DNA from: an uncultured Eubacteriales bacterium
GTDB lineage: Bacteria > Bacillota > Clostridia > Christensenellales > Aristaeellaceae
NCBI GenBank assembly: GCA_902764875.1
Contig: CACWXP010000005.1
Coordinates: forward strand, 1-64,000
Length of the DNA: 64,000 bases
Reading direction: 5' to 3'
Both the position numbers and the translations under genes were made by a program. Under the pieces are notes generated by a model. It was given only the letters and a program-made list of their open reading frames with translations, had not been told where the DNA came from and made no database searches. This document shows, piece after piece, positions 1 to 64,000 of the stretch (positions within the stretch are counted from its first letter, which is position 1; every line of letters starts with the position of its first letter).

Positions 1-129
1 TTCGTGCTTCACGCTGCCGTCCCGGTATGTCTCCTCGTCCGTTTCCGGACGTTCCGTGGTTTCGTCGTCCGGAATCGCGTCCGAATATGCTTTCTCTTCA
101 TAATCCGTTTTCCGCTCTGACATAGTCAT
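1..129 (-). CDS. Partial hydrophilic protein downstream of hsdR (runs off left edge)
   Basis: First 43 codons of a gene that leaves the window. The ATG at 129 (a second in-frame ATG lies at 123) follows a GAGGGG ribosome site and starts only 8 bases after the hsdR stop, so it reads as the next gene of the restriction operon. The visible part is hydrophilic and rich in Asp, Glu, Thr and Arg, with no membrane segment or motif I recognise. Its role cannot be judged from this fragment. Confidence 0.55.
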   Translation of the reverse strand, partial: MTMSERKTDYEEKAYSDAIPDDETTERPETDEETYRDGSVKHE

Positions 130-137
130 CCATCCCC

Positions 138-3100
138 TCACACCGTCTTCCGCATATCCCGATAAATCACGCTGCTCAGCGCATGCATCACTGCGTTGTA
201 TTTCGCCTGATCCGCAAAAAGGCTGGTAAAAGCATCCTGCGATTCGGTATAGCAGTCCTGGGCAATCAGGTTGAAGAATTTCGGGAACACGCTGTCGTTG
301 AAAATCTGCGGGTCAGACGTTTTCGCCATGGTCTGAAGTTTTTCATCCGCCATCAGCTTATCCTTCATGGCGCTGACCACAACCCGGTCCGCGTCTGTAA
401 AGGTTCCGTTGTATTGCTCATTGATCTTGTCGATGATTTCGTCCAGCGGCAGCTTCTTTTCCGGAGAGGCCACGCTCCGCGCGTTCACCGGCACCAGCAC
501 CGTTGCCGTCTCCCTCAGGTCGATGGATCCCTCATAGGTCTTCTGCAGCTTATAGTATTCAAGCTTCAGCTTCCCTTCCAGGTCGATCATCTCTACCTGA
601 TCCGGCGGAATCAGCCCCAGCAGGTAGCTCAGAAAAACATATTCCTCATGCAGTTCCCTGTCGAACATTCGCACAATCTGGCTCAGATACCCGTACCATT
701 TCACAAAGGAACGGCACAGCCGCCGGAACTGATATCTGCCATCCGGTTCCAGCTTGTTGTACCGATCCGCCACCGGTTTCAGGATGCTGCTCATCCGGCC
801 CATGGCCTTGTCGTCCTGCTTGCTGAAGCTGAAATATTCATTGGCAAAGGTATCAACATCGTTGTCCGAATACAGCGCATACCCCCGCAGTTCATTCTGT
901 GCCTGATACAGCAGGTCCGTATTGACCTCGCTCTCCAGGATCGTTTCCTGATAGAACGGCTGGAAGGCCTCCTGAATATCCTCCCGGGTGTTCACAAAGT
1001 CCAGCACGAACGTGTCCGATTTCAGCGGATGAATCCGGTTCAGCCGGGAAAGCGTCTGCACCGCCTTCACGCCCCGCAGTTTCTTGTCCACCACCATCGT
1101 GTGCAGCAGCGGCTCGTCAAACCCGGTCTGGTATTTCTCAGCTACAATCAGCACATGGAAGTTATCGTGGAACTCGCTCTTCGTCTGGGATTCGCTGATA
1201 TGCGTACCATCTTTCCGCACGTTCAGTTTCGGCTCGGTGTATTCCTCCCCGTTGTCCTGAATCGTTCCGGAGAAAGCCACCAGCAGACCCACGTCCCTAT
1301 ATCCGTTCTCTTCAATGTATCGCTTGCATTCCTGATAGTACCGCACCGCCGCCAGCCGGGAGGACGTAATGACCATCATCTTCCCCTGCCCGCCGATCTT
1401 GTGGCGTGTGGTCTCCATATAGGTTTCGACAATGATCTGCGCCTTCTGGCTGATGTTATACGGGTGCAGCTGTTCAAACTTCCGGATCACCTTCGCCGCC
1501 CGGCTGCCGGGCACGTCCGGATTGTCCGGAATCGTCTTCGCGATCTTGAAGCAGGTGTCATAGGTCATGTAGTTCTGCAGCACGTCCATGATGAAGCCTT
1601 CCTCAATGGCCTGCCGCATGGAATAGATATGGAACGGATGATAGGTGCCATCCGTATACTCCGTGCCGAACATCTCCAGGGTCGTAGCCTTCGGCGTCGC
1701 GGTGAAGGCAAAGAACGACAGGTTCCTGTGTCGGCCGTGGATGATCATCTCCCGCACCAGCTTGTCTGTCGGATCGACCTCTTCCTCCGCCTTGCCCTCG
1801 ATCTCTGCGTATTCCCGCAGGGCATCCTCCGTGTTCGCCAGCGCCGCCTTCAGCTTCAGCGCGGAAGTCCCGGTCTGGGAGGAATGGGCCTCGTCGACGA
1901 TGACCGCGTAGTTCCGACCCTTCGCCGCATCCACTTCCTGATAAATCACCGGGAATTTCTGCAGCGTCGTCACGATGATCCGCACCCCGGCGTTGATCGC
2001 GTCCCGCAGATCCCGGCTGTTCTTATCCTCCCCGATGGTTTCCACCGCGCCCAGGGTGTGATCAAAGCCGGAGATTGTTTCCTGCAGCTGGGCGTCGAGC
2101 ACGGTCCGGTCGGTGACCACGACCACGCTGGAGAAAACCGGTTTGTTCTCCGCGTCATGCAGAGATGCCAGCCGGTAAGCCGTCCAGGCGATGGTATTCG
2201 ATTTTCCGGAACCGGCGGAATGCTGAATCAGATAGTTGTGCCCTGCCCCGTTTTCGGACACGTGGGCAATCATCTTCCGCACCGCGTCCATCTGGTGGTA
2301 CCGCGGGAAGATCAGGCGCTTCTTCTCCGTCACCTTTTCCGTTCCGTCCGGCAGGGTCTTCTTTTCCCGGATGGTCTGCAGATGGATAAACTTCTGCAGA
2401 ATATCCATCATGCTGTCCTTCTGGAACACGTTTTCCCAAAGATACGCCGTCGGATATCCGTCCGGATTCGGCGGGTTTCCCTTGCCGCCGTCCCGGCCGG
2501 CGCCGTTGCTTCCCTGGTTGAAGGGCAGGAAGTAGGTGTCTTTCCCTGCCAGTTTCGTTGCCATCCATACTTCCGTATGGTCCACGGCAAAGTAGCCGAG
2601 GATCCGCTTGTTGAACTGGAAGCAGATCTCCCGCGGATCCCGGTCATACATCCATTGCAGTTTCGCGTTGTCCGCGGTCTGTCCGGTATACTGGTTTTTG
2701 AGTTCAAATGCGAACACCGGGATGCCGTTCAGCACCAGCACCATGTCCACGCTCTTGTTGTTGTCCGCGCTGTAATACCACTGGCGGTAAACGGCGATAT
2801 GGTTCGCGGCGTACTGAGCGGCCGCCGTCTGATTCAGGGAAGATTCCGGCCGGAAGTAGCACACCCGGAAGGAGATTCCCCGGTGTTTGAATCCATGCCG
2901 CAGCACATGGATCAGCCCGAACATATCGCAGGCATTGTTGAAGGCCATGCAGAACTTCCGCACCGTGTCCATCTGGTTGGCGTTCACGAACCGGGCCCAT
3001 TCCTTCGGCTGTGTCCGCTGAATGAAATCGATCAGGGTATTGACATACAGGCCCAGCGATGGATCGTAAGCGTCGCAGCCCTTCACATACCCGCCGGAAG

Positions 3101-3164
3101 GAGACAGGAAGGAAGCCTCGATATCCGATTCGAAGCTCTTCTCATTGGTCTCATTGATCGGCAT
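138..3164 (-). CDS. hsdR: Type I restriction enzyme, R (restriction/translocase) subunit
   Basis: About 1008 residues, full length for HsdR. The motor subunit of a type I R-M complex pumps DNA with ATP and cleaves unmodified DNA in the cytoplasm. Visible in order: the N-terminal nuclease core with VDMVL and FAFELK (the D...ExK pattern, near residues 140-156), Walker A HSAGSGKS near 315, the DEAH box VDEAHSS, the FTATP helicase motif, and a helical C-terminus that would bind HsdM/HsdS. The start is put at the ATG at 3164, which has AGGGGG eight bases upstream; the frame is open 12 codons further but without a ribosome site. It lies 17 bases after fic and is the fourth gene of the operon. Confidence 0.96.
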   Translation of the reverse strand: MPINETNEKSFESDIEASFLSPSGGYVKGCDAYDPSLGLYVNTLIDFIQRTQPKEWARFVNANQMDTVRKFCMAFNNACDMFGLIHVLRHGFKHRGISFRVCYFRPESSLNQTAAAQYAANHIAVYRQWYYSADNNKSVDMVLVLNGIPVFAFELKNQYTGQTADNAKLQWMYDRDPREICFQFNKRILGYFAVDHTEVWMATKLAGKDTYFLPFNQGSNGAGRDGGKGNPPNPDGYPTAYLWENVFQKDSMMDILQKFIHLQTIREKKTLPDGTEKVTEKKRLIFPRYHQMDAVRKMIAHVSENGAGHNYLIQHSAGSGKSNTIAWTAYRLASLHDAENKPVFSSVVVVTDRTVLDAQLQETISGFDHTLGAVETIGEDKNSRDLRDAINAGVRIIVTTLQKFPVIYQEVDAAKGRNYAVIVDEAHSSQTGTSALKLKAALANTEDALREYAEIEGKAEEEVDPTDKLVREMIIHGRHRNLSFFAFTATPKATTLEMFGTEYTDGTYHPFHIYSMRQAIEEGFIMDVLQNYMTYDTCFKIAKTIPDNPDVPGSRAAKVIRKFEQLHPYNISQKAQIIVETYMETTRHKIGGQGKMMVITSSRLAAVRYYQECKRYIEENGYRDVGLLVAFSGTIQDNGEEYTEPKLNVRKDGTHISESQTKSEFHDNFHVLIVAEKYQTGFDEPLLHTMVVDKKLRGVKAVQTLSRLNRIHPLKSDTFVLDFVNTREDIQEAFQPFYQETILESEVNTDLLYQAQNELRGYALYSDNDVDTFANEYFSFSKQDDKAMGRMSSILKPVADRYNKLEPDGRYQFRRLCRSFVKWYGYLSQIVRMFDRELHEEYVFLSYLLGLIPPDQVEMIDLEGKLKLEYYKLQKTYEGSIDLRETATVLVPVNARSVASPEKKLPLDEIIDKINEQYNGTFTDADRVVVSAMKDKLMADEKLQTMAKTSDPQIFNDSVFPKFFNLIAQDCYTESQDAFTSLFADQAKYNAVMHALSSVIYRDMRKTV

Positions 3165-3181
3165 ATTTACGCCCCCTCGTC

Positions 3182-4180
3182 TTATTCCCGAATCTCCCAC
3201 CAGCCGCCCTTGGGCGAGCCGTGCCGGATCAGAACACCCTGTGCTTTCAGCTCAGCCTGAATGCGCTGGATCTGCCGCTCGGACATATTGGCAAGAGCGG
3301 CAATCTCCCGGGCGGAAGCCTTCGGTTTCTTCTTCAGAACTGCCATCACCGCATTCTGTCCTTTACCGCCATTTTCTACGACACTATTTACGACATTATC
3401 TACGACATTTCCTGCCTGACCTTCATGAATTTCCTGCAGAAGGTTTCGAATCAGCCGGAGAATGAACGAAGTAAATACTTCGTTTTGCGCGCTGTTCTGC
3501 GCAACATTCAGGGCCTGGTAATACTCCTCCTGATGTTCATGGATCATGTTCTCGATCGGCAACCAGGCAAAAATCGGCCGCCATTGCTGCAGAATCAGGG
3601 AATGCCAGAGTCTCCCCGTTCGCCCGTTCCCGTCAGAGAACGGATGAATATATTCGAATTCGCAATGGAAGATGGCCCCTTTGATCAGCGGATGCACAGA
3701 TGTGGTGCGCAGCCAGTCAAACAACTGCCGCATCACTTCCGGCACATAAGCTGCCGGCGTTCCCGCGTGCATCAACTGTTCCCCACGGAACACACCCACG
3801 TTGCCGCTTCGGAAGCACCCCGCGTCCGGAACCAGATCCTGCATCATCATCCGATGCGCCAGCAGCAAATCTTCCATGGATTCCGGATCCAGTTCGCTCA
3901 GACGCTCATAAGCTTCATAGGCGTTCTGTACTTCCCGGATATCTTTCGGCGGTCCGAGGACACGCTTCCCGTCAATAACCGCCGTCACCTGGTCCAGGGA
4001 TAATGTATTCTGCTCGATGGCCAGAGAAGAATAGATGGATTTGATCCGGTTCTCCCGCCGCAGTTTCGGATCCGGAGTAAACTGCCCGTCCACAGAAACG
4101 ATCCCGACCAACTCGCTGATCTCTGCCATCAGGTTCATGATCTCATCCGTCATTTGAAAAGGAGGTGAATAGCTGCTCAT
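3182..4180 (-). CDS. Fic-family AMP-transferase with C-terminal winged helix
   Basis: 332 residues. Fic enzymes move AMP from ATP to a hydroxyl group on a target protein. The catalytic motif HPFSDGNGRTGR sits at residues 179-190. An inhibitory-helix-like motif SSLAIEQN is at 51-58, with Gln where Gly/Asn is usual, suggesting built-in auto-inhibition. An Asn/Val-rich stretch leads to a helix-turn-helix region (about 270-320), so it may bind DNA. The ATG at 4180 overlaps the hsdS stop by four bases and uses the AAGGAGG inside the hsdS end, which argues for translational coupling. Its place between hsdS and hsdR suggests it modifies or guards the restriction complex; that is inference. Confidence 0.92.
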   Translation of the reverse strand: MSSYSPPFQMTDEIMNLMAEISELVGIVSVDGQFTPDPKLRRENRIKSIYSSLAIEQNTLSLDQVTAVIDGKRVLGPPKDIREVQNAYEAYERLSELDPESMEDLLLAHRMMMQDLVPDAGCFRSGNVGVFRGEQLMHAGTPAAYVPEVMRQLFDWLRTTSVHPLIKGAIFHCEFEYIHPFSDGNGRTGRLWHSLILQQWRPIFAWLPIENMIHEHQEEYYQALNVAQNSAQNEVFTSFILRLIRNLLQEIHEGQAGNVVDNVVNSVVENGGKGQNAVMAVLKKKPKASAREIAALANMSERQIQRIQAELKAQGVLIRHGSPKGGWWEIRE

Positions 4181-5481
4181 GCGGGTACCTCCTTCTTGCC
4201 GGTGACATATTCGTAGATGAGGGATTTTTTGTAGGAGTCGAGTTCTTCTACTACTTTTTCTTTTTTGAAAATCAACTGATCAATTTCACTTTTTTTTCGA
4301 TCAAGATATGAAACTATTTCTTCTTGTTCATTAATATCCAACAATAAAATGGGAATATTACCCACTATCGATGTATTGAGATTCTGCATTGTTGTTCCAA
4401 CTGAATGAATCTCTAAATACTGTTTAATACAAGGATTCTGTAAATAATACGATAAATAGGCTGGAACAATCTTATCATTTAGTCGTATCTGAATACAGCC
4501 AGTACCACAGATATAGTCTCTTTTATCATCGATCACACATGCGCAACGTCCCATTTCGCCTCGTCTTCCAAAGACAATATCTCCTCTCTTTAGTATATGT
4601 CTTGATAGTTCATAAGCTTTAGATTTAGTTATGGTACAACTATTATCAGGTATTATTTCTCCATTAGAAATATTAGCAGGATTAACAACAACAATCTCGT
4701 TTGATACGTACTCATCAGCATGAAGCTGACTTCCAAATGGACCGGTTTGAATTAATTCTATCCCTCTGTTTAAAGATGATACACTCCATTTGTCTGGTAT
4801 TTTTCCTATCCACCTAACTCCGCTATCTTTCATCTGCCGATCAGGCCGAATACCTTTTGTAACGGCATGCGTGATCACAGCCTGTTTCAGCTTCTTGTAT
4901 TCCTCGATGGAAGCGCGGGTTTGTTCGATGACAGAATCAATATGATCGCACTCTTCATCAAGATAAGCAACGATTTGTTTTTGTTCATCAATCGACGGGA
5001 AAAGAATCGGTTGCTTCTTCAATTCTTTATAACCAAGTGTCAATCGAATACCAGAGCCCATATTGTGCAATGCCTTTTTTGTTTCGTATCCCTTGAACAA
5101 ATACGTAGCATATTCTGGAGTTATCAAATCTTGATTAGGCCATAATGCAAGATAAGCTGATGTTATTACTCCTTTTTCTTTAACTAGTCCTGTTCGGAGT
5201 GTTTTGAAATCATAATTCAGATTTAACCCATTTATCATTACAGTACCAGGTTCAACAATAGTATAATTCGTTATTGTATCCGCTACGTAGTCATCACTAT
5301 CGGCATCAAAATTCTTCTTTGGTATTATTTCTCCAAACTTGAACTGTAAAGCATTTTGAACATTGCCATCAGTGTTTTTTGTTTTTATTTCTCGGAAAGC
5401 GCGCTGAGCAGGCAACACCTTCCACCCTGCCGGTATCTCCCCGATCCACTCAATCCCCGAATCCTTCATCTCTCTCGCCAT
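4177..5481 (-). CDS. hsdS: Type I restriction system specificity (S) subunit
   Basis: 434 residues; reads the bipartite target sequence for methylation and cleavage. It shows the duplicated HsdS plan: each half opens with MKDSG.(E/R)WIG.IP (near residues 5 and 217), followed by a target recognition domain and a long helix with DEQ/NEQ..IV.YLD. The ATG at 5481 is chosen over the GTG at 5487 because AAGGAGG lies 7 bases before the ATG but only 1 base before the GTG. The two recognition domains are strikingly AT-rich next to the conserved segments and the neighbouring hsd genes, as expected if they are exchanged by recombination. The end of the gene carries the ribosome site for fic. Confidence 0.95.
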   Translation of the reverse strand: MAREMKDSGIEWIGEIPAGWKVLPAQRAFREIKTKNTDGNVQNALQFKFGEIIPKKNFDADSDDYVADTITNYTIVEPGTVMINGLNLNYDFKTLRTGLVKEKGVITSAYLALWPNQDLITPEYATYLFKGYETKKALHNMGSGIRLTLGYKELKKQPILFPSIDEQKQIVAYLDEECDHIDSVIEQTRASIEEYKKLKQAVITHAVTKGIRPDRQMKDSGVRWIGKIPDKWSVSSLNRGIELIQTGPFGSQLHADEYVSNEIVVVNPANISNGEIIPDNSCTITKSKAYELSRHILKRGDIVFGRRGEMGRCACVIDDKRDYICGTGCIQIRLNDKIVPAYLSYYLQNPCIKQYLEIHSVGTTMQNLNTSIVGNIPILLLDINEQEEIVSYLDRKKSEIDQLIFKKEKVVEELDSYKKSLIYEYVTGKKEVPA

Positions 5482-5483
5482 AC

Positions 5484-7244
5484 TCACGCCTCCTTGTGGA
5501 ACAGCGCCTGCAGGCTGGCTGAGATATCTTTTTCCAGTTCCGTAATCCGGGCCATGATGTTCTCTACGGGTTCCGGAGCCTGGTACTCATAGAAATACCG
5601 GGTCATGGGGATTTCATAGCCGACCTTTGTTTTCTTTTCATCAATCCAGGCATCCGGTGCATAGGGCAGCACTTCCCGTTCGAAATACTCCCGGATATCT
5701 TCCTTCATGGGGACGTTCTCCGTATCCCGCAGATTGGCATCCGGAACCGGCTTTCCTTTCTTTAGAACGGGATTGCCGTTCTCATCCTTTTCCGGGCGTT
5801 CCACGGTGATCTTGTAATACCCGAATTCTTCTGTATCAAAGATCTTGCTCTGGCAATAGATTCCGTTTTTGTCGCCGTAAATGGCATCATTTTTGAATTC
5901 GCCGTATGCCTGCACAATCAGGTTCCGGCATTTGTCGGTGATATCGTTCCGCTTGGTGCCGATGCTCTTCCGCCGCGGCTCGAAGCAGTGGCTGGCGTCA
6001 ATGAGCTGCACCTTCCCGGCCCGATGTACGGGCTTGTTCTTGGAGCAGATCCAGATATAGGTGGAAATGCCGGTGTTCATGAACTGATCCGTACTGAGCT
6101 GGATGATGGCGTCGAGCCAGTCGTTTTCCAGAATATATCGCCGGATCTCGCTGGGACCGCTTTCCGCGTCGCCGGAGAACAGCGGGGATCCATTCTGGAT
6201 GATCGCCATCTTTCCGTTCGGGGCCAGTTTGCTCAGGCCATTCAGGACAAACAGCTGCTGTCCATCGGAAATCTTCGGCAGGCCCGGGGCGAAGCGCCCC
6301 ATCTCTCCCAGGGCGTGTTCCTTCTCAACGGCTTTCTGCTCCCGCTTCCAGTCGATTCCGAAGGGCGGATTACTGATACAATATTGGAAGGTATATCCCT
6401 GGAACTGATCGTCCGACAGGGTATCCCCGAACCGCATATTGTTCGGATCGCCGCCGCGGATCATCATATCCGCCTTGGCGATGGCAAAGGTGCTGGGGTT
6501 GAATTCCTGGCCAAAGCAGGTGACCTCGATTTCGCTGTTCAGGTCATGAATCCGCTCCTCCATGCAGCTAAGCATCTGACTGGTGCCCATGGTCATGTCA
6601 TACACAGTGACGTTGCCGCCGCGGGTCAGGTCCGCATCGGAAAGAAGCAGGTCCGTCATAAGGTAAATGATATCCCGGCTGGTGAAATGTGCTCCGGCTT
6701 CCTCGCCGAAAGACTCGCTGAACCGGCGTACCAGGTCTTCAAAGATATATCCGCAATCCACCGCACTGATCTTGTCCGGCCCGAGGTAGCCCTTCGGGCT
6801 GTTGAACTCCTTGATGGTCAGATACAGGGTGTTGCTCTCGACCATGCGGCGGATGACGGTATCGAAATCGAACTTAGACAGCACGTCCTGCACATTCCCG
6901 GAAAAACCGGCCAAATAGTCCCGGAAGTTGGCCTCGATGTTCTCCGGATCGGAAAGCAGAGTTTCAAAGGTGAATTTGCTGGTGTTATAGAACTGATAGC
7001 CGGAAGCCTTGGTCAGGAAACCGTCAATGACCGCCAGATGCTTCACTTTTTCATAGGTATCCTGCACCGCCTGCCAGGTCGGCAGCAGGCAGTCATGAAA
7101 CCGCTTCACAACCGTCATCGGCAGAATAACCAGGCCGTATTCATGGGGCTTGAAAGGCCCGCGCAGCATGTCCGCCACGTTCCAGATCATGGTGGCCTTT
7201 TCAGCGATATTTGTTCCAACTACGCCGATTCTGTCATTACTCAT
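5484..7244 (-). CDS. hsdM: Type I restriction system DNA methylase (M) subunit
   Basis: 586 residues; with HsdS it methylates adenine in the target using SAM. An N-terminal HsdM helical domain (about 10-150) precedes the methylase domain, with motif I as YDMTMGTSQML at 215-225 and catalytic motif IV NPPF at 292-295. The motif I sequence departs from the common DP.(C/A)G(S/T)G form but matches a branch of HsdM that has YDPTMGT; the Pro is Met here. It is first in the operon; its stop overlaps the region of the hsdS start. A promoter lies 37 bases upstream. Confidence 0.95.
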   Translation of the reverse strand: MSNDRIGVVGTNIAEKATMIWNVADMLRGPFKPHEYGLVILPMTVVKRFHDCLLPTWQAVQDTYEKVKHLAVIDGFLTKASGYQFYNTSKFTFETLLSDPENIEANFRDYLAGFSGNVQDVLSKFDFDTVIRRMVESNTLYLTIKEFNSPKGYLGPDKISAVDCGYIFEDLVRRFSESFGEEAGAHFTSRDIIYLMTDLLLSDADLTRGGNVTVYDMTMGTSQMLSCMEERIHDLNSEIEVTCFGQEFNPSTFAIAKADMMIRGGDPNNMRFGDTLSDDQFQGYTFQYCISNPPFGIDWKREQKAVEKEHALGEMGRFAPGLPKISDGQQLFVLNGLSKLAPNGKMAIIQNGSPLFSGDAESGPSEIRRYILENDWLDAIIQLSTDQFMNTGISTYIWICSKNKPVHRAGKVQLIDASHCFEPRRKSIGTKRNDITDKCRNLIVQAYGEFKNDAIYGDKNGIYCQSKIFDTEEFGYYKITVERPEKDENGNPVLKKGKPVPDANLRDTENVPMKEDIREYFEREVLPYAPDAWIDEKKTKVGYEIPMTRYFYEYQAPEPVENIMARITELEKDISASLQALFHKEA

Positions 7245-7280
7245 TCAGGGATCCCTCTTATTTCTGCTGTGTGATGTCTT

Positions 7281-7309
7281 ATTGTACCACAAAAATGCAG
7301 GAACAACAA
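7281..7309 (-). promoter_or_regulatory. Promoter of the hsdM-hsdS-fic-hsdR operon
   Basis: On the minus strand TTGTTG, 17 bases, TACAAT, ending 36 bases before the hsdM start. No other promoter-like sequence was seen between hsdM and the mcrC remnant. Confidence 0.6.
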
Positions 7310-7344
7310 ATTTCCGGCACATACAGGTGATTTTTCTTTAGCTA

Positions 7345-7683
7345 TTATTTAGAACCGCCCGATTCCCAGAATGTCGGATCCTCCGCAATTCGATTCAGTT
7401 GCTCTGCAATATCCACAAACTCCCGGTTCAAATCCAACGTTTTTACGCTGATTCGATTCCCGCTCATCAAGTAGCTGCCGTCCGGCTGGATTTGCTCATC
7501 AGTCTTTGCATACAGCAGCATTCCGGACACAGAATCCCATTCCGTTCCGTATTCCTTCTCCTTGTTTTTCACATAGGTGAAAATTTGATAAAGATTGTTG
7601 GAATGGATTGTGCTGACATTATACTGTGTTTGCATGGTATGGGTATAGTAGAAAGCATCAAGAGTGTTATTTCTTCCTTGCAA
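7345..7683 (-). pseudogene. mcrC: C-terminal remnant of an McrC-type restriction subunit
   Basis: About 112 codons matching the last third of McrC, the nuclease partner of McrB-type GTPases that cut modified DNA. Recognisable McrC features are TMQTQYN, the HSNNLYQIFTYV helix, SGMLLYAKTDE and SGNRISVKTLDLN. The catalytic D..K segment usually reads like IDAKYY; here it is LDAFYY, so the Lys is lost. An in-frame TAA lies two codons upstream of the first possible start (a TTG), and no mcrB or mcrC 5' part is present. It is a broken leftover of a second restriction system at this locus. Confidence 0.75.
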
Positions 7684-7735
7684 GACTTAAGATTACACTC
7701 ACCACTAAGAATACCACTATAATGATAATAAGCAT
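7667..7735 (-). CDS. 22-residue single-pass membrane peptide
   Basis: An ATG at 7735 preceded by the very strong site AAAGGAGGGGAG opens 22 codons coding for MLIIIIVVFLVVSVILS and then ARKK: one hydrophobic helix with a positively charged tail. It starts 39 bases after the upstream DUF4230 gene and overlaps the mcrC remnant in another frame. The ribosome site and the helix argue for translation, but composition alone cannot prove it, and the function is unknown. Confidence 0.45.
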   Translation of the reverse strand: MLIIIIVVFLVVSVILSLARKK

Positions 7736-7774
7736 GTTTTCTCCCCTCCTTTCAGATTAATCAGGAGTATTTAA

Positions 7775-8437
7775 TTACCAAGGATTATCAGCCCATCGAA
7801 CAGTATATTCAACTCCCATCTCCTTTCCCAAATTGACGATATACCGCTCCAGCAGCGTTTTCGTATTGTTTTTTGCTCTTCTCAGCAGAGCCTGATCATT
7901 TTCAGCTTCTTGCCGCATATTATTTTGCGCGGCTGCGTAAGTTTCTGCTCTTTCCTCTCCCGAAATTGAAGCAAGTAGACCTGTCTCATCTACTGGATCT
8001 GAAAAAGAATCAGCATCAATGTTCAGCACTTTGGCATCTGGTACATATATGTCAACAATACCTCCATCATCCGAGTTATTAATCAATATTTTATCCTTTT
8101 TTAAATCAATTCCGATATCCACCGTTCCACTGTATTCCATCCAAAATTGTTTATATCCGGTTTTCAACAAATCATTAAATGGCCATGTAAGGATATCGCT
8201 GATGATTTTTTCAGCTCCTTCTGGTTTTCTTTCATAAACCGCAACATTATGATAATAAGTCCTTAGCGTAGCTAATTCGCAAATTTCGCTTACAGAAGAA
8301 ATCTCAGACACGTCAAACTTCTTTTGCTCTTCCTTCTTTATCGGAATATTAAAGACACCGGCAACTAAGGCAATACAGACAAGCACTTCAATGATAATCG
8401 GATAATTATTTTTCAAAACAGTCATAACAGGTTTCAT
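7775..8437 (-). CDS. DUF4230 family membrane-anchored protein (second of a pair)
   Basis: 220 residues: one N-terminal membrane helix (about 12-32) and then a DUF4230 domain facing outward, recognisable from SVSEICELATLRTYYHNVA and from the spacing of its strands. The C-terminal third is helical and charged. The family has no established activity. The start is the ATG at 8437, 10 bases after AGGAGG; an upstream ATG at 8464 lacks a ribosome site. It follows its paralogue by 33 bases in one operon. Base composition is lower in GC than the surroundings. Confidence 0.85.
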   Translation of the reverse strand: MKPVMTVLKNNYPIIIEVLVCIALVAGVFNIPIKKEEQKKFDVSEISSVSEICELATLRTYYHNVAVYERKPEGAEKIISDILTWPFNDLLKTGYKQFWMEYSGTVDIGIDLKKDKILINNSDDGGIVDIYVPDAKVLNIDADSFSDPVDETGLLASISGEERAETYAAAQNNMRQEAENDQALLRRAKNNTKTLLERYIVNLGKEMGVEYTVRWADNPW

Positions 8438-8470
8438 TGCTACAACGCCTCCTAGCTTTATCATAGCCCG

Positions 8471-9025
8471 TCATTTAAATACCAAAGTATAACCTTGCGG
8501 TTTTAGGATCGGAAGCAGTAAACCTTTTATTGTTGCCTCCAGATTTTCCCTTGCCACAGCTTTAAGCTCTCCTGATTCCGTCGCTTCTTTTTCTGCATCT
8601 TCTTTACTATATTTCAACATTTCTGCTACACTAACATCTGTATTCGAGGGAAGAATCTTCATTGAGTCTTCATCGATAATATTAACCTTTACTTCTATCT
8701 CAGGTAAAACAACGGTAACTACCTTTTTATCCGGATCAACATCAAAACCAACATCCTTCATGTCGATACCGGCCTTTACAGCAGCATTATAGCAAATTTT
8801 GCACCGAACTTTCTCCCTGGTATCATCCGTATATATGTCCGCAATACCTCTATATCTGAATTCAGCCGTAGAAAGCTCAGAAATGTCGATTGCCTTTGTT
8901 AACGTAGACGATGTAATGATACTAACTTTCTGAGAGCTATTTTGGAAAACGAAACGATATATCGCCGATACAGCTATCGCGACAATCCCGATAATCAAGA
9001 CAATCCTGAAAAGATTCTTGTTCAT
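8471..9025 (-). CDS. DUF4230 family membrane-anchored protein (first of a pair)
   Basis: 184 residues with an N-terminal membrane helix (about 5-25), a short linker, and a DUF4230 domain with SSTLTKAIDISELSTAEFRY. It shares domain plan with the next gene, so the two arose by duplication or pair as a heteromer. The ATG at 9025 follows GAGAGGATG. A consensus promoter lies just upstream. Function unknown; the outward domain on a single anchor suggests a surface or envelope role. Confidence 0.85.
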   Translation of the reverse strand: MNKNLFRIVLIIGIVAIAVSAIYRFVFQNSSQKVSIITSSTLTKAIDISELSTAEFRYRGIADIYTDDTREKVRCKICYNAAVKAGIDMKDVGFDVDPDKKVVTVVLPEIEVKVNIIDEDSMKILPSNTDVSVAEMLKYSKEDAEKEATESGELKAVARENLEATIKGLLLPILKPQGYTLVFK

Positions 9026-9058
9026 GTCATCCTCTCATCACACAAAAATGTCCTGTAA

Positions 9059-9087
9059 ATTTTACCAAACATAAAACTCGATGTCAA
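9059..9087 (-). promoter_or_regulatory. Promoter of the DUF4230 pair
   Basis: Minus strand TTGACA, 17 bases, TAAAAT, ending 33 bases before the first DUF4230 start codon. Confidence 0.65.
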
Positions 9088-9165
9088 TTCTGCTAAATTT
9101 TCCTGCGAGGCGAATAAAACGGGGATAAGCATACGCTTCCCCCGCTATACAGAAATTCCAATCCA

Positions 9166-9408
9166 TCATTTCTTCATCTCCTGTTCAATGGTCTTCTCCG
9201 CCATCTGGATCAGCCGGCTGGGGCGAACGGAGAGTGCTTCCGCGATGCGCCAGAGGGTGTCGGCCCGGGGGATCTTCTCTCCGCTTTCCAGGGCAGCCAG
9301 GTGGCTGCGGGCGATGCCGGCAAGGCCGGAGAGCTGTTCCTGGGTCAGGCCTTTCTGCACGCGCAGGGTGCTGATCACGATACCAACGGTTTTTCTGTTA
9401 TAGGGCAT
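9166..9408 (-). CDS. XRE-family helix-turn-helix regulator
   Basis: 80 residues, almost entirely one Cro/CI-type HTH: QKGLTQEQLSGLAGIARSHL, then LESGEKIPRADTLWRIAEAL. The start is the ATG at 9408, which has AAGGAGG; the frame is open further upstream but without support. It is likely a DNA-binding regulator; its targets are unknown, the DUF4230 genes 140 bases downstream being the nearest candidates. A long hairpin sits in its leader. Confidence 0.88.
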   Translation of the reverse strand: MPYNRKTVGIVISTLRVQKGLTQEQLSGLAGIARSHLAALESGEKIPRADTLWRIAEALSVRPSRLIQMAEKTIEQEMKK

Positions 9409-9468
9409 TTTGAGTACCTCCTTCTCGTTGCTCCTATAACAGCCCTTGTTTTTTTCGCGAGGTCCTGA

Positions 9469-9495
9469 AAGGGCACTGCGCCTTGCAGTGCCCTT
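9469..9495. other. Perfect 11-bp hairpin in the leader of the XRE gene
   Basis: Arms AAGGGCACTGC and GCAGTGCCCTT with a five-base loop. No T-run follows on either strand, so it is not a standard terminator. It lies about 60 bases before the XRE start and may be an operator or an mRNA leader structure. Confidence 0.45.
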
Positions 9496-9646
9496 GTTGG
9501 AGGTCATTTCCCGTTGCCTGATGAGAGCGTCCCCTTTCTGTTTTGGGTCTGCCCTGAAAGGATAACAGGATCTTCAGCGGATTTTGTCCTCTTTAGCTGA
9601 CAAGATGGTTCCGGTCCTTTTCTTGTTGCCGATCATCATTCCCGTC

Positions 9647-9730
9647 TCATTTGTTTTTGTCGTTCATTCTGCTCACGCCCAGCCAGACCAATAATGGAAT
9701 CCCCAATACCACTAACAAAAAGAAACCCAT
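9647..9730 (-). CDS. 27-residue single-pass membrane peptide
   Basis: An ATG at 9730, six bases after GGAAGGAG, opens 27 codons: MGFFLLVVLGIPLLVWLGVS followed by a polar, Lys-rich tail. It starts 20 bases after the metallo-beta-lactamase gene and would be co-transcribed with it. It resembles the 22-residue peptide at 7667-7735 in plan but not in sequence. Function unknown. Confidence 0.4.
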   Translation of the reverse strand: MGFFLLVVLGIPLLVWLGVSRMNDKNK

Positions 9731-9750
9731 CGTAAGCTCCTTCCTGAATC

Positions 9751-10437
9751 TCACCCTTCTCCTTCCAGCAGATCCTGGATAATGATCTCCGGAGAAAGCG
9801 GTGTCCAGTGGCCGGGGAGGCAGATCTCCGGATTGATTTCCCGGACGGTTTGTGCCAGTTTGTCGGCCAACGTCTGATCCACCGTCCATTCAGGGAATGC
9901 TCCGCCGGTGCAATCGCCCAGGATCAGCAGCTTTTCCCCGGGGATCTCAATCAGCGTTGAATCGTCTGTGTGCGGTGCTTCCGCCTGAAAAACCCGGATG
10001 GGGCAGTCGCCCGCGTCCAGCAGCATTTCGCCTCTGAAAACCAGATCGGCCGGCGTAACCACCACCGGTTTCCCGTCTTCGTATTCATTACGGATGCGTT
10101 CATCCATTTCAAGGAAGAATGCGGTTCCTTCTGTTTCAAGACGTTTGCGGAATGCATCCAGATACTGATTGGTCCGATCATTTGCAAGGCACAGCCCATG
10201 GACCGCATGCATACCGAAGGTATGGTCCCAGTGCCAATGGGTGATCACGGTCAGTTTCGGCATCGGCAGGCCTTCTTCTTCCAGCGCACGATAGAATTCC
10301 CTCGTGTGCTCCTTCGAATGCCCCGCGTCCACCGCCAGGCTCCAGTTGTCTCCGCGGATATAGCTGAGGTTCGGGCGGTCCCGTTTCTCTTCATAGGGAT
10401 AAACCCATACCCGTTCTGTCAGTCTGTTCAGCTTCAT
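9751..10437 (-). CDS. Metallo-beta-lactamase fold hydrolase
   Basis: 228 residues. The zinc-binding motif HWHWDH lies at about 83-88, and further ligands are visible in APHTDD, LLILGDC and LPGHW, in the usual order. The family covers glyoxalase II, lactonases and other thioester or phosphodiester hydrolases; nothing here fixes the substrate. The start is the ATG at 10437 after GGGAGAG. It is followed by the 27-residue membrane peptide. Confidence 0.9.
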   Translation of the reverse strand: MKLNRLTERVWVYPYEEKRDRPNLSYIRGDNWSLAVDAGHSKEHTREFYRALEEEGLPMPKLTVITHWHWDHTFGMHAVHGLCLANDRTNQYLDAFRKRLETEGTAFFLEMDERIRNEYEDGKPVVVTPADLVFRGEMLLDAGDCPIRVFQAEAPHTDDSTLIEIPGEKLLILGDCTGGAFPEWTVDQTLADKLAQTVREINPEICLPGHWTPLSPEIIIQDLLEGEG

Positions 10438-10472
10438 GTGATTTTCTCTCCCTGTTCCTCTGTACCGTGAAC

Positions 10473-10661
10473 TCAATAACAATCCGGAGCTTCGATGCCG
10501 TCATACCAGACATAATCGCAGTAGTGCACGTCGTCCATATTCACATAAGGCGAAAACCGCCGGAACAGACGCTGGTACTTCCCTTTTCCCTGATCCGTCA
10601 GCGGCCTTGATTTCGCGTAATGATCCAGAGCGCTTGCCTGCGGCAGCGCACAGGCATCCAT
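10473..10661 (-). CDS. Small hypothetical protein, possibly a fragment
   Basis: An open frame of 62 codons from an ATG at 10661 (GTG at 10688 is also possible), with basic N-terminal half and a Tyr/Asp-rich end containing NMDDVHYCDYVWYDG. It reads as coding sequence, yet no clear ribosome site precedes either start, so it may be the 3' end of a decayed gene. I do not recognise the family. It ends 35 bases before the metallo-hydrolase. Confidence 0.35.
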   Translation of the reverse strand: MDACALPQASALDHYAKSRPLTDQGKGKYQRLFRRFSPYVNMDDVHYCDYVWYDGIEAPDCY

Positions 10662-10757
10662 GGCGCGCTTCACTGTTCCCGGTCTCACGCCTCCGGATTT
10701 CCCCGATCCAGCAGGAAGGTTGCCGTCTCCTCGCCCGTTCGTCTGTTTCAGGTCTGC

Positions 10758-13367
10758 TTAATCCCGCGACAGTCCCATTCGCAGAATCAGAAGCAGGATG
10801 CGTTTCGCCGCGGCCTGCAATTCGCCGAGCGTAAGAGGATACGGAACTTCTCCCGGTTTCTTCCCAAGCGCGTTCAGAATATCATTGACGTCATCATCGC
10901 TTCCCGGCATTGTCAGATCGTTTCCAGCCTTGATACATCCGGAGGCAAACGAATTCCCGTATTTATATTTCGGGGTTTCCGCTCCGCCGAACGTTTCTCC
11001 GGTTGTGCCCCAGTCGGTCATCACAATTCCGTCAAATCCGCATTCATCCCTCGCAAAGGCCGTGACCAGGTCATAACTGTTTGCGGTATGCTCGCCGTTA
11101 ATCAGATTATAGGAAGTCATGATGGAGAAAGGATGTGCCTCGCGGATACAGATTTCGAATCCTTTCAGGTATATTTCGCGTATGGCCCGTTCATCAATAT
11201 GGGCGTTGACGTGATTCCGGTTGTCTTCCTGGTTATTGAAAGCGAAATGCTTGATGGTGGTCCCTGCGCTCTTATGCTTCTGCACGCCGCGGGTATCCGC
11301 CGCCGCACACCGTCCGGCGATCAGGGGATCTTCGGAATAGTATTCAAAGTTCCGCCCGCACAGCGGATTCCGGTGAATGTTCATGCCCGGCGCCAGCCAG
11401 AGGTCCGAGCCGAATTCCTCCATTTCACCGCCGACAATATCCCCGGCCGCTTCCACGGCTTCATCATCCCAGGTTTGTGCAAGAAGGGTTGCGATCGGAA
11501 TGGCTGTCGTATACTGATAATAATCTTCCGCGTCCTCCGGAATCTCCGGTTTCGGGTCTCCTCCGGTGACCAAATCAAACGCCGGGAACGGCGAATCAAT
11601 CATATAGATCCTGCCCTCTTTGTCCGCTTTGAAATGCGGTGTCAGCCGCAGGCCGGCCGGTCCGTCGGGCAGAATCAGGTTGCGTACGCCCCTGTCTTCC
11701 AGCAGAAGGGAAGTCGTATCGCCCGCGGCTCCCGGGCAGGCCGTGGAGGAAGCGCCAATCTGCGGGCCGGAATTCTCCAGGATGCTTCCCCGCGCCGTGC
11801 CGACGCACAGTGTTGCCATTTCAAAGGGTGTCAGCTGGCTGAGCAGCTCGTCCAGCGTTGCCTTCCCGCTTTGCACGTCCGCCATGGTAATCTTCTGTGT
11901 TTTGGCCGTTTTGGGGATTTCCTGCGCCGCCCCGGCGTAGGAAGCCCGGCGCGTCTCAATCTTCCCGGCATCCAGACGGACCACGGGAGCCGCCTTTTTC
12001 TCGCTTTCTTCCTCCGGATAGGCGTAGGGTTTCACACCCGCGGCGGACATCAGCTTCATTTCACAGTCCGCCGGCAGCAGATTCCTGACTTGGAAGGTGA
12101 CTTTCTCTTCGTCCAGCTGCAGGGCAAGAACGACTTTTGTATTGCGGGAATGGACCCCTGCACGCACATAATAGGTGCCGGGTTCCAGAACCCACGCCGC
12201 CCGGGCCGGATCATAGGAAGCCATGGAAGCCGTTTCAAACCGGATCGTCAGGGTTTCCGATCCTCCTGGCGCCAGTTCCTTTGTTTTCGCGTATGCGGCC
12301 AGCTCCTGGTAGGGTTTTTCCAGTTTCCCTGCCGGCGCCGAGCAGTAAACCTGAACCACCTGCCGGCCCGGCAGGGTTCCGGTGTTCGTCACGCGGACAT
12401 GAACGGCGACTTCCCTTTCATCCGCTTCGCATCCGGTGCATTCAAGGCTGAAAGTCGTGTAGGTCAGACCATACCCGAAAGGATACTGCGGGGTGATATT
12501 GAATGTGTCGAAATACCGGTATCCGACATAGATTCCTTCCGCATAGTACTCATCGTCCGTGTCGCCATTGCAATGGCTGAAAGTGGCGGATGACGGATAA
12601 TCCGAATAATTCACGGCCCATGTAGTGGTCAGATGTCCGCTGGGCGCCTGCTTGCCCGTGAGAACGTCCGCAAGGGCATAGCCGCTGTAATTGCCGGCCT
12701 GGCTCATGTTCAGGATCGCGTCGACGCCTTCAACCGCTTTGAGCGCCTTCATGTCGATCACACTGCCCACATTGAGAACGACAATCGTCGTCCTGTACGC
12801 GGCTGCGACCTTTTTCAGGCTGTCAATTTCCACCGGAAACAGATCATATTCACCCGGAAGCGTATTCCTGTCCTTCCCTTCGCCGGAATTGCGGGAAATC
12901 ACAAAGACGGCCGTTTCCGTTTCATCCGGAAATAAATCCTGTTCCTCCACAGGAATGATGGGGGGAGCGATAAACGGGTTCTCAAACAGGTCCGCAAACG
13001 CTCCGAGCCCCTTCTCACTGAAAGCCTGCCTGATTTTCTCAAAATAAGCCGCTTCAGCCTCATGGAAGCTTTGACAGTCGCGGTCGATCCAGTCTTTTGT
13101 AAGAATGCTGAAGCCGGCGTCTTCCAGTCCCTGCTCAATGTTCACGGTTTTCCGGCTGTTCACGTCCCCGGAGCCTGTGCCGCCTTTGATCGTGCGGCGG
13201 GCGCCGTTGCCGTACAATGCGATTTTTCCGGGTTTTCCGGTCAGCGGCAGTGCCCCGTTGTTCTCCAGCAGCACCATTCCCTGTGGTGCAAGTTCCCTTG
13301 ACCGCTGCCCGTTTCTGAGTTCCCGTTCACTGACTTCCGGGGTTTTTGATGCATAGATCTTTGCCAT
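10758..13367 (-). CDS. Glycoside hydrolase family 3 enzyme, domain-swapped order (beta-glucosidase-like)
   Basis: 869 residues. GH3 enzymes remove terminal beta-linked sugars. The order is reversed from the common one: the alpha/beta C-domain comes first (LLENNGALPL, GTGSGDVN, about 30-320), then a fibronectin-III-like domain (about 320-430), then the TIM barrel at the C-terminus with DGPAGLRL, APGMNIHRNPLCGRNFEYYS, KHFAFNNQEDNR and VMTDWG, whose Asp is the likely nucleophile. The same order is known in beta-glucosidases of Ruminococcus albus and Butyrivibrio. No signal peptide, so it probably acts inside the cell on imported oligosaccharides. The start is the ATG at 13367 after GGGGAGAG. Confidence 0.93.
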   Translation of the reverse strand: MAKIYASKTPEVSERELRNGQRSRELAPQGMVLLENNGALPLTGKPGKIALYGNGARRTIKGGTGSGDVNSRKTVNIEQGLEDAGFSILTKDWIDRDCQSFHEAEAAYFEKIRQAFSEKGLGAFADLFENPFIAPPIIPVEEQDLFPDETETAVFVISRNSGEGKDRNTLPGEYDLFPVEIDSLKKVAAAYRTTIVVLNVGSVIDMKALKAVEGVDAILNMSQAGNYSGYALADVLTGKQAPSGHLTTTWAVNYSDYPSSATFSHCNGDTDDEYYAEGIYVGYRYFDTFNITPQYPFGYGLTYTTFSLECTGCEADEREVAVHVRVTNTGTLPGRQVVQVYCSAPAGKLEKPYQELAAYAKTKELAPGGSETLTIRFETASMASYDPARAAWVLEPGTYYVRAGVHSRNTKVVLALQLDEEKVTFQVRNLLPADCEMKLMSAAGVKPYAYPEEESEKKAAPVVRLDAGKIETRRASYAGAAQEIPKTAKTQKITMADVQSGKATLDELLSQLTPFEMATLCVGTARGSILENSGPQIGASSTACPGAAGDTTSLLLEDRGVRNLILPDGPAGLRLTPHFKADKEGRIYMIDSPFPAFDLVTGGDPKPEIPEDAEDYYQYTTAIPIATLLAQTWDDEAVEAAGDIVGGEMEEFGSDLWLAPGMNIHRNPLCGRNFEYYSEDPLIAGRCAAADTRGVQKHKSAGTTIKHFAFNNQEDNRNHVNAHIDERAIREIYLKGFEICIREAHPFSIMTSYNLINGEHTANSYDLVTAFARDECGFDGIVMTDWGTTGETFGGAETPKYKYGNSFASGCIKAGNDLTMPGSDDDVNDILNALGKKPGEVPYPLTLGELQAAAKRILLLILRMGLSRD

Positions 13368-13431
13368 GTCTCTCTCCCCTTTTTGATTATTCAGGTTGTT
13401 CTCCGTCGGATGACTCTGCAAATACAGGCTC

Positions 13432-13460
13432 AGTATACTGTCTTGTTCAGGTCGTGTCAA
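13432..13460 (-). promoter_or_regulatory. Promoter of the GH3 gene
   Basis: Minus strand TTGACA, exactly 17 bases, TATACT; the -10 ends 64 bases before the GH3 start. A perfect palindrome abuts the upstream side of the -35. Confidence 0.75.
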
Positions 13461-13461
13461 T

Positions 13462-13477
13462 AAAACGACATCGTTTT
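13462..13477. promoter_or_regulatory. Palindromic operator candidate at the GH3 promoter
   Basis: AAAACGA, two bases, TCGTTTT: a perfect inverted repeat one base upstream of the -35 box. Size and symmetry fit a sugar-responsive regulator such as LacI or AraC type; no regulator gene is adjacent. The rest of the 348-base gap (13368-13715) shows no other clear gene on either strand. Confidence 0.45.
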
Positions 13478-13715
13478 GCGCTCATTTTGTGACAGCTTCA
13501 AGCCTATTATTTAATGGGTTGATTCGGCTGTGAAAATTTCCTCTCCGAACGTCAAAATAAACCGTCATATCTTTCGCTTCCCGTTCTGTTTTCCGCTCTT
13601 CCCCGGTATTATGATGTGTGTACGGTCAGGGAAATGAACCTGGCCGGCAAGTACCGGAAGCGTCTGATGTAATCCGCCGTCACGGAATACACGGAAGGCG
13701 AAGGAGGAAGAAGAA

Positions 13716-13871
13716 ATGCTGCTGCTGATTGTTGCTTTGATCTTCGGCGTTTTGCTGCTCAGCAGAAGCCCGCGGCTTGAAAGAAGCTCGGGCGGCTATG
13801 TGGAACCGGCGAAGCATACGGTCCGCGCCTATGTGGACGGGAAACCTGTGAAGTCCTATTTGAAAGAGTAA
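13716..13871 (+). CDS. 51-residue membrane-anchored small protein
   Basis: An ATG at 13716, eight bases after AAGGAGG, opens 51 codons: an N-terminal hydrophobic helix (MLLLIVALIFGVLLLS), a Pro/Arg/Ser linker, and a short C-terminal segment VRAYVDGKPVKSYL that looks like a small folded strand pair outside the membrane. It lies between convergent neighbours and has its own ribosome site. Function unknown. Confidence 0.55.
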   Translation: MLLLIVALIFGVLLLSRSPRLERSSGGYVEPAKHTVRAYVDGKPVKSYLKE

Positions 13872-13915
13872 GAAGCAATGAACGCACCACGAGAGGCAGC
13901 TTTGGGAAAAACCCG

Positions 13916-14986
13916 TCAAAGCGTATAGCCGATCAGCAGGCGCAGCGTGTTTTCCGCGCCTTCCCTGTGGCTGCGCTCATACCCGTGGGACGCATACACG
14001 CCGGCGCCGATCAGTCCGTGGCGCAAATCGCTCCCGGCCCTCAGGGTGGCTTCCACGTCGCTGCCGTAATCCGGATAAATATCCACGGCATAGTCCGCGC
14101 CGCTCTTCTTTGCCGCCTCGATCAGCCCTTTCACAACCGGATAGCTGTAGGGTCCGTGGCTGTCCTTCGCGCAGATGGACACCTGTTTTTCGCTGCAGGT
14201 CAGCCCCTGGCCCACGCAGCCCATATCCACGGAAATGGCCTCGGTGCATCCTGCGGGCACATTCCCGGACCCGCCGTGGCCAACCTCTTCATACACCGTG
14301 ATATGCGCGTAAAGCGCGCGTTCCGGCTGAATTTTCCGGTCGTGAAGATATTTGGCAAAGCCCAGCAGAATCCCGACGCTCAGCTTGTCGTCCAGGAAAC
14401 GGGATTTGATGTATCCCGATTTCGTCATCCGCACATTGGGCTCGAAGCAGACAATATCCCCCACCGTGATCCCCAGCTTTTCGGTATCCTCTTTGGTTTT
14501 CACGTCCTCGTCGAGCACCACCTCGCAGGTTTCCCAGGTGCGCTTGGTGTCGTTGTACTCGCCGTTCACATGAATGGAGGCGTTGCAAAGCTGGAACGTC
14601 CCTTCGTAAATGCCGCTGAACTTTGTAACAACGCGCACGTTCTCCGTCTCCGCGTTGTTCGGGTTCATCCCGCCGAGATTGGTCAGGCGCAGGCGCCCGT
14701 TGCTCTTCACCTCCGCCACCATACCGCCGAGCGTGTCCGTGTGCGCTTCCAGCAGCAGCCCGTTTTCCCGATCTTTTCCGCCCAGGGATACCAGAACGCC
14801 GCCCTTGTTCGTCAGCTTTGCTTCAAACCCGAGCTGCGCAAACATTTCCTTCACCCACGCGGCCGCTTCCTCCGTATACCCCGTCGGTGAATCGATGTTC
14901 AGGAGCGTTTCCGTCTTCTCCATGATGAAATCCGTATATTCCTTCAGCTCTTCCGGAGCTGCCTGCTTCCTTGTCTTCCCGCTCAT
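13916..14986 (-). CDS. M42-family metallo-aminopeptidase
   Basis: 356 residues, usual for M42 (glutamyl aminopeptidase / TET peptidase, sometimes mis-named endoglucanase). These are large cytoplasmic complexes that trim peptides using two metal ions. Ligand motifs in order: HTD (82-84), FLDDK, YEEVGHGG, SVDMGC, and the late GSDVEA region. The ATG at 14986 follows AAGGAGG; the longer open frame upstream covers the promoter and is not coding. Confidence 0.92.
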   Translation of the reverse strand: MSGKTRKQAAPEELKEYTDFIMEKTETLLNIDSPTGYTEEAAAWVKEMFAQLGFEAKLTNKGGVLVSLGGKDRENGLLLEAHTDTLGGMVAEVKSNGRLRLTNLGGMNPNNAETENVRVVTKFSGIYEGTFQLCNASIHVNGEYNDTKRTWETCEVVLDEDVKTKEDTEKLGITVGDIVCFEPNVRMTKSGYIKSRFLDDKLSVGILLGFAKYLHDRKIQPERALYAHITVYEEVGHGGSGNVPAGCTEAISVDMGCVGQGLTCSEKQVSICAKDSHGPYSYPVVKGLIEAAKKSGADYAVDIYPDYGSDVEATLRAGSDLRHGLIGAGVYASHGYERSHREGAENTLRLLIGYTL

Positions 14987-15026
14987 GGTCTTCTCCTCCT
15001 TGCCTCTTTCTGGCTCTTCGCCGAGG

Positions 15027-15055
15027 ATTATAACGCACTTACGGGTCGCATGCAA
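15027..15055 (-). promoter_or_regulatory. Promoter of the M42 peptidase gene
   Basis: Minus strand TTGCAT, 17 bases, TATAAT, ending 40 bases before the start codon. It runs back-to-back with the HIT gene promoter 46 bases away. Confidence 0.75.
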
Positions 15056-15101
15056 CGTCCCCATCGGGGTCGGTCCGCCCCGCCGGTCCGTTACGAACCG
15101 C

Positions 15102-15130
15102 TTGCAAAAACCCGGAAAAGATGGGATAAT
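15102..15130 (+). promoter_or_regulatory. Promoter of the HIT-family gene
   Basis: TTGCAA, 17 bases, GATAAT, ending 41 bases before the HIT start codon. Confidence 0.7.
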
Positions 15131-15171
15131 GAAAAAAACCGGAATACAGGCTTGAGAAGGAGGAACCGCAT

Positions 15172-15597
15172 ATGACGGAAGAAATGAAGAACTGTTCTTA
15201 CTGCTCGGAGGGCGCATTACTGGATGCCTTCGGCATCAAAATCGGCGAACTGCCCATGTCAAAGGTTATCCTGTTTAAGGAACAAAGCCACCGCGGCCGG
15301 GTCATCGTTGCCTGTAAAAAGCACGTGGATGACATCACGATGCTCACCGCGGAGGAACGGGTGCAGTATATGGAGGACGTCAGCCATGTGGCGGAAATCC
15401 TGCATGAACTGTTCCATCCGGACAAGATCAACTTCGGCGCTTACGGCGATACCATGCACCACCTGCATTTCCATCTGGTGCCGAAGTATAAGGATGGCTT
15501 TGAATGGGGCGGCGTTTTCGCCATGAATCCCCATGAGGTCACGCTGACCAAAGAAGAGTATGACGAACTGATCGGCATGATCCGCGCCAGGCTCTGA
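15172..15597 (+). CDS. HIT-family nucleotide hydrolase/transferase
   Basis: 141 residues. HIT proteins cleave or transfer nucleotides from dinucleoside polyphosphates, AMP-lysine or similar substrates. The histidine triad appears as HHLHFHLVP at 96-104. A CSYC pair at 8-11 suggests a small metal site, as in HinT/Hit relatives with N-terminal Cys pairs. The ATG follows AAGGAGG. It stands alone, divergent from the M42 gene. Confidence 0.92.
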   Translation: MTEEMKNCSYCSEGALLDAFGIKIGELPMSKVILFKEQSHRGRVIVACKKHVDDITMLTAEERVQYMEDVSHVAEILHELFHPDKINFGAYGDTMHHLHFHLVPKYKDGFEWGGVFAMNPHEVTLTKEEYDELIGMIRARL

Positions 15598-15661
15598 CCC
15601 AGCCTCGCCTGTGATATAAGCAGTGGGATTCATCTTTATAGGAAACGCCGACTGCTGAAAT

Positions 15662-16981
15662 CTAGCGGACGGGCATAACGGTCATGATCCACCCGACGGA
15701 AAGAACGCAGCTGATGACGGAATGAAGCCAGCCGCCCCGCAGCAGATCCTTCTGGCTGTATCCGCCGTACTCCATCATGCAGGGAACGGCGGCGGTGGGC
15801 ATCGGGGTCATGTACGCCGTCAGGGCGCCGGCCTCAATCAGGATCAGCAGCCCGCGGGGGTCACCGCCGACCTGGTGGCAGGTCGCGATGGCAATGGGGA
15901 AAAAGATCAGCATCGCGCCGCGGTTGGACATGAACTGGGCCAGCAGGAAGGGAAAAAAGAAGAAAATCAGCCCGACGAGATAGTTGTTGTTCACTTTTGT
16001 CACAAAGCCGGCAATGAAACCGCCGATCAGATCGCCCGCACCGGTGCCGGAGAGGGCCCCGGCCATGGCGAGGGAGCCAATCGTCAGCAGGAGCATATTC
16101 AGCGGGATGGACTTTCCCGCCTCCGCCGGCTTAAGAACACCGAAAACAATCATGAGCACCGCACCGGTCAGGCAGATCTGCCAGACTTCAACCGTCTGCA
16201 GAATACTGCCCTGAAGCATCAGCACCGCCGCCGTGGCAAAGAAAATAACAATCCCGGCCGCCTCCGAAAAAGAAGACAGGGACGCCGTTCCGGCGCTGTC
16301 CGCGGTCTTCTCTGCCGAAGGCATGCGGGAAGGCTGTTCAGGGCAGAAACGGGGCATGACAAAAGCGCAGTACAAAACCGTGCAGATCAGCAGCGGGAGG
16401 CGTGCGATCATGGGATCGAAAAATCCCACAGCCGGAATGCTGCCGGTAAACTGCGCAAGATGGCTGTAGTAGGCGCTGATATAGCTGCTCAGTTCGGCCG
16501 CCTACGTGGCGCCGGCGCCGATGGGCAGGGTGCTGCAGGTGGAAATGGATACGACGCCGATCGCCATCACGAACCGGGAGGCGGAAAGTCCCATGGAGCG
16601 GACGGTGGCCAGGCAAAGGGGCGCCACGATCCCAATCACGATCACAGGGCTCTGCACCAGCTGGCTCAGCAGCATGGTAAGCATGCAGTAAAGCAGCAAA
16701 ACCAGCGAGGCCTTTCCCCGGGCAAGACGGGAGATGCGTCCGGCAAGGGCTGAGCAGAAGCGCGTTCTGCCGAACCCCGCGGCCACCACGCTCATGGCCC
16801 CGATCATAATGACGACACCGTTGGAAAAGCAGACCAGCGCCTCCGCCGCGGAAAGGCAGCCGGTAAGGGAAAGCGCCGCAACGGACGCCATGGCAACCGT
16901 GGCCAGGCTCCACACGCTGGCGATATAGCCCGCGCAGGTCAACACGAAAATCACCAGGCAGACGATAAGCTGTGTTGACAT
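15662..16981 (-). pseudogene. SLC13/ArsB-type anion permease gene interrupted by one in-frame TAG
   Basis: The frame from the ATG at 16981 (GAGGGG site) reads 159 codons of a membrane transporter, meets TAG at 16502-16504, and continues in the same frame for 280 more codons to 15662 with no further damage. The two halves together give a normal SLC13-like permease of about 440 residues with around 11 membrane segments, including TCSTLPIGAG before the stop and MSNRGAMLIFFPIA after it. Such carriers import dicarboxylates or sulfate. Options are a recent nonsense mutation, amber read-through, or a base-call error; I favour the first. Confidence 0.8.
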
Positions 16982-17016
16982 GGCTTTCCCCTCTTCAATC
17001 GTACGATTTTGGATGC

Positions 17017-17045
17017 AGTATACCATACTCCGTCGAAATCATCAA
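17017..17045 (-). promoter_or_regulatory. Promoter of the interrupted permease gene
   Basis: Minus strand TTGATG, 17 bases, TATACT, ending 35 bases before the ATG at 16981. An intact promoter fits a recent loss of function. Confidence 0.6.
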
Positions 17046-17183
17046 ATGATTCGGTGAATGCCGGTTGTCCATAAAACAGTTTTCAGCAAGATGATATCAA
17101 TGGGCTCCCGCACAGGATTGGTTTCAGAGTAATTGAAGAAGAGCTGGAGAAACGGATGACAAGTCCTGACCGAGGAGCGATGG

Positions 17184-17846
17184 TCATTCTCTATAGTGCT
17201 CCATCATGGCTTTAAACAACTCCGCTGTGGACGGAGGAGTAAAGGTAATGGCATTTGCCCCGGCCTGCACCGTTCGGGCAATGTTTTCCTCGGTGTTTCC
17301 GCCACTGGCTATGATTGGCACATCAGGGAAATGCTTTCGGATATGCGCGACGACTTCCGGTGTCCTGCCTGCACAGGCAATATTCAGAATAGAAGCACCC
17401 GCCTCCAGTCGGGCAGAGATATCCGTATCGATGTGTGTCACCGTAATAATGACAGGGATATCCACTGCCGCGGACACCGCGATCAGGTTCAGATTGGTGA
17501 TGGGTGCGTTCAGGATCACACCCATCGCGCCTTGACTCTCCACATCTTTGGCCAATCCCACTGTTCTGATTCCCTTGGTTGTTCCGCCTCCGACACCGCA
17601 GAATACAGGAATATAGGAAGCCTTAATAATGGCATCGCTGATCGCCTGCTGAGGTGTAAAAGGATAGACAGCAAAAACAGCATCCGCGTCACAGTTCCGG
17701 ATGATGGCGAGATCGGTGGTGAAGACAAGGGTTTTGATTCTGCGCCCGTTGATGATGATTCCGCTGGCGGAATAACAGGCTTCCGGCATTTTCAGAATGC
17801 CATGGCGCAGAGGGCTCTCAATATGGGGGATATCTGCTTTGTTCAT
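17184..17846 (-). CDS. TIM-barrel protein of unknown function (ThiG/TrpC-like phosphate site)
   Basis: 221 residues. The repeated beta-strand/helix pattern, VFCGVGGGTTKG, GASILNIACAGRTPEV and the paired C-terminal motifs PIIASGGNTEE and GANAITFTPPS give the phosphate-gripping end of a TIM barrel. It is close to a family often labelled simply hydrolase in clostridial genomes; no reaction is established. I used the ATG at 17846; a GTG at 17861 is possible. A terminator separates it from the radical SAM gene upstream. Confidence 0.75.
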   Translation of the reverse strand: MNKADIPHIESPLRHGILKMPEACYSASGIIINGRRIKTLVFTTDLAIIRNCDADAVFAVYPFTPQQAISDAIIKASYIPVFCGVGGGTTKGIRTVGLAKDVESQGAMGVILNAPITNLNLIAVSAAVDIPVIITVTHIDTDISARLEAGASILNIACAGRTPEVVAHIRKHFPDVPIIASGGNTEENIARTVQAGANAITFTPPSTAELFKAMMEHYRE

Positions 17847-17867
17847 TCGGATCGACTTCACCCTTTC

Positions 17868-17915
17868 AAAAACAGCCCCAGGACAGCTGCCATCCGGCAG
17901 TATGTTCTGGGGCTG
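17868..17915 (-). terminator. Intrinsic terminator after the radical SAM gene
   Basis: On the minus strand CAGCCCCAG pairs with CTGGGGCTG (nine pairs, with an inner GCC/GGC stem) and is followed by TTTTT. It ends the transcript of the radical SAM gene 11 bases after its stop. Confidence 0.8.
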
Positions 17916-17926
17916 CTACATTTCCA

Positions 17927-19300
17927 TTACTTTGTATTGACTTCAAGAACGTATTGTTTACGTTCCTCGGGAATTTCGCTCCACAGCTGATCCGCTTTCG
18001 GTTTCCAGCAGTCCGCATAATGATCGCATTTGCCACAAAGATGCTCAGCGGATTCCGGAGACTGCAGGTCTGTGGATCTGGCACCGGTTTTCTCAATGAT
18101 GCCCCGGAGTTTTTGCGGATTCTCCAGCATAGGGCAGGGCTGGAACATGTTTTCATTGAAGGGCTGCCCGTCGTGATAGGCCTGGAAGAGAGGAGACCGG
18201 AGCCCTTCCAGAATTGTTTTCTCCCTAATGTTGGAATCCGAGTAATGCACGAAGACGCAGGGATCCATATCTCCGTTGGCATTGATGTGGAAATAGCGGC
18301 GGCCTCCGGCAATGCAGCCTCCCACGAACTCCGCGTCATTCTGGAAATCCATGGCGAACAGAGGCTTGCGGGTGCGATAATCCCGGATGCGGCGATAGAC
18401 GGTTTCCCGCTGTTCCGGATTGGGCATCAGTTCAGGCGCGGCGTCATTACCCACCGGCATGTAGTGGAAGTACCAAACAAAGTATGCGCCTTTGGCAATC
18501 ATCATGTCATAGTATTCTTCCGATGTGATGGAATCATAGTTGGCGCTGGTATAGCAGCAGGAAATACCGTAGGCCAGCTTCTTTTCATGCAGAATGTCCA
18601 TGGCCCGAATTACTTTGGCGAAGACTCCGTCACCGCGCCGGAAGTCCGTCGCCTCTTCCATGCCTTCCAGGGAAATGGCAGGCACAAAGTTTTTCACCCG
18701 GAGCATATCTTCCGCGAACTGTTCATCAATCAGGGTGCCGTTGGTAAAGCATAGGAAAATGCAGTCGTCATGCTTTTCGCACAGCCGGATCAGGTCGGCT
18801 TTGCGGACCAGCGGTTCCCCGCCGGTGTAGATATACATGTAGACGCCCAGTTCTTTGCCCTGACGGATAATATCATCAATCTCGTCGTAGGAAAGGTTCA
18901 GCCTGTTGCCATATTCCGCGGCCCAGCAGCCGGTGCAGTGCAAGTTGCAGGCGGAAGTGGGATCCAGCAGAATGGTCCACGGGATGTTGCATCCGTACTT
19001 CTCCTTGAGTTCCAGCTGTTTGGGCCAGCCGATCATGTTCTCGTTGATGAAAAAGTTCACCGCGATGGTTTTAAATACATCCCGGTCTACATCATTGATC
19101 AGATGACGGATATAGCCGTAGAACGGATGATCCGGGTTTTCTACCGCTTCCCGCACCTGGGCCAGCTGGTGGGGATACATTTTCCCGGCATATTTATCCG
19201 CCCAGGACAGCAGGGTTCGCATATGCTTTTCCGGATCCTTGTACAGATAGTTGAATGCCTGTTCCAGTCCGAATTTCTTCAGGGTGGTTGAAACGCTCAT
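17927..19300 (-). CDS. Radical SAM enzyme with SPASM-like C-terminal cysteines (paralogue 1)
   Basis: 457 residues. Radical SAM enzymes cleave SAM at a 4Fe-4S cluster to start radical chemistry. The cluster motif CNLHCTGC is at 118-125 and the SAM-binding GGEP at 160-163. A helical N-terminal domain of about 105 residues precedes the barrel. The C-terminal region has Cys in GGCIAGG, DPC, PCPM and CGKCDHYADC, as in SPASM/twitch domains that hold extra clusters. The ATG at 19300 follows AAGGAGG. It is strongly similar along its whole length to the gene at 30895-32310. The substrate is unknown. Confidence 0.9.
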   Translation of the reverse strand: MSVSTTLKKFGLEQAFNYLYKDPEKHMRTLLSWADKYAGKMYPHQLAQVREAVENPDHPFYGYIRHLINDVDRDVFKTIAVNFFINENMIGWPKQLELKEKYGCNIPWTILLDPTSACNLHCTGCWAAEYGNRLNLSYDEIDDIIRQGKELGVYMYIYTGGEPLVRKADLIRLCEKHDDCIFLCFTNGTLIDEQFAEDMLRVKNFVPAISLEGMEEATDFRRGDGVFAKVIRAMDILHEKKLAYGISCCYTSANYDSITSEEYYDMMIAKGAYFVWYFHYMPVGNDAAPELMPNPEQRETVYRRIRDYRTRKPLFAMDFQNDAEFVGGCIAGGRRYFHINANGDMDPCVFVHYSDSNIREKTILEGLRSPLFQAYHDGQPFNENMFQPCPMLENPQKLRGIIEKTGARSTDLQSPESAEHLCGKCDHYADCWKPKADQLWSEIPEERKQYVLEVNTK

Positions 19301-19412
19301 GCAGACAGCCTCCTTCAGGTTTGATTTCGGCATCAGCATAAGCGTTTTCGGACAGGGCGTATATAAACAAACGGAGCGATTTATACAAAAACCGTACACT
19401 TTGGCCCATTTG

Positions 19413-20108
19413 TCAAGAAACAGTATGATCCACCTGCTTCTGGACAGCTTCCATGCGCCGGTCCAGCGCATCCCCCATCTCGGCACATTCCTTCAGTTCC
19501 TTTTCGATCTCCGGGGAAATGATCACATCTTTCTTATAGCGGATCTTATGTTCCATGCTGGCCCACCAGTCCATGGAAATCGTTCGGAACTGAACCTCCA
19601 CCTTCATCAGTCTTTTCTGATCATGCAGGAAAATGGGAATCTGCACAATCAGGTGCAGGCTTCTGTAGCCGTTTTCCTTGGGATTGGCAATATAATCCTT
19701 TCTCTTGATCAGCGTTACATCGTCCTGCTTCAGGAAGGCCTCCGCCAGCATATAAATGTCTGAAGGATAGGAACAGATGACGCGAACTCCTGCCACATCA
19801 TTCAGATGCTCCTCAATGCTTTCCACCGTCAGCGGAACTTGCCGGGCGGTCAGCTTGTTCAGAATGCTTTCCGGGGATTTCAGGCGGGTTTTGATGGCTT
19901 CGATGGGATTGCGATCATATTGCAAGCTCAGTTCTTCATTGAGCACGTTGAATTTCGTCTCCACGGTCATCATGGCGCAGCGATAAAACGCCATCAGTTC
20001 CCTGTAAGGGAGGGCAACCTGCTGAAGGCGTCCTTTCATGCTGCCCTGAGACAGACGGGAGATCAGATTCTGTTCCAGCGGGTTCAGTTCATTTCTGTGG
20101 AATTCCAT
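19413..20108 (-). CDS. Small alarmone synthetase, RelQ/YjbM-like (p)ppGpp synthetase
   Basis: 231 residues, synthetase domain only, with no HD hydrolase. It makes pppGpp/ppGpp from ATP and GTP/GDP in the stringent response. Family motifs are VAGVRVICSY, NPKENGYRSLHL, and EVQFRT..MDWWASMEHKIRYK. The ATG at 20108 follows AAAGGAG. It is divergent from a TetR gene, with an operator-like palindrome between, and lies upstream of the radical SAM gene in the same direction, 112 bases apart. Confidence 0.92.
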   Translation of the reverse strand: MEFHRNELNPLEQNLISRLSQGSMKGRLQQVALPYRELMAFYRCAMMTVETKFNVLNEELSLQYDRNPIEAIKTRLKSPESILNKLTARQVPLTVESIEEHLNDVAGVRVICSYPSDIYMLAEAFLKQDDVTLIKRKDYIANPKENGYRSLHLIVQIPIFLHDQKRLMKVEVQFRTISMDWWASMEHKIRYKKDVIISPEIEKELKECAEMGDALDRRMEAVQKQVDHTVS

Positions 20109-20243
20109 ACTGAAGACTCCTTTATTTAGTCGATGGATGGTGATGTTCCGGAGTGGTCAGCTTGCCGATATCCGTGTTCTCTTTTTCAACATTCCCGGGA
20201 TTTTGTGTTGGTTATTCGTCCTCGGGTGCCGGTTTAGTTGATT

Positions 20244-20268
20244 AACAGACGAATGATATTCGACTGTT
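20244..20268. promoter_or_regulatory. Operator candidate between the alarmone synthetase and TetR genes
   Basis: Arms AACAGACGAAT and ATTCGACTGTT with a three-base centre match at 10 of 11 positions. The 25-bp site ends two bases before the -35 of the tetR promoter, a typical place for TetR self-regulation, and could also act on the divergent synthetase gene. Confidence 0.5.
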
Positions 20269-20270
20269 TA

Positions 20271-20299
20271 TTGATTAGGGACAAAAATGATATTATAAT
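20271..20299 (+). promoter_or_regulatory. Promoter of the TetR-family gene
   Basis: TTGATT, 17 bases, TATAAT; the -10 ends 78 bases before the start codon. Confidence 0.65.
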
Positions 20300-20377
20300 A
20301 CGTTTAGTTGGTATTGTCAACGTACTGTCGATTTTACACGAACGAACACGACCCGTTTGATGAGGAGGAAACGAGTC

Positions 20378-20959
20378 ATGAAAAGCAACCAGACCAAGAA
20401 AGCGCTGGCGGAAGCGCTGAAACAGCTGCTGACCAGGAAACCGATCAATAAGATCACGATTAATGATATTACGGAGCAGTGCGGAATCAGCCGCATAACC
20501 TTCTACTATCACTTCAAGGATATCTACGATCTGGCGGAATGGACGCTGGAAGAAGCAATACAGCAGATCATTGGCGAGAATCGGTACGCGGATAACTGGC
20601 AGCAGGGGTTTCTGGATCTGCTGAAAGAAGTGAAAGATAATCAGAAGCTGTACATGAACGTTTATCGTTCCATGGATCGGGAAGCGATCGAACGGTATCT
20701 GCTGAAGAAGGTAGAACCTCTTCTGATGCCTGTGGTGGAAAAGGAGGCCGCAGGGATGGGCATCAGTCCGGAAGGAAAACGCGTGGTCGCCATCTTCTAC
20801 ACCTATGCGTTTATCGGCGTTGTTCTGGACTGGATCAGCAAGGGTATGCCCCTGACACCGCAGCAGGTAGTAACACTGACTGCGGCAGTTGTTCAGGGCG
20901 ATTTCAGGAATTCCCTTCAGAACCTGAAAAATCTGGACATATCGCGGTTTAACGCGTAA
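20378..20959 (+). CDS. TetR/AcrR-family regulator (DhaS-like C-terminal domain)
   Basis: 193 residues. The N-terminal HTH (about 5-50) reads ALAEALKQLLTRKPINKITI, then EQCGISRITFYYHFKDIYDL. The C-terminal domain resembles the TetR group near DhaS and holds the ligand pocket. The ATG at 20378 follows GAGGAGG. Its own promoter, an upstream palindrome and a terminator make it a single-gene unit at the head of the lipid region, which it may control. Confidence 0.9.
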   Translation: MKSNQTKKALAEALKQLLTRKPINKITINDITEQCGISRITFYYHFKDIYDLAEWTLEEAIQQIIGENRYADNWQQGFLDLLKEVKDNQKLYMNVYRSMDREAIERYLLKKVEPLLMPVVEKEAAGMGISPEGKRVVAIFYTYAFIGVVLDWISKGMPLTPQQVVTLTAAVVQGDFRNSLQNLKNLDISRFNA

Positions 20960-20970
20960 AGCAAGAAAAG

Positions 20971-21015
20971 GCGCGGCATTGCTCGTGGGTAGAGCACCGC
21001 CGCGCTTCTTTTTTT
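20971..21015 (+). terminator. Intrinsic terminator after the TetR gene
   Basis: GCGCGGC pairs with GCCGCGC, with an inner GCTC/GAGC stem, followed by a ten-base pyrimidine run that is nearly all T. Confidence 0.85.
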
Positions 21016-21047
21016 GATGGTGAAGTAATCATTCACTGGAAATACTG

Positions 21048-21722
21048 TCAACAGACGAACTTTTCGATGTGCGAAGCAACTTCATCCGCAATGGCTCTGT
21101 GTCCATTCTCATTGGGATGAATTCCATCGGCGCACATGAGGTCTGGAAAATCCAGCTGCTCCAGCATCCAGGCACGTACATTCAAGAAACGGCAGTTTTT
21201 TTCGATAGCGATATCCCAAACGGCAATGGCATACCGCTCCTGCCATCGGCAGATGCTTTCAGGATCATCTTCCAGGTAATGAAGAATGTTTTCACTATTC
21301 CGGTTCCGGGAAACCCACTGGAAATATCTGGAACCGATCAGAGGCAGACAGGGTATCAGAATCGGTTCCAGTTGCCGCTGCCTTGCTTCTTCTACGAAAG
21401 TGCCAAGCACTTTGCGAAAGTCTGCAAGGGGAACCTTTCCATCATGGAAATGAGCCGGGTCATTGGATACGGCATCCCAATCCAGATCACAGTCATTTCC
21501 TCCGAATTGAATTACACAGCTTGAACCCGGTTCAAGCGGCAGATTTCTGAAGTCACGAAGCCCATCCAGTACAGTGTGTCCGTGAACAGCGTAATTTCGA
21601 ATCGGATATCCAAGATGTTTCAGCAATCGGATGCAGCCCGATCGGGATACCCGATACTGGTTGTTTTCATCCAGAACGATCCCCTGACTGGCGGAATCGC
21701 CAAACATATATATCTCGGACAT
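21048..21722 (-). CDS. SGNH/GDSL-family esterase or lipase-like hydrolase
   Basis: 224 residues, no signal peptide. The block I motif FGDSAS has the nucleophile Ser at residue 10, block III is FGGND, and the DGIHPN block holds the Asp-His pair. The family deacylates lipids or carbohydrates. The start is the ATG at 21722. It is divergent from the DUF1836 regulator across two back-to-back consensus promoters, so it is a likely target of that regulator. Confidence 0.88.
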   Translation of the reverse strand: MSEIYMFGDSASQGIVLDENNQYRVSRSGCIRLLKHLGYPIRNYAVHGHTVLDGLRDFRNLPLEPGSSCVIQFGGNDCDLDWDAVSNDPAHFHDGKVPLADFRKVLGTFVEEARQRQLEPILIPCLPLIGSRYFQWVSRNRNSENILHYLEDDPESICRWQERYAIAVWDIAIEKNCRFLNVRAWMLEQLDFPDLMCADGIHPNENGHRAIADEVASHIEKFVC

Positions 21723-21760
21723 TATCGTTTCGCACCCTTTCATATCTGGTATTCGAAACT

Positions 21761-21789
21761 ATAATAAATCATACGCTTTACTATGTCAA
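21761..21789 (-). promoter_or_regulatory. Promoter of the SGNH hydrolase gene
   Basis: Minus strand TTGACA, 17 bases, TATTAT, ending 38 bases before the start codon. Confidence 0.75.
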
Positions 21790-21799
21790 TAGTTTTCGT

Positions 21800-21828
21800 T
21801 TGACAATATCTTGGAATCATGATATCTT
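21800..21828 (+). promoter_or_regulatory. Promoter of the DUF1836 regulator gene
   Basis: TTGACA, 17 bases, TATCTT, with the -35 box only 10 bases from that of the divergent SGNH hydrolase promoter, so one bound protein could govern both. Confidence 0.7.
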
Positions 21829-21844
21829 TTGATCAGCTATCAAA
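21828..21844. promoter_or_regulatory. Palindrome at the transcription start of the DUF1836 gene
   Basis: TTTGAT, five bases, ATCAAA: a perfect inverted repeat directly after the -10 box, where a bound repressor would block initiation. Likely autoregulation. Confidence 0.45.
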
Positions 21845-21870
21845 TGATTTCCTTTGAGGAGGGATCTTTG

Positions 21871-22338
21871 TTGGAACGAGAGGAAATCATTCGTTCTTTG
21901 GAAGGGCTCAGACTGCCGGAATGGGAACAGCTGCCGGATTTTGGGCTGTATATGGACCAGCTGGTCACTTTTGTCGGGCGTTCTTTTCCGGGAATCAGCG
22001 GCAGGCTTGACCTGACACCAAGCATGATAAATAATTATGTGAAAGCAGGACTGATCGAAAAACCTTCCGGGAAAAAATACAGCAGGAATGCGCTGGCCCA
22101 GCTGTTGATGATCTGCTTGCTGAAACTGACCACACCGCAGAACATTCTCCGCAGACTGCTGCATCCGGAAGATGGAACGGAGACAAAGACGATGTATCAG
22201 ACATTCCGGGCGACGCAGGAACGTATGGGCGCAGAAATCAGCCGTATGAAAGATTCTTCTGCGCTGGTTTGCGCTATGGAGTCATCTTTCCTGCAGCTGG
22301 CGCTTCGCCTGTGGGATGATTCCGGCGAAAAGAAGTAA
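21871..22338 (+). CDS. DUF1836 family DNA-binding regulator
   Basis: About 155 residues. DUF1836 proteins, which include the YkrK group of bacilli, have a MerR-like helix-turn-helix; here LTPSMINNYVKAGLIEKPSG fits the recognition helix and turn. The start is taken as the TTG at 21871, 7 bases after AGGAGGG; an upstream in-frame ATG at 21829 or 21844 has no ribosome site and overlaps the promoter and palindrome. It is followed by a terminator and then the acyl-activation operon. Confidence 0.8.
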   Translation: MEREEIIRSLEGLRLPEWEQLPDFGLYMDQLVTFVGRSFPGISGRLDLTPSMINNYVKAGLIEKPSGKKYSRNALAQLLMICLLKLTTPQNILRRLLHPEDGTETKTMYQTFRATQERMGAEISRMKDSSALVCAMESSFLQLALRLWDDSGEKK

Positions 22339-22389
22339 TGAGGGCAGTGCCTTTTCCAGAAAACAGGGATTGCCCCATGTTCCCTCTGA

Positions 22390-22427
22390 ACACGGTTCTA
22401 CGTTTAAAAACGCAGCCGTGTTTTTTA
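22390..22427 (+). terminator. Intrinsic terminator after the DUF1836 gene
   Basis: AACACGG pairs with CCGTGTT, with an inner CT.CGT/ACG.AG stem and an A/T loop, followed by six T. Confidence 0.85.
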
Positions 22428-22483
22428 TTTGGAAAAATCGGAAGACGAAGATTGAACAATTCAATCGAATTGCACATAAATTT

Positions 22484-22542
22484 ATCATTTTCCCCATTCT
22501 GTAAGTGGTGAAAACACACGATGCCCGTTATGCTGTAATTGT
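22484..22542 (+). promoter_or_regulatory. Shared 59-bp upstream element, copy A (before the acyl-activating gene)
   Basis: Aligns without gaps with 28120-28178 at 46 of 59 positions. The fixed cores are TAAGTGGTGAAA and TATGCTGTA, 15 bases apart. It ends 33 bases before the start codon. TATGCT could serve as -10, but the -35 match is poor, so an activator or an alternative sigma factor may be needed. Confidence 0.7.
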
Positions 22543-22575
22543 TGAAGAATCTGCGGAACCAGGGAGGGACTGAAT

Positions 22576-24039
22576 ATGAACTATTTTCTGGGAAATATGC
22601 TTCCGGAGGAGCGAAACGCTTTGCCGGATTTACGAACCACGGCGGCTTTTGTTTCCTGGATTACTGAACGCTATGGAGATCAGCCCGCACTATCCAATGA
22701 AAAGGAAAGCGTCACATACCGAGAACTGAGGCAGCGGGTTGCCGGAAAACGTCATCTGCTGGCCCGAATGGGAATGCCGAACGGCACGAACGTGGGCCTG
22801 CTGGATGTAAACAGCGTGGAGGAGGTGGAATGGTTTCTGGCAGTGACCAGTTATGGTTGCTGTGCGGTGATGCTGCCGCCATCCATGAGTCCGGAAGTAC
22901 TCCGGAGAGCAGCGGATCATTATGATCTGTCCGCTCTCATTCAGGGAGATCAATTCGCTTCCAAAACAGAAGGTCTTTCCCTGAAAACCATTTCCATGCA
23001 TGAAATGGATGATGAAGGTTCGGATCCAAAGGACGTACAGGGTACGGATCTGGCCGCGATTTTCTTCACCGGTGGAACGACAGGCACGCCCAAAGGGGTG
23101 ATGCTGAGCCATCAGGCACTGATGCGCGGAGCAAAGAACGGTACCTACCGCCGGGGAACGATTTACGGCCAGACCCTGGTAGCAGCTCTGCCCTTTACCC
23201 ATGTGTTCGGGATGATCTTCAGCATGCTCAGCGGACTGTATTGTGGATCCCATGTGTGGGTCTGCTCAGAGATGCGCCTGTTATTCCGGGAAATGGGGCG
23301 TGTTCGGCCGACCACGATGATTGCCGTGCCCGGAATGGCGGAACTGATGCTTAGCGTTGCAAAAGCAAAGGGGATCGAAGCGCTGGGAGGACGCCTGAAG
23401 CTGATTATCTGCGGAGCGGCACCTGTGCCGGCGAAACTGAGAGAGGGATTCGACCCCCTCGGAGTGGAAGTGCTGGCAGGCTACGGTCTGACAGAGACGG
23501 CTAACCTCGTCAGCGGCAATCTGGATATGTTTTTGCATCCCGATTCTGTCGGAAAACAGTATCCTGATCAGGAATACCGTCTGGTGGAGGGAGAACTGCA
23601 GGTCCGCGGGGATATGCTTTTTGACGGCTACTGGAAGGATGAGGCAGCGACCCAGGCAGCCATGACGCAGGACGGATGGTTCCGGACCGGTGATCTGGCC
23701 CGGGTGGATACCGATGGTTTTTTGTACATTATAGGCCGTTCAAAGAACCTGATCATCCTCAGCAACGGAGAGAATGTTTCCCCGGAGGAGGTGGAGGCCG
23801 CCTTCTACCGCAGTCCCTGCGTGCGGGAATGTCTGGTTTCCGAAACGGCCATCAACGGGAAGCCTGCCATTCTCCTGGAGGTTGTGCCTGCTCCCGGGGT
23901 GGATGAAGAGATCGTGATGTCCGTCCTAAAAACCATTCGGGAGGAGCTGCCGTCGCCTATGCGCCCGGCCAGGATGATCCTGCGGAAGGAAGAGTTCGAA
24001 AAGAGCGCAAGCATGAAGATCGTTCGAAAGAAGGGATGA
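22576..24039 (+). CDS. AMP-forming acyl-activating enzyme (acyl-CoA/acyl-ACP synthetase-like)
   Basis: 487 residues. ANL enzymes adenylate a carboxylic acid and pass it to a thiol. The P-loop TGGTTGTPKG is at 165-174, followed by YGLTE, RTGDLARVD, GRSKNLIILSNGENVSPEE and the C-terminal catalytic Lys in SASMKIV. An acyl carrier protein gene follows with no gap, so the likely acceptor is that ACP's phosphopantetheine, and the substrate is probably a fatty acid. The ATG follows GGGAGGG. The operon continues with an acyltransferase and is preceded by the shared 59-bp element. Confidence 0.9.
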   Translation: MNYFLGNMLPEERNALPDLRTTAAFVSWITERYGDQPALSNEKESVTYRELRQRVAGKRHLLARMGMPNGTNVGLLDVNSVEEVEWFLAVTSYGCCAVMLPPSMSPEVLRRAADHYDLSALIQGDQFASKTEGLSLKTISMHEMDDEGSDPKDVQGTDLAAIFFTGGTTGTPKGVMLSHQALMRGAKNGTYRRGTIYGQTLVAALPFTHVFGMIFSMLSGLYCGSHVWVCSEMRLLFREMGRVRPTTMIAVPGMAELMLSVAKAKGIEALGGRLKLIICGAAPVPAKLREGFDPLGVEVLAGYGLTETANLVSGNLDMFLHPDSVGKQYPDQEYRLVEGELQVRGDMLFDGYWKDEAATQAAMTQDGWFRTGDLARVDTDGFLYIIGRSKNLIILSNGENVSPEEVEAAFYRSPCVRECLVSETAINGKPAILLEVVPAPGVDEEIVMSVLKTIREELPSPMRPARMILRKEEFEKSASMKIVRKKG

Positions 24040-24300
24040 ATGATGATGGAAACGCTGAAAAACATTTTCTCGCTTGTCAGACCGGAAATGGATGTGTCCT
24101 CCATCACCCGGGATACGCAATTAACGCAGGAGCTTGGGCTGGATTCTCTGGATTTTGTCCTGCTGATGATGGAAATCGAGGAAACATATCAGATTCAGTT
24201 TTCCGGTATGGAACACTTTGAGACGGTGGGAGATGTATGCGATTACATTGCAGAAAGAATCCGGGAGAACAATGAACCGGCAGCTTGCAGTCATCCCTGA
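24040..24300 (+). CDS. Acyl carrier protein
   Basis: 86 residues. The helix-turn motif LGLDSLDFVLL places the phosphopantetheine-accepting Ser at residue 36. The protein is acidic around helices II-III as in fatty acid ACPs. Three ATG codons in a row follow the stop of the acyl-activating gene directly; any may start it. It is a dedicated carrier, distinct from the housekeeping AcpP because it sits between an activating enzyme and an acyltransferase. Confidence 0.92.
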   Translation: MMMETLKNIFSLVRPEMDVSSITRDTQLTQELGLDSLDFVLLMMEIEETYQIQFSGMEHFETVGDVCDYIAERIRENNEPAACSHP

Positions 24301-24315
24301 TCGGATTGCAGAAAC

Positions 24316-25596
24316 ATGATGATGAAAAGCGTGAAAAATAATGTGAAGTTGAAGGATCGGCCGGGTTTCGAGACTCTTGGAATGAGAAACCTTTACCGAG
24401 CGCTGTATCCGTTCTTTCATTGCAAATGCGAATTTCCGGAAGAAATCACATGCAGTGATGAACCTACGGTGTTTATCGCAAATCATTACCGCGTTTTTGG
24501 CCCGATTTCCTTTATTCTTTCCGTGCCATTTGTCCATTGTGCCTGGATGAATGAGGATCTTGTTACTCCTGAGAAAACGGAAGGTGCGGTATACCAGGGT
24601 GTGAAAGAAGTATTTCCATATCTGAAACCGCGCTTTATCCGGAAGATCTGCTCCTTTTTAAGCGGACATGTCTGTTCCGTTATGCTGCATTTCGGATATA
24701 TTCCAATTGACCGGAACGATGCCGGGAAACTGATCGGCACTTTGCGCAAGAGTGTACAGACACTGCAGGATGGGAACAACATTCTGATTTTCCCGGAAAA
24801 GGGGAATCCCGGTTTTTCCCTGACGTCTGTCACGGAGTTTTATGAAGGCTTCGCAACCCTGGGAGCCTATTATCAGAGAAAAAACGGGAAAAGGCTGCGC
24901 TTTTGTCCGGTTTATATTGATGAGCAGCATCACATCATTCGAAGCGGTGAGCCGGAATATTATGATTGCACGGAGCGAAACATGCGGGAGGAAAATGAAC
25001 GGATTTCTCACGCCCTGCATGACCGGATTGCCGAGATGGCTGCGTGTTCTCACGGGGAGGAAAAGGAACAGAGAACCCCGAAGCGGATCGGACTAATGCA
25101 TCTGTGCAATGTGCTGCGCATTCTGATGTTGATTCCCCTGCTCATTGTCATGCACTCCCCGTCAGGCACAGTGACTCTGGCACTTTATCTTCTGTCGCAT
25201 GTTTTACTGGCGGGGTTCAGTACCGCAGTTGGAACGGTACCCGCAACCAATCATATTTCATGCATGATTTCTCATTTCATCAGCATTCTGACAGATTTAT
25301 GCGTGCTCATCCATTTTCGTGCAAACAGGTGGCATGATTTCCTGACGGTTGGTCTGATCCTGAACGGTCTTGTGTTTCTCATCATGAATATTTATGTGTA
25401 TCTGAAGGAGCGGAAATGCGCTGGAACCAGCTATTTTGATTCAGTGTCCGTCAGCATGATCGGATTTGTCAATTTGCTGCTGATCACCAATGTTCGGCTG
25501 ACCCGGGCGATGCTTCACACAGTACTGTTGTTTTCTGCAATCTTTTTAACGCTGTCAACGGTTTCCGGAGTGATGTTCAACCGGAGACTGCTGTAA
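24316..25596 (+). CDS. PlsC-like acyltransferase fused to a C-terminal membrane domain
   Basis: 426 residues. The N-terminal half (about 45-240) resembles 1-acylglycerol-3-phosphate acyltransferases: NHYRVFGP for motif I, FGYIPIDRND for motif II, and FPEKGNPG for motif III. Motif I keeps the His but not the usual Asp four residues on, so the catalytic dyad is altered. Residues 265-426 form about five membrane helices, an unusual attachment for PlsC. The adjacent ACP suggests acyl-ACP as donor. The acceptor is unknown and may be a lipid or a sugar. Confidence 0.75.
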   Translation: MMMKSVKNNVKLKDRPGFETLGMRNLYRALYPFFHCKCEFPEEITCSDEPTVFIANHYRVFGPISFILSVPFVHCAWMNEDLVTPEKTEGAVYQGVKEVFPYLKPRFIRKICSFLSGHVCSVMLHFGYIPIDRNDAGKLIGTLRKSVQTLQDGNNILIFPEKGNPGFSLTSVTEFYEGFATLGAYYQRKNGKRLRFCPVYIDEQHHIIRSGEPEYYDCTERNMREENERISHALHDRIAEMAACSHGEEKEQRTPKRIGLMHLCNVLRILMLIPLLIVMHSPSGTVTLALYLLSHVLLAGFSTAVGTVPATNHISCMISHFISILTDLCVLIHFRANRWHDFLTVGLILNGLVFLIMNIYVYLKERKCAGTSYFDSVSVSMIGFVNLLLITNVRLTRAMLHTVLLFSAIFLTLSTVSGVMFNRRLL

Positions 25597-25680
25597 GCAG
25601 TCTTTCGTTGGTGGAGAAAAAAACATGGATGAATCAAGAAGAGCGGATTTCCGGCAGGTGCGACAGAAGGATGGTGGAAG

Positions 25681-26871
25681 ATGGACAATATTCTGTCCTA
25701 TATCAAATGGCGAGGGGATTTGACTGTCAGACAAAGCAGATTCAATGAGGTGGACAACCTGATATTATCCACATTGAGCTATCTGAGCTTTGATGGGATC
25801 ATCCCGGAAAGTCCCGCTGGAAGTATATCCATCGGACAGGCTGCTCAAAGGTATTTTAGGCTTCATCCGCTACCGGATGAGCAGGACATCGAAAAAATGA
25901 ATACAGGATCCGGACGGGAGTGGATGTTTTATCTGATGGCTTCTTCCCGACGTTTCCGGAATATGCGCCTGTCAAATTATAAGAATATTCTTGATCCGGA
26001 GAGTGTGAAACAGTTTACCGCCATGACTATTCACACATCCAGAAACGACTTGTACATCGCATATCGCGGAACAAACGATACCCTGACAGGCTGGAAAGAG
26101 GATTTCCTGCTGGCTTGTCTGCCTGAAGTCGCTTCCCAGGAGGAAGCTGTGAATTATGCCAGAACAGTAGCGGAACAATATACGCAGAAACGGTTGTTTC
26201 TGGGTGGTCATTCAAAGGGCGGTAATCTGGCGGTTTACGCCGCAGTGAAAGTACCCATGAACATTCAGGATCGGATTCAGACTGTCTGGTCTAATGACGG
26301 ACCGGGCTATCAGGAGGACTTTATCACATCCGAATCCTATCTTCGCATGGCAGCGAAAATCCATACGATTGTCCCCAAATCCTCCGTCGTCGGTATGCTG
26401 ATGGCTCATGATCATCAATACACCATTGTGGACAGCTATCAGAAGGGACTGCTGCAGCACGACGGGCTGTCCTGGAGGGTCATTGGAAATCAGTTCGTAC
26501 ACTTCCCGGAACTGACCAGGGAAAGCCAGGCGGCAGGGCGTAGTATACGGACATGGCTGGATACGCACCCGCAGGAGGAACGGCTGGCTTTTGTGAACGC
26601 ACTGTTCGATGTGCTCAGCGCAACCGGTACACAAAAACTTTCTGAAATTCGTCGGGATCGGATTAAATCGATGATTGTTTCTCTCCCTTATTATCGGGAA
26701 CTCCCCAAAGACACGCGGGAGCAGATTCTTCGATTTTTCGTACTGCTCAACAGCGTTACTCTACGCCTGAACAATGAAACGGCGATTGAGAAAACTTCCA
26801 GAATGATCGGAAAGATTTCCTTTTCCACCCGCAGCGCAGGACGAAAAGCGAGAGAAGAAAGAAAACGGTAA
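25681..26871 (+). CDS. DUF2974 (Mbeg1-like) alpha/beta-hydrolase, probable lipase
   Basis: 396 residues. The nucleophile elbow GGHSKGGNL has Ser at 178; AYRGTNDTLTGWKEDF upstream is the class-3-lipase-like oxyanion region, and the candidate His lies in the FVHFPEL area. No signal peptide, so it is intracellular. The C-terminal 80 residues are helical and basic. An intracellular lipase beside an acyl-activation operon could free fatty acids for re-activation. Start ATG at 25681 with AAGGATGG upstream; the 84-base gap before it holds no convincing gene. Confidence 0.82.
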   Translation: MDNILSYIKWRGDLTVRQSRFNEVDNLILSTLSYLSFDGIIPESPAGSISIGQAAQRYFRLHPLPDEQDIEKMNTGSGREWMFYLMASSRRFRNMRLSNYKNILDPESVKQFTAMTIHTSRNDLYIAYRGTNDTLTGWKEDFLLACLPEVASQEEAVNYARTVAEQYTQKRLFLGGHSKGGNLAVYAAVKVPMNIQDRIQTVWSNDGPGYQEDFITSESYLRMAAKIHTIVPKSSVVGMLMAHDHQYTIVDSYQKGLLQHDGLSWRVIGNQFVHFPELTRESQAAGRSIRTWLDTHPQEERLAFVNALFDVLSATGTQKLSEIRRDRIKSMIVSLPYYRELPKDTREQILRFFVLLNSVTLRLNNETAIEKTSRMIGKISFSTRSAGRKAREERKR

Positions 26872-26909
26872 GCAGCAGATGAATGTAGCATGATACAGGA
26901 GGAGTGAAC

Positions 26910-28085
26910 ATGCGGCAGAAAGGCGATCATCCAATCACCGCGGAAAGAATTGCAGTTGAGCGAATCCTATGCGGCATTCTGGCTGCTTTTCTTGTTCTGC
27001 TGATCATTCGGCAGCTTTTCCGGCTGGGATGGACCTGGATTGGGCCTTTCCTGGTTGCGCTGCCAATTGCTGCGTTATTGCAGCCGGCAGTTTCTTTTTT
27101 CAGCGACAAATGCAAAATGCCAAAGGGGATTGCCGCATTGATTCCGGTTCTGTTTTCAATATTATTGCTGTGCATCTGTCTGTTTTTAATCGTCAGCCAT
27201 CTTGTGAGGGAAACAGAACAGATTGCCAGCAATCCTTCGGTGATTCTGACCGGTTTAACGGATATATTTCAGCAGATCAGCCATAAACTGGAGACGATGG
27301 CATCATCCCTGGGGCTGGAAGGAAGGACATGGGCCATGGAATTCACAGGGGAAATATCGCAACACCTTTCTTCCTGGCTTACCGCGTCTGCTGGAAAACT
27401 CAGCTCCTTTGCGGGACAGCTGGTTTCCCATGTGACAGATTTCATTGTTTTCCTTACTTTCTGTATGATGGGACTGTTTTTCCTGACCAGAGATTATGAC
27501 CTGATCCAAAGCATGTTCCAAAAATGGAAATCCAGTCTGTTGCGTGGGGAAGCACGAAATCTTTTTCAGGCAGGATTAACAGGCGCTCTGGGCTATATCA
27601 GGGTGCAGGCGTTTTATGCCATTGTTTCTCTTGTTGCGGGTATCGTTTTCTGGAGCATACAGGGGAATCCCTATGCGGCTATTATTTCCATCACAGCGGC
27701 TGTTCTGGAGTTTATTCCTGTTGTTGGGAACGGCACCGTGTATCTTCCCTGGGCTGCCGTGGAGATTCTCCTTGGCAATTTCTCAGCCGCGCTGTATCCG
27801 CTCGGCTTTTTTCTATGCCTGCTATGGTTTCGCAGGCTTACGGAACCGAGAATGCTGTCCAGAAAAATCGGGATTTCACCATTGCTCAGCCTGATCAGCA
27901 CATATGTAGGGCTGAAAGCAGGAGGTATCGGAGGAATGATTACGGGACCTGTCATGATGACAGTGTTGGTTACTTTCGTTCGCGGTTCCTGGCTGCAGAT
28001 ATTGAAAACGGATATCAACACAATCCGAAGCTATTTGCATCATCGGTGGCATCCGGAAATTTCTGGGGAAACCCGGGGGAAATAA
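26910..28085 (+). CDS. AI-2E family membrane protein (YtvI-like)
   Basis: 391 residues with about eight membrane helices in the family pattern: two at the N-terminus, a long helical segment outside (about 90-150), and a C-terminal bundle containing PLLSLISTYVGLKAGGIGG and MITGPVMM. Members export signals or solutes, or act as antiporters; the YtvI branch is common in spore formers. The ATG at 26910 is 7 bases after AGGAGG, better placed than the GTG at 26904. It ends the operon started at 22576 and may move its product across the membrane. Confidence 0.85.
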   Translation: MRQKGDHPITAERIAVERILCGILAAFLVLLIIRQLFRLGWTWIGPFLVALPIAALLQPAVSFFSDKCKMPKGIAALIPVLFSILLLCICLFLIVSHLVRETEQIASNPSVILTGLTDIFQQISHKLETMASSLGLEGRTWAMEFTGEISQHLSSWLTASAGKLSSFAGQLVSHVTDFIVFLTFCMMGLFFLTRDYDLIQSMFQKWKSSLLRGEARNLFQAGLTGALGYIRVQAFYAIVSLVAGIVFWSIQGNPYAAIISITAAVLEFIPVVGNGTVYLPWAAVEILLGNFSAALYPLGFFLCLLWFRRLTEPRMLSRKIGISPLLSLISTYVGLKAGGIGGMITGPVMMTVLVTFVRGSWLQILKTDINTIRSYLHHRWHPEISGETRGK

Positions 28086-28119
28086 TGTCTTACAAATGCG
28101 CTGGAATGTACACATTTTC

Positions 28120-28178
28120 ATCATTTCGCCCTTTCTATAAGTGGTGAAAGCGAAAAATGCCGCATATGCTGTATTTGT
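28120..28178 (+). promoter_or_regulatory. Shared 59-bp upstream element, copy B (before oleate hydratase)
   Basis: Ungapped match to 22484-22542 (46 of 59 bases), with the same TAAGTGGTGAAA and TATGCTGTA cores at the same spacing, ending 38 bases before the oleate hydratase start. Outside this stretch the two upstream regions are unrelated, so the match is selected rather than a leftover duplication. Confidence 0.7.
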
Positions 28179-28216
28179 CCCGGAACACTTAACGAATTTG
28201 CGAAGGAGGAATCAGC

Positions 28217-29995
28217 ATGTATTATTCCAGTGGTAATTATGAGGCATTTGCACGTCCGGAGAAACCGGAAGGCGTCGATCGGAAAAGCGCCTATATTGTC
28301 GGTACCGGACTGGCTGCGCTGACGGCTGCCTGCTATCTGGTGCGCGATGGACAGATGAAGGGCAAGCGGATTCATATTTTTGAGAAAGATCCGATTCCCG
28401 GCGGAGCCTGTGACGGATGGGAATATCCCGGTCTCGGATACGTGATGCGCGGCGGACGGGAAATGGATAACCATTTCGAGGTTATGTGGGATCTGTTCCG
28501 TTCCATTCCTTCCATCCAGACGGAAGGCGTATCCGTACTGGATGAGTATTACTGGCTGAACAAGAAGGATCCCAATTTCAGCCTGTGTCGCGCGACCGTC
28601 AACCGTGGTCAGGACGCGCATACCGATGGAAAGTTTGCCATCAGCGACAAAGGCGCGATGGAAATCATGAACCTGTTCTTTACCCCGGATGAGGAACTGT
28701 ATAACAAGAAGATTACCGATTATTTTGACGACGAGGTGTTGAACAGCAATTTCTGGCTGTACTGGCGCACCATGTTCGCCTTTGAAAACTGGCACAGCGC
28801 ACTGGAAATGAAGCTGTATATCAAGCGGTTCATCCATCATATCGGAGGATTGCCGGATTTCAAGGCTCTTCGCTTCACAAAGTATAATCAGTATGAATCC
28901 ATGATTCTGCCCATGATCAAATATCTCGAGAGCCATGACGTGCAGTTCCATTACAACACAAAGGTTGTCAATGTTCAGTTTGATATCCTTGCCGACGGAA
29001 AGAAATACGCCACCAGTATCGAGGTGATGCACGAGGGAGAAAAGGACTATGTCATGCTGACGGACGATGACCTGGTGTTTATCACCAACGGCGGATGCGT
29101 GGAGAATTCCACCATGGGCAGCCAGAACAAACCCGCGGAATTCAATCCGGAGATCAGGCCCGGAGGCGGCTGGGATATGTGGCGTCGGATTGCCGCGCAG
29201 GATCCCTCTTTTGGTCACCCGGACAAGTTCTGCTTTGACCCGGAACAGACCAACTGGATGAGTGCCACGGTAACCACCCTGGACTACCGCATCATTCCCT
29301 ATATTGAAAAGATCTGTAAGCGGGACCCCTTCAGCGGAGGCGTGGTGACCGGGGGGATTGTGACGGTAAAGGATTCAGGATGGCTTATGAGCTGGACGAT
29401 CAACCGGCAGCCTCAGTTCCGCAATCAGCCGAAGGATCAGTGCCTGGTGTGGGTGTACGGACTGTTTACAGACAAGGACGGAGATTTCATCAGGAAGCCC
29501 ATGCGGGAATGTACCGGGAAGGAAATCTGCATGGAATGGCTGTATCATCTGGGCGTGCCGGAGAGCGATATCCCGCGCATGGCGGAGGAAAGCGCCAACA
29601 CCGTGCCGGTGATGATGCCATATATTACCGCGTTCTTTATGCCCCGCGGAAAGGGAGACCGGCCTGATGTGGTGCCGGAAGGGGCTGTGAACTTCGCTTT
29701 CCTGGGGCAGTTTGCCGAGACGAAACGGGATACCATCTTTACGACGGAGTATTCCATGCGGACCGGTATGGAAGCGGTCTATACCCTGCTGAACATCGAT
29801 CGGGGCGTGCCGGAAGTCTGGGGAAGTACCTATGACATCCGCGATCTGCTGAATGCCAGCGTGAAGCTCCGGGATGGCCGTCCGCTGACAGATATGAAAC
29901 TGAACCTGATCGACAGAACCGCGATTCACGAGCTTCTGAAGCGCGTGCACGGAACGGATATTGAAAAACTGCTGAAGGATTATCAGGTCATCTGA
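28217..29995 (+). CDS. ohyA: Oleate hydratase (FAD-dependent, myosin-cross-reactive antigen family)
   Basis: 592 residues, full length. It adds water to the cis-9 double bond of oleate and similar fatty acids to give 10-hydroxy acids (EC 4.2.1.53), removing toxic unsaturated host or plant lipids. The dinucleotide fold GTGLAAL is at 29-35, then FEKDPIPGGACDG, and the catalytic loop RGGREM with Glu82, the position of the water-activating Glu in characterised OhyA. The C-terminal part has the family's FNFAFLGQ-like AFLGQFAET and YTLLNIDRGVPEV. The ATG follows AAGGAGG and the gene has the shared 59-bp element. Confidence 0.97.
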   Translation: MYYSSGNYEAFARPEKPEGVDRKSAYIVGTGLAALTAACYLVRDGQMKGKRIHIFEKDPIPGGACDGWEYPGLGYVMRGGREMDNHFEVMWDLFRSIPSIQTEGVSVLDEYYWLNKKDPNFSLCRATVNRGQDAHTDGKFAISDKGAMEIMNLFFTPDEELYNKKITDYFDDEVLNSNFWLYWRTMFAFENWHSALEMKLYIKRFIHHIGGLPDFKALRFTKYNQYESMILPMIKYLESHDVQFHYNTKVVNVQFDILADGKKYATSIEVMHEGEKDYVMLTDDDLVFITNGGCVENSTMGSQNKPAEFNPEIRPGGGWDMWRRIAAQDPSFGHPDKFCFDPEQTNWMSATVTTLDYRIIPYIEKICKRDPFSGGVVTGGIVTVKDSGWLMSWTINRQPQFRNQPKDQCLVWVYGLFTDKDGDFIRKPMRECTGKEICMEWLYHLGVPESDIPRMAEESANTVPVMMPYITAFFMPRGKGDRPDVVPEGAVNFAFLGQFAETKRDTIFTTEYSMRTGMEAVYTLLNIDRGVPEVWGSTYDIRDLLNASVKLRDGRPLTDMKLNLIDRTAIHELLKRVHGTDIEKLLKDYQVI

Positions 29996-30057
29996 TTGCC
30001 GCGGTATGCCTGCTGCAATGAACAGAAGCAAGATCTTCAACAAGGAGTGTGGAATCC

Positions 30058-30840
30058 ATGATTGAGAAGGTAAATCCGGGCCATCCGGATAAAATAGCGG
30101 ATCGAATTGCAGGCGCACTTGTGGACTGGGCATACACTGCGCATAAGGATCCCAGAATCGCTGTGGAGGTGCTCCTGGGGCATGGGAATTGCCATATCAT
30201 TGCGGAGACCTCTGTCCATATTCCGGAAACCAGCGTACAGGAGATCGTCTCACGGATCGCTGGGGACGTGATGCTTGATTATCTGGAAGTGCCGCAGGAT
30301 ATTCACCTGGCAGAAAATCAGGATGGTGGCGTTCGTTGCGGCGACAACGGTATCTTTAAAGGAATGCCGCTGACAGAGGAGCAGAAGAAGCTTTCGGCGA
30401 TAGCCCGGAGCATCTATGCGAAATATCCGTATGACGGGAAGTATGTGCTGAACGGGGAGCAACTGATTATCTGTCAGAGCAATGCAGGGAGGGCTTCCCT
30501 TGCTGAAGACTTTCCTGTTGCGCAGATCAATCCTTTGGGAGACTGGACCGGAGGCACTGATGTGGATAGCGGAGCCACGAATCGCAAACTGGGCAGCGAT
30601 ATGGCAGACAGCGTTACCGGCGGCGGACTGCATGGGAAGGATCTTTCCAAGGCAGATGTATCCGTGAATATCCACGCGTTTCTGAAAGCACAGCGAATCG
30701 GAGCGCCTGTTGAACTGTGCTGTGCCATTGGAGATGAAAGAGTGGACGGTGTCCCCTATGCTGAGATCGTTGAAGAAGCCAGGAACTATGTCAGGTCCGT
30801 CGGAGGATTTGAGAAACTGGCGGAATGGGGCCTTTTCTGA
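30058..30840 (+). CDS. Shortened S-adenosylmethionine synthetase-like protein
   Basis: 260 residues against about 390 for MetK. The N-terminal GHPDKIADRIAGALVDW (8-24) matches the MetK ATP/Met site, CGDNGIFKG replaces the GAGDQG loop, YPYDGKYVL matches the PDGK..V segment, and NPLGDWTGG...GATNRKL then GGGLHGKDLSKAD match the GGP.GD..LTGRK and GGGA.SGKD.(T/S)KVD blocks. The middle and C-terminal domains are shortened. It may make SAM locally for the next gene, a radical SAM enzyme, or bind SAM or ATP for another purpose. The ATG at 30058 follows AAGGAG. It lies in the oleate hydratase operon. Confidence 0.8.
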   Translation: MIEKVNPGHPDKIADRIAGALVDWAYTAHKDPRIAVEVLLGHGNCHIIAETSVHIPETSVQEIVSRIAGDVMLDYLEVPQDIHLAENQDGGVRCGDNGIFKGMPLTEEQKKLSAIARSIYAKYPYDGKYVLNGEQLIICQSNAGRASLAEDFPVAQINPLGDWTGGTDVDSGATNRKLGSDMADSVTGGGLHGKDLSKADVSVNIHAFLKAQRIGAPVELCCAIGDERVDGVPYAEIVEEARNYVRSVGGFEKLAEWGLF

Positions 30841-30894
30841 GACTTCCGGGAACTGAATGAAAAATAAATGATTGAAAGAAAAGGAGTGCAGCCC

Positions 30895-32310
30895 ATGAAT
30901 CTTTCGGAGAAACTGAAATCCATTGGTGTAAAACAGGTGCTCAAATATGTGGATAAGGATTTTGAGCATAACGCGGTGAAAGTTTGCGACTGGCTGATTG
31001 ACCATGATAAGGATGGCGGCGTGAAAAACGAAGCCACCATGGTGCGGAATGTGCTGCAGGATCCGGACAGCAACTGGTATCAGCTGGTGAAGAGCCTGTA
31101 CACGGAAATTGATGACGAACAGCGGAAAAGACTCCTTGAGAATTTTGTGATCAATGCCTGCCTGATCGGCACACCCACCGGTTTTGAAAACAGTGTCCGG
31201 TATGACTGCAATGTGCCCTGGGCGATTCTGATGGATCCCACATCCGGCTGCAATCTGCACTGCACAGGCTGCTGGGCTGCGGAATATGGAAACAAGCTGA
31301 ACCTGACACTGGAGGAACTTGACAGCATCATCGCGCAGGCGGAGGACCTGGGATGTTACTTCTTTATCTACTCCGGCGGGGAACCGCTCGTACGGAAAAA
31401 GGATATCATCACCCTTTGCGAACGTCATCCGGAAGCGGCCTTCCTTTCCTTTACCAACGGCACCCTGATCGATGAAGCGTTCGCGGATGAAATGCTACGG
31501 GTGAAGAACTTTGTTCCTGCCATCTCCATCGAGGGCTTTGAGGAGGAGACGGATTTCCGGCGCGGAAAAGGAACCTATGCTTCCGTTGTGCGGGCCATGA
31601 ATCTGCTGAAGGAACGAAAACTGCTTTTCGGAGCGAGCTGCTGTTACACGTCAAAGAATGTGGAAGTGATTGGGAGCGAAGCATATTTTGACAGCTTGAT
31701 TGATCTGGGCGCAAAGTTCATGTGGCTTTTCACCTACATGCCGGTTGGCGTGGACGCGGTGCCGGAGCTGATGGCAAGCAGCGAGCAGCGGGAGTATATG
31801 TACCATTTTGTCCGGGCTATGCGGGATAAAAAGCCCCTCTTCACCATGGATTTCTGGAACGATGGGGAATACGCGGACGGATGCATCGCCGGAGGACGGC
31901 GCTATCTGCATATCAACGCCAACGGAGATGTGGAGCCCTGCGCCTTCATCCATTACAGCGACAGCAATATCCGGGAAAAAAGCCTGCTGGAGGCGCTGCA
32001 GTCTCCGCTATTCATGGCCTATCACCGGGGACAGCCCTTTAATGAGAATATGCTCCGCCCCTGCCCGCTGCTGGACAATCAGGGGAAACTGGCGGAAATG
32101 GTAGATGCGTCCGGAGCTCATTCCACGGATCTTCAGAATCCGGAGGACGTGCATGAACTCTGTGCCAAGTGCAAAGCTGCTGCTGACTGCTGGCAGGTCA
32201 CCAGTCAGGAACTCTGGGAGGAGGACCATGGACCTGAAAGGTGGGAGGCCAAAAAAGTCAAAATCGCTGAACGGAATCAGAAATTGCAGAATAAGGTCAG
32301 GCGTGCCTGA
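30895..32310 (+). CDS. Radical SAM enzyme with SPASM-like C-terminal cysteines (paralogue 2)
   Basis: 471 residues. Cluster motif CNLHCTGC at 119-126 and GGEP at 161-164; helical N-terminal domain of about 105 residues. It shares long identical blocks with the protein at 17927-19300: LHCTGCWAAEYGN, FTNGTLIDE, MLRVKNFVPAIS, GCIAGGRRY and HYSDSNIREK, plus the C-terminal Cys set ending in CAKCKAAADC. The ATG at 30895 follows AAAGGAGTG. It lies just after the SAM-synthetase-like gene and oleate hydratase, so a fatty-acyl substrate is possible, while SPASM enzymes usually act on peptides or proteins. Substrate unknown. Confidence 0.9.
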   Translation: MNLSEKLKSIGVKQVLKYVDKDFEHNAVKVCDWLIDHDKDGGVKNEATMVRNVLQDPDSNWYQLVKSLYTEIDDEQRKRLLENFVINACLIGTPTGFENSVRYDCNVPWAILMDPTSGCNLHCTGCWAAEYGNKLNLTLEELDSIIAQAEDLGCYFFIYSGGEPLVRKKDIITLCERHPEAAFLSFTNGTLIDEAFADEMLRVKNFVPAISIEGFEEETDFRRGKGTYASVVRAMNLLKERKLLFGASCCYTSKNVEVIGSEAYFDSLIDLGAKFMWLFTYMPVGVDAVPELMASSEQREYMYHFVRAMRDKKPLFTMDFWNDGEYADGCIAGGRRYLHINANGDVEPCAFIHYSDSNIREKSLLEALQSPLFMAYHRGQPFNENMLRPCPLLDNQGKLAEMVDASGAHSTDLQNPEDVHELCAKCKAAADCWQVTSQELWEEDHGPERWEAKKVKIAERNQKLQNKVRRA

Positions 32311-32376
32311 AAGGAAGGATCTCTGAAAGGAACAAGGATCCGACGGCAGAGCCATCGCGAATAATGAGAGGAGAAT

Positions 32377-32715
32377 ATGAAAATGGCAATATTGAATCGA
32401 AGTATCAGAAACATGGTGCTTGCGGGAATCGGTGCGGCAGCGCTCGCACATGAGGAAAGCAGCGATCTGCTTCATCATCTGGTTGAAAAAGGTGAGGCAA
32501 TTGTCACAAACAGTGGGATCCAAAATGAGCTGCTTCATCATGATCCGGATGACATGAAAGAAACAGAAACGCCTGTGGATGAAAGCGCATGGCTGGATAC
32601 ACTCTGCAGGATGACACCCGATCAGCTGGGTGTCTTGAAGGAAGCGATTCATTCGGTCGAATGGGCCAGGAACAACAATGCTGGCGATGAAAATGCGGAC
32701 GAGGAAGAAGGATAA
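32377..32715 (+). CDS. Phasin-like small helical protein
   Basis: 112 residues. The first 50 (MVLAGIGAAALAHEESSDLL, then LVEKGEAIVTNSG) match the short phasin-like proteins of Firmicutes: a slightly hydrophobic helix, then KGE, then an acidic helical tail. Phasins coat lipid or polyhydroxyalkanoate granules; in this group the role is unproven. It ends 5 bases before the UbiB-family gene, a pairing seen in other clostridia. The acidic end (DENADEEEG) is probably disordered. Confidence 0.6.
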   Translation: MKMAILNRSIRNMVLAGIGAAALAHEESSDLLHHLVEKGEAIVTNSGIQNELLHHDPDDMKETETPVDESAWLDTLCRMTPDQLGVLKEAIHSVEWARNNNAGDENADEEEG

Positions 32716-32720
32716 GAAGT

Positions 32721-34289
32721 ATGGCCAGGGAACTGCGTACTGATCAGCGGAAGCGTTTTGCGCAAATTATCGAAGTGCTTCGCCGCAACGAGATATCATC
32801 CAAAGGAATAACGCCGGATAAGCTTGCCGCCATTATGGAGGAATTGGGGCCAACGTTTATCAAACTGGGGCAGATTCTTTCCATGCGATCGGATTTTCTT
32901 CCCCAGGAATACTGTGACGCGCTGGTCCACCTGCAGACCCACGTGGAACCCATGCCATTCGAACAGGTCAAATCCATCCTGGAGGACGCTTTCGGGCGTC
33001 CTCTTCAGGATGTGTTTTCTTTTTTTGAACCGACAGCGCTTGGAAGCGCGTCCATCGCGCAGGTTCACGCGGCGGAGCTGCCATCAGGAGAAAAAGTGGT
33101 TGTCAAGGTACAGCGGGAAGGGATCCATGAGGTTATGAACCGGGACATCATTCTCCTGAAAAAAGCAGCCGAGGCGCTGAAATATACCCCGCATCACGGA
33201 CTGGTGGATTTCAACCGGGTGCTGGATGAAATGTGGGTTGTCGCGCAGCAGGAGATGAATTTCCTGACGGAAGCGCAGAACCTGGAAACCTTCTCCCGGC
33301 TGAACGCGGATACAGCCTATATCACGGCTCCTAAAGTATTCCCCACATATTCCACAGGAAATGTACTGGTGATGGAGAGAATCGATGGGATCCCAATCAA
33401 TGATAAAGAAGCGATGGTTCAGGCCGGATATGATCTTGACGAAATCGGGCTGAAGCTTGCGGACAACTATGTCAAGCAGTTGATCGAGGATGGCTTTTTC
33501 CATGCGGATCCGCATCCGGGGAATATCCGCATCCGGGACGGAAAAATCGTTTATCTGGATATGGGGATGATGGGATCCCTGTCAGAAAGAGACCGAAAGG
33601 TTATTCGTCAGGCAGTGGAAGGCGTTGCGAGAAACAATCCGGAAGCCTGTAAGAAAGCGGTGCTTCAGTTGGGTGTGATCACACATGAAATCGATCACAG
33701 GGCATTGTACAGGGACTGCGAAACCATGCTGGATCGCTACGGATCCATGGAACTGGGCAGTATGGATCTGTCAGCCGTGATGAAAGATATCATGGATATC
33801 ATGAAGAAGCACCAGATCGGGATGCCCGGCGGGTTATCCCTGCTGGTGCGTGGGCTGGCGACCGTGGAAGGCGTTATTGTGGATATCGCACCATCCGTGA
33901 GCGTAACACAGGTCGCGACAGCCAGAATCAGCAGTATGTTTCTGCGGGATTTTGACTGGCGCGGAACGTTGACTCGGGATGCTTATACACTGTATGAAAG
34001 CGCGCAGAAATCCCTTGATATCCCGGCTCTGGTATCTGATACGCTGCAGACAGGATTGAAGGGGGATTTGAGGAAGAAGGTTGAGATCAGCGCCGATGAA
34101 AAAACAGAAAAACTTCTGCGCGTGCTGGTAACGAAGCTGTGTATGGCATTGATTTGTGCCGCTCTGGTTCTTGCGGCCAGTATGATTTCCGGGTCGGCTA
34201 TCGTTGTTTTCGGACTGAGGGCAGAATACTGGCTGCTTGTTATAGCTGCCATTCCTGGCCTTTATTGTTTTCTGGCTCACAGAAAGTAG
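32721..34289 (+). CDS. UbiB/AarF (ABC1) family atypical kinase
   Basis: 522 residues. Family marks are the KLGQ motif at 48-51, the Ala-rich loop ALGSASIAQVH at 106-116, VVVKV, the catalytic HADPHPGN at 261-268, and the metal-binding LDMGMMG. Two membrane helices lie at the C-terminus (about 470-517). UbiB proteins are membrane ATPases that assist extraction or movement of hydrophobic lipids such as quinones. Here, next to a phasin-like protein and oleate hydratase, fatty acids or isoprenoids are plausible cargo. Confidence 0.93.
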   Translation: MARELRTDQRKRFAQIIEVLRRNEISSKGITPDKLAAIMEELGPTFIKLGQILSMRSDFLPQEYCDALVHLQTHVEPMPFEQVKSILEDAFGRPLQDVFSFFEPTALGSASIAQVHAAELPSGEKVVVKVQREGIHEVMNRDIILLKKAAEALKYTPHHGLVDFNRVLDEMWVVAQQEMNFLTEAQNLETFSRLNADTAYITAPKVFPTYSTGNVLVMERIDGIPINDKEAMVQAGYDLDEIGLKLADNYVKQLIEDGFFHADPHPGNIRIRDGKIVYLDMGMMGSLSERDRKVIRQAVEGVARNNPEACKKAVLQLGVITHEIDHRALYRDCETMLDRYGSMELGSMDLSAVMKDIMDIMKKHQIGMPGGLSLLVRGLATVEGVIVDIAPSVSVTQVATARISSMFLRDFDWRGTLTRDAYTLYESAQKSLDIPALVSDTLQTGLKGDLRKKVEISADEKTEKLLRVLVTKLCMALICAALVLAASMISGSAIVVFGLRAEYWLLVIAAIPGLYCFLAHRK

Positions 34290-34401
34290 GATTCATTCTG
34301 ATTACAATAAAATATTACAGGGTAACTTCGATGGCTCTTTCATTACCCAGCTGGCAACTTGAACCCTTGCGATTCTCGTAGTATTACGGAGCTCAGTTCG
34401 G

Positions 34402-34430
34402 TTGTTTTATGGTCAGATCCAGAGTATAAT
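34402..34430 (+). promoter_or_regulatory. Promoter of the sigma-like gene
   Basis: TTGTTT, 17 bases, TATAAT. It lies inside the upstream part of the open frame, so translation must start downstream, at the TTG at 34459. Confidence 0.7.
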
Positions 34431-34458
34431 ACAGGCATTCGAACGGGAGGTGATTGTA

Positions 34459-35373
34459 TTGGCTCAATTTATTCGGCTTTTCAAAGCGGGCAAGCCAATC
34501 ACCATTGAACAGGGGACCAACAAATTTCGCCTTCCTCTCTTCTATGCCATACCGAAGGAAATGGTTCGCCAGGAGAAATCGTATCTGGACTTTCCTCGCT
34601 GCCCCTATGAACCGATCTGGACAGATCTGTATGAAAAGCAGATCAACGATGACTCATTCCTGCAGCTGATCATGGATTCATATGCCTTTACCTTCTGGCA
34701 GTTCATCGATGTTCCGGATGGAAAAGGCGGTTATAAGCGGATGACCGAAAGCTTTAATCATTATTCCGGAGATTTCCCCGTCTGGACACTCTGCTATATG
34801 GCACTGTCTCCCATTCAGGAAAAAATCGGACGTTTCGGATACTCTTTTCAGAATCTTGGACGTTATCCCCGGGGCAAGGAAGTCCCATGGCAGTCCTATG
34901 AGGATTTTGCCAGCGAAATCGCCGCAGTGGCTCCGGAAATCATCAAAGAACAGAACTGGCAGCCGCTCATTGATGACGCCTGGCTAAACCGAACTCAGGA
35001 GGATTATTCCACCTTTTCCAGCAGAGCGAAGACAGACTTCTATCGGGCATGGAATCATTCCCGCACGAAAATAGGTACAATGGAGTCCCTGGATCCTGAT
35101 GAAAGTACAGCGGAGTCTGTTGCCCTTGGCCGCGAAAACTTCGAAGATGAGATCATCAGCAAGCTTCGGATCGATGATTTCGTAAAGACGCTTTCTCCCC
35201 GTGACCAGCGAATCTGGGAACTGAAAGCACAGCATTATACGGATCTGGAGATTGCCGCTGAAGTTGGTTATTCCACACACAGCGCAGTCGTCAAGAGGCT
35301 GCGCCATATGGCGGAATGCTATGACCAATATGTTCAGAATGAGTATGAAGATTATCTGAGGAGCTTTGACTGA
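34459..35373 (+). CDS. Mobile-element sigma-70-region-4-like protein
   Basis: 304 residues. The C-terminal 60 residues have a sigma region 4 helix-turn-helix: FVKTLSPRDQRIWELKAQHY, then DLEIAAEVGYSTHSAVVKRL. The N-terminal part is not a known sigma domain. Proteins of this type come just before DUF3847 proteins and large serine recombinases in integrative elements of clostridia. The start is a TTG, 8 bases after GGGAGG. Confidence 0.7.
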   Translation: MAQFIRLFKAGKPITIEQGTNKFRLPLFYAIPKEMVRQEKSYLDFPRCPYEPIWTDLYEKQINDDSFLQLIMDSYAFTFWQFIDVPDGKGGYKRMTESFNHYSGDFPVWTLCYMALSPIQEKIGRFGYSFQNLGRYPRGKEVPWQSYEDFASEIAAVAPEIIKEQNWQPLIDDAWLNRTQEDYSTFSSRAKTDFYRAWNHSRTKIGTMESLDPDESTAESVALGRENFEDEIISKLRIDDFVKTLSPRDQRIWELKAQHYTDLEIAAEVGYSTHSAVVKRLRHMAECYDQYVQNEYEDYLRSFD

Positions 35374-35454
35374 CGGCACAGAAAATCGTAGAGATATTGT
35401 CCACAGATTTTTTTCAAAGCCTGGAACATTTTCCATCTTCCCGTGTCGTATATC

Positions 35455-35474
35455 GGTGGAGGGCAATCTCCACC
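35455..35474 (+). other. Hairpin upstream of a terminator (attenuator-like pair)
   Basis: GGTGGAG pairs perfectly with CTCCACC over a six-base loop, 10 bases before the terminator at 35485-35511. Two stable hairpins in tandem ahead of a short leader ORF could form an attenuator. Confidence 0.4.
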
Positions 35475-35484
35475 ATGCACTCGG

Positions 35485-35511
35485 ACCGCTGAGCAGGGCA
35501 GCGGTTTTTTT
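35485..35511 (+). terminator. Intrinsic terminator after the sigma-like gene
   Basis: ACCGCTG pairs with CAGCGGT over a seven-base loop, followed by seven T. Confidence 0.85.
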
Positions 35512-35559
35512 GTGCGTAAATAAAAAACGGTGCAAGGCAGCGCCGGGAAAGGAGAACGG

Positions 35560-35613
35560 ATGAAATATATCAACAGTTACCGGACTGGCGGAAGGGAGGT
35601 GAAGGAAACATGA
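35560..35613 (+). CDS. 17-residue leader ORF coupled to the DUF3847 gene
   Basis: An ATG at 35560 after AAAGGAG opens 17 codons (MKYINSYRTGGREVKET). Its TGA overlaps the next gene's ATG, so ribosomes finishing it would restart there. It may be a translational coupler or part of an attenuator with the hairpins before it. Confidence 0.4.
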   Translation: MKYINSYRTGGREVKET

Positions 35614-35942
35614 CCGGAAATTATGAAAAAACACTGCAGCAGCTCGAACAGGCTGATGCGAAACTTCAGAGAGCGATTGAAAAGAAAAAGGAACTGGAAG
35701 CCCGAAAGAAGATGCTTCTGGAGAGGTCAGAAATCGAACGGCTTTGTTCCCGCGGAACGATCCTCGAATCGTTTCTGAAAGAACCGCTTGTTCTGACAAA
35801 CGATGACATTTCTTCCCTGCTCGATCTCGTATTCAGAAGCGGTTTCACGCAGAAAAAGCTGGATGAAAAGCTTCGGATGAGAAAGGGCATTCCGCAAACG
35901 ATCATTCAGGAAGATGACGAAAACTTCGAAGACCCGGAATAA
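35610..35942 (+). CDS. DUF3847 family mobile-element protein
   Basis: 110 residues: a coiled-coil, Lys/Glu-rich first half (LEQADAKLQRAIEKKKELEA) and a second half with LCSRGTILESFL and a long helix. This family is found beside conjugative transposon recombinase genes; no activity is established. The ATG lies 6 bases after a GGGAGGTGAAGG stretch and overlaps the leader ORF stop. Confidence 0.7.
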   Translation: MTGNYEKTLQQLEQADAKLQRAIEKKKELEARKKMLLERSEIERLCSRGTILESFLKEPLVLTNDDISSLLDLVFRSGFTQKKLDEKLRMRKGIPQTIIQEDDENFEDPE

Positions 35943-35961
35943 TCATTACACACCCTACTGG

Positions 35962-35996
35962 CAGAGAGCCGCTCCGTTTGCGAGCGGCTCTCTGCA
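35962..35996 (+). terminator. Long perfect hairpin between the DUF3847 gene and the recombinase remnant
   Basis: Fourteen-base arms (GCAGAGAGCCGCTC and its complement) with a seven-base loop. The following ATTTTA is a weak T-run, so it may be a partial terminator or an RNA stability element. Confidence 0.65.
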
Positions 35997-36052
35997 TTTT
36001 ACCGAAGAAAAAAGGAGAAGGACGAATATGGAAAAACTAATCGATGTGAGAA

Positions 36053-37036
36053 ATGAAGAAGAAGCAGGGAATCAATATCCCGGGAAGAATTCCGGAGAAT
36101 CCGTACTACTGGTCAGGTTCCTCCGTGGGAGCCATGCTCGAACGGCGTGAGTATACCGGCTGCCTGGTAAATTTCAAAACCTATTCCAATTCCATCTGGG
36201 ATAAGGAACGGCGGAGAAATCCGGAAGAAAAGCTCAGAATCTTTCCAGGCCATCACGAAGCCATTGTCACCGATGCAGTTTTTGAGAGAGTTCAGGAGAT
36301 CAGGAGTCATCGTCACCGGCAGACCCGAACCGGGAGAAGCAGCATGTTTTCCGGGCTGGTCTATTGTGCGGACTGCGGAGCACGAATGGTGTTCAATTCG
36401 TACAATAACTACAAGGCTGAAAACGCTTTCTTCGACTGCAGCAGCCATCGCAAAAGCAGTAAGCTGAAGCGGTGCAGCGGGCACTATATCCGGGAAACTA
36501 CGCTGGAAAGTCTTGTCCTGAAGCATATTCAGATGGTAACGGCCCACATTTTCTGCCATGAGGCATATTTCCGGCAGATGATGACAGAAAAGCATCTTCT
36601 GAAGAGCCAGGAAGAGATCCATGCCAAAGAGAGTCAGTGTAAACGGGACGAGAAGCGAGTTGCTGAGCTGAAGCGCCTGTTTATCAGGATATATGAGGAT
36701 AATGCCTGTGGCCATCTGAGTGATGAACGCTTCCAGATGCTGAGTGAAAGCTATGAGACTGAGCAAAAAGAATTGGAAACGGAGATCAAATGGCTCCGGG
36801 AAGAGATTACGGCACAGGAAAACAGAAGCTCATCGGTTGATCAGTTTATCCGGATCGCAAAGGATTATGTGGGAATTGAGATACTTGACGGTTATATTCT
36901 GCACGAAATGATCGAAGGCATCTATGTCGGCGCCCCAGATAAGAGCAGCGGTCATCGGACGCAGGCGATCCACATTAAGTACTGCGGAATCGGGTTTATT
37001 CCCCTGGATGAACTGATGAAGGCCGAATCTGCCTGA
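36053..37036 (+). pseudogene. Large serine recombinase lacking its catalytic domain
   Basis: About 327 codons covering the recombinase domain (YYWSGSSVGAMLERREYTG), the zinc ribbon (VYCADCGARM ... FDCSSHRKSS), and the coiled coil and C-terminus of a TnpX-type integrase. The first 230 or so residues with the catalytic Ser are absent. A well-formed ATG at 36028 with AAAGGAG opens a different frame that ends after 40 codons, which looks like the original start joined to the middle of the gene by a deletion. It cannot recombine DNA by itself. Confidence 0.85.
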
Positions 37037-37111
37037 AAAATCGGGCGAAACGCAAGGAAGCAAAAGGCTTTGAGCCTGTTTTCAGAAATACTGTCTTACG
37101 AACAACCGGCT

Positions 37112-37264
37112 AATGACGGTCTGTGATTGTGGTACCGGTTCTGGCATCGCAAATCGTACTGAAGCCGCTTTAAACTGTGAGAAAATGGATTTTTGTTGAT
37201 TTCTCACAAAATAAAAACAGGTTTTCGCGTTATAAACTGTGAGAAAACGTATTTTTGATTCCGA
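37112..37264 (+). repeat. 153-bp repeat, copy 1 (decayed ATPase-gene leader)
   Basis: Aligns nearly without gaps with 38397-38549. It contains TGTGAGAAA (37176), TTTCTCACA (37200) and a second TGTGAGAAA (37238). The spacings, 24 and 38 bases, are also seen at the start of the ATPase gene at 38653. The promoter and start codon positions are mutated, so it is a dead leader copy. It lies downstream of the EamA gene. Confidence 0.8.
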
Positions 37265-37278
37265 GATCACTAAATCTG

Positions 37279-38280
37279 TCATGGTCTCTGCGAAAAGCCA
37301 TCTGGATGACGACTGCGTCGGCTCGCGGTATTCACAATGACAATTCCGGCACAAACCAGCAGCAACGCGAAAAGCCCGGTCAATGAAAACGCTTCGCTTC
37401 CTTCGCCTTCCAGAAACAGCGCGGAAAGCAACACACCCATCACCGGGTTCATAAAGCCAAGAATAGAAACCCTGCTGACGGGATTATACTTCAGCAGAAC
37501 GCCCCAAAGCGTATATGCTCCTGCGCTGATGAATCCCAGGTAAAGCAGATTCCACACACAGCCCTGCGTGTAGAAATGAAGCTGTCCCCCCATCAGAGAG
37601 CCGATGCCGAACAGAACAGCTCCGCCGATGGCGAATTGATAACCGCTCAGCGTCACCGGGTTTTCGTCCCTGGAGAAAACCTTGATCAGGCATCCGGAAA
37701 TGCCGTAGAAAATATCCGCCGCCAGCATGGCCCCTTCGCCGGCCAGCGTGATGGCGCCGCCGGCAGTCAGAGCACCGGGTCCGCCCATGATCAGAATAAT
37801 ACCCGCGAACCCGACAATGCATCCGATCAGCTTTCGCGGCGTCATCTTTTCAAAGCGGAACAGATACACAGCAAACAGGATGGCGATAAAATTCCCGGAG
37901 GCGTTGATAATAGAACCCCGGACGCCTGAAGTATTTGCCAGCGCCATGAAGAAAAAGTAATACTGCCCCACTGTCTGCACCAGGGCCAGTATTCCGATTT
38001 TACCCCAGGATTCCGCCTTTGGAATCAGCATTCTGCGGGAAAGAAGGGAACCGAAGATGATGGTCATGACCCCCGCAATCATGAAGCGGGCTCCCGCCAG
38101 CACAATCCTGGAAGCTGTGTCATCAGCCGGAATCCGGAATAGTTGATACGCAATTTTGATGGCAGGTGAAGCGCTGCCCCAGAGGATGCAGCAAAAAAGC
38201 GCCGTAGCAAAAACAACAGGAAAACGCGTCCAGATTGTGTTTTTCTCCAATGACCCGGATGCTTTCCGTTCAACGCTCAC
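37279..38280 (-). CDS. EamA/DMT-family transporter
   Basis: 333 residues from the GTG at 38280 (GGGGGTG upstream); an ATG at 38346 is also in frame but without a ribosome site. Ten membrane helices in two five-helix repeats, with the EamA signatures LWGSASPAIKI, GQYYFFFMALANTSGVRGSI and SRVSILGFMNPVMGVLLSALF. The family exports amino acids, purines or other metabolites; the substrate is unknown. The gene sits exactly between two direct repeats and points the opposite way. Confidence 0.88.
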   Translation of the reverse strand: MSVERKASGSLEKNTIWTRFPVVFATALFCCILWGSASPAIKIAYQLFRIPADDTASRIVLAGARFMIAGVMTIIFGSLLSRRMLIPKAESWGKIGILALVQTVGQYYFFFMALANTSGVRGSIINASGNFIAILFAVYLFRFEKMTPRKLIGCIVGFAGIILIMGGPGALTAGGAITLAGEGAMLAADIFYGISGCLIKVFSRDENPVTLSGYQFAIGGAVLFGIGSLMGGQLHFYTQGCVWNLLYLGFISAGAYTLWGVLLKYNPVSRVSILGFMNPVMGVLLSALFLEGEGSEAFSLTGLFALLLVCAGIVIVNTASRRSRHPDGFSQRP

Positions 38281-38396
38281 TGCCGTCACCCCCACAATGT
38301 AATTCGTCGCCGGGAAACCATTCCCCTTTATCCTCGGATAAGACATCCATAAATGTAATTCAAGCTGTACTGGATGAAATCCCGGATACCTCAGTG

Positions 38397-38549
38397 AATG
38401 TCGGTCTGTGACTATGACATCGGTTCCGGCATCGCAAATCGTGCTGAAGCCGCTTTAAACTGTGAGAAAATGTATTTTTAGTCGATTTCTCACAAAATAA
38501 AAGGATGTTTTCGTGTTATAAACTGTGAGAAATGCCTTTTTGATCCCGA
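38397..38549 (+). repeat. 153-bp repeat, copy 2 (decayed ATPase-gene leader)
   Basis: Direct copy of 37112-37264, 1285 bases further on. It contains TGTGAGAAA at 38461, TTTCTCACA at 38486 and TGTGAGAAA at 38524. It ends just before the promoter of the ATPase gene. Confidence 0.8.
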
Positions 38550-38555
38550 ATCCGA

Positions 38556-38584
38556 TTGACAATTCCGACGTCGTATTCTATAAT
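38556..38584 (+). promoter_or_regulatory. Perfect consensus promoter of the DUF234-type ATPase gene
   Basis: TTGACA, 17 bases, TATAAT, every base at consensus. The transcript would start near 38591, so the palindrome at 38600-38632 is in the leader RNA. Confidence 0.85.
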
Positions 38585-38670
38585 GAAGCCGCTTTAAATT
38601 GTGAGAAAATGGATTTTTGATACTTTCTCACAAATTATAAGGAGGTTTTGGCGTGATAGGTCGTGAGAAA
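38585..38670 (+). repeat. Third repeat copy: live leader of the ATPase gene
   Basis: GAAGCCGCTTTAAA, TGTGAGAAA (38600) and TTTCTCACA (38624), then CGTGAGAAA (38662) inside the coding start. Spacings of 24 and 38 bases equal those of the two decayed copies. AAGGAGG and the GTG start sit where copies 1 and 2 carry altered bases. The nine-base arms can fold as an RNA hairpin or serve as an operator. Confidence 0.75.
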
Positions 38671-40083
38671 GAGCAAAAAGAACTGCTTCGAAGATATCGG
38701 GGAGATCAGGCGGAGTTTATTGCTGTTTATGGCAGACGCCGCGTCGGAAAAACCTTTCTGATTGACGAAACATTCCGGGATAAGATCACCTTCAGGCACG
38801 CCGGATTGTCTCCCGTTGAGGGAAAAAAGCCCGGACAAACGCGGGATCAGCTGGAGCAGTTTTATTATTCTCTGCTGAGATACGGCATGAAGAAAAGCCA
38901 TCGGCCGGCGACCTGGCTGGAAGCCTTTTTTATGCTGGAAACTCTTCTGCAGGAAAAGGATGACGGCTCTCGCCAGGTGGTATTCCTGGATGAACTGCCA
39001 TGGCTGGATACACCCCGATCCGGATTTATAACTGCACTGGAGGGTTTTTGGAATAACTGGTGCTGCAATCGTCATAATCTGATGCTGATTGTCTGTGGAA
39101 GCGCCAGCTCCTGGATTCTGGACAAACTGATCAATAACCATGGCGGGTTATATGGACGAATCACCCATGAAATAAAACTGGCGCCTTTGAAACTTAGGGA
39201 ATGCGAGGCACTGTTCCGTGAAAAAGACATACAGCTTTCCAGATATGATATCACTCAAAGCTATATGATTCTGGGGGGAATTCCCTACTATCTGGGTTAC
39301 TTTGAACCGGAACTGAGTCTTGCGCAAAATATCGATCGGCTTTTCTTTGAAAAGCAGGCAAAGCTGAAGGATGAATACACCCGGCTTTTTACATCCGTTT
39401 TCGATTCACCCAAATATATGAAAAGACTGGTTGAATGGCTTGCCGGGAGAAACAAAGGCTATACCAGAAAAGAAATCGTCGGCTCCGGCTTGTTTTCTGA
39501 GGGTTCAAAACTAACCGATGCTTTATGGGCCCTGATCGCGGGTGATTTTATTGTTCGGTATGTCCCCTTTGGAGCCAGCGGGCACGATGTTCACTATAAA
39601 CTGATTGATCCATTCTGTATTTTCTGGCTCCGTTTTCTCTCCGTTCCAAAGGACACGTCATCAAATTTCTGGCAAAGTATTCAGGAATCCCCCCGCGCCA
39701 ACGCCTGGAACGGGCTGGCGTTTGAACTGGTTTGCTTCAATCATGTGGATCAGATAAAAGCAAAGCTCGGAATCAGCGGAATCAGAACAAATGAGTCAGC
39801 CTGGACGCTGTCCAGCGGAGAAAACGGCGGCGGGCAGGTCGATCTCCTGCTGGATCGGGCAGATAATGTCATCAACGCCTGCGAAATCAAATTTTCAGCA
39901 AAACCATATGCCGTGAATAAAGAGTACTACCATCTTTTGCTTCACCGTCATGAACTTTTGCGCGATTCTGTTCCCCGCCGCAAAACAGTCCTGAACACTC
40001 TGATTTCCACCTTCGGCTTGGTTTACAATGAATACAGCGGCATTTTTTCAGGCGTTGTAACCATGGACGATTTGTTTGCATGA
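38653..40083 (+). CDS. AAA-type ATPase with DUF234 nuclease-like C-terminal domain
   Basis: 476 residues from a GTG with AAGGAGG. Walker A is YGRRRVGKTF (26-35), Walker B VVFLDELPW, and the sensor area is CGSASSWI. The C-terminal domain has DLLLDRADNVINACEIKFS, a D...ExK arrangement like PD-(D/E)XK nucleases. Such MIGRE-starting ATPases occur as many mobile paralogues in anaerobes and archaea; no activity is established. A full consensus promoter and repeated leaders mark it as a self-contained, spreading unit. Confidence 0.85.
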   Translation: MIGREKEQKELLRRYRGDQAEFIAVYGRRRVGKTFLIDETFRDKITFRHAGLSPVEGKKPGQTRDQLEQFYYSLLRYGMKKSHRPATWLEAFFMLETLLQEKDDGSRQVVFLDELPWLDTPRSGFITALEGFWNNWCCNRHNLMLIVCGSASSWILDKLINNHGGLYGRITHEIKLAPLKLRECEALFREKDIQLSRYDITQSYMILGGIPYYLGYFEPELSLAQNIDRLFFEKQAKLKDEYTRLFTSVFDSPKYMKRLVEWLAGRNKGYTRKEIVGSGLFSEGSKLTDALWALIAGDFIVRYVPFGASGHDVHYKLIDPFCIFWLRFLSVPKDTSSNFWQSIQESPRANAWNGLAFELVCFNHVDQIKAKLGISGIRTNESAWTLSSGENGGGQVDLLLDRADNVINACEIKFSAKPYAVNKEYYHLLLHRHELLRDSVPRRKTVLNTLISTFGLVYNEYSGIFSGVVTMDDLFA

Positions 40084-40202
40084 CCCCATCATCCTCCATG
40101 TTGACTTGAACCCATTTTTCAGCGGTCACCTGCAAAGGTAAATGCAACTTTGCACGAGTAAATGCACTTCGAATCAGGCAGAACAACAAAAGTGCATAGC
40201 TC

Positions 40203-40484
40203 GGCGGCGGCACCGGCCGGCGGGTGCTGGCCTGGAATGATCAGCTGATGGCCGTGGAGGTTTCCTTTGAAACCGGCGCGGTCGGAGCGGATCACACTCA
40301 TTCCCACACCCAGTGCAGCTATGTCCTCTCCGGGCATTTCCGCTACACCGTGGAGGGGGAAAGCACAGAACTCGCGCCCGGAGATTCCATTGTCGTGCCT
40401 TCCGGGCTGGTGCACGGCACCATATGCCTGGAGAAGGGGGTTCTGCTGGATATCTTTACGCCCTGCCGCCGGGATTTTCTTTAA
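40203..40484 (+). pseudogene. N-terminally truncated cupin protein
   Basis: A single cupin barrel of about 86 codons (GTG at 40224): DHTHSHTQCSYVLSG with the metal His ligands, then PGDSIVVPSGLVHGT. Homology appears to continue upstream as GGGTGRR to a TAG at 40197, so the start of the gene is missing. There is no ribosome site before the GTG. It resembles small cupins of sugar-acid loci and may be debris at the edge of the ATPase unit. Confidence 0.6.
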
Positions 40485-40656
40485 TGAGTCCCGGAAAAAA
40501 TGGCTGTACAACCGTCCGGAAACGTGATTAAATATACTTATTGACGATAAATGATGCCGGCCGTGTCATCCTGAGTGCAAAGATTCATCCAGGCTGGCAG
40601 AATCATACGTTAGCGAGTATAAGGAAGCACAAACCAAAAATAGGAGGAAGAAAGCA

Positions 40657-41730
40657 ATGAAAATGACATTCCGCTGGTATGGAAGCCAGTCCGACCCGAT
40701 CCCGCTCAAGTATGTCAAACAGATTCCCGGCATGACCGGCCTCATGGGCCTGCTGGACAAACCCGCCGGCGTGGACTGGCCGGAGGAAGAGTTCGTCGCC
40801 CTGAAAAAGGATGTCAACGACGCGGGCCTCGAGATTGAGGTCATCGAATCCGTGAACGTCCACGAGGATATCAAGACCGGCCTCGGCCGGCGGGACGAGT
40901 ATATCGCCAACTACATTTCCACCGTCCGCATGCTGGCAAAGCACGGGGTGAAGGTGATTGTCTACAATTTCATGCCCGTCTTCGACTGGCTGCGTACCGA
41001 CCTGGCCCGGGTGATCCCGGAGGACGGCAGCAACAGTCTGTATTTCGACGAAAAGGACCTGGGCGAGATGGGCCCGCTGGAAATCGTGAGAAAAACCGCG
41101 GAGGACAGCCAGGGCTTCAGCCTGCCCGGCTGGGAGCCGGAACGGCTCGCCCTGCTGGAAACCACGCTGAAGCAGTACGAAGGCATGACCCCGGACGGGC
41201 TGCGGAAAAACTTCAAGTATTTCCTGGACGCCGTCTGCCCCGTCTGCGATGAGCTCGGCGTACGCCTGGCCTGCCATCCGGACGATCCCGCCTGGCCGAT
41301 CTTCGGGCTGCCCCGCATCACCCACAGCCAGGACGATTTCGACAAGATGGTAAAGCTGCACGACAGCCCCGCCAACTCCCTCTGTCTGTGCACCGGATCG
41401 CTGGGCTCGAACCCGGACAACGATATCCCGGCGATCATCCGGCATTTCGGAGAGATGGACCGCATCGGTGCGATGCATGTACGCAATGTGAAATATCTGG
41501 GATATCACCACTTCCGGGAAGCCGCTCACCTGAGCAGCACCGGTGATCTGGATCTGTATGAAATCATGAAGGCCGTCTACGACACCGTCCCGGACACCTA
41601 TGTCCGTCCGGACCACGGCCGCATGATCTGGGACGAGAAGGGCCGCCCAGGCTACGGGCTGTACGACCGGGCCCTCGGCGCCGCCTATCTCAACGGCCTG
41701 TGGGAAGCCATCGAAAAGAACGCAAAGTAA
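40657..41730 (+). CDS. uxuA: Mannonate dehydratase
   Basis: 357 residues. It converts D-mannonate to 2-keto-3-deoxygluconate (EC 4.2.1.8) in hexuronate breakdown. It is a TIM barrel with the UxuA signature set: FRWYGSQSD at the start, [41 protein letters not shown] and RPDHGRMI, which carry the metal and active-site His/Asp/Cys. The ATG follows TAGGAGG. uxuB follows after 40 bases. No regulator or uxaC is in view. Confidence 0.97.
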
Positions 41731-41770
41731 GTTGGCAGCGAAAACTCGCCATAATAAGGAGGAAATCTGT

Positions 41771-43381
41771 ATGAAAGTAAATCTTGCATCCCTGCAGGAC
41801 CGCGCCGGATGGGAAAAGGCAGGGGTACGCCTGCCGAAATATGACATCATGGAGATGCGCCGGAAGACGGCGGAAGCGCCGATCTGGGTGCATTTCGGCG
41901 CCGGCAACATCTTCCGGGCCTTTATCGCCGCGCTCCAGCAGCGGCTGCTGGACGAAGGCCTGAGCGATCGGGGCATCATTGCCGCGGACACCTTTGACGT
42001 GGACAATATCCGCATGATTTACGGCGGTTACGACAACCTGACCATGAGCGTCACCCTCAATGCCGACGCCACCATTGACAAGGAAATCGTCGCTTCCGTG
42101 TCCGAGGCGCTCGTGGCCCAGCCCGCGGAGGAAAAGGATTACGCGCGCCTGTGCGAAGCCTTCGCGGTCCCCAGCCTGCAGATGATCTCCTTCACGATCA
42201 CCGAAAAGGGCTACGCCCTGCGGCAGATCGACGGGAACTATATGAAGGTCGTGGCGGAAGACCTGGCCAACGGTCCGGAAAAAGCCCGTCACGCCATGAC
42301 GATCGTCACGGCCCTGCTGTATCACCGGTATCAGAGCGGGAAAAATCCCATTGCCGTGGTCAGCATGGACAACTGCAGCCACAACGGCGAAAAGCTGCAG
42401 GGAAGCATCCTGGAAGTGGCCAAAGCCTGGCAGCAGAACGGCTTTGTGCCGGAAGGCTTTGTCGCCTGGCTGTCGGATGAAAAGCAGGTTTCCTTCCCCT
42501 GGAGCATGATCGATAAGATCACGCCCCGCCCCGCGCCGGAAGTGCAGAAGATGCTGACGGAAGTCGGCATTGAAGACATGGCGCCGCTGGAAACGCCCCG
42601 GGGCACCTTTGTCGCCCCCTTCGTCAACGCGGAAAAGGCGCAGTACCTGGTCATCGAGGACAAATTCCCCAACGGCCGTCCGCCGCTGGAAAAAGCCGGT
42701 GTATACTTCACCGACCGGGATACCGTTAACAAGACGGAGCGCATGAAGGTCACCACCTGCCTGAACCCGCTGCATACCGCCCTGGCGGTTTACGGCTGCC
42801 TCCTGGGCTACACCCTGATCCGCGAGGAAATGAAAGATGAGGATCTGGTGAAGCTGATCCGCCGCCTGGGCTATCAGGAAGGCCTGCCGGTGGTCACGGA
42901 TCCGGGCATTCTGAGCCCGAAGGCCTTCATCGACGAAGTGATGGAAGAGCGTCTGCCGAACCCCTTCATGCCGGACGCGCCCCAGCGCATCGCCACGGAC
43001 ACCTCCCAGAAGGTCGGCATCCGCTTCGGTGAGACCATCAAGAGCTACCTGGCGGAAAACCGCTCCATGGATGAGCTGGTTTCCCTGCCGCTGGCCATTG
43101 CCGGCTGGCTGCGCTATCTGCTGGCCGTGGACGACAAGGGCGATCCGATGCCCCTGTCCGGCGATCCGCTGCTGGAGGAACTGTGCCCGATGCTGAAGGG
43201 CATTGAGCTGGGCAAACCCGAAACCTGCGGAGACAAGCTCACCCCAATCCTGTCCAACCCGATGATCTTCGGCAGCGATCTCACAAAGTGCCCCCTCGGC
43301 GAAAGAATCAAGGGCTATTTCCTCGAAGAAATCGCAGGCCCCGGCGCCGTCCGCGCTACCCTCCGCCGCCATCTGAACTGA
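41771..43381 (+). CDS. uxuB: Fructuronate reductase (mannitol dehydrogenase family)
   Basis: 536 residues, NAD-dependent; makes D-mannonate from D-fructuronate (EC 1.1.1.57), the step before UxuA. The N-terminal Rossmann entry is WVHFGAGNIFRAF, and the C-terminal domain has KVTTCLNPLHTALA with the family's catalytic Lys and His pattern. Start ATG at 41771 after AAGGAGG; the open frame continues 13 codons upstream without support. Coupled with uxuA, so the pair takes fructuronate to ketodeoxygluconate. Confidence 0.95.
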   Translation: MKVNLASLQDRAGWEKAGVRLPKYDIMEMRRKTAEAPIWVHFGAGNIFRAFIAALQQRLLDEGLSDRGIIAADTFDVDNIRMIYGGYDNLTMSVTLNADATIDKEIVASVSEALVAQPAEEKDYARLCEAFAVPSLQMISFTITEKGYALRQIDGNYMKVVAEDLANGPEKARHAMTIVTALLYHRYQSGKNPIAVVSMDNCSHNGEKLQGSILEVAKAWQQNGFVPEGFVAWLSDEKQVSFPWSMIDKITPRPAPEVQKMLTEVGIEDMAPLETPRGTFVAPFVNAEKAQYLVIEDKFPNGRPPLEKAGVYFTDRDTVNKTERMKVTTCLNPLHTALAVYGCLLGYTLIREEMKDEDLVKLIRRLGYQEGLPVVTDPGILSPKAFIDEVMEERLPNPFMPDAPQRIATDTSQKVGIRFGETIKSYLAENRSMDELVSLPLAIAGWLRYLLAVDDKGDPMPLSGDPLLEELCPMLKGIELGKPETCGDKLTPILSNPMIFGSDLTKCPLGERIKGYFLEEIAGPGAVRATLRRHLN

Positions 43382-43463
43382 CCTTAAAGGCAGTCCACCC
43401 AATCAATTTCTCTTCCGGCGCCTCCACCGGCTCCGGAGGAATCTCCAAAAATGCAGCGTAAAC

Positions 43464-43532
43464 TTACCCCTTCATCATCCTTTTCAGCGGAATCAGCAAC
43501 TTGTTGATCCGCTGAATTTTGTATTCATTCAC
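43464..43532 (-). CDS. Possible 22-residue basic peptide
   Basis: On the minus strand a GTG at 43532, seven bases after GAGGGGGAG, opens 22 codons (MNEYKIQRINKLLIPLKRMM and then KG), a basic amphipathic helix. It overlaps the hairpin at 43483-43520. The ribosome site is strong, but the length is too short for certainty. The rest of the 287-base gap shows no other gene. Confidence 0.25.
   Translation of the reverse strand: MNEYKIQRINKLLIPLKRMMKG
43483..43520 (+). terminator. Terminator-like hairpin downstream of uxuB
   Basis: TTCAGCGGAATCA pairs with TGATCCGCTGAA (one bulged A), the loop containing CAAC/GTTG, followed by TTTTG. It lies 102 bases after the uxuB stop. Confidence 0.55.
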
Positions 43533-43668
43533 AACAAAACTCCCCCTCTTTGAAGAATTTGTTGAAGAACAGATATAAAGCGGTGCCGGATACGGCAACG
43601 ATTCAACATTTCATATATTTACACTGACATGAAATTGAATTCAGGAAGACCATCTTGATGATTGTCCT

Positions 43669-44286
43669 TTATTCCTGCTGCAGAAGCAATGTAATCTTGC
43701 TCCTGATCAGGTCAAAGGCCACGTCGTTCAGGCCGCTGTTGATCACGATGTCCGCCAGCGCCCGAGTGGGTTCCACATAAAGATAGTGCATGGGCTTCAC
43801 CGTGGTCAGGTACTGCTTCGCGATGCCTTCCACGTCCCGCCCGCGCTCCTTCACGTCCCGGATCACCCGCCGCAGAATCCGTTCGTCCGCATCCGCTTCC
43901 ACATAGACCTTGATATCCAGCAGCCGCCGCAGTTCCGGATTCTGAAGCACCATGATGCCTTCCACCAGGATCACGTCCGCGGGCTTGATCAGGACGGTCT
44001 CCGAAGAACGGTTGTGAACCGTATAGTCGTACACCGGGCATTCCACCGGCTGCCCGTTTTTCAGGCTGTACAGCTGGTCGATCAGCAGCTCAGTCTCAAA
44101 GGCGTCCGGATGATCGTAATTGATCTTTTTCCGTTCCTCAAAGGGCAGGTCGTCCCTGCGCTTGTAGTAGTTGTCATAGTAGACCACCGAGACCCTGTCC
44201 CCGAAATTTTCCTTCAGCCGGTTGGTGAAGGTGGACTTCCCGGATCCTGTCCCGCCCGCAATACCGATGAAAATAGGCTTCTTCAT
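43669..44286 (-). CDS. udk: Uridine kinase
   Basis: 205 residues; phosphorylates uridine and cytidine (EC 2.7.1.48) in pyrimidine salvage. P-loop GGTGSGKST at 11-19, YYDNYYKR, YDHPDAFE and the lid region VRDVKERGRDVEG match Udk throughout. The ATG follows GGAGAC. It is last in line after the sugar operon, with a terminator-like hairpin before it, so it may have separate transcription. Confidence 0.95.
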   Translation of the reverse strand: MKKPIFIGIAGGTGSGKSTFTNRLKENFGDRVSVVYYDNYYKRRDDLPFEERKKINYDHPDAFETELLIDQLYSLKNGQPVECPVYDYTVHNRSSETVLIKPADVILVEGIMVLQNPELRRLLDIKVYVEADADERILRRVIRDVKERGRDVEGIAKQYLTTVKPMHYLYVEPTRALADIVINSGLNDVAFDLIRSKITLLLQQE

Positions 44287-44338
44287 GAAACCGTCTCCTT
44301 ATCCGTTTGTTTTCTCTCCCTGTCCGTTTTTCCGTTCC

Positions 44339-44388
44339 AAAAAGGGGACGCACCATGCGCTGAAACACAGTGCGCCTTGTTTCCCTTT
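44339..44388 (-). terminator. Probable terminator after the acylphosphatase gene
   Basis: On the minus strand AAAGGG pairs with CCCTTT around an inner CGCAC/GTGCG stem, followed by five T. The large loop lowers confidence. Confidence 0.45.
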
Positions 44389-44400
44389 CCCGGCTTCCTT

Positions 44401-44679
44401 TCAGCCGCGCTGAACATGGAACCCCCGTTCATACGGTTGAAGAGGAAGCACCTCGATCACGGATTTCTCAATATGAAGATGCTTCTGGCTCTTCAGCTGA
44501 ATCAGGAACTTCCGAAGCTGCGCCGTCCCTCCCTGGGCCTCCAGCAGCACGCTTCCGTCCGACAGGTTTTTCACCCAGCCGGTCAGATACAACGGTTTTG
44601 CCAGATACATCGCCGTATACCTGAATCCGACATGCTGCACTTTCCCGAAGCACTGAACGCGCCATCTTTCCTGTGCCAT
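44401..44679 (-). CDS. acyP: Acylphosphatase
   Basis: 92 residues; hydrolyses acyl-phosphates such as acetyl- or carbamoyl-phosphate (EC 3.6.1.7). The signature GKVQHVGFRY holds the catalytic Arg, and TGWVKNLSDGSV the catalytic Asn. The ATG at 44679 gives the usual length; an ATG at 44706 overlaps the end of ptsI. It follows ptsI with only 10 bases between, so it is co-transcribed. Confidence 0.92.
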   Translation of the reverse strand: MAQERWRVQCFGKVQHVGFRYTAMYLAKPLYLTGWVKNLSDGSVLLEAQGGTAQLRKFLIQLKSQKHLHIEKSVIEVLPLQPYERGFHVQRG

Positions 44680-44689
44680 GCCTTTGCCG

Positions 44690-46369
44690 TCAGATCGTAT
44701 TCTCATCGCTGAGCAGATCCGCCAGCAGCTTTTCCTTCACCTGTGACACATCCGTTTCCCGGATCTTCTGCCGCAGCGGCAGCACCGAGCGCGGGGATAC
44801 GGAAAGCTCGTCAATGCCGATGGAAAGGAAGGTCTCCGTCAGTTCCAGATCCGCGCCCAGTTCGCCGCAGATGCCGACCCACACGCCATTTTTATGGGCG
44901 TTGTCGCAGACCATCTTCAGCGCCCGGAGCACCGCGGGATGATGCGGATTGTAGAACCGGCCGAGGTCGGCGTTCTGCCGGTCGCAGGCCAGGGTATACT
45001 GGGTCAGGTCGTTGGTGCCGCAGCTGAAGAAGTCCACTTCCTTCGCCAGGCGGTCGCTCATCAGAACGGCGGCCGGCGTTTCGATCATGATGCCGATCTC
45101 TACGTCCTCGCTGAAAGGAATGCCTTCCTTCGTCAGTTCGTCCCGCACCCGGTCGCACATCTTCTTGGCTTCCTTCACTTCCCACACGCTGGTCACCATC
45201 GGGAACATGATGCCGAGCCGGCCGAAGGCCGACGCCCTGAACAGTGCCCGCAGCTGGGTATGGAAGATTTCCGGCCGGTTCAGGCAGATCCGCAGCGCCC
45301 GGTTGCCCAGGGCGGGATTTTCCTCCTTCGGCAGGTTGAAATAGCCGATCTGCTTATCCGCGCCGATGTCCAGCGTGCGGATCACGACCTCCCTGCCGCC
45401 CATGTCGGCCAGCACTTTCTTGTACGCTTCAAACTGCACGTCCTCCGAGGGGAAATCGTCACAGTTCAGGTACAGGAACTCGCTGCGGAACAGGCCGACG
45501 CCGCCGGCGTCGTTGCTCAGCACCGCCGGCACATCGTCCGGGCCGCCGATGTTGCAGTAGACCTTGATCTTCTGGCCGTCCAGGGTCTCATTGGGCTGGC
45601 CCTTCAGCGCCTCCAGCATTTCGCGCATCTTCTGCTGCTCTTCCATCTTTTTGAGCAGATGTGCCTTCGCGTCTTCGTCCGCGTCGATGGTCACGTTGCC
45701 GGTGCCGCCGTCGATGATGACTTCCTTGCCTTCATATTCCGGTTTCAGCTGGTCGCCCACGCCGATAATGGCGGGAATGCCCATGGTCCGGGCCAGAATC
45801 GCCGTATGGCTGGAGCCGGATCCGCCCTCGGTCACAAAGCCGAGGATCTTGCTCTTGTCCAGCTGCACCGTCTCGCTGGGCGCCAGGTCGTCCGCCGCCA
45901 GGATCACGGGCACCGGGGAGTTGATCCCGCCCTGCACCACGCCGGTCAGCGCGGCGATGATCCGCGAAGAAACATCCTTCACGTCCGCCGCCCGGGCCTG
46001 GAAATACGGATCCTCCATGGCCGCGAACATCTCGGCAAACTGCGCCGCGGTGTCCGTCACCGCCGCTTCCGCGTTCAGCAGCGTGTCCTGAATGGCCGTC
46101 TGAATCGCTTCTTCGTATTCCATGTCCTCCGCCATCATCTGATGGGTTTCGAACAGCAGCGCGGCCTCGTCGCCGGCCTCTTCCCTGGCCTTTTCCGCCA
46201 GTTCGCCCAACTGCTCGATGGCCTTTGCCTGAGCATCCTTGAAGCGGTTCCATTCCGCTTCCGCATCCGCTACCTCATAGCGGGTAATCGTGGCCTTTGC
46301 GCGCTGATAGTAGTACAGCGGTCCGATCGCCACGCCGTTTGATACGCCTTTTCCCTGAATGAGGATCAT
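44690..46369 (-). CDS. ptsI: PTS enzyme I (PEP-protein phosphotransferase)
   Basis: 559 residues. It takes phosphate from PEP and hands it to HPr (EC 2.7.3.9). The active His lies in GGSGSSHTAILAR (near 188), PEP-binding blocks include FRSEFLYL, RTLDIGADKQ and the C-terminal GTNDLTQYTLACDR and GICGELGAD. Full length. The ATG follows AAGGAGA. It comes 75 bases after the HPr gene in the same operon as the sugar-specific EII. Confidence 0.96.
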   Translation of the reverse strand: MILIQGKGVSNGVAIGPLYYYQRAKATITRYEVADAEAEWNRFKDAQAKAIEQLGELAEKAREEAGDEAALLFETHQMMAEDMEYEEAIQTAIQDTLLNAEAAVTDTAAQFAEMFAAMEDPYFQARAADVKDVSSRIIAALTGVVQGGINSPVPVILAADDLAPSETVQLDKSKILGFVTEGGSGSSHTAILARTMGIPAIIGVGDQLKPEYEGKEVIIDGGTGNVTIDADEDAKAHLLKKMEEQQKMREMLEALKGQPNETLDGQKIKVYCNIGGPDDVPAVLSNDAGGVGLFRSEFLYLNCDDFPSEDVQFEAYKKVLADMGGREVVIRTLDIGADKQIGYFNLPKEENPALGNRALRICLNRPEIFHTQLRALFRASAFGRLGIMFPMVTSVWEVKEAKKMCDRVRDELTKEGIPFSEDVEIGIMIETPAAVLMSDRLAKEVDFFSCGTNDLTQYTLACDRQNADLGRFYNPHHPAVLRALKMVCDNAHKNGVWVGICGELGADLELTETFLSIGIDELSVSPRSVLPLRQKIRETDVSQVKEKLLADLLSDENTI

Positions 46370-46444
46370 CTTATTTTTCTCCTTTTCCTGTCATACTGAA
46401 AAACAAACGGCTGTCAAAGCGGCAGCCGTTTGTTCGGGTTCGGA

Positions 46445-46702
46445 TTACAGATTGGCCTTAAAGAATTCTTCAATCGCGGCGGCGGCAACGTCTTCGTCCG
46501 CGCCTTCAATCGTGACCTTCACGGTGTCTCCCTGCTTGATGCCCATACCCATCAGCGCCATCAGCTTCAGGGCGTTGACTTCCTTCTCACCCTTGCTCAC
46601 GGTGACGGTGGAAGCATACTTCTTGATCTCCTTGACCAGAATGCCGGCAGGACGGGCATGGATGCCCACGGGATCGGTGATTGTGTACTCAAAAGACTTC
46701 AT
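46445..46702 (-). CDS. ptsH: PTS phosphocarrier protein HPr lacking regulatory Ser46
   Basis: 85 residues. HPr carries phosphate from enzyme I to EIIA on His15, visible in GIHARPAG. In Gram-positive HPr the Ser46 segment reads like NLKSIMGVMSLG; here it is NALKLMALMGMG, with Lys at 46. HPr kinase therefore cannot modify it, and it should not serve as CcpA corepressor. The start is the ATG at 46702 after GAGGAGG. It lies between scrA and ptsI. Confidence 0.94.
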   Translation of the reverse strand: MKSFEYTITDPVGIHARPAGILVKEIKKYASTVTVSKGEKEVNALKLMALMGMGIKQGDTVKVTIEGADEDVAAAAIEEFFKANL

Positions 46703-46753
46703 GGTTTTTTCCTCCTCATCTATTCGTCCGCATGCTGCGGATCGGTTCAAAAG

Positions 46754-48613
46754 TTATTTCAGTCCGCACTCGACGCCTTCCAGGTCGTCGGAGTTGGTCA
46801 GCAGGACCGCCACGGTATCGCTGTAGCCGGCGGCTTTGATCTTGGCCCGGTCAAAGCGGATCAGGGGCTGGCCGGCCTTCACGGCGTCGCCTTCCTTTAC
46901 CAGGCAGGTAAAGCCGTCGCCCTGCATGTTCACGGTGTCCACACCCACGTGGATCAGCATTTCCATGCCGTTGGACTCGACGCCCACCGCATGCTGGCTT
47001 TCCGCCACGGAGGAGATGGTTCCGTCGAAGGGCGCCACCACCACTTCGTCCGTCGGTTCAATGCCGACGCCGTCGCCCAGCACGCCGGAAGCAAAGGTGT
47101 CGTCCGGAATGGCGTCACGGGCAATGACGTTGCCCTTGACCGGCTGCAGCACGGTTCCGGCCGCGCAGCGGATGACGGAAGCCGTCGGCGCTTCAAATGC
47201 CGCGGCTGCCGCTGCCGGTGCGGGCGCCGCCGCGGGAGCGGTTTCGGGCTGTTCCTCTTTCCAGATCACCATCGTAATCGCGAAGGCAATGCCGGACGAG
47301 ATCAGCAGTTCAACCACATAGATCGGAATATTGTTGATGGCCAGCAGGCCGGGAATACCGGTCACGCCGTAGGTCGTCGCGCCCAGGCCCGTCAGGGATC
47401 CGAACAGCGCGCCGACCGCGCCGCCGATGACGCCCGCAATGAAAGGCTTCATGAAGCGGAAGTTCACGCCGAAGATGGCCGGCTCGGTAATGCCCAGGGA
47501 TGCGGACAGCGAGGACGGCAGCGCCACGGACTTGAGCTTCGCGTTGCGGCACTTGATGGCCACCGCGAGACAGGCGCCGAACTGCGCGAAGTTGGCGGCC
47601 GACGCGATGGGCATCCAGATGTTCAGCCCCAGCGCGCCGCTCAGCATGCCGGCCTCAATGACGTTGTACATATGATGCAGGCCCATGACCACGGTCCAGG
47701 GATACAGCGCGCCCATCACCAGCGCGCCGATACCGCCGGTGGAAGTCACCAGCCACTCGGCTCCCTGCAGCACCCAGTTCTCCAGGATGGAGAAGATCGG
47801 TCCGATCACCACGAAGGTGGCGAAGGCCGTCACCAGCACGGTCACCAGGGGCGTCACGAACAGGTCGATCATCTCCGGCACATGCTTATGCAGCCATTTT
47901 TCCACCGTGCTCATCAGCAGCACAGCCAGAATGACCGGGATGACGTGTCCCTGATAGCCGACCTGGGAAATGCTGAACAGTCCCAGGTTCCACACCGCCG
48001 GCTGGTTTGTCGGCGAAACGTTCCAGGCGTTCATCAGGGCGGGGTGCACCATCATGATACCGATGACGCCGCCCAGGAAGATGTTGCCGCCGAACACCCG
48101 GGCCGCGGAAACCGCGACCAGCACGGGCAGCAGCGCGAAGGCGGTGTTGGCCACCATGTCCAGGAAGCCGAACCAGCCGCTGGCCGCAAAGGAAGGAATC
48201 GCCTTGGCCAGCGCTTCCACCAGACCCATCATCAGACCGGAGGCCACGATAGCGGGCAGGATCGGAACGAACACATCGCCCGGCGTCTTCAGGATCTTCT
48301 TCCACAGGGGCATTTTGGACGCCGCCGCTTTCTTCACGTCATCCTTCGATGCCGCGGAAACGCCGGCAACGGACAGGAATTCGTCGTACACCTTATTGAC
48401 GGTACCCGTGCCGATGATCAGCTGCAGCTGTCCGTTGGATTCGAACATGCCCTTCACGCCATCGACATTTTCAAGCGCCGCCTTGTTCACCTTGCTGTTG
48501 TCAGCGATGACCAGACGGAGCCGTGTTGCACAGTGCGCCGCGCTGATGACATTGGAGCCGCCGCCGATATTGTCGGTGATCTCCTGCGCACATTTCCGGT
48601 AATCGAGAGCCAT
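46754..48613 (-). CDS. scrA: PTS sugar transporter EIIBCA, sucrose/beta-glucoside class
   Basis: 619 residues. Domains in order: IIB (phospho-Cys28 in SAAHCATRLR), membrane IIC of about ten helices (110-460) with MGLHHMYNVIEAG and SLGITEPAIFG, an Ala/Pro linker (about 470-490), and IIA with MLIHVGVDTV holding the phospho-His. It imports and phosphorylates its sugar. Sucrose is inferred from the fructokinase and amylosucrase genes upstream; trehalose or a beta-glucoside cannot be excluded. The ATG follows AAGGAGG. It has its own promoter. Confidence 0.9.
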   Translation of the reverse strand: MALDYRKCAQEITDNIGGGSNVISAAHCATRLRLVIADNSKVNKAALENVDGVKGMFESNGQLQLIIGTGTVNKVYDEFLSVAGVSAASKDDVKKAAASKMPLWKKILKTPGDVFVPILPAIVASGLMMGLVEALAKAIPSFAASGWFGFLDMVANTAFALLPVLVAVSAARVFGGNIFLGGVIGIMMVHPALMNAWNVSPTNQPAVWNLGLFSISQVGYQGHVIPVILAVLLMSTVEKWLHKHVPEMIDLFVTPLVTVLVTAFATFVVIGPIFSILENWVLQGAEWLVTSTGGIGALVMGALYPWTVVMGLHHMYNVIEAGMLSGALGLNIWMPIASAANFAQFGACLAVAIKCRNAKLKSVALPSSLSASLGITEPAIFGVNFRFMKPFIAGVIGGAVGALFGSLTGLGATTYGVTGIPGLLAINNIPIYVVELLISSGIAFAITMVIWKEEQPETAPAAAPAPAAAAAAFEAPTASVIRCAAGTVLQPVKGNVIARDAIPDDTFASGVLGDGVGIEPTDEVVVAPFDGTISSVAESQHAVGVESNGMEMLIHVGVDTVNMQGDGFTCLVKEGDAVKAGQPLIRFDRAKIKAAGYSDTVAVLLTNSDDLEGVECGLK

Positions 48614-48703
48614 GGGTTCATTCCTCCTTAATTTGTCGGATCGTCGTCCTGTCGGGGGGGGATGGGTGCCTGGTTTCTGTTATGGTGTTTTCCGCGTAGC
48701 TCC

Positions 48704-48732
48704 ATCATACACGAAACAATCCCGGAAGTAAA
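48704..48732 (-). promoter_or_regulatory. Promoter of the scrA-ptsH-ptsI operon
   Basis: Minus strand TTTACT, 17 bases, TATGAT. A run of eight C (minus strand) lies in the leader at 48654-48661. Confidence 0.55.
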
Positions 48733-48752
48733 GGAAAAAACAGAAATCCGGA

Positions 48753-49577
48753 TTAAATCAGGCCCAGGCGCTCAAACGCCTGATACAGTCCGTCGTCCTC
48801 CACCGCCGGGCAGACGATGTCGCTGATGGCCTGCAGCGCCGGACTGCCGTTTTTCATGCACACGGAAGTCCCGACGGTCTCGATCATTTCCAGATCGTTC
48901 ATGCTGTCGCCGAATCCGATCGTATCCTCAATGGAGGCGCCGAATTCCTCCGCCATCCGCCGCACGCCCCGTCCCTTGTCGTATTTGCGGTTGATCAGCT
49001 CTCCGTTCAGGCAGTTATGCGCCGCCACGTCCTGCACCACAAAGTTGTAATCTTTCTCCAGGGCCTGCCGGGCCGGCTCCAGCTGCTTTGCCTCCCGGCA
49101 CATGAAAACAATCTTGTAGATGGGGCTGCCGTCGTACTCCTGCATCGGGAGAATGTTCAGCTGTTCCGCCAGGGCCTTGCGCCACCGGACCAGTTCGCTG
49201 TTTCCCTCTCCCGCCTGCGCCAGGAAGTCCCCCAGATCCTCGTCGCCCCAGGTCTTGTCCCGGGCTTCGATCGTCCGGAACACGCCCTCCTGTTTCAGCA
49301 GGCGCATGCCGGTCTCAAACTCCTCCTTCTCCATCGGGCAGTCAAACAGCACTTTGTCCCCGGCGAACACATACCCGCCGGCGCCTGCCACCGCCCCGTC
49401 GAAGCCGAGGGCCAGCACCGGCGCCATCATGCCCGGATTGCGTCCGCTGCACAGAAATACCTTATGTCCCTTTTCCCGCGCCGCCCTCACGGCCTTCATG
49501 GCGCTCTCCGGCGGGGTGTTGCTCCCGGGGATCGTCAGCGTTCCGTCGATATCCAGAAAAATCAGTTTCCTGTCCAT
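48753..49577 (-). CDS. HAD-superfamily phosphatase, Cof/SPP-like (class IIB cap)
   Basis: 274 residues. Motif I FLDIDGTLT has the nucleophile Asp, motif II LCSGRNPG, motif III Lys in NRKYDKGRG, motif IV GFGDSMNDLEM. The Cof-type cap lies between. These enzymes dephosphorylate sugar phosphates and cofactors. Its place between the amylosucrase gene and the sugar PTS suggests a sugar-phosphate substrate, perhaps sucrose-6-phosphate. The ATG at 49577 follows AAAGGGG, 17 bases after the amylosucrase stop. Confidence 0.9.
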   Translation of the reverse strand: MDRKLIFLDIDGTLTIPGSNTPPESAMKAVRAAREKGHKVFLCSGRNPGMMAPVLALGFDGAVAGAGGYVFAGDKVLFDCPMEKEEFETGMRLLKQEGVFRTIEARDKTWGDEDLGDFLAQAGEGNSELVRWRKALAEQLNILPMQEYDGSPIYKIVFMCREAKQLEPARQALEKDYNFVVQDVAAHNCLNGELINRKYDKGRGVRRMAEEFGASIEDTIGFGDSMNDLEMIETVGTSVCMKNGSPALQAISDIVCPAVEDDGLYQAFERLGLI

Positions 49578-49594
49578 GTGTTTCCGCCCCTTTC

Positions 49595-51439
49595 TCAAAA
49601 TGTGTGCAGAAGCCAGCGGAAGCTGCCCCCGTCCAGGCGGACGACGCCGGCATCGTCTTTCTCCCCGCTGATCAGGTCGGTGTAGTCCTTTTCATCCCGC
49701 AGCCAGGCATTCTGCGGCTCGTCCGAGAAATTGAACAGCGCCAGCAGCTGTTCGCCCCGGTAATACCGGCCGATGCCCAGCACATGGTCGTTCCCTGTGT
49801 CCAGCAGCCATACGTCGCCTTCCGAATCAAACACGTTGTATTTGCCGCGAAGGGTTTCCAGCTGCCGGATCGCTGCGAACATCTTTCCTTCCGGCGTCGT
49901 TTTCCGGGTGCGTTTCGCAGCCTTCTCCCAGTCCATGTTGCCCCGGTGCAGATAGCGGCTGTCTTCCTTTTTGATTGGGTCGTCGTGATAGGTGTTGTCG
50001 TTCTCCTGGGCAATTTCATCCCCGCTGTAGAGCACCGGCACTCCGCTGAGGGTGAACATGAACGCGTGCAGCATCGTGTCCAGCCGCAGCGCTTTGTCCA
50101 GCGCTTCCCTGTCTCCGCTTTTCAGTGCCGCTTCCACGCCGCACAGGGATGCGGTGGTGCCGCAGAGCCGGGCGTCGCCCAGCCGCGGATCGTCGTTATA
50201 CAGTTCTCCCCGGGCGCAGCTGCCTTCCCACTTTCCGGTCAGGTAGTCGTTCAGGAACCTTTTGTGCGGGATTTCCTCCTGGGCAAACTGCCGCAGGAAA
50301 TCATAGTCCAGGCCCCAGCCGATATCGTCGTGGCACCGCAGATAGTTCAGGAAGGTATATGCATGGGGCAGGCTGAACACCTGGCGCATCTGATGGGCCA
50401 GCAGCCGCACGTCCTTCGTCGCCACCGTATGCCACAGCGTCGCCATGGTCGTCACGTTATACAGCATGTGGCATTCCGGTTTCTCCACCGATCCGAAATA
50501 CGGAACCACCTTGCTCGGTTCCATCACGACCTCGCCCAGCAGCAGCGTACCTGGGCAGACGATCTCGCAGACCATCCGCATGATCCGCACCAGGGAATGC
50601 ACCTGCGGCAGGTTCCGGCAGGTGGTTCCCAGCAGTTTCCAGATGTACGGCACCGCGTCCAGCCGGATGATATCCACCCCGTGGTTGCACAGGTTCAGCA
50701 TGTTGTCCGTCATGTCGTTGAACACGGTAGGATTCATGTAGTTCAGGTCCCACTGATAGGGATAGAAGGTCGTCATGACTACCTTCCCCGCTTCCTCGCA
50801 CCAGCTGAAGTTGCCCGGCGCGGTGGTGGGGAATACCTGCGGCACGGTTTGTTCGTAGGCGTTCGGAATCTCCCAGCTGTCATAGAAGAAATACCGGTCC
50901 CGGAATTCCTTTTCCCCGGCCCGTGCCCGGCGGGCCCATTCATGGTCCTCGCTGGTGTGGTTCATCACAAAGTCCAGACACACGGCGATGCCCCGGTCGT
51001 GGCAGTCCTCCGTCAGCTCCCGCAGATCCTCCATCGTGCCCAGTTCCGGCTGCACCTTCCGGAAATCGCTGACGGCGTATCCGCCGTCGCTCCGGTCCTT
51101 CGGGCTTTCCAGCAGCGGCATCAGGTGCAGATAGTTCACACCGCAGTCCGCGATATAGTCCAGCTTTTTCCGCACGCCCTGCAGCGTGCCGGCAAAGGCG
51201 TTCACATACATCAGCATGCCGGTCAGATCGTGCCCCTTGTACCAGTCCGGACACGCCTCCCGGGCCCGGTCGATCTTCCGGAGGGATTCCGGACGCTCCT
51301 CCCAGCAGCGGTAAAGCATATCCGTGAAATAGGTATACGCCTGAACATCGGAATGGTACAGTTCATAGTACAGCCATTGCAGCTCATCCTGATGGCGGCG
51401 GAAGCGCTCCGCGAACTCAGTCTGCCAGTGTTCTCTCAA
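49595..51439 (-). CDS. Amylosucrase-type glycoside hydrolase (GH13)
   Basis: 614 residues. It has the N-terminal helical domain typical of amylosucrase and sucrose hydrolase (GH13 subfamily 4) before the barrel. Catalytic residues are Asp261 in IIRLDAVPY, Glu303 in LLGEVVM and Asp371 in RCHDD; YLHLMPLLESP and SDGGYAVSDFR are typical of the subfamily. It would split sucrose, transferring glucose to glucan or water and freeing fructose. No signal peptide. Its start overlaps the fructokinase stop by four bases. Amylosucrase uses free sucrose, which is at odds with a PTS that delivers sucrose-6-phosphate. Confidence 0.88.
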   Translation of the reverse strand: MREHWQTEFAERFRRHQDELQWLYYELYHSDVQAYTYFTDMLYRCWEERPESLRKIDRAREACPDWYKGHDLTGMLMYVNAFAGTLQGVRKKLDYIADCGVNYLHLMPLLESPKDRSDGGYAVSDFRKVQPELGTMEDLRELTEDCHDRGIAVCLDFVMNHTSEDHEWARRARAGEKEFRDRYFFYDSWEIPNAYEQTVPQVFPTTAPGNFSWCEEAGKVVMTTFYPYQWDLNYMNPTVFNDMTDNMLNLCNHGVDIIRLDAVPYIWKLLGTTCRNLPQVHSLVRIMRMVCEIVCPGTLLLGEVVMEPSKVVPYFGSVEKPECHMLYNVTTMATLWHTVATKDVRLLAHQMRQVFSLPHAYTFLNYLRCHDDIGWGLDYDFLRQFAQEEIPHKRFLNDYLTGKWEGSCARGELYNDDPRLGDARLCGTTASLCGVEAALKSGDREALDKALRLDTMLHAFMFTLSGVPVLYSGDEIAQENDNTYHDDPIKKEDSRYLHRGNMDWEKAAKRTRKTTPEGKMFAAIRQLETLRGKYNVFDSEGDVWLLDTGNDHVLGIGRYYRGEQLLALFNFSDEPQNAWLRDEKDYTDLISGEKDDAGVVRLDGGSFRWLLHTF

Positions 51440-52377
51440 TGCAAACCCTCCTTTACTTCCTGAAGTGTCGGCATCGCCGGGATCGCCCCCGGCCTGCTTG
51501 TCGTGATGGATGCGGCCTTATTGGCGAAGCGGACATACTCATTGATTTCTTCTTCGGTCAGGCCCTCCAGCCCGCCGCGGGCCGCGATCCGGCTCAGGAA
51601 AGAGCCGAAAAAGGTGTCTCCTGCGCCGTTGGTATCCGCCACTTTGACCGGGAATCCGGGAACCGTTCCCGTCATGTCCCCGCAGCGCCACATGGCGCCC
51701 TTCGCGCCGAGCGTCACCACCGCCAGGTGCACGCCGAGATCCATCAGTTTTTCCAGCGCCGCCTCCGGCTCCTGCACCCCGCAGAGCAGCATGGTTTCCT
51801 CGTCGCTGATCTTCACAATGTCACACAGGGGAAGCACCGCCCGCATCTGCAGCACGGCCGCGTCCTCATGCTCCCACAGCGAAGCCCGGTAATTGGGATC
51901 GTAGCTGATCAGCGCCCCGGCATTCTTGGCCGCCTGCACCGTCGTTACCACGGCGTCCCGGCAGCGGGGGTCCGTCAGGCTCACGCTGCCGAAGTGAAGG
52001 ATGCCGGTTTCCCCGATATCCCGGACCGCCTGCTCCGCGTCGATCATCGTGTCCGCGCCGGGTTTCCGGTAGAAGGAAAAACTGCGCTCTCCGCTCTCGT
52101 CCACCATCACGATCGCCAGCGTCGTATTGGCCGCCTCTGTCGTCTGCAGACCGTCCGCCGCAACGCCGTTGCGGATCAGGGTCTCCCTCAGCATCCGCCC
52201 GTAGAGGTCGTCTCCGACGCAGCCGACAAACGCGGCCTCACCGCCGAGCTTCGAAACCACCACCGCCACGTTGGCCGGAGCCCCGCCCGGATTGGCGGCA
52301 AAATGCGGAATCCCGTTGCCGTCAATATGCGTCTGTGTCATGTCCACGAGAATTTCACCGATCGCCGTAATCTTCAT
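51436..52377 (-). CDS. scrK: Fructokinase (PfkB family)
   Basis: 313 residues; makes fructose-6-phosphate from fructose. Ribokinase-fold signatures are NPGGAPANVAVVVSKLGG near the start and DTNGAGDTFFGSF with the catalytic Asp near 240. The ATG follows GAAGGTG. First gene of the scrK-amylosucrase-HAD unit, with stop and start overlapping, so translation is coupled. Confidence 0.93.
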   Translation of the reverse strand: MKITAIGEILVDMTQTHIDGNGIPHFAANPGGAPANVAVVVSKLGGEAAFVGCVGDDLYGRMLRETLIRNGVAADGLQTTEAANTTLAIVMVDESGERSFSFYRKPGADTMIDAEQAVRDIGETGILHFGSVSLTDPRCRDAVVTTVQAAKNAGALISYDPNYRASLWEHEDAAVLQMRAVLPLCDIVKISDEETMLLCGVQEPEAALEKLMDLGVHLAVVTLGAKGAMWRCGDMTGTVPGFPVKVADTNGAGDTFFGSFLSRIAARGGLEGLTEEEINEYVRFANKAASITTSRPGAIPAMPTLQEVKEGLH

Positions 52378-52403
52378 TCCGTCACCTTCTTTTCTTTATG
52401 TGC

Positions 52404-52460
52404 TTATGAACGATCAACTTTGCCAGCCATGTATTTTTCTTCCCTGGTCCATTCTCGCAT
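52404..52460 (-). CDS. Possible 18-residue leader peptide before scrK
   Basis: An ATG at 52460 with CAGGAG upstream opens 18 codons (MREWTREEKYMAGKVDRS) ending 26 bases before scrK. It may be a leader or a gene stub. The 386-base gap 52378-52763 otherwise holds a terminator and a long inverted repeat. Confidence 0.3.
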   Translation of the reverse strand: MREWTREEKYMAGKVDRS

Positions 52461-52612
52461 ATTCTTTTATTCTCCTGTCGTTTCGTGCAGGAACGTGTCT
52501 CTTCTGCCATTGTAACATAAAAAAAGCATTCGGCATAGAGTCCTGTTCATCTTTTTTTCGCAGACCGTTTCATCATGCTTTCGCTGACGACAGCGGAAAA
52601 GATTCCCATACG

Positions 52613-52643
52613 AAAAAAACCGTCAGATGAAAACATCCGTCGG
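52613..52643 (-). terminator. Intrinsic terminator of the FtsX-type ABC operon
   Basis: On the minus strand CCGACGGATG pairs with CATCTGACGG at 8 of 10 positions over a TTTT loop, followed by seven T. Confidence 0.65.
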
Positions 52644-52659
52644 CAGAAGCCCGTCCGGG

Positions 52660-52727
52660 GCCTCGGAACACAGCCTTTCCCGGTGCCTCAGCATAAAACA
52701 GCGCCGGAAAGGCTTGTGTTCCGAGGC
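52660..52727. repeat. Long inverted repeat with about 24-base arms
   Basis: Arms 52660-52683 and 52704-52727 are almost perfectly complementary (each begins or ends with GCCTCGGAACACA or its complement) around a 20-base loop. It lies in the 3' region of the ABC permease transcript, just before the T-run terminator. No T-run follows it directly. Confidence 0.7.
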
Positions 52728-52763
52728 ATACGACATCAACTTTCGCTCTTCGACCAGTACCCC

Positions 52764-55058
52764 CTACTCCTCTGTTTTCAAAGCCGCGACCATATCAATG
52801 TGCCGGTTTTTCCGGGCCACCATCAGCCCGACAACCAGCGAAACCCCAAACGTCAGCAGGATACTGATCAGCCATGTCGCGGGCCCCAGCACCAGCTTCA
52901 GTTCATATTCCGCCGCCAGCGCCGTCAGCAGGTACTGCAGGATCCCGATGCCGGCCGGAATCCCGATCGCGATGCCCAGCACCGTCAGCCACAGGTTCTG
53001 GCTGATCAGCAGCCGCCCAATCTTCGAATCCTTGAATCCGACCACCTTCAGCGTCGCCATCTCCCGGTACCGCTCCGTGTAGCTCATCACGCCCAGGTTG
53101 TACAGCACGACGATCCCCAGGATCACTGCCGCAATCACCAGCAGCAAGATCATTTTGTTCATCAGGTCCATGAACGTGTCAAAGGAATCCATGATGCTCT
53201 GTTTGCTCTGCTTGTTCAGGATGTGCCCGTTGTCCGGGATCTCCGTCTCATCCGTAAAAACGCTGGAAACTTTATAGGAAATGCCCGTCCGGTCCGCGAA
53301 GGCTTCGGTCATGAAGATGCCCTCCGTCATGCTGTCCAGCACCCCTGCCACCGGAACCGTGTAATGTTCATTGCTGTCGTAGGGGGAGAACGTCAGCGAG
53401 TCCCCGGCCTTCAGGCCGTAGTCCCGCGCGATCCGCGCGCAGATATAAACGCCTTCGTCCGTGAGCGGAACGATCTTCATGTCCGTGTCCGCGAACCGCA
53501 CCTTGTCGTGGGTAATCGAGTAGATCTCCAGGGAATATCCCTTGTCCCCGATCTGGATCGCCGTCGATCCCGCCCAGTCGCCCTTCAGGGATTCCGCCAG
53601 CGCTTTCCCTTCCTCCAGGGTCATATTCTCTTCGTCCAGGTTCACCCGGGTGGTATAGTGGATCGCTTTCTCATAGAAAACATCCAGGAAAGCGTCCATC
53701 GTGTCTTTCATGCCCAGTCCGCCGACCAGCAGCACCATGCACCCGACGATCCCAAACAGCGTCATCAGGCTCCGCGCCTTGTGGCGCACGCAGTCCCGCA
53801 GGTTCCATTTCGTTCCGAACCCAAGCCGTTTGAACCGTTTTGTTTCCTCAAAATGCAGGTGCATCATCCGCTTGGGCGAGTACGGCCGCAAGGCGTCCGC
53901 CGCTGTTCCTTCCAGCATTCTGCGAACGGAGAGGAACCCGATAAACGTCAGGAAAGCGATGATCCCGACGATCACGATCCAGGTAAACCCGGGCGCGTGC
54001 AGCGTCCAGCTGGGAATGTCGATATATGTTGCCATGGCCCCGTCCGGGTTCATGATGAAATATCCCAGCCCGTAGCCGATCCCGATCCCAAGCACCGTCC
54101 CCAGCAGCCCGATGATCAGTGCGTAGGCGCTGTAATGCCGCAGGATCCGCCGGTCCTTAAACCCCAGAGCCTTCAGTGTGCCGATCTGCGTCTTCTCGCT
54201 GGCGCAGATCCGGTGCATCGTCGTCACCATCGTAAGGATTGCAATGGCCAGGAACAGTACCGGCAGAATCCCCGCCATCGTTTTTCCTTCGTTCACCTCG
54301 CCCATGGTCTCCGCCCAGGAAACCGTTTCATCTTTTGAAAGGATCAGGCGCGTGCTCCCCAGAGCCTTGTCCGCCGCCTCGACAAATGCTGCCTTATCCA
54401 TCGCGGATTTGACGTTGATCTGGTGATACAGCGATCCGATCAGTGCTTTATAAATCGCCGGAATGGACCGGTCCAGCATCGCCGGAGAGATGTAGACGAA
54501 TCCGTAGCTCGAATAGTCCGGCATCATCTGGGTCGAATCCGGCAGACAGATCATGTATTCGCTGCTTTTGACGAGGCCCTTGACCGTCCCCGAAACCGTC
54601 ACCGTCTGATACGTCAGTTCCAGCGGATCGCCGACGGAAATCCCGTTGGCCTTCGCGTAGCTGTCGGAAAGCCAGAACCCGTCCGGATCCTCCGGGCTGT
54701 AGGCTTCGCCTGCCATCAGCAGAATGCCGCTGACGTTCATGTTTTCGCTCACCGTCAGGGCCAGTGTGTCCGTATCATTCTTCACCGCCACGTTCAGGCT
54801 CAGGAACCGCGTCGCGTCCGCAACGCCTTCAATCCCTTTGACGGCCTCCAGGTCCTTCTCGCTGAATCCCTTGTCGCTGTAGATCCGGTAGTCCGCGAAC
54901 CCTGTCGCGTCGTAAACTTCCTTTGTGTTCACCTCCAGGGTGTACCATTCCACGTTGAACCCCAGGAACACCCCGATTCCCAGCGCCACCATGATGACCA
55001 TGGAGATAAACTGCGCCTTGTATTGCCAAAGCGTCCGGAATAATTTCTTCAGTAACAT
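52764..55058 (-). CDS. ABC transporter permease, FtsX/MacB-like with two FtsX domains
   Basis: 764 residues. One N-terminal membrane helix, a large outer domain, three helices with the FtsX pattern (KTQIGTLKALGFKDRRILRHY), a second large outer domain, and a final three-helix FtsX set (YREMATLKVVGFKDSKIGRL). Permeases of this type export peptides or lipoproteins, or sense antimicrobial compounds, by moving force to the outer domain. The ATG at 55058 follows AAGGGG. It pairs with the ATPase gene 43 bases upstream. Confidence 0.92.
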   Translation of the reverse strand: MLLKKLFRTLWQYKAQFISMVIMVALGIGVFLGFNVEWYTLEVNTKEVYDATGFADYRIYSDKGFSEKDLEAVKGIEGVADATRFLSLNVAVKNDTDTLALTVSENMNVSGILLMAGEAYSPEDPDGFWLSDSYAKANGISVGDPLELTYQTVTVSGTVKGLVKSSEYMICLPDSTQMMPDYSSYGFVYISPAMLDRSIPAIYKALIGSLYHQINVKSAMDKAAFVEAADKALGSTRLILSKDETVSWAETMGEVNEGKTMAGILPVLFLAIAILTMVTTMHRICASEKTQIGTLKALGFKDRRILRHYSAYALIIGLLGTVLGIGIGYGLGYFIMNPDGAMATYIDIPSWTLHAPGFTWIVIVGIIAFLTFIGFLSVRRMLEGTAADALRPYSPKRMMHLHFEETKRFKRLGFGTKWNLRDCVRHKARSLMTLFGIVGCMVLLVGGLGMKDTMDAFLDVFYEKAIHYTTRVNLDEENMTLEEGKALAESLKGDWAGSTAIQIGDKGYSLEIYSITHDKVRFADTDMKIVPLTDEGVYICARIARDYGLKAGDSLTFSPYDSNEHYTVPVAGVLDSMTEGIFMTEAFADRTGISYKVSSVFTDETEIPDNGHILNKQSKQSIMDSFDTFMDLMNKMILLLVIAAVILGIVVLYNLGVMSYTERYREMATLKVVGFKDSKIGRLLISQNLWLTVLGIAIGIPAGIGILQYLLTALAAEYELKLVLGPATWLISILLTFGVSLVVGLMVARKNRHIDMVAALKTEE

Positions 55059-55101
55059 ATCCCAAACCCCTTTTTTCAAGCTCCCGAAGGTTTCCTGTTT
55101 C

Positions 55102-55803
55102 TCACCAGTCGACTTCGTCGACTGACATCGGATTTGCCTGCTCCTCACAGCTCTGAATCTTTCCGTTTTTCACACGGATCACAACGTCCGCCATCTTCGC
55201 GATGTTCTGGTTGTGCGTCACGATGATGATCGTCTTGCCCATCTCCCGGGCCATGGAAAGCAGCAGCTTCAGCACCACGACGCCCGTCTCCGAATCCAGC
55301 GCCCCCGTCGGTTCATCGCAAAGCAGGATGTCCGGGTTCTTCGCCAGTGCCCGGGCGATGGAAACCCGCTGCTGCTCCCCGCCGGAAAGCTCGCTGGGGA
55401 ACTGGTGAATATGGTCCGCCAACCCCACCGCCTTCAGCATGTCATGGCTCGAAAGCGGCTTCGGCGCGATTTCCTTCACCAGCGCCACGTTCTCAATCAC
55501 TGTCAGCGTCGGAATCAGGTTGTAGCTCTGAAAAACAAATCCGACGGATGCCGCCCGGTAATCCGCCAGTTCATTGGCTGAAAGCGTGGAAATATCCCGC
55601 CCTTTCACCATAATGGTCCCCTCCGTCGGGTTGTCCAGTCCGCCCAGCAGGTTCAGCAGCGTGGATTTTCCCGCTCCCGAAGGCCCCAGGATCACGATGA
55701 ATTTTCCTTCTTCCAGCTGCAGGTTCACCCGGTCCAGCGCCCGCTGCTCATGGTCTCCGTTCCGGTAGACTCTTGAAACTTCCTTGAACTCCACAATGGC
55801 CAT
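55102..55803 (-). CDS. ABC transporter ATPase, MacB/LolD type
   Basis: 233 residues. Walker [11 protein letters not shown]-loop [10 protein letters not shown], signature LSGGEQQR, Walker [13 protein letters not shown] and the switch His in IIVTHNQ. It powers the adjacent large permease. The ATG at 55803 follows AAGGAG. The gene is controlled by a palindrome-bearing promoter. Confidence 0.95.
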
Positions 55804-55841
55804 GATGATTGAACTCCTTCCCATTCTTCCTTGCTTCCCAA

Positions 55842-55865
55842 CATGGTTAGAATAAACTAACCATG
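55842..55865. promoter_or_regulatory. Operator candidate in the ABC operon leader
   Basis: CATGGTTAG, six bases, CTAACCATG: a perfect palindrome beginning 6 bases after the -10 box, over the transcription start. A second, looser repeat (AGTTA, eight bases, TAACT) overlaps the spacer and -10. TetR, MarR or PadR repressors bind such sites; none is encoded nearby. Confidence 0.6.
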
Positions 55866-55870
55866 GATGC

Positions 55871-55899
55871 AGTATAGTTATAATTACCTAACTTGTCAA
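55871..55899 (-). promoter_or_regulatory. Promoter of the ABC ATPase-permease operon
   Basis: Minus strand TTGACA, 17 bases, TATACT. Confidence 0.8.
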
Positions 55900-55911
55900 G
55901 TCATTTTTGAA

Positions 55912-55952
55912 CAAAAAGATGCCGGCGGCGCCCGTCATGGAGCGCCGCCGGC
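55912..55952 (-). terminator. Intrinsic terminator after the serine hydrolase gene
   Basis: Perfect eleven-base arms GCCGGCGGCGC / GCGCCGCCGGC followed on the minus strand by ATCTTTTTGT. Confidence 0.88.
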
Positions 55953-55981
55953 AACCAACCGGAAACCATCCGATCCTTCAG

Positions 55982-57148
55982 TTATTCCAGACTCAGTTCA
56001 GACGCCAGAATGTTCCGGCATTTCCGGATGACTCCCGCCGTTCCCGTATTCGTCACGTTCTCATTCATCAGGAAGGTGATCTTCTCCTCCGGGAGATTTG
56101 CAAAGTAGGTGCCGAGCCAGCCGTCCCACCCGTATTCTCCCTTTGAACCGAAGAGAATGCAGGAATCCGGCCGATCGCAGACCCGCACCAGACAGCCGTA
56201 ATTGTATCCGGTCAGGGCGTCCCAGATATCCCGCCGCTGTTCCCCGTTCAGCCGGGGAGCCGTCATAAACCGTACCGCCGCAGGCGACAGGATCCGGCGG
56301 CCCTGATAAACTCCGCCGTTCATCAGCATCGTTGCAAAAGCCGCATAGTCGTCCAGCGTGGAGACCAGGCCCGCACCGCCGGATTCAAAGGCCGGCGGCC
56401 TGTCATACTGTCCCACCGCCAGGTGCAGCTCCCGGTATTCTTCCAGCCCTCCGGAAATTCTTTGGTAACAGGTCACGAAGCGGTCCGCTTTTTCCGCCGG
56501 TACGAAAAAGTCCGTATCCTTCATGCCCAGCGGCTCAAACAGCTCCTCCTTCAGGAACTGTCCGAAGCGCTTTCCACTGACCGTTTCCACCACCGCGCCG
56601 AGCACGTCCGCGCAGGTGCTGTAGCGCCAGCGGCTGCCGGGCTGGAAGGCCAGAGGCTGCTCTCCGAGGCGGTTGCAGAATTCCACCGTTCCCATGCCGC
56701 CCCCGGCAAGGATCTGCCGGTGATCTTCCTCGAACACCTTCGCCGCGTACTGCCCCGCAGCATCCACGTCCGGATAGCACAGCCCGGCGGTCATGGTTAG
56801 CAGTTCCAGAATCCACGGCGCCCGCAGCGTCGGTGCAACGCTCCCGTCCGGGCTCACCACCCGCGGGTTCCTGAATCCGGGCAGGTACTGATCCACGCCG
56901 TCCAGCAGATCAATCAGCCCCCGGTCCGCCAGGATCATCACCGCCGCAGCGGTGATGGGCTTGGTCTGGCTGTAAAGCCGGAAGATGGAATCCCGGGAGA
57001 CCGGCTTTCCGCTTTGAATATCCGCCTTTCCGGCCTGCGCGTAGCACAGTTCCTCCCCGTCCCGCAGAATCAGCAGATTGTACCCTGCCGCTTCATGGTT
57101 TTCCACCGCCCGCTCCATGCAGACGGTCAGTTTCTCTTTCAGTCCCAT
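55982..57148 (-). CDS. Beta-lactamase-fold serine hydrolase (class C / EstB type)
   Basis: 388 residues. The catalytic SxxK motif is SQTK at 60-63, after SIFRLY; a Tyr motif appears in WRYSTCADV near 167. No signal peptide, so it is not a secreted beta-lactamase; esterase or D-amino-acid amidase activity is more likely. The ATG at 57148 follows AGGAGG. A small palindrome lies in its upstream region. Confidence 0.88.
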   Translation of the reverse strand: MGLKEKLTVCMERAVENHEAAGYNLLILRDGEELCYAQAGKADIQSGKPVSRDSIFRLYSQTKPITAAAVMILADRGLIDLLDGVDQYLPGFRNPRVVSPDGSVAPTLRAPWILELLTMTAGLCYPDVDAAGQYAAKVFEEDHRQILAGGGMGTVEFCNRLGEQPLAFQPGSRWRYSTCADVLGAVVETVSGKRFGQFLKEELFEPLGMKDTDFFVPAEKADRFVTCYQRISGGLEEYRELHLAVGQYDRPPAFESGGAGLVSTLDDYAAFATMLMNGGVYQGRRILSPAAVRFMTAPRLNGEQRRDIWDALTGYNYGCLVRVCDRPDSCILFGSKGEYGWDGWLGTYFANLPEEKITFLMNENVTNTGTAGVIRKCRNILASELSLE

Positions 57149-57176
57149 CCGGAAGCTCCTCCTAAAAAAACTTGCT

Positions 57177-57196
57177 CAAACAGTTGACTCTGTTTG
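57177..57196. promoter_or_regulatory. Palindrome upstream of the serine hydrolase gene
   Basis: CAAACAG, six bases, CTGTTTG, perfect arms, 28 bases before the start codon. It is an operator or a leader hairpin; on the minus strand seven T follow six bases later. Confidence 0.4.
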
Positions 57197-57210
57197 TAAG
57201 ACTCTCATTG

Positions 57211-57234
57211 AAAAAGGCGCCAGCGGCGCCTTTT
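57211..57234 (-). terminator. Intrinsic terminator after the YebC gene
   Basis: GGCGCC pairs with GGCGCC over a three-base loop, flanked by A-run and T-run on both sides, so it can act in both directions. It lies just after the stop at 57237. Confidence 0.85.
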
Positions 57235-57236
57235 CT

Positions 57237-57986
57237 TTATTCGTCCTCTTCGTCCTCGTCCGGCAGGTCTGCGTTGTGGAACACGTTTTGCACGTCGTCG
57301 TTTTCCTCCAGCAGATCCAGCATCTTCTGAATCTTCAGGACGGTGTCGGGATCGGTGACTGCCACCGTGTTCTGCGGAATTTTCTGAATCTCCGCCGACA
57401 GGAAGGTGAAGCCCTGTTTTTCCAGGTTCTCGCGAACCGTGCTGAAATCGTTGGGCGCGGTGAGGATTTCGTACACGTCCTCTTCCACCTTGACGTCCTC
57501 GGCGCCGGCGTCCAGCGCGGTCATCATCATCTCGTCCTCGTCGCTGCCGGGCTCGCGTTCTACCACGAGCACGCCCCGCTCGTCAAACATGAAGCCCACG
57601 GAACCCGTGGTCCCCAGGTTGCCGCCGTACTTGGCGAAGCAGTGACGAACGTCGCTGGCCGTTCTGTTCCGGTTGTCGGAAATCGTATCCACGATGACGG
57701 CCACGCCGCCGGGGGCATAGCCTTCATAGGTGATTTCTTCGTAAACCACGTTGCTCAGCTCACCGCTGGCCTTCTTGATGGAGCGCTGGATATTATCGTT
57801 GGGCATGTTGTTGGCTTTCGCCTTGGCAATAATGTCCCGCAGCTTGCCGTTGGATTCGGGATTGGCGCCGCCTTCACGAACCGCGATCGCGATCTCGCGG
57901 CCGATCTTGGTGAACACCGCGCCGCGCTGCGCGTCTGCCTTGCCTTTTTTCGCCTGAATATTATGCCATTTGGAATGACCGGACAT
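57237..57986 (-). CDS. yebC: YebC/PmpR/TACO1 family protein
   Basis: 249 residues, cytoplasmic. The family's N-terminal signature is [20 protein letters not shown], followed by [20 protein letters not shown] and [14 protein letters not shown]. Members act as transcription regulators or, as shown for the TACO1/YebC group, help ribosomes on proline-rich stretches. The very acidic tail ([10 protein letters not shown]) is typical. The ATG follows GGAGGAG. Confidence 0.96.
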
Positions 57987-58022
57987 GTTATCTCCTCCCG
58001 GAAAATAAATAAAATACGGGAT

Positions 58023-58052
58023 ATTATATCATTCCGGCTTCCGCCGCGTCAA
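58023..58052 (-). promoter_or_regulatory. Promoter of yebC
   Basis: Minus strand TTGACG, 18 bases, TATAAT, ending 36 bases before the start codon. Confidence 0.65.
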
Positions 58053-58070
58053 GCTTTCCCTTTTCACGTT

Positions 58071-58751
58071 TCAGGCGGGGACGATTTCGCCTTTGTTCAT
58101 GCGGAAAACCCGATCTGCGATTTTCAGAGCTTCGTTTTCGTGGGTAACAATGAGGATCGTTTTTTGCTGCTGATGGGCGGCAGTCTGCAGCGCTTCCAGC
58201 ACCTTCTCGGTGTTTTCCTCGTCAAGATCGGCGGTGGGCTCGTCAGCAAAGAGGACCTCCGCTTCCGTCATCAGGGCCCGGATCAGCATAACGCGGCGAA
58301 GTTCGCCGCCGCTGAGTTCCCGGGGCATGGCGGATCGGAGGGGCAGAATCTCAAAGCGATCCAGCCATTCTTCTGCCTTCGCTATGCTGTCCACTGCCTC
58401 ACGGCCCGCCAGGCGGAGCCCCAGGAGGCAGTTGTCGAGGACATTCAGCGTATCCAGCACGGCACGGCCCTGGGGAACGACGGCCAGATGACGGCCGCGG
58501 AAGGCAGAGTTCTCCCGGTCATCCGGACCATAGAGATTGCGCCCGTCGGCGGAAACCAGGCCGGCATCCGGAGCCAGCAGGCCGGCGAGCATGCTGAGGA
58601 GAGTCGTTTTTCCGCTGCCGGAATGGCCGGTCAGAATGGTCACGGCGGCTTCGGGCAGGGAGAAATCACATTCCTTTACGGCAAAGAAGTAATTGCTTTC
58701 CCCGGCTTTCCGGAAAAAGCGTTTGCTGATGCCTTTTGCGATGATTTCCAT
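58071..58751 (-). CDS. ABC transporter ATPase (second ATPase of the six-gene operon)
   Basis: 226 residues. Walker A GHSGSGKTT, signature LSGGELRR, Walker B VLFADEPTADLD, switch His in IVTHENE. It follows the 397-residue permease by 7 bases and is the last gene of the operon, so it most likely drives that permease. Confidence 0.93.
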   Translation of the reverse strand: MEIIAKGISKRFFRKAGESNYFFAVKECDFSLPEAAVTILTGHSGSGKTTLLSMLAGLLAPDAGLVSADGRNLYGPDDRENSAFRGRHLAVVPQGRAVLDTLNVLDNCLLGLRLAGREAVDSIAKAEEWLDRFEILPLRSAMPRELSGGELRRVMLIRALMTEAEVLFADEPTADLDEENTEKVLEALQTAAHQQQKTILIVTHENEALKIADRVFRMNKGEIVPA

Positions 58752-58758
58752 AAAAAAG

Positions 58759-59952
58759 TTATCCCTCCCTCAGAATCAGGCCGGTATCCGCCCGGCTGAG
58801 CTTGCGGGCGGAGACGGCGGCAGCCAGCGGACCGGCCAGCAGGCAGCCGAAAAGGGCAGCCAAAGCCAGGGTCGCGGCAGTACCGGCGGAAGGCAGAAGG
58901 AACGGGAGACCCAGCGCGTTGCCAAGGGCGCCGGAAAAGGCATGAACCAGGAGAAAGCTGAGGCCGACGCCCGCGGCGGAACCGAGCAGGCTGACGATCG
59001 CGGCCTCCCGGAAAACCAGACCGGCCAGTCGGCCGCGGCTGAGACCGCAGAGGCGCAGGGTTGCGAATTCCTTTTTCCGCTCACCGGTCATGAGGGTGAA
59101 GGCCGCGAACAGCACGAGCCAGACCAGTACCGCTGCGGCGATGATCAGGAGGGTCAGGATCCTTTCGAGGCCTGAGAGGCTGTCCGCCACGGTGGTAATC
59201 ACACTGCGGGTCTGAACGGCCTTCACCTTGCGGACGTGGACATTGATGCTGTCCGCCACATCCTTCGGATCGACGCCTTCCTTCACCTTGATGTAGACGG
59301 CGGAAACCGTCTCTGACGGATCGCCGCTGATGGAACTGTAACCGCCCAGATCTTCGGCGGCAGTCATCAGCGTGCGGATGGTCGGGAGGGTGCAGTAGAC
59401 GGCGGTGTCCAGGCCGGTGCCGGTGGGTTGCAGCTGACCCGCCACCGGGCAGGAAATATTATAAAGTTTGATGCTTTCGCCGGGATTTGCGTTGACCCGG
59501 CTTCCGACCAGGAGGCGGCCTTCGTCAAGGGACCCCTGGCGGCTTTCCTTCAGCCAGGAGGAAACGGTGAAATCCGATTCCGGATCAAAGCCGATCACCT
59601 GGATCGGGATGGAGCAGCAGCTGGCCCGCATGCTGGAAAGGAAAATCTGGGTCGAAAGGCGGCTGATCCCCTCGGTTTTCGCGATTTTATCGACGGTGGA
59701 CATGTTCATATAATACGGGCCGATCGTCCCCTGGAGAAAAAGCGTGTCCAGATCCGTCTTCAGGGCGGCCTTGGCGGGCATCACGATGACGTCCGCGCCG
59801 AGGCGGTTTTCAAGGCTGCCGAGACCTGTGCGCAGGGAAGAGAGCACCAGGCCGCCGCCGCAGAGGGTCAGGCTCAGGAGCAGCACCAGAAAGAAGAGCG
59901 CCGCGGTTCGGCCGGGCCGGCCCAGGAGATTTTTGACGGCGAGTCTCTTCAT
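58759..59952 (-). CDS. ABC transporter permease, FtsX family
   Basis: 397 residues: one N-terminal helix (about 15-37), an outer domain (40-265), and three C-terminal helices with ERKKEFATLRLCGLSRGRLAGL, the FtsX coupling segment. Two adjacent Cys (RASCCSIP) and CPVAG in the outer domain could bind metal or form a disulfide. The ATG at 59952 overlaps the DUF4418 stop by four bases. Confidence 0.9.
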   Translation of the reverse strand: MKRLAVKNLLGRPGRTAALFFLVLLLSLTLCGGGLVLSSLRTGLGSLENRLGADVIVMPAKAALKTDLDTLFLQGTIGPYYMNMSTVDKIAKTEGISRLSTQIFLSSMRASCCSIPIQVIGFDPESDFTVSSWLKESRQGSLDEGRLLVGSRVNANPGESIKLYNISCPVAGQLQPTGTGLDTAVYCTLPTIRTLMTAAEDLGGYSSISGDPSETVSAVYIKVKEGVDPKDVADSINVHVRKVKAVQTRSVITTVADSLSGLERILTLLIIAAAVLVWLVLFAAFTLMTGERKKEFATLRLCGLSRGRLAGLVFREAAIVSLLGSAAGVGLSFLLVHAFSGALGNALGLPFLLPSAGTAATLALAALFGCLLAGPLAAAVSARKLSRADTGLILREG

Positions 59953-60365
59953 GCAGCTTTCCTCCGGCGAAGATTGCTGACAACGGAGGCGAGGAAGAGT
60001 ACAAAGAGGGCGGCGGAAAGAATCCGCACAGCGGGCTGCATCACACTGAGGCAGTGCATGGTGGACATCATGCAAAGCCGGCACAGGACGCCGGGGACAA
60101 GGAAAAGAATGACGGAGAGGATGGCCCCGGCGGCGCCCGGAACGACGGACATCAGCGGAGAACGGCGAACCGGTGGCAGGAGCGGCAGGAGAGCCAGCAC
60201 TGCCAGGACGCCGGAAAGAAGAACGGAGGCGGTTCCGGCATCACTGCAGGGACCGGCGGAGCCGTCCTCATGGACACAGGGGCCGAGGAAGGTTGCCGTT
60301 CCGATGCAGAGGAACAGCGCCAGGGCGGCGGTCGACAGATGAAGAACAAGGTGACTGCGTTTCAT
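59949..60365 (-). CDS. DUF4418 family membrane protein
   Basis: 138 residues with four membrane helices. Conserved Cys are visible: GPCVHED and GPCSD in the first outer loop, and VPGVLCRLCMMSTMHC in the second, giving a C..C...H.C pattern that could hold a metal or redox centre. DUF4418 genes often sit in this type of ABC operon. Function is not established. The ATG at 60365 follows GAGAGG. Confidence 0.85.
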   Translation of the reverse strand: MKRSHLVLHLSTAALALFLCIGTATFLGPCVHEDGSAGPCSDAGTASVLLSGVLAVLALLPLLPPVRRSPLMSVVPGAAGAILSVILFLVPGVLCRLCMMSTMHCLSVMQPAVRILSAALFVLFLASVVSNLRRRKAA

Positions 60366-60376
60366 AGGGACGCCTC

Positions 60377-61051
60377 TCATTCCACGAAATTTTCGTTGAT
60401 GATTTCCCGGGCGACTTTGCCGTGTTCGAGGACGATGGTCCTTTGAGCGGCTTCGGCCACCTCCGGGTCGTGGGTGACAACGATGAGGGTCGTGCCTTCC
60501 CGGTGGAGCTGGCGGAAAAGATCCAGGACGATGTTTTCATTGGCTTCGTCCAGGTTGCCCGTGGGCTCGTCGGCGAGGATCAGTTCCGGGTGGTTGATGA
60601 GGGCCCGGGCCACGCAGACGCGCTGCTGCTCGCCGCCGGAAAGCTGGCTCGGAAGATGCTTCGCGCGCTCCCGCAGGCCCACGCGCTCCAGGGCGTCGAG
60701 GGCTTCCTTTTCATCCGGCAGGGAGTGGTAATACTGGCTGACCATGATGTTTTCCACGGCGGTGAGGTAGTTCACCATATGGAACTGCTGGAAGATCAGA
60801 CCGATTTTGTCGCGGCGTATCTCCGTCAGGGCTTTGCCGGACTCCTTGGAGATGTCCTTTCCGTCCAGCAACACCTCGCCGGAGGTGGGCTTGTCCATGC
60901 AGCCGATGATGTTCATCATGGTACTTTTTCCGCTGCCGGAAGGACCCATGATGGCCACCCATTCGCCCTTATCCACGTGAAGGCTCACGTTGTCGAGGGC
61001 TTTCAGATCGCCGTAGATCTTGGAGACGTTTTTGATTTCAAGAAGTTTCAT
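60377..61051 (-). CDS. ABC transporter ATPase, MacB/LolD type
   Basis: 224 residues. Walker A GPSGSGKST, Q-loop LIFQQFHMVNYL, signature LSGGEQQR, Walker B LILADEPTGNLD, switch His in IVVTHDPEVAE. The ATG follows GGAGG. It lies between the FMN-domain permease and DUF4418 and likely powers the two large permeases upstream. Confidence 0.95.
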   Translation of the reverse strand: MKLLEIKNVSKIYGDLKALDNVSLHVDKGEWVAIMGPSGSGKSTMMNIIGCMDKPTSGEVLLDGKDISKESGKALTEIRRDKIGLIFQQFHMVNYLTAVENIMVSQYYHSLPDEKEALDALERVGLRERAKHLPSQLSGGEQQRVCVARALINHPELILADEPTGNLDEANENIVLDLFRQLHREGTTLIVVTHDPEVAEAAQRTIVLEHGKVAREIINENFVE

Positions 61052-61140
61052 GTTGTAACCTCCGTTCGCTCAATCTGCGCACAGCTGCCCTGGGACGGCG
61101 TCTGTGCTTGTTTCGCGTTTACGAGTTTGTGGCATTTTCC

Positions 61141-62739
61141 TTACTCGCCTTTCAGGACCAGGGCCGGGTCGACGGCAACGGCGCTGCGGATCGGCAGGAG
61201 GCAGCTGATGGCCGCGATGATCATGGAAACCGCTATGGTTGCCGGAAGCAGCAGGGGCTGCAGTGTGATCGGGGAGCCGAAGACGTTAACGCTGATGACC
61301 TGGGCAAAAACGAAGCCGAGCAGACCGCCCAGCAAACCGCCCAGCAGGCCCAGGAACAGGCCCTCGCCGAGGAATTCCGTGCGGATGCTGTTGTCCGAGG
61401 CGCCGAGGGCCTTTCGCAGGCCGATTTCCCGGCGGCGCTCCGTGACCACGGCCATCATGGTCGTGCTGACGGAAATCATCGTCAGAAGGAGGACCACGAC
61501 GGTGACCAGGTAGACCAGGGACTGGAGCTTGCCCAGAACGGTGGTTTCCGAGCGGGTCACCCGCTTGACCAGGCGGGCAGTGACACTCGCAGTGTCCGCG
61601 CCCTTGCCTTCGGCGATTTCGGAGTTTGCTGCACTTGCGTTTGCGGAGTTCGCCGCATTTGCATTGATCGTGTCGGCGATTTTCTGGAGATCTTCAGTGG
61701 AGGCAGCCTGGACGCTCAGTTCCATGACGTCAAGGCGGCCGGGTTCGCCGGTCATGTCCTCCAGATCCCTCAGGGACATAAAGATGTAGTCTTCCTCTTC
61801 GCCGCCGGTATCCAGAATGCCGGTAACAGTGAAGGTCCGCTTCGATTCGACGGGAGCGGAGCCGGCCTGAACGGCGCGGGCCTCGTTAATAGCCTGGACG
61901 ACAGCGCCGGAGGAAACCGTGGCGCCGGAAAGTGCGTCAATGCCGGCTTCGTTCAGGGTGAGAGGCAGGGATTTGCCGATGAACTGGGCCAGGAAGGCTT
62001 CATCCGTCGCGGTGCGGCCGCCGAACTCCTCCGTCTGGAGGGAAGCGTCCACAGCGATGGTTTTGATTTTCGATTCATCGTCAAGGGTCACCGTTACGTA
62101 GATCAGGGCGTTCTGCCAGCCTTCCGCGGAACCGGTGAGGGTGGCGCCGGGCTGACGGTCCTGCTCCGCGGCCAGGTCAGCGGCGGTGTCTTCACCTGAA
62201 GTCTGGCCGGCGGCAGATGCGGAATCAGCAGCGGCTTTGGCAGTTTGAGCTCCGGCCTGCCAGGTCAGTTCCATGGAGCGGCCGACGCGCATGCCGAGCT
62301 GATCGGCAACGGCTTTGCCCAGGAGGACTTCCCGGTCGTTTTCCGGGAGGCTGCCTTCAATATGAAAATAGGGGCTGGTTTTCATCACCTGTTCAAAATC
62401 CGTGCCGGCGGTGGTGAAAGACAGCTGGCGGGAAACCATGTCCATGCGCACGTAGCGGTAGGGCGTCGCGCCGATCAGGGCATCCGCGGGCAGGGATTGC
62501 AGCGCGTTTTCGGCGCTTTCACGGGTCATGGAGGACTCCCCTGCGGGGAGGAGCAGCATGTTCGCGCCGTAATTGCGGAACTGGGCGCTCATCTGGCGGG
62601 GAACGTCATAGTAGATTGTGACGAGGCCGGAGAGGATGGCCGCGCCCACGGCGATGGACAGCAGGGCGATCAGCATACGGGAGCGGCGGCGCAGGAGCGA
62701 GGCCGTGATCATCCGAAGGAACATTTTTCTTTTGCTCAT
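61141..62739 (-). CDS. FtsX-type ABC permease with an inserted FMN-binding domain
   Basis: 532 residues. N-terminal helix (about 20-42), outer region, three C-terminal helices (from about 405) with RREIGLRKALGASDNSIR. Within the outer loop, residues 205-290 form an FMN_bind domain: YVTVTLDDESKIKTIAV, then GIDALSGATVSSGAVVQAI. SGAT with Thr274 matches the site where ApbE attaches FMN covalently. Ala/Ser/Asn-rich linkers (165-200, 355-385) flank it. So this permease probably carries a flavin outside the membrane. The ATG follows GGAGG, 1 base after the upstream stop. Confidence 0.88.
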   Translation of the reverse strand: MSKRKMFLRMITASLLRRRSRMLIALLSIAVGAAILSGLVTIYYDVPRQMSAQFRNYGANMLLLPAGESSMTRESAENALQSLPADALIGATPYRYVRMDMVSRQLSFTTAGTDFEQVMKTSPYFHIEGSLPENDREVLLGKAVADQLGMRVGRSMELTWQAGAQTAKAAADSASAAGQTSGEDTAADLAAEQDRQPGATLTGSAEGWQNALIYVTVTLDDESKIKTIAVDASLQTEEFGGRTATDEAFLAQFIGKSLPLTLNEAGIDALSGATVSSGAVVQAINEARAVQAGSAPVESKRTFTVTGILDTGGEEEDYIFMSLRDLEDMTGEPGRLDVMELSVQAASTEDLQKIADTINANAANSANASAANSEIAEGKGADTASVTARLVKRVTRSETTVLGKLQSLVYLVTVVVLLLTMISVSTTMMAVVTERRREIGLRKALGASDNSIRTEFLGEGLFLGLLGGLLGGLLGFVFAQVISVNVFGSPITLQPLLLPATIAVSMIIAAISCLLPIRSAVAVDPALVLKGE

Positions 62740-62740
62740 A

Positions 62741-64000
62741 TCAGTGTCCTCCGTGCAGCACTTCGGCGGGGCGCAGACGCAGCACCATCCGGATGGCGGG
62801 GATGCAGCCGGCCATGGCCATCAGGACAATGAGGCCCGCCACGATGGGAATCACCAGGGGCTTCATTTCGATGGCAGATCCGAAGACGTTCCAGCCGATG
62901 AGCTGGGCAAAGCCGAAGCCCATAAAGTAGCCGGCAACGCCGCCGATGAGGGCGGTCACGAGGATTTCCGTGACGACGACGCCGGTGATCTGGCCGTCCC
63001 GGGCGCCGATGGCCTTCAGAAGACCGAATTCCTGGCTGCGCTCCATGACGCCGGCGGTGACCAGGTTGGAGATGCCCAGGGAGGCGCCGATCAGGCTCAT
63101 GGCCGTGATCAGGATCATCAGGAGTTGGGTTTTATCAAGGATCGCGCCTTCCCCTTCCGCCACCTGGCGGACGGCGGAGGCCATGGAGTCCGTGATGACA
63201 GACTGGATCTGATAGCAAATGGCGGAAACGTAGGCGGTGCAGTACCAGGTTTCGTAATCCTGGGAGGAAAGGGCTGCGGGATTCAGCGCGGCCCGGCGGC
63301 TGAGCTCGTTGTCTGGTGTGGTCAGGGCGCTGACCTCGATAGAGGCCACCTTGCCGTCCAGGCCGGAAAGCTTCTGAACCAGATCCAGGGTGCCGTAGAG
63401 CTGGTCGTCGGCGTCGTCGCCGGAATCGAAGACACCGACGACGGTGACAGTCTCCGCTCCGTTCTTTCCCGTCAGGGCGACGGTGTCACCGGCCTTCAGG
63501 TTCTCCCGTTTTGCCAGGGCTGATCCGACCATGATTTCGGTATCGGCATCGCCGGAGGCTTCGTCGATCCAGCGGCCGTCGGTCAGGTCCCACCAGGTCC
63601 GGAGGTTGGTAATGCCCGTGTCCACACTTTCGCCGGTGGGCAGATCCAGGTGGTGATTGTACCAGGAGCCGGTCAGGGGAATCCGGGTATCGCCGGCTGT
63701 GGCTTCACCTGCGGCTGCTCCGGCGGATTCGGAGCCTCTGTTATGGGTCAGCGTGACCGTGGTTTTCAGGAAGGGGGCGAAGTCCGTGATGTTGTAGGTC
63801 CAGAAGATGGTTTTGATTTTTCCGAGTTCATCTTCCGCCAGATAAGCCGTGCCCAGCTCGCCGCCGGATTCTCCGTTCACGCTGTAGATATCATTCAGCA
63901 GGCTGGAGGATTTGGGTTTCACGACGATGTTGGCGCCGTAGGTTTTCAGTTCCTGGTTCACCTTGTCCCCGACATCCAGCATGACGTTGAGCATGCCGGT
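62741..64000 (-). CDS. FtsX-type ABC permease (5' end outside the window)
   Basis: The visible 420 residues include the outer domain, starting with a DVGDKVNQELKTYGANIVV segment that follows the missing N-terminal helix, and three C-terminal helices with RSQEFGLLKAIGARDGQITG and RLRPAEVLHGG. No FMN motif is seen. An internal Met at 63994 is not the real start. First visible gene of the six-gene operon. Confidence 0.9.
   Translation of the reverse strand, partial: TGMLNVMLDVGDKVNQELKTYGANIVVKPKSSSLLNDIYSVNGESGGELGTAYLAEDELGKIKTIFWTYNITDFAPFLKTTVTLTHNRGSESAGAAAGEATAGDTRIPLTGSWYNHHLDLPTGESVDTGITNLRTWWDLTDGRWIDEASGDADTEIMVGSALAKRENLKAGDTVALTGKNGAETVTVVGVFDSGDDADDQLYGTLDLVQKLSGLDGKVASIEVSALTTPDNELSRRAALNPAALSSQDYETWYCTAYVSAICYQIQSVITDSMASAVRQVAEGEGAILDKTQLLMILITAMSLIGASLGISNLVTAGVMERSQEFGLLKAIGARDGQITGVVVTEILVTALIGGVAGYFMGFGFAQLIGWNVFGSAIEMKPLVIPIVAGLIVLMAMAGCIPAIRMVLRLRPAEVLHGGH

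Follow-up and report, generated by a model that had tools for sequence, protein, structure and literature searches.

Oleate hydratase, a split acyl-ACP ligase operon and a radical SAM enzyme are linked in a clostridial locus that suggests an undescribed way of altering membrane fats

A 64,000-nucleotide stretch of DNA (the window) from an uncultured Eubacteriales bacterium, a Christensenella-like member of the gut flora, carries an oleate hydratase (OhyA), an operon of acyl ligase, dedicated acyl carrier protein (ACP) and PlsC-like acyltransferase, and a radical SAM/SPASM enzyme (rSAM1) preceded by a compact SAM synthetase of a phage family with a predicted MAT fold. That OhyA, the ligase–ACP operon and the radical SAM enzyme belong together, as proposed in an earlier note made from the sequence alone, is supported by gene neighbourhood across species, co-occurrence and a shared upstream element. 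The locus suggests an undescribed way of altering membrane fats, and we think it somewhat probable that its genes are regulated together and serve to remodel exogenous fatty acids, OhyA and the ligase operon acting together with a radical SAM enzyme that tailors acyl chains. No description of the combination was found in the literature, judged by titles and the first lines of abstracts, in agreement with the note; at that depth, the one record for oleate hydratase with radical SAM was a stress-gene survey in bifidobacteria, and a probiotic trial was the one for radical SAM with unsaturated fatty acids and gut bacteria.

All 13 genes that the note had named, nearly all on one strand, were recovered within 20357–34289 by open reading frame and family profile matching, 12 on the plus strand and one, the GDSL/SGNH hydrolase, on the minus strand (Table 1). 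Ten co-directional genes with intergenic gaps of 0–131 nt occupy 22576–34289. Most family names stood, namely TetR, SGNH, DUF1836, ligase, ACP, PlsC-like, DUF2974 (Mbeg1-like, PF11187), OhyA, radical SAM and UbiB. The supposed AI-2E-type protein is an AI-2E/YtvI-like membrane protein whose nearest NCBIfam family, YtvI, scores below its cut-off (179.6 bits versus 198.15). The phasin assignment is weak, with scores under both cut-offs (Pfam, 20.4 versus 28.8; NCBIfam, 29.8 versus 94.7); the gene in question adjoins UbiB in relatives G069 and G099 and in radical SAM loci L145, L190 and L192. The proposed interval also begins too late and should be extended upstream of 20357 to take in the minus-strand genes at 17184–20108, divergent to TetR, which encode, besides a second radical SAM paralogue (rSAM2) and a RelA/SpoT-domain protein that both reappear in related clusters, a TIM-barrel-like protein found in only one (L190) of 80 loci of the radical SAM family.

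Table 1 Features of the locus, in window coordinates
Feature	Position	Strand	Basis
TIM-barrel-like protein, weak KDPG-aldolase-like match	17184..17861	-	77% identical homologue in rSAM locus L190
Second radical SAM/SPASM paralogue (rSAM2)	17927..19486	-	ORF, domain match
RelA/SpoT-domain protein	19413..20108	-	ORF, domain match; in 7/80 rSAM loci
Overlapping divergent promoter-like sites, TetR (+) / RelA-rSAM2 (-)	20271..20320	.	sigma-70 matches 10/12 (+), 12/12 (-)
TetR regulator (TetR_C_8)	20357..20959	+	ORF, family match
GDSL/SGNH hydrolase	21048..21743	-	ORF, family match; 64% identical in rSAM locus L145
DUF1836 protein	21829..22338	+	ORF, family match; 65% identical in rSAM locus L145
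Shared 36-bp upstream element, copy 1	22502..22537	+	38 nt before ligase start
AMP-binding acyl ligase, acyl-ACP synthetase-like	22576..24039	+	family match; TGGTTGTPKG motif and C-terminal lysine
Dedicated acyl carrier protein (GLDSL)	24040..24300	+	family match; adjoins ligase in relatives too
PlsC-like acyltransferase, hydrophobic C-terminal half	24316..25596	+	ORF, family match
Mbeg1-like/DUF2974 putative lipase (PF11187)	25681..26871	+	family match
AI-2E/YtvI-like membrane protein	26904..28085	+	family match
Shared 36-bp upstream element, copy 2	28138..28173	+	43 nt before OhyA
Oleate hydratase OhyA	28217..29995	+	NCBIfam NF010584, full length
Compact phage-type SAM synthetase (PHROG 1569)	30049..30840	+	profile match, predicted fold
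Radical SAM/SPASM enzyme (rSAM1)	30868..32310	+	domain matches, alignment, structure comparison
Phasin-like small protein, weak	32377..32715	+	Pfam/NCBIfam matches below cut-off
UbiB/ABC1 kinase-like protein	32721..34289	+	family match

OhyA reaches 937.1 bits against the NCBIfam equivalog NF010584 (cut-off 567) and, like the full-length Staphylococcus aureus enzyme, has the residues corresponding to E82 and Y201, which we take to be catalytic, on comparison with its closest solved relative, 7kav (recognized as S. aureus OhyA through PMC11669549). The AMP-binding ligase directly adjoins an ACP carrying the DSL serine, a pairing kept in relatives, including four in which it occurs without OhyA (G006, G010, G012 and G033); in three of these (G006, G012 and G033) the pair is followed by an acyltransferase homologue 34–35% identical to that of the window, an enzyme that matches no Pfam family in its C-terminal half. 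The acyl-ACP synthetases Aas and AasS activate exogenous fatty acids for acyl transfer. The window has the same PlsC-like and AMP-ligase parts and presumably the same activation chemistry, but here distributed over three neighbouring genes, one of them for a dedicated ACP.

The 36-bp elements before the ligase and OhyA agree at all fixed positions, with no match in 100 shuffles, and a relaxed search (≤3 mismatches) returned two sites in the whole 3.27-Mb genome (control, 0). In Christensenella sp. UBA2853, an element-like site lies 28 nt before the rSAM1 start, matching 16 of 18 box positions with a spacer one shorter, and no second site of that quality occurs in the 1.306 Mb (the reversed control gave 0); no element was detected in relative G042. 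The element, which is not a palindrome, may be a promoter or an operator, and may be where TetR acts; no palindrome that the regulated genes might share as a TetR operator was seen. Across 17000–36500 as a whole, promoter-like sites show no excess (20 versus 18.9 in shuffles), while terminator-like sites do (32 versus 19.2).

Gene neighbourhoods in other genomes describe neither a fixed cassette nor a chance patchwork. OhyA lies within 10 kb of the radical SAM gene in 12 of the 80 loci and within 1 kb in 10, a sharp peak that falls off with distance, and the OhyA-linked loci are spread over more than one lineage, with at least four label changes on a radical SAM tree whose bootstrap is not fully settled. 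Four of the linked loci (L200, L204, L205 and L207) are near-copies, and the tree omits four of the 80 whose matched range contains in-frame stops (L201, L206, L211 and L213), of which L206 is OhyA-linked. Among 391 genomes of the class, the radical SAM family occurs in 21 of the 39 with OhyA against 74 overall, uncorrected for relatedness; a Fisher test without family f63 removed only the 12 f63 genomes with a hit, and its p value is therefore rough. Seen from the OhyA side, adjacency within a few kilobases on one contig is rare (2 of the 39, although contig ends may hide some); Fournierella massiliensis is a cultivable carrier of both genes. In the nearest relatives most genes of the set are missing or lie apart. 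A row of MMPL, heptad-repeat protein, rSAM1, TetR, ligase, ACP and OhyA stands in UBA2853, and G042 has this row minus rSAM1, with the two transporter-like proteins matching between the two genomes at 90% and 65%. The window itself contains no homologue of the MMPL, heptad-repeat or DegV proteins.

A single 14-kb unit, as the note would have it, finds no such backing. Seven genomes, the window's own included, have an OhyA at least 65% identical to that of the window, and in the stretches examined the radical SAM gene was seen in two, namely the window's genome and another whose proteins are 100% identical, so the scattering among relatives that the note had named as contrary evidence was half borne out. 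In G069, OhyA, UbiB and the radical SAM gene share one contig, far apart. Clustering of open reading frames in a first set of relatives gave no constant radical SAM neighbour; a second clustering split the radical SAM family, and positions were therefore taken from a separate search. The arrangement exceeds chance for OhyA, the radical SAM enzyme, the ligase and the ACP, a statement that leaves out the Mbeg1-like and AI-2E genes.

The gene ending 27 nt upstream of rSAM1 encodes what the note had called a SAM-synthetase-like protein; its phage type had gone unrecognized. The PHROG 1569 profile spans residues 3–263 of this 263-aa protein (E = 7.3e-68), which scores 48.1 bits against a MetK cut-off of 309.4 (TIGR01034), far below it, yet shares with MetK/MAT the HPDK, GDNG and GKDxSKAD stretches (alignment A3, 47 of 80 viral loci plus two) and the MAT fold in its predicted model (among the 50 matches listed, TM 0.58–0.69 by query length; pLDDT 79, with residues 173–194 poor). 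Phage-type synthetases adjoin the radical SAM gene in the window and in L196 and fall on separate supported branches, both being among the long branches of a tree that leaves out L284 (one of the 80 viral loci, with a stop), the G354 copy and a broken G267 copy. Cellular MetK genes lie within 1 kb of the radical SAM gene in 10 of the 80 loci, and such recurrence of one or the other synthetase beside the same family suggests that much SAM is consumed and hence that the substrate is perhaps a bulk one, such as lipid. Other neighbours at that distance, named by one representative per family, are DegV proteins (14 loci) and CDP-alcohol phosphatidyltransferases (PgsA/ClsA-like, 5 loci). The DegV proteins, FakB1-like but below cut-off, recall the FakAB fatty-acid kinase route, from which the window differs in having no DegV.

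Both PF04055 (radical SAM) and PF13186 (SPASM) exceed the Pfam cut-off in rSAM1, and the CxxxCxxC cysteines C128, C132 and C135 are invariant across 56 aligned rows (alignment A2, drawn from 55 of the 80 loci, minus L201). rSAM1 and rSAM2 are paralogues 53–56% identical, and the enzymes of most OhyA-linked loci are nearer to rSAM2. The enzyme might instead be the bacterial membrane-spanning lipid synthase (Mss) or close kin, joining phospholipid acyl tails, with OhyA and the ligase placed beside it by a common response to the fatty-acid composition of the membrane, an alternative we regard as unlikely but deserving of weight. Mss and the archaeal enzyme Tes share with the window enzyme the radical SAM class, an anaerobic setting and lipid gene neighbours; phosphatidyltransferase and MetK genes lie close by in part of the 80 loci. 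PMC13274423 reports that Mss and Ger homologues occur together in species of five families (Lachnospiraceae, Oscillospiraceae, Clostridiaceae, Christensenellaceae and Lutisporaceae), and the window family is present in records of these groups. Against this, Mss is said in that paper to retain the Tes catalytic architecture, but Tes (7tol) matched the family profile with no better than E = 0.062, over the core, and was absent from the best 50 fold matches (129 had E ≤ 0.001), with no specific likeness to Tes among the matches listed; 5 of the 80 loci contain phospholipase-D-type cardiolipin synthases, none close to the radical SAM gene.

Less probable again is detoxification alone, with OhyA and the ligase–ACP pair removing toxic unsaturated fatty acids and the radical SAM enzyme a bystander with an unrelated job. 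The S. aureus OhyA product is secreted and does not enter membrane lipid, according to PMC11669549, whereas ohyA of the window shares its upstream element with an acyl-ligase/ACP/acyltransferase operon. TetR–OhyA pairs occur without the radical SAM gene in the examined stretches of G052, G093 and G118; against this reading stand the sharp peak of OhyA within 1 kb in more than one lineage and the UBA2853 site, which precedes a row led by the radical SAM gene itself. We consider it quite improbable that the enzyme modifies a peptide or protein and that the fatty-acid genes are unrelated: by fold and by profile it comes nearest to enzymes that modify peptides and proteins (anSME, SkfB and SuiB), but this likeness extends no further than the general fold (TM about 0.5), and lipid genes recur among its neighbours. 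A chance run of unrelated co-directional genes is the least credible explanation, very improbable despite the genes of the set being mostly absent or apart in the nearest relatives, given an element that the rest of the genome lacks, a rearranged set retained in UBA2853 and an OhyA association that decays with distance.

Under the favoured reading of a co-regulated remodelling module, OhyA would add water to cis-unsaturated free fatty acids, and the ligase would charge the dedicated ACP with the hydroxy acids, their precursors or both, from which the PlsC-like acyltransferase would transfer acyl groups into glycerolipid. The radical SAM/SPASM enzyme would make a SAM-consuming radical change to the acyl chain or lipid, its substrate presumably being lipid and its targets possibly unsaturated or hydroxylated fatty acids, with the compact synthetase encoded just upstream supplying the cofactor of rSAM1. 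TetR and the shared element would tie together the ligase operon, OhyA and, in a relative, the row led by the radical SAM gene; these steps and their order are a proposal from gene content and arrangement. A wider version is tentative and, to our minds, rather doubtful: that OhyA, the split acyl-ACP ligase/ACP/acyltransferase and the radical SAM enzyme form one pathway delivering hydroxylated or radically altered exogenous fatty acids to the membrane of Christensenella-like and other gut Clostridia, with a dedicated SAM synthetase recruited from phages at least twice.

OhyA shapes how bacteria handle unsaturated fatty acids. The candidate regulon described here combines it with an operon for acyl-ACP loading and with a recurrent, uncharacterized radical SAM enzyme, and opens to direct test a possible new route by which dietary oleate would reach the membrane lipids of bacteria. 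If the one-pathway reading is true, fatty acyl chains in bacteria would undergo a new kind of radical tailoring, and the products of oleate hydratase would have a new fate.

All 13 genes that the earlier note assembled into a fatty-acid processing system are genuine open frames of the families it named, 12 of them on the plus strand, although the small phasin-like protein scores under the family cut-offs. The AMP-binding acyl ligase and the UbiB kinase bound ten consecutive genes, and the locus is wider than first drawn: its genes lie where they had been placed, but a minus-strand group divergent from TetR belongs with them, with overlapping promoter-like sites in between. The oleate hydratase (OhyA) is a clear equivalog (937 bits against a cut-off of 567) retaining E82 and Y201 (S. 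aureus numbering), which we take to be the catalytic residues; the ligase retains both its phosphate-binding motif and its C-terminal lysine, and the dedicated acyl carrier protein (ACP) downstream its DSL serine. The solved structure closest to OhyA is 7kav, which PMC11669549 gives as S. aureus oleate hydratase.

Features of the locus and its flanks in the window
Feature	Coordinates	Strand	Remarks
HsdM-like methylase	5484-7244	-	type I restriction-modification
Two successive frames	15662-17026	-	second frame, 15662-16429, citrate-transporter-like; 16502-17026 looks like its front part, the gene possibly broken
rSAM2, RelA/SpoT-domain protein, TIM-barrel-like protein	17184-20108	-	divergent from TetR
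rSAM2, second radical SAM/SPASM paralogue	17927-19486	-	
Shared 36-bp element, copy 1	22502-22537	+	38 nt to ligase start codon
Ligase to UbiB	22576-34289		intergenic gaps 0 to 131 nt
Acyl ligase	22576-24039	+	
Shared 36-bp element, copy 2	28138-28173	+	43 nt to OhyA start codon
OhyA	28217-29995	+	
Compact SAM synthetase	30049-30840	+	263 aa
rSAM1, radical SAM/SPASM enzyme	30868-32310	+	
Possible mobile-element remnant beside the locus	34402-37036		frame without Pfam match (34402-35373), DUF3847, recombinase-type frame without resolvase-domain match

A common motif, TAAGTGGTGAAA-N7-ATGCC-N3-TATGCTGTA, stands upstream of both the ligase and OhyA. Its two copies are identical at 28 of 36 positions, the next best 36-mer within the window reaching 21, and a relaxed form (up to three mismatches) recovers these two sites only in the 3.27-Mb assembly (93% complete), with none in the control. 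The second ligase–ACP pair of this genome, on a separate contig (G000:C7:2359-3813, locus L074; ligase 61% identical), is without the element. The spacing between the two boxes of the element resembles that of promoter hexamers, and the element is a putative control sequence, perhaps a promoter or an operator.

Among the nearest relatives the combination does not form a fixed unit. OhyA was found in ten of 120 related genomes, our own counted, three of them by weak or partial matches and one at 36% identity; full-length copies at least 65% identical occur in seven genomes including our own, and genome G069 has an additional short, weak second match. Searches for rSAM, ligase, SAM synthetase and UbiB returned differing genome sets. 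Genome G038 carries the same genes at approximately 100% identity and is not an independent case. In G069 OhyA, UbiB and rSAM share one contig but lie far apart, and no rSAM was found near the other five OhyA copies within the fetched stretches, the contigs of G042 and G052 being short. Several relatives have ligase–ACP pairs, which in G006, G012 and G033 are accompanied by a PlsC-like gene and not by OhyA.

The closest named record found among the best 80 loci of the rSAM scan, Christensenella sp. UBA2853 (radical SAM 88% identical), has the order MMPL, heptad-repeat protein, rSAM1, TetR, ligase, ACP, OhyA. Because this row contains ligase, ACP, OhyA and rSAM, the proposed core is conserved in a second species, but in a changed order. 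An element-like site lies 28 nt upstream of the UBA2853 rSAM1 start, matching 16 of 18 box positions with a spacer one shorter, and no other site in the 1.306 Mb covered by the best 80 rSAM loci matches as well (reversed control, 0); a shorter exact pattern has two sites in the UBA2853 genome, one of them this site. In G042 the row runs MMPL, heptad-repeat protein, TetR, ligase, ACP, OhyA (MMPL 90% and heptad-repeat protein 65% identical to those of UBA2853), with no element-like site in the fetched stretch and the shorter pattern absent from the incomplete genome; neither MMPL nor heptad-repeat homologues occur in the window. UBA2853 (L145) and loci L190 and L192 also cluster two rSAM genes, RelA, phasin-like, UbiB, TetR and OhyA in an order unlike that of the window, the TIM-barrel gene being present in L190 only.

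Of 391 class genomes in a separate sample, 39 carry OhyA, 74 carry rSAM and 21 carry the two together (one-sided Fisher p = 2e-7, and roughly 8e-4 minus one family, kinship between genomes being uncorrected in both). Only 2 of the 39 OhyA genomes, that of the window and G207, have the two genes a few kb apart or less on the same contig. A collection scan with 13 aligned rSAM family members gave at least 598 stretches, 593 encoding relatives, of which the best 80 were kept. Within these, OhyA lies up to 10 kb from rSAM in 12 (ten at <1 kb, one at 1–3 kb, one at 5–10 kb). Other families peaking at <1 kb, named from one representative each, are TetR (21), pseudo-radical-SAM (16), DegV (14), cellular MetK (10) and CDP-alcohol phosphatidyltransferase (5); no peak was seen in these loci for ABC transporter genes (3, 5, 9 and 17 across four distance bins) or for UbiB, phasin-like, AI-2E and cardiolipin-synthase-like genes. 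On an 81-row rSAM tree, OhyA linkage needs seven label changes, at least four forced by well-supported branches; the 16 linked rows include second copies from the same clusters, both window paralogues and some near-copies. At L152:8712-9767 and 16 other of the best 80 loci, a radical-SAM-like protein of 307–381 aa is encoded upstream of rSAM on the opposite strand. All 17 members lack CxxxCxxC and the representative matches no Pfam or NCBIfam family, making it, on sequence grounds, a candidate pseudo-enzyme partner.

The compact SAM synthetase directly before rSAM1 is predicted to adopt the methionine adenosyltransferase fold (TM 0.58–0.69, normalised to the query, across the 50 matches listed; pLDDT 79, residues 173–194 poor). 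It falls in PHROG 1569, a phage family annotated as of unknown function whose members are probably compact SAM synthetases. A scan of viral contigs found 550 relatives, the best 77% identical; of the 80 viral stretches examined (L257–L336), 76 contain a match to the ParB/methyltransferase-type gene (so named from sequence, not family search) that follows the prophage-like copy in G058, and none contains a match to rSAM or OhyA. At E ≤ 1e-30 the synthetase occurs in 8 of 291 class genomes, our own counted, and at L196 a 73% identical copy precedes the rSAM gene of that locus by 26 nt. A tree of the synthetases places the window copy and the L196 copy on separate supported branches within the phage copies. 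This indicates that recruitment took place at least twice, a reading to be taken with caution as both are long branches. The simplest reading is that the synthetase supplies SAM locally to the adjacent radical SAM enzyme.

The rSAM1 model (pLDDT 91) is closest to the folds of anSME, SkfB and SuiB at TM about 0.5, and archaeal tetraether synthase gives a weak profile match to rSAM (E = 0.062); we infer a role in acyl chain or lipid tailoring and commit to none more specific. No description of OhyA combined with acyl-ACP genes and a radical SAM enzyme was found among the matches listed from the open-access literature, subscription papers and preprints lying outside this scope. For S. aureus, PMC11669549 describes the OhyA product, 10-hydroxystearate, as secreted and not used in membrane lipid; the candidate regulon described here, in contrast, would couple ohyA to acyl-ACP loading.
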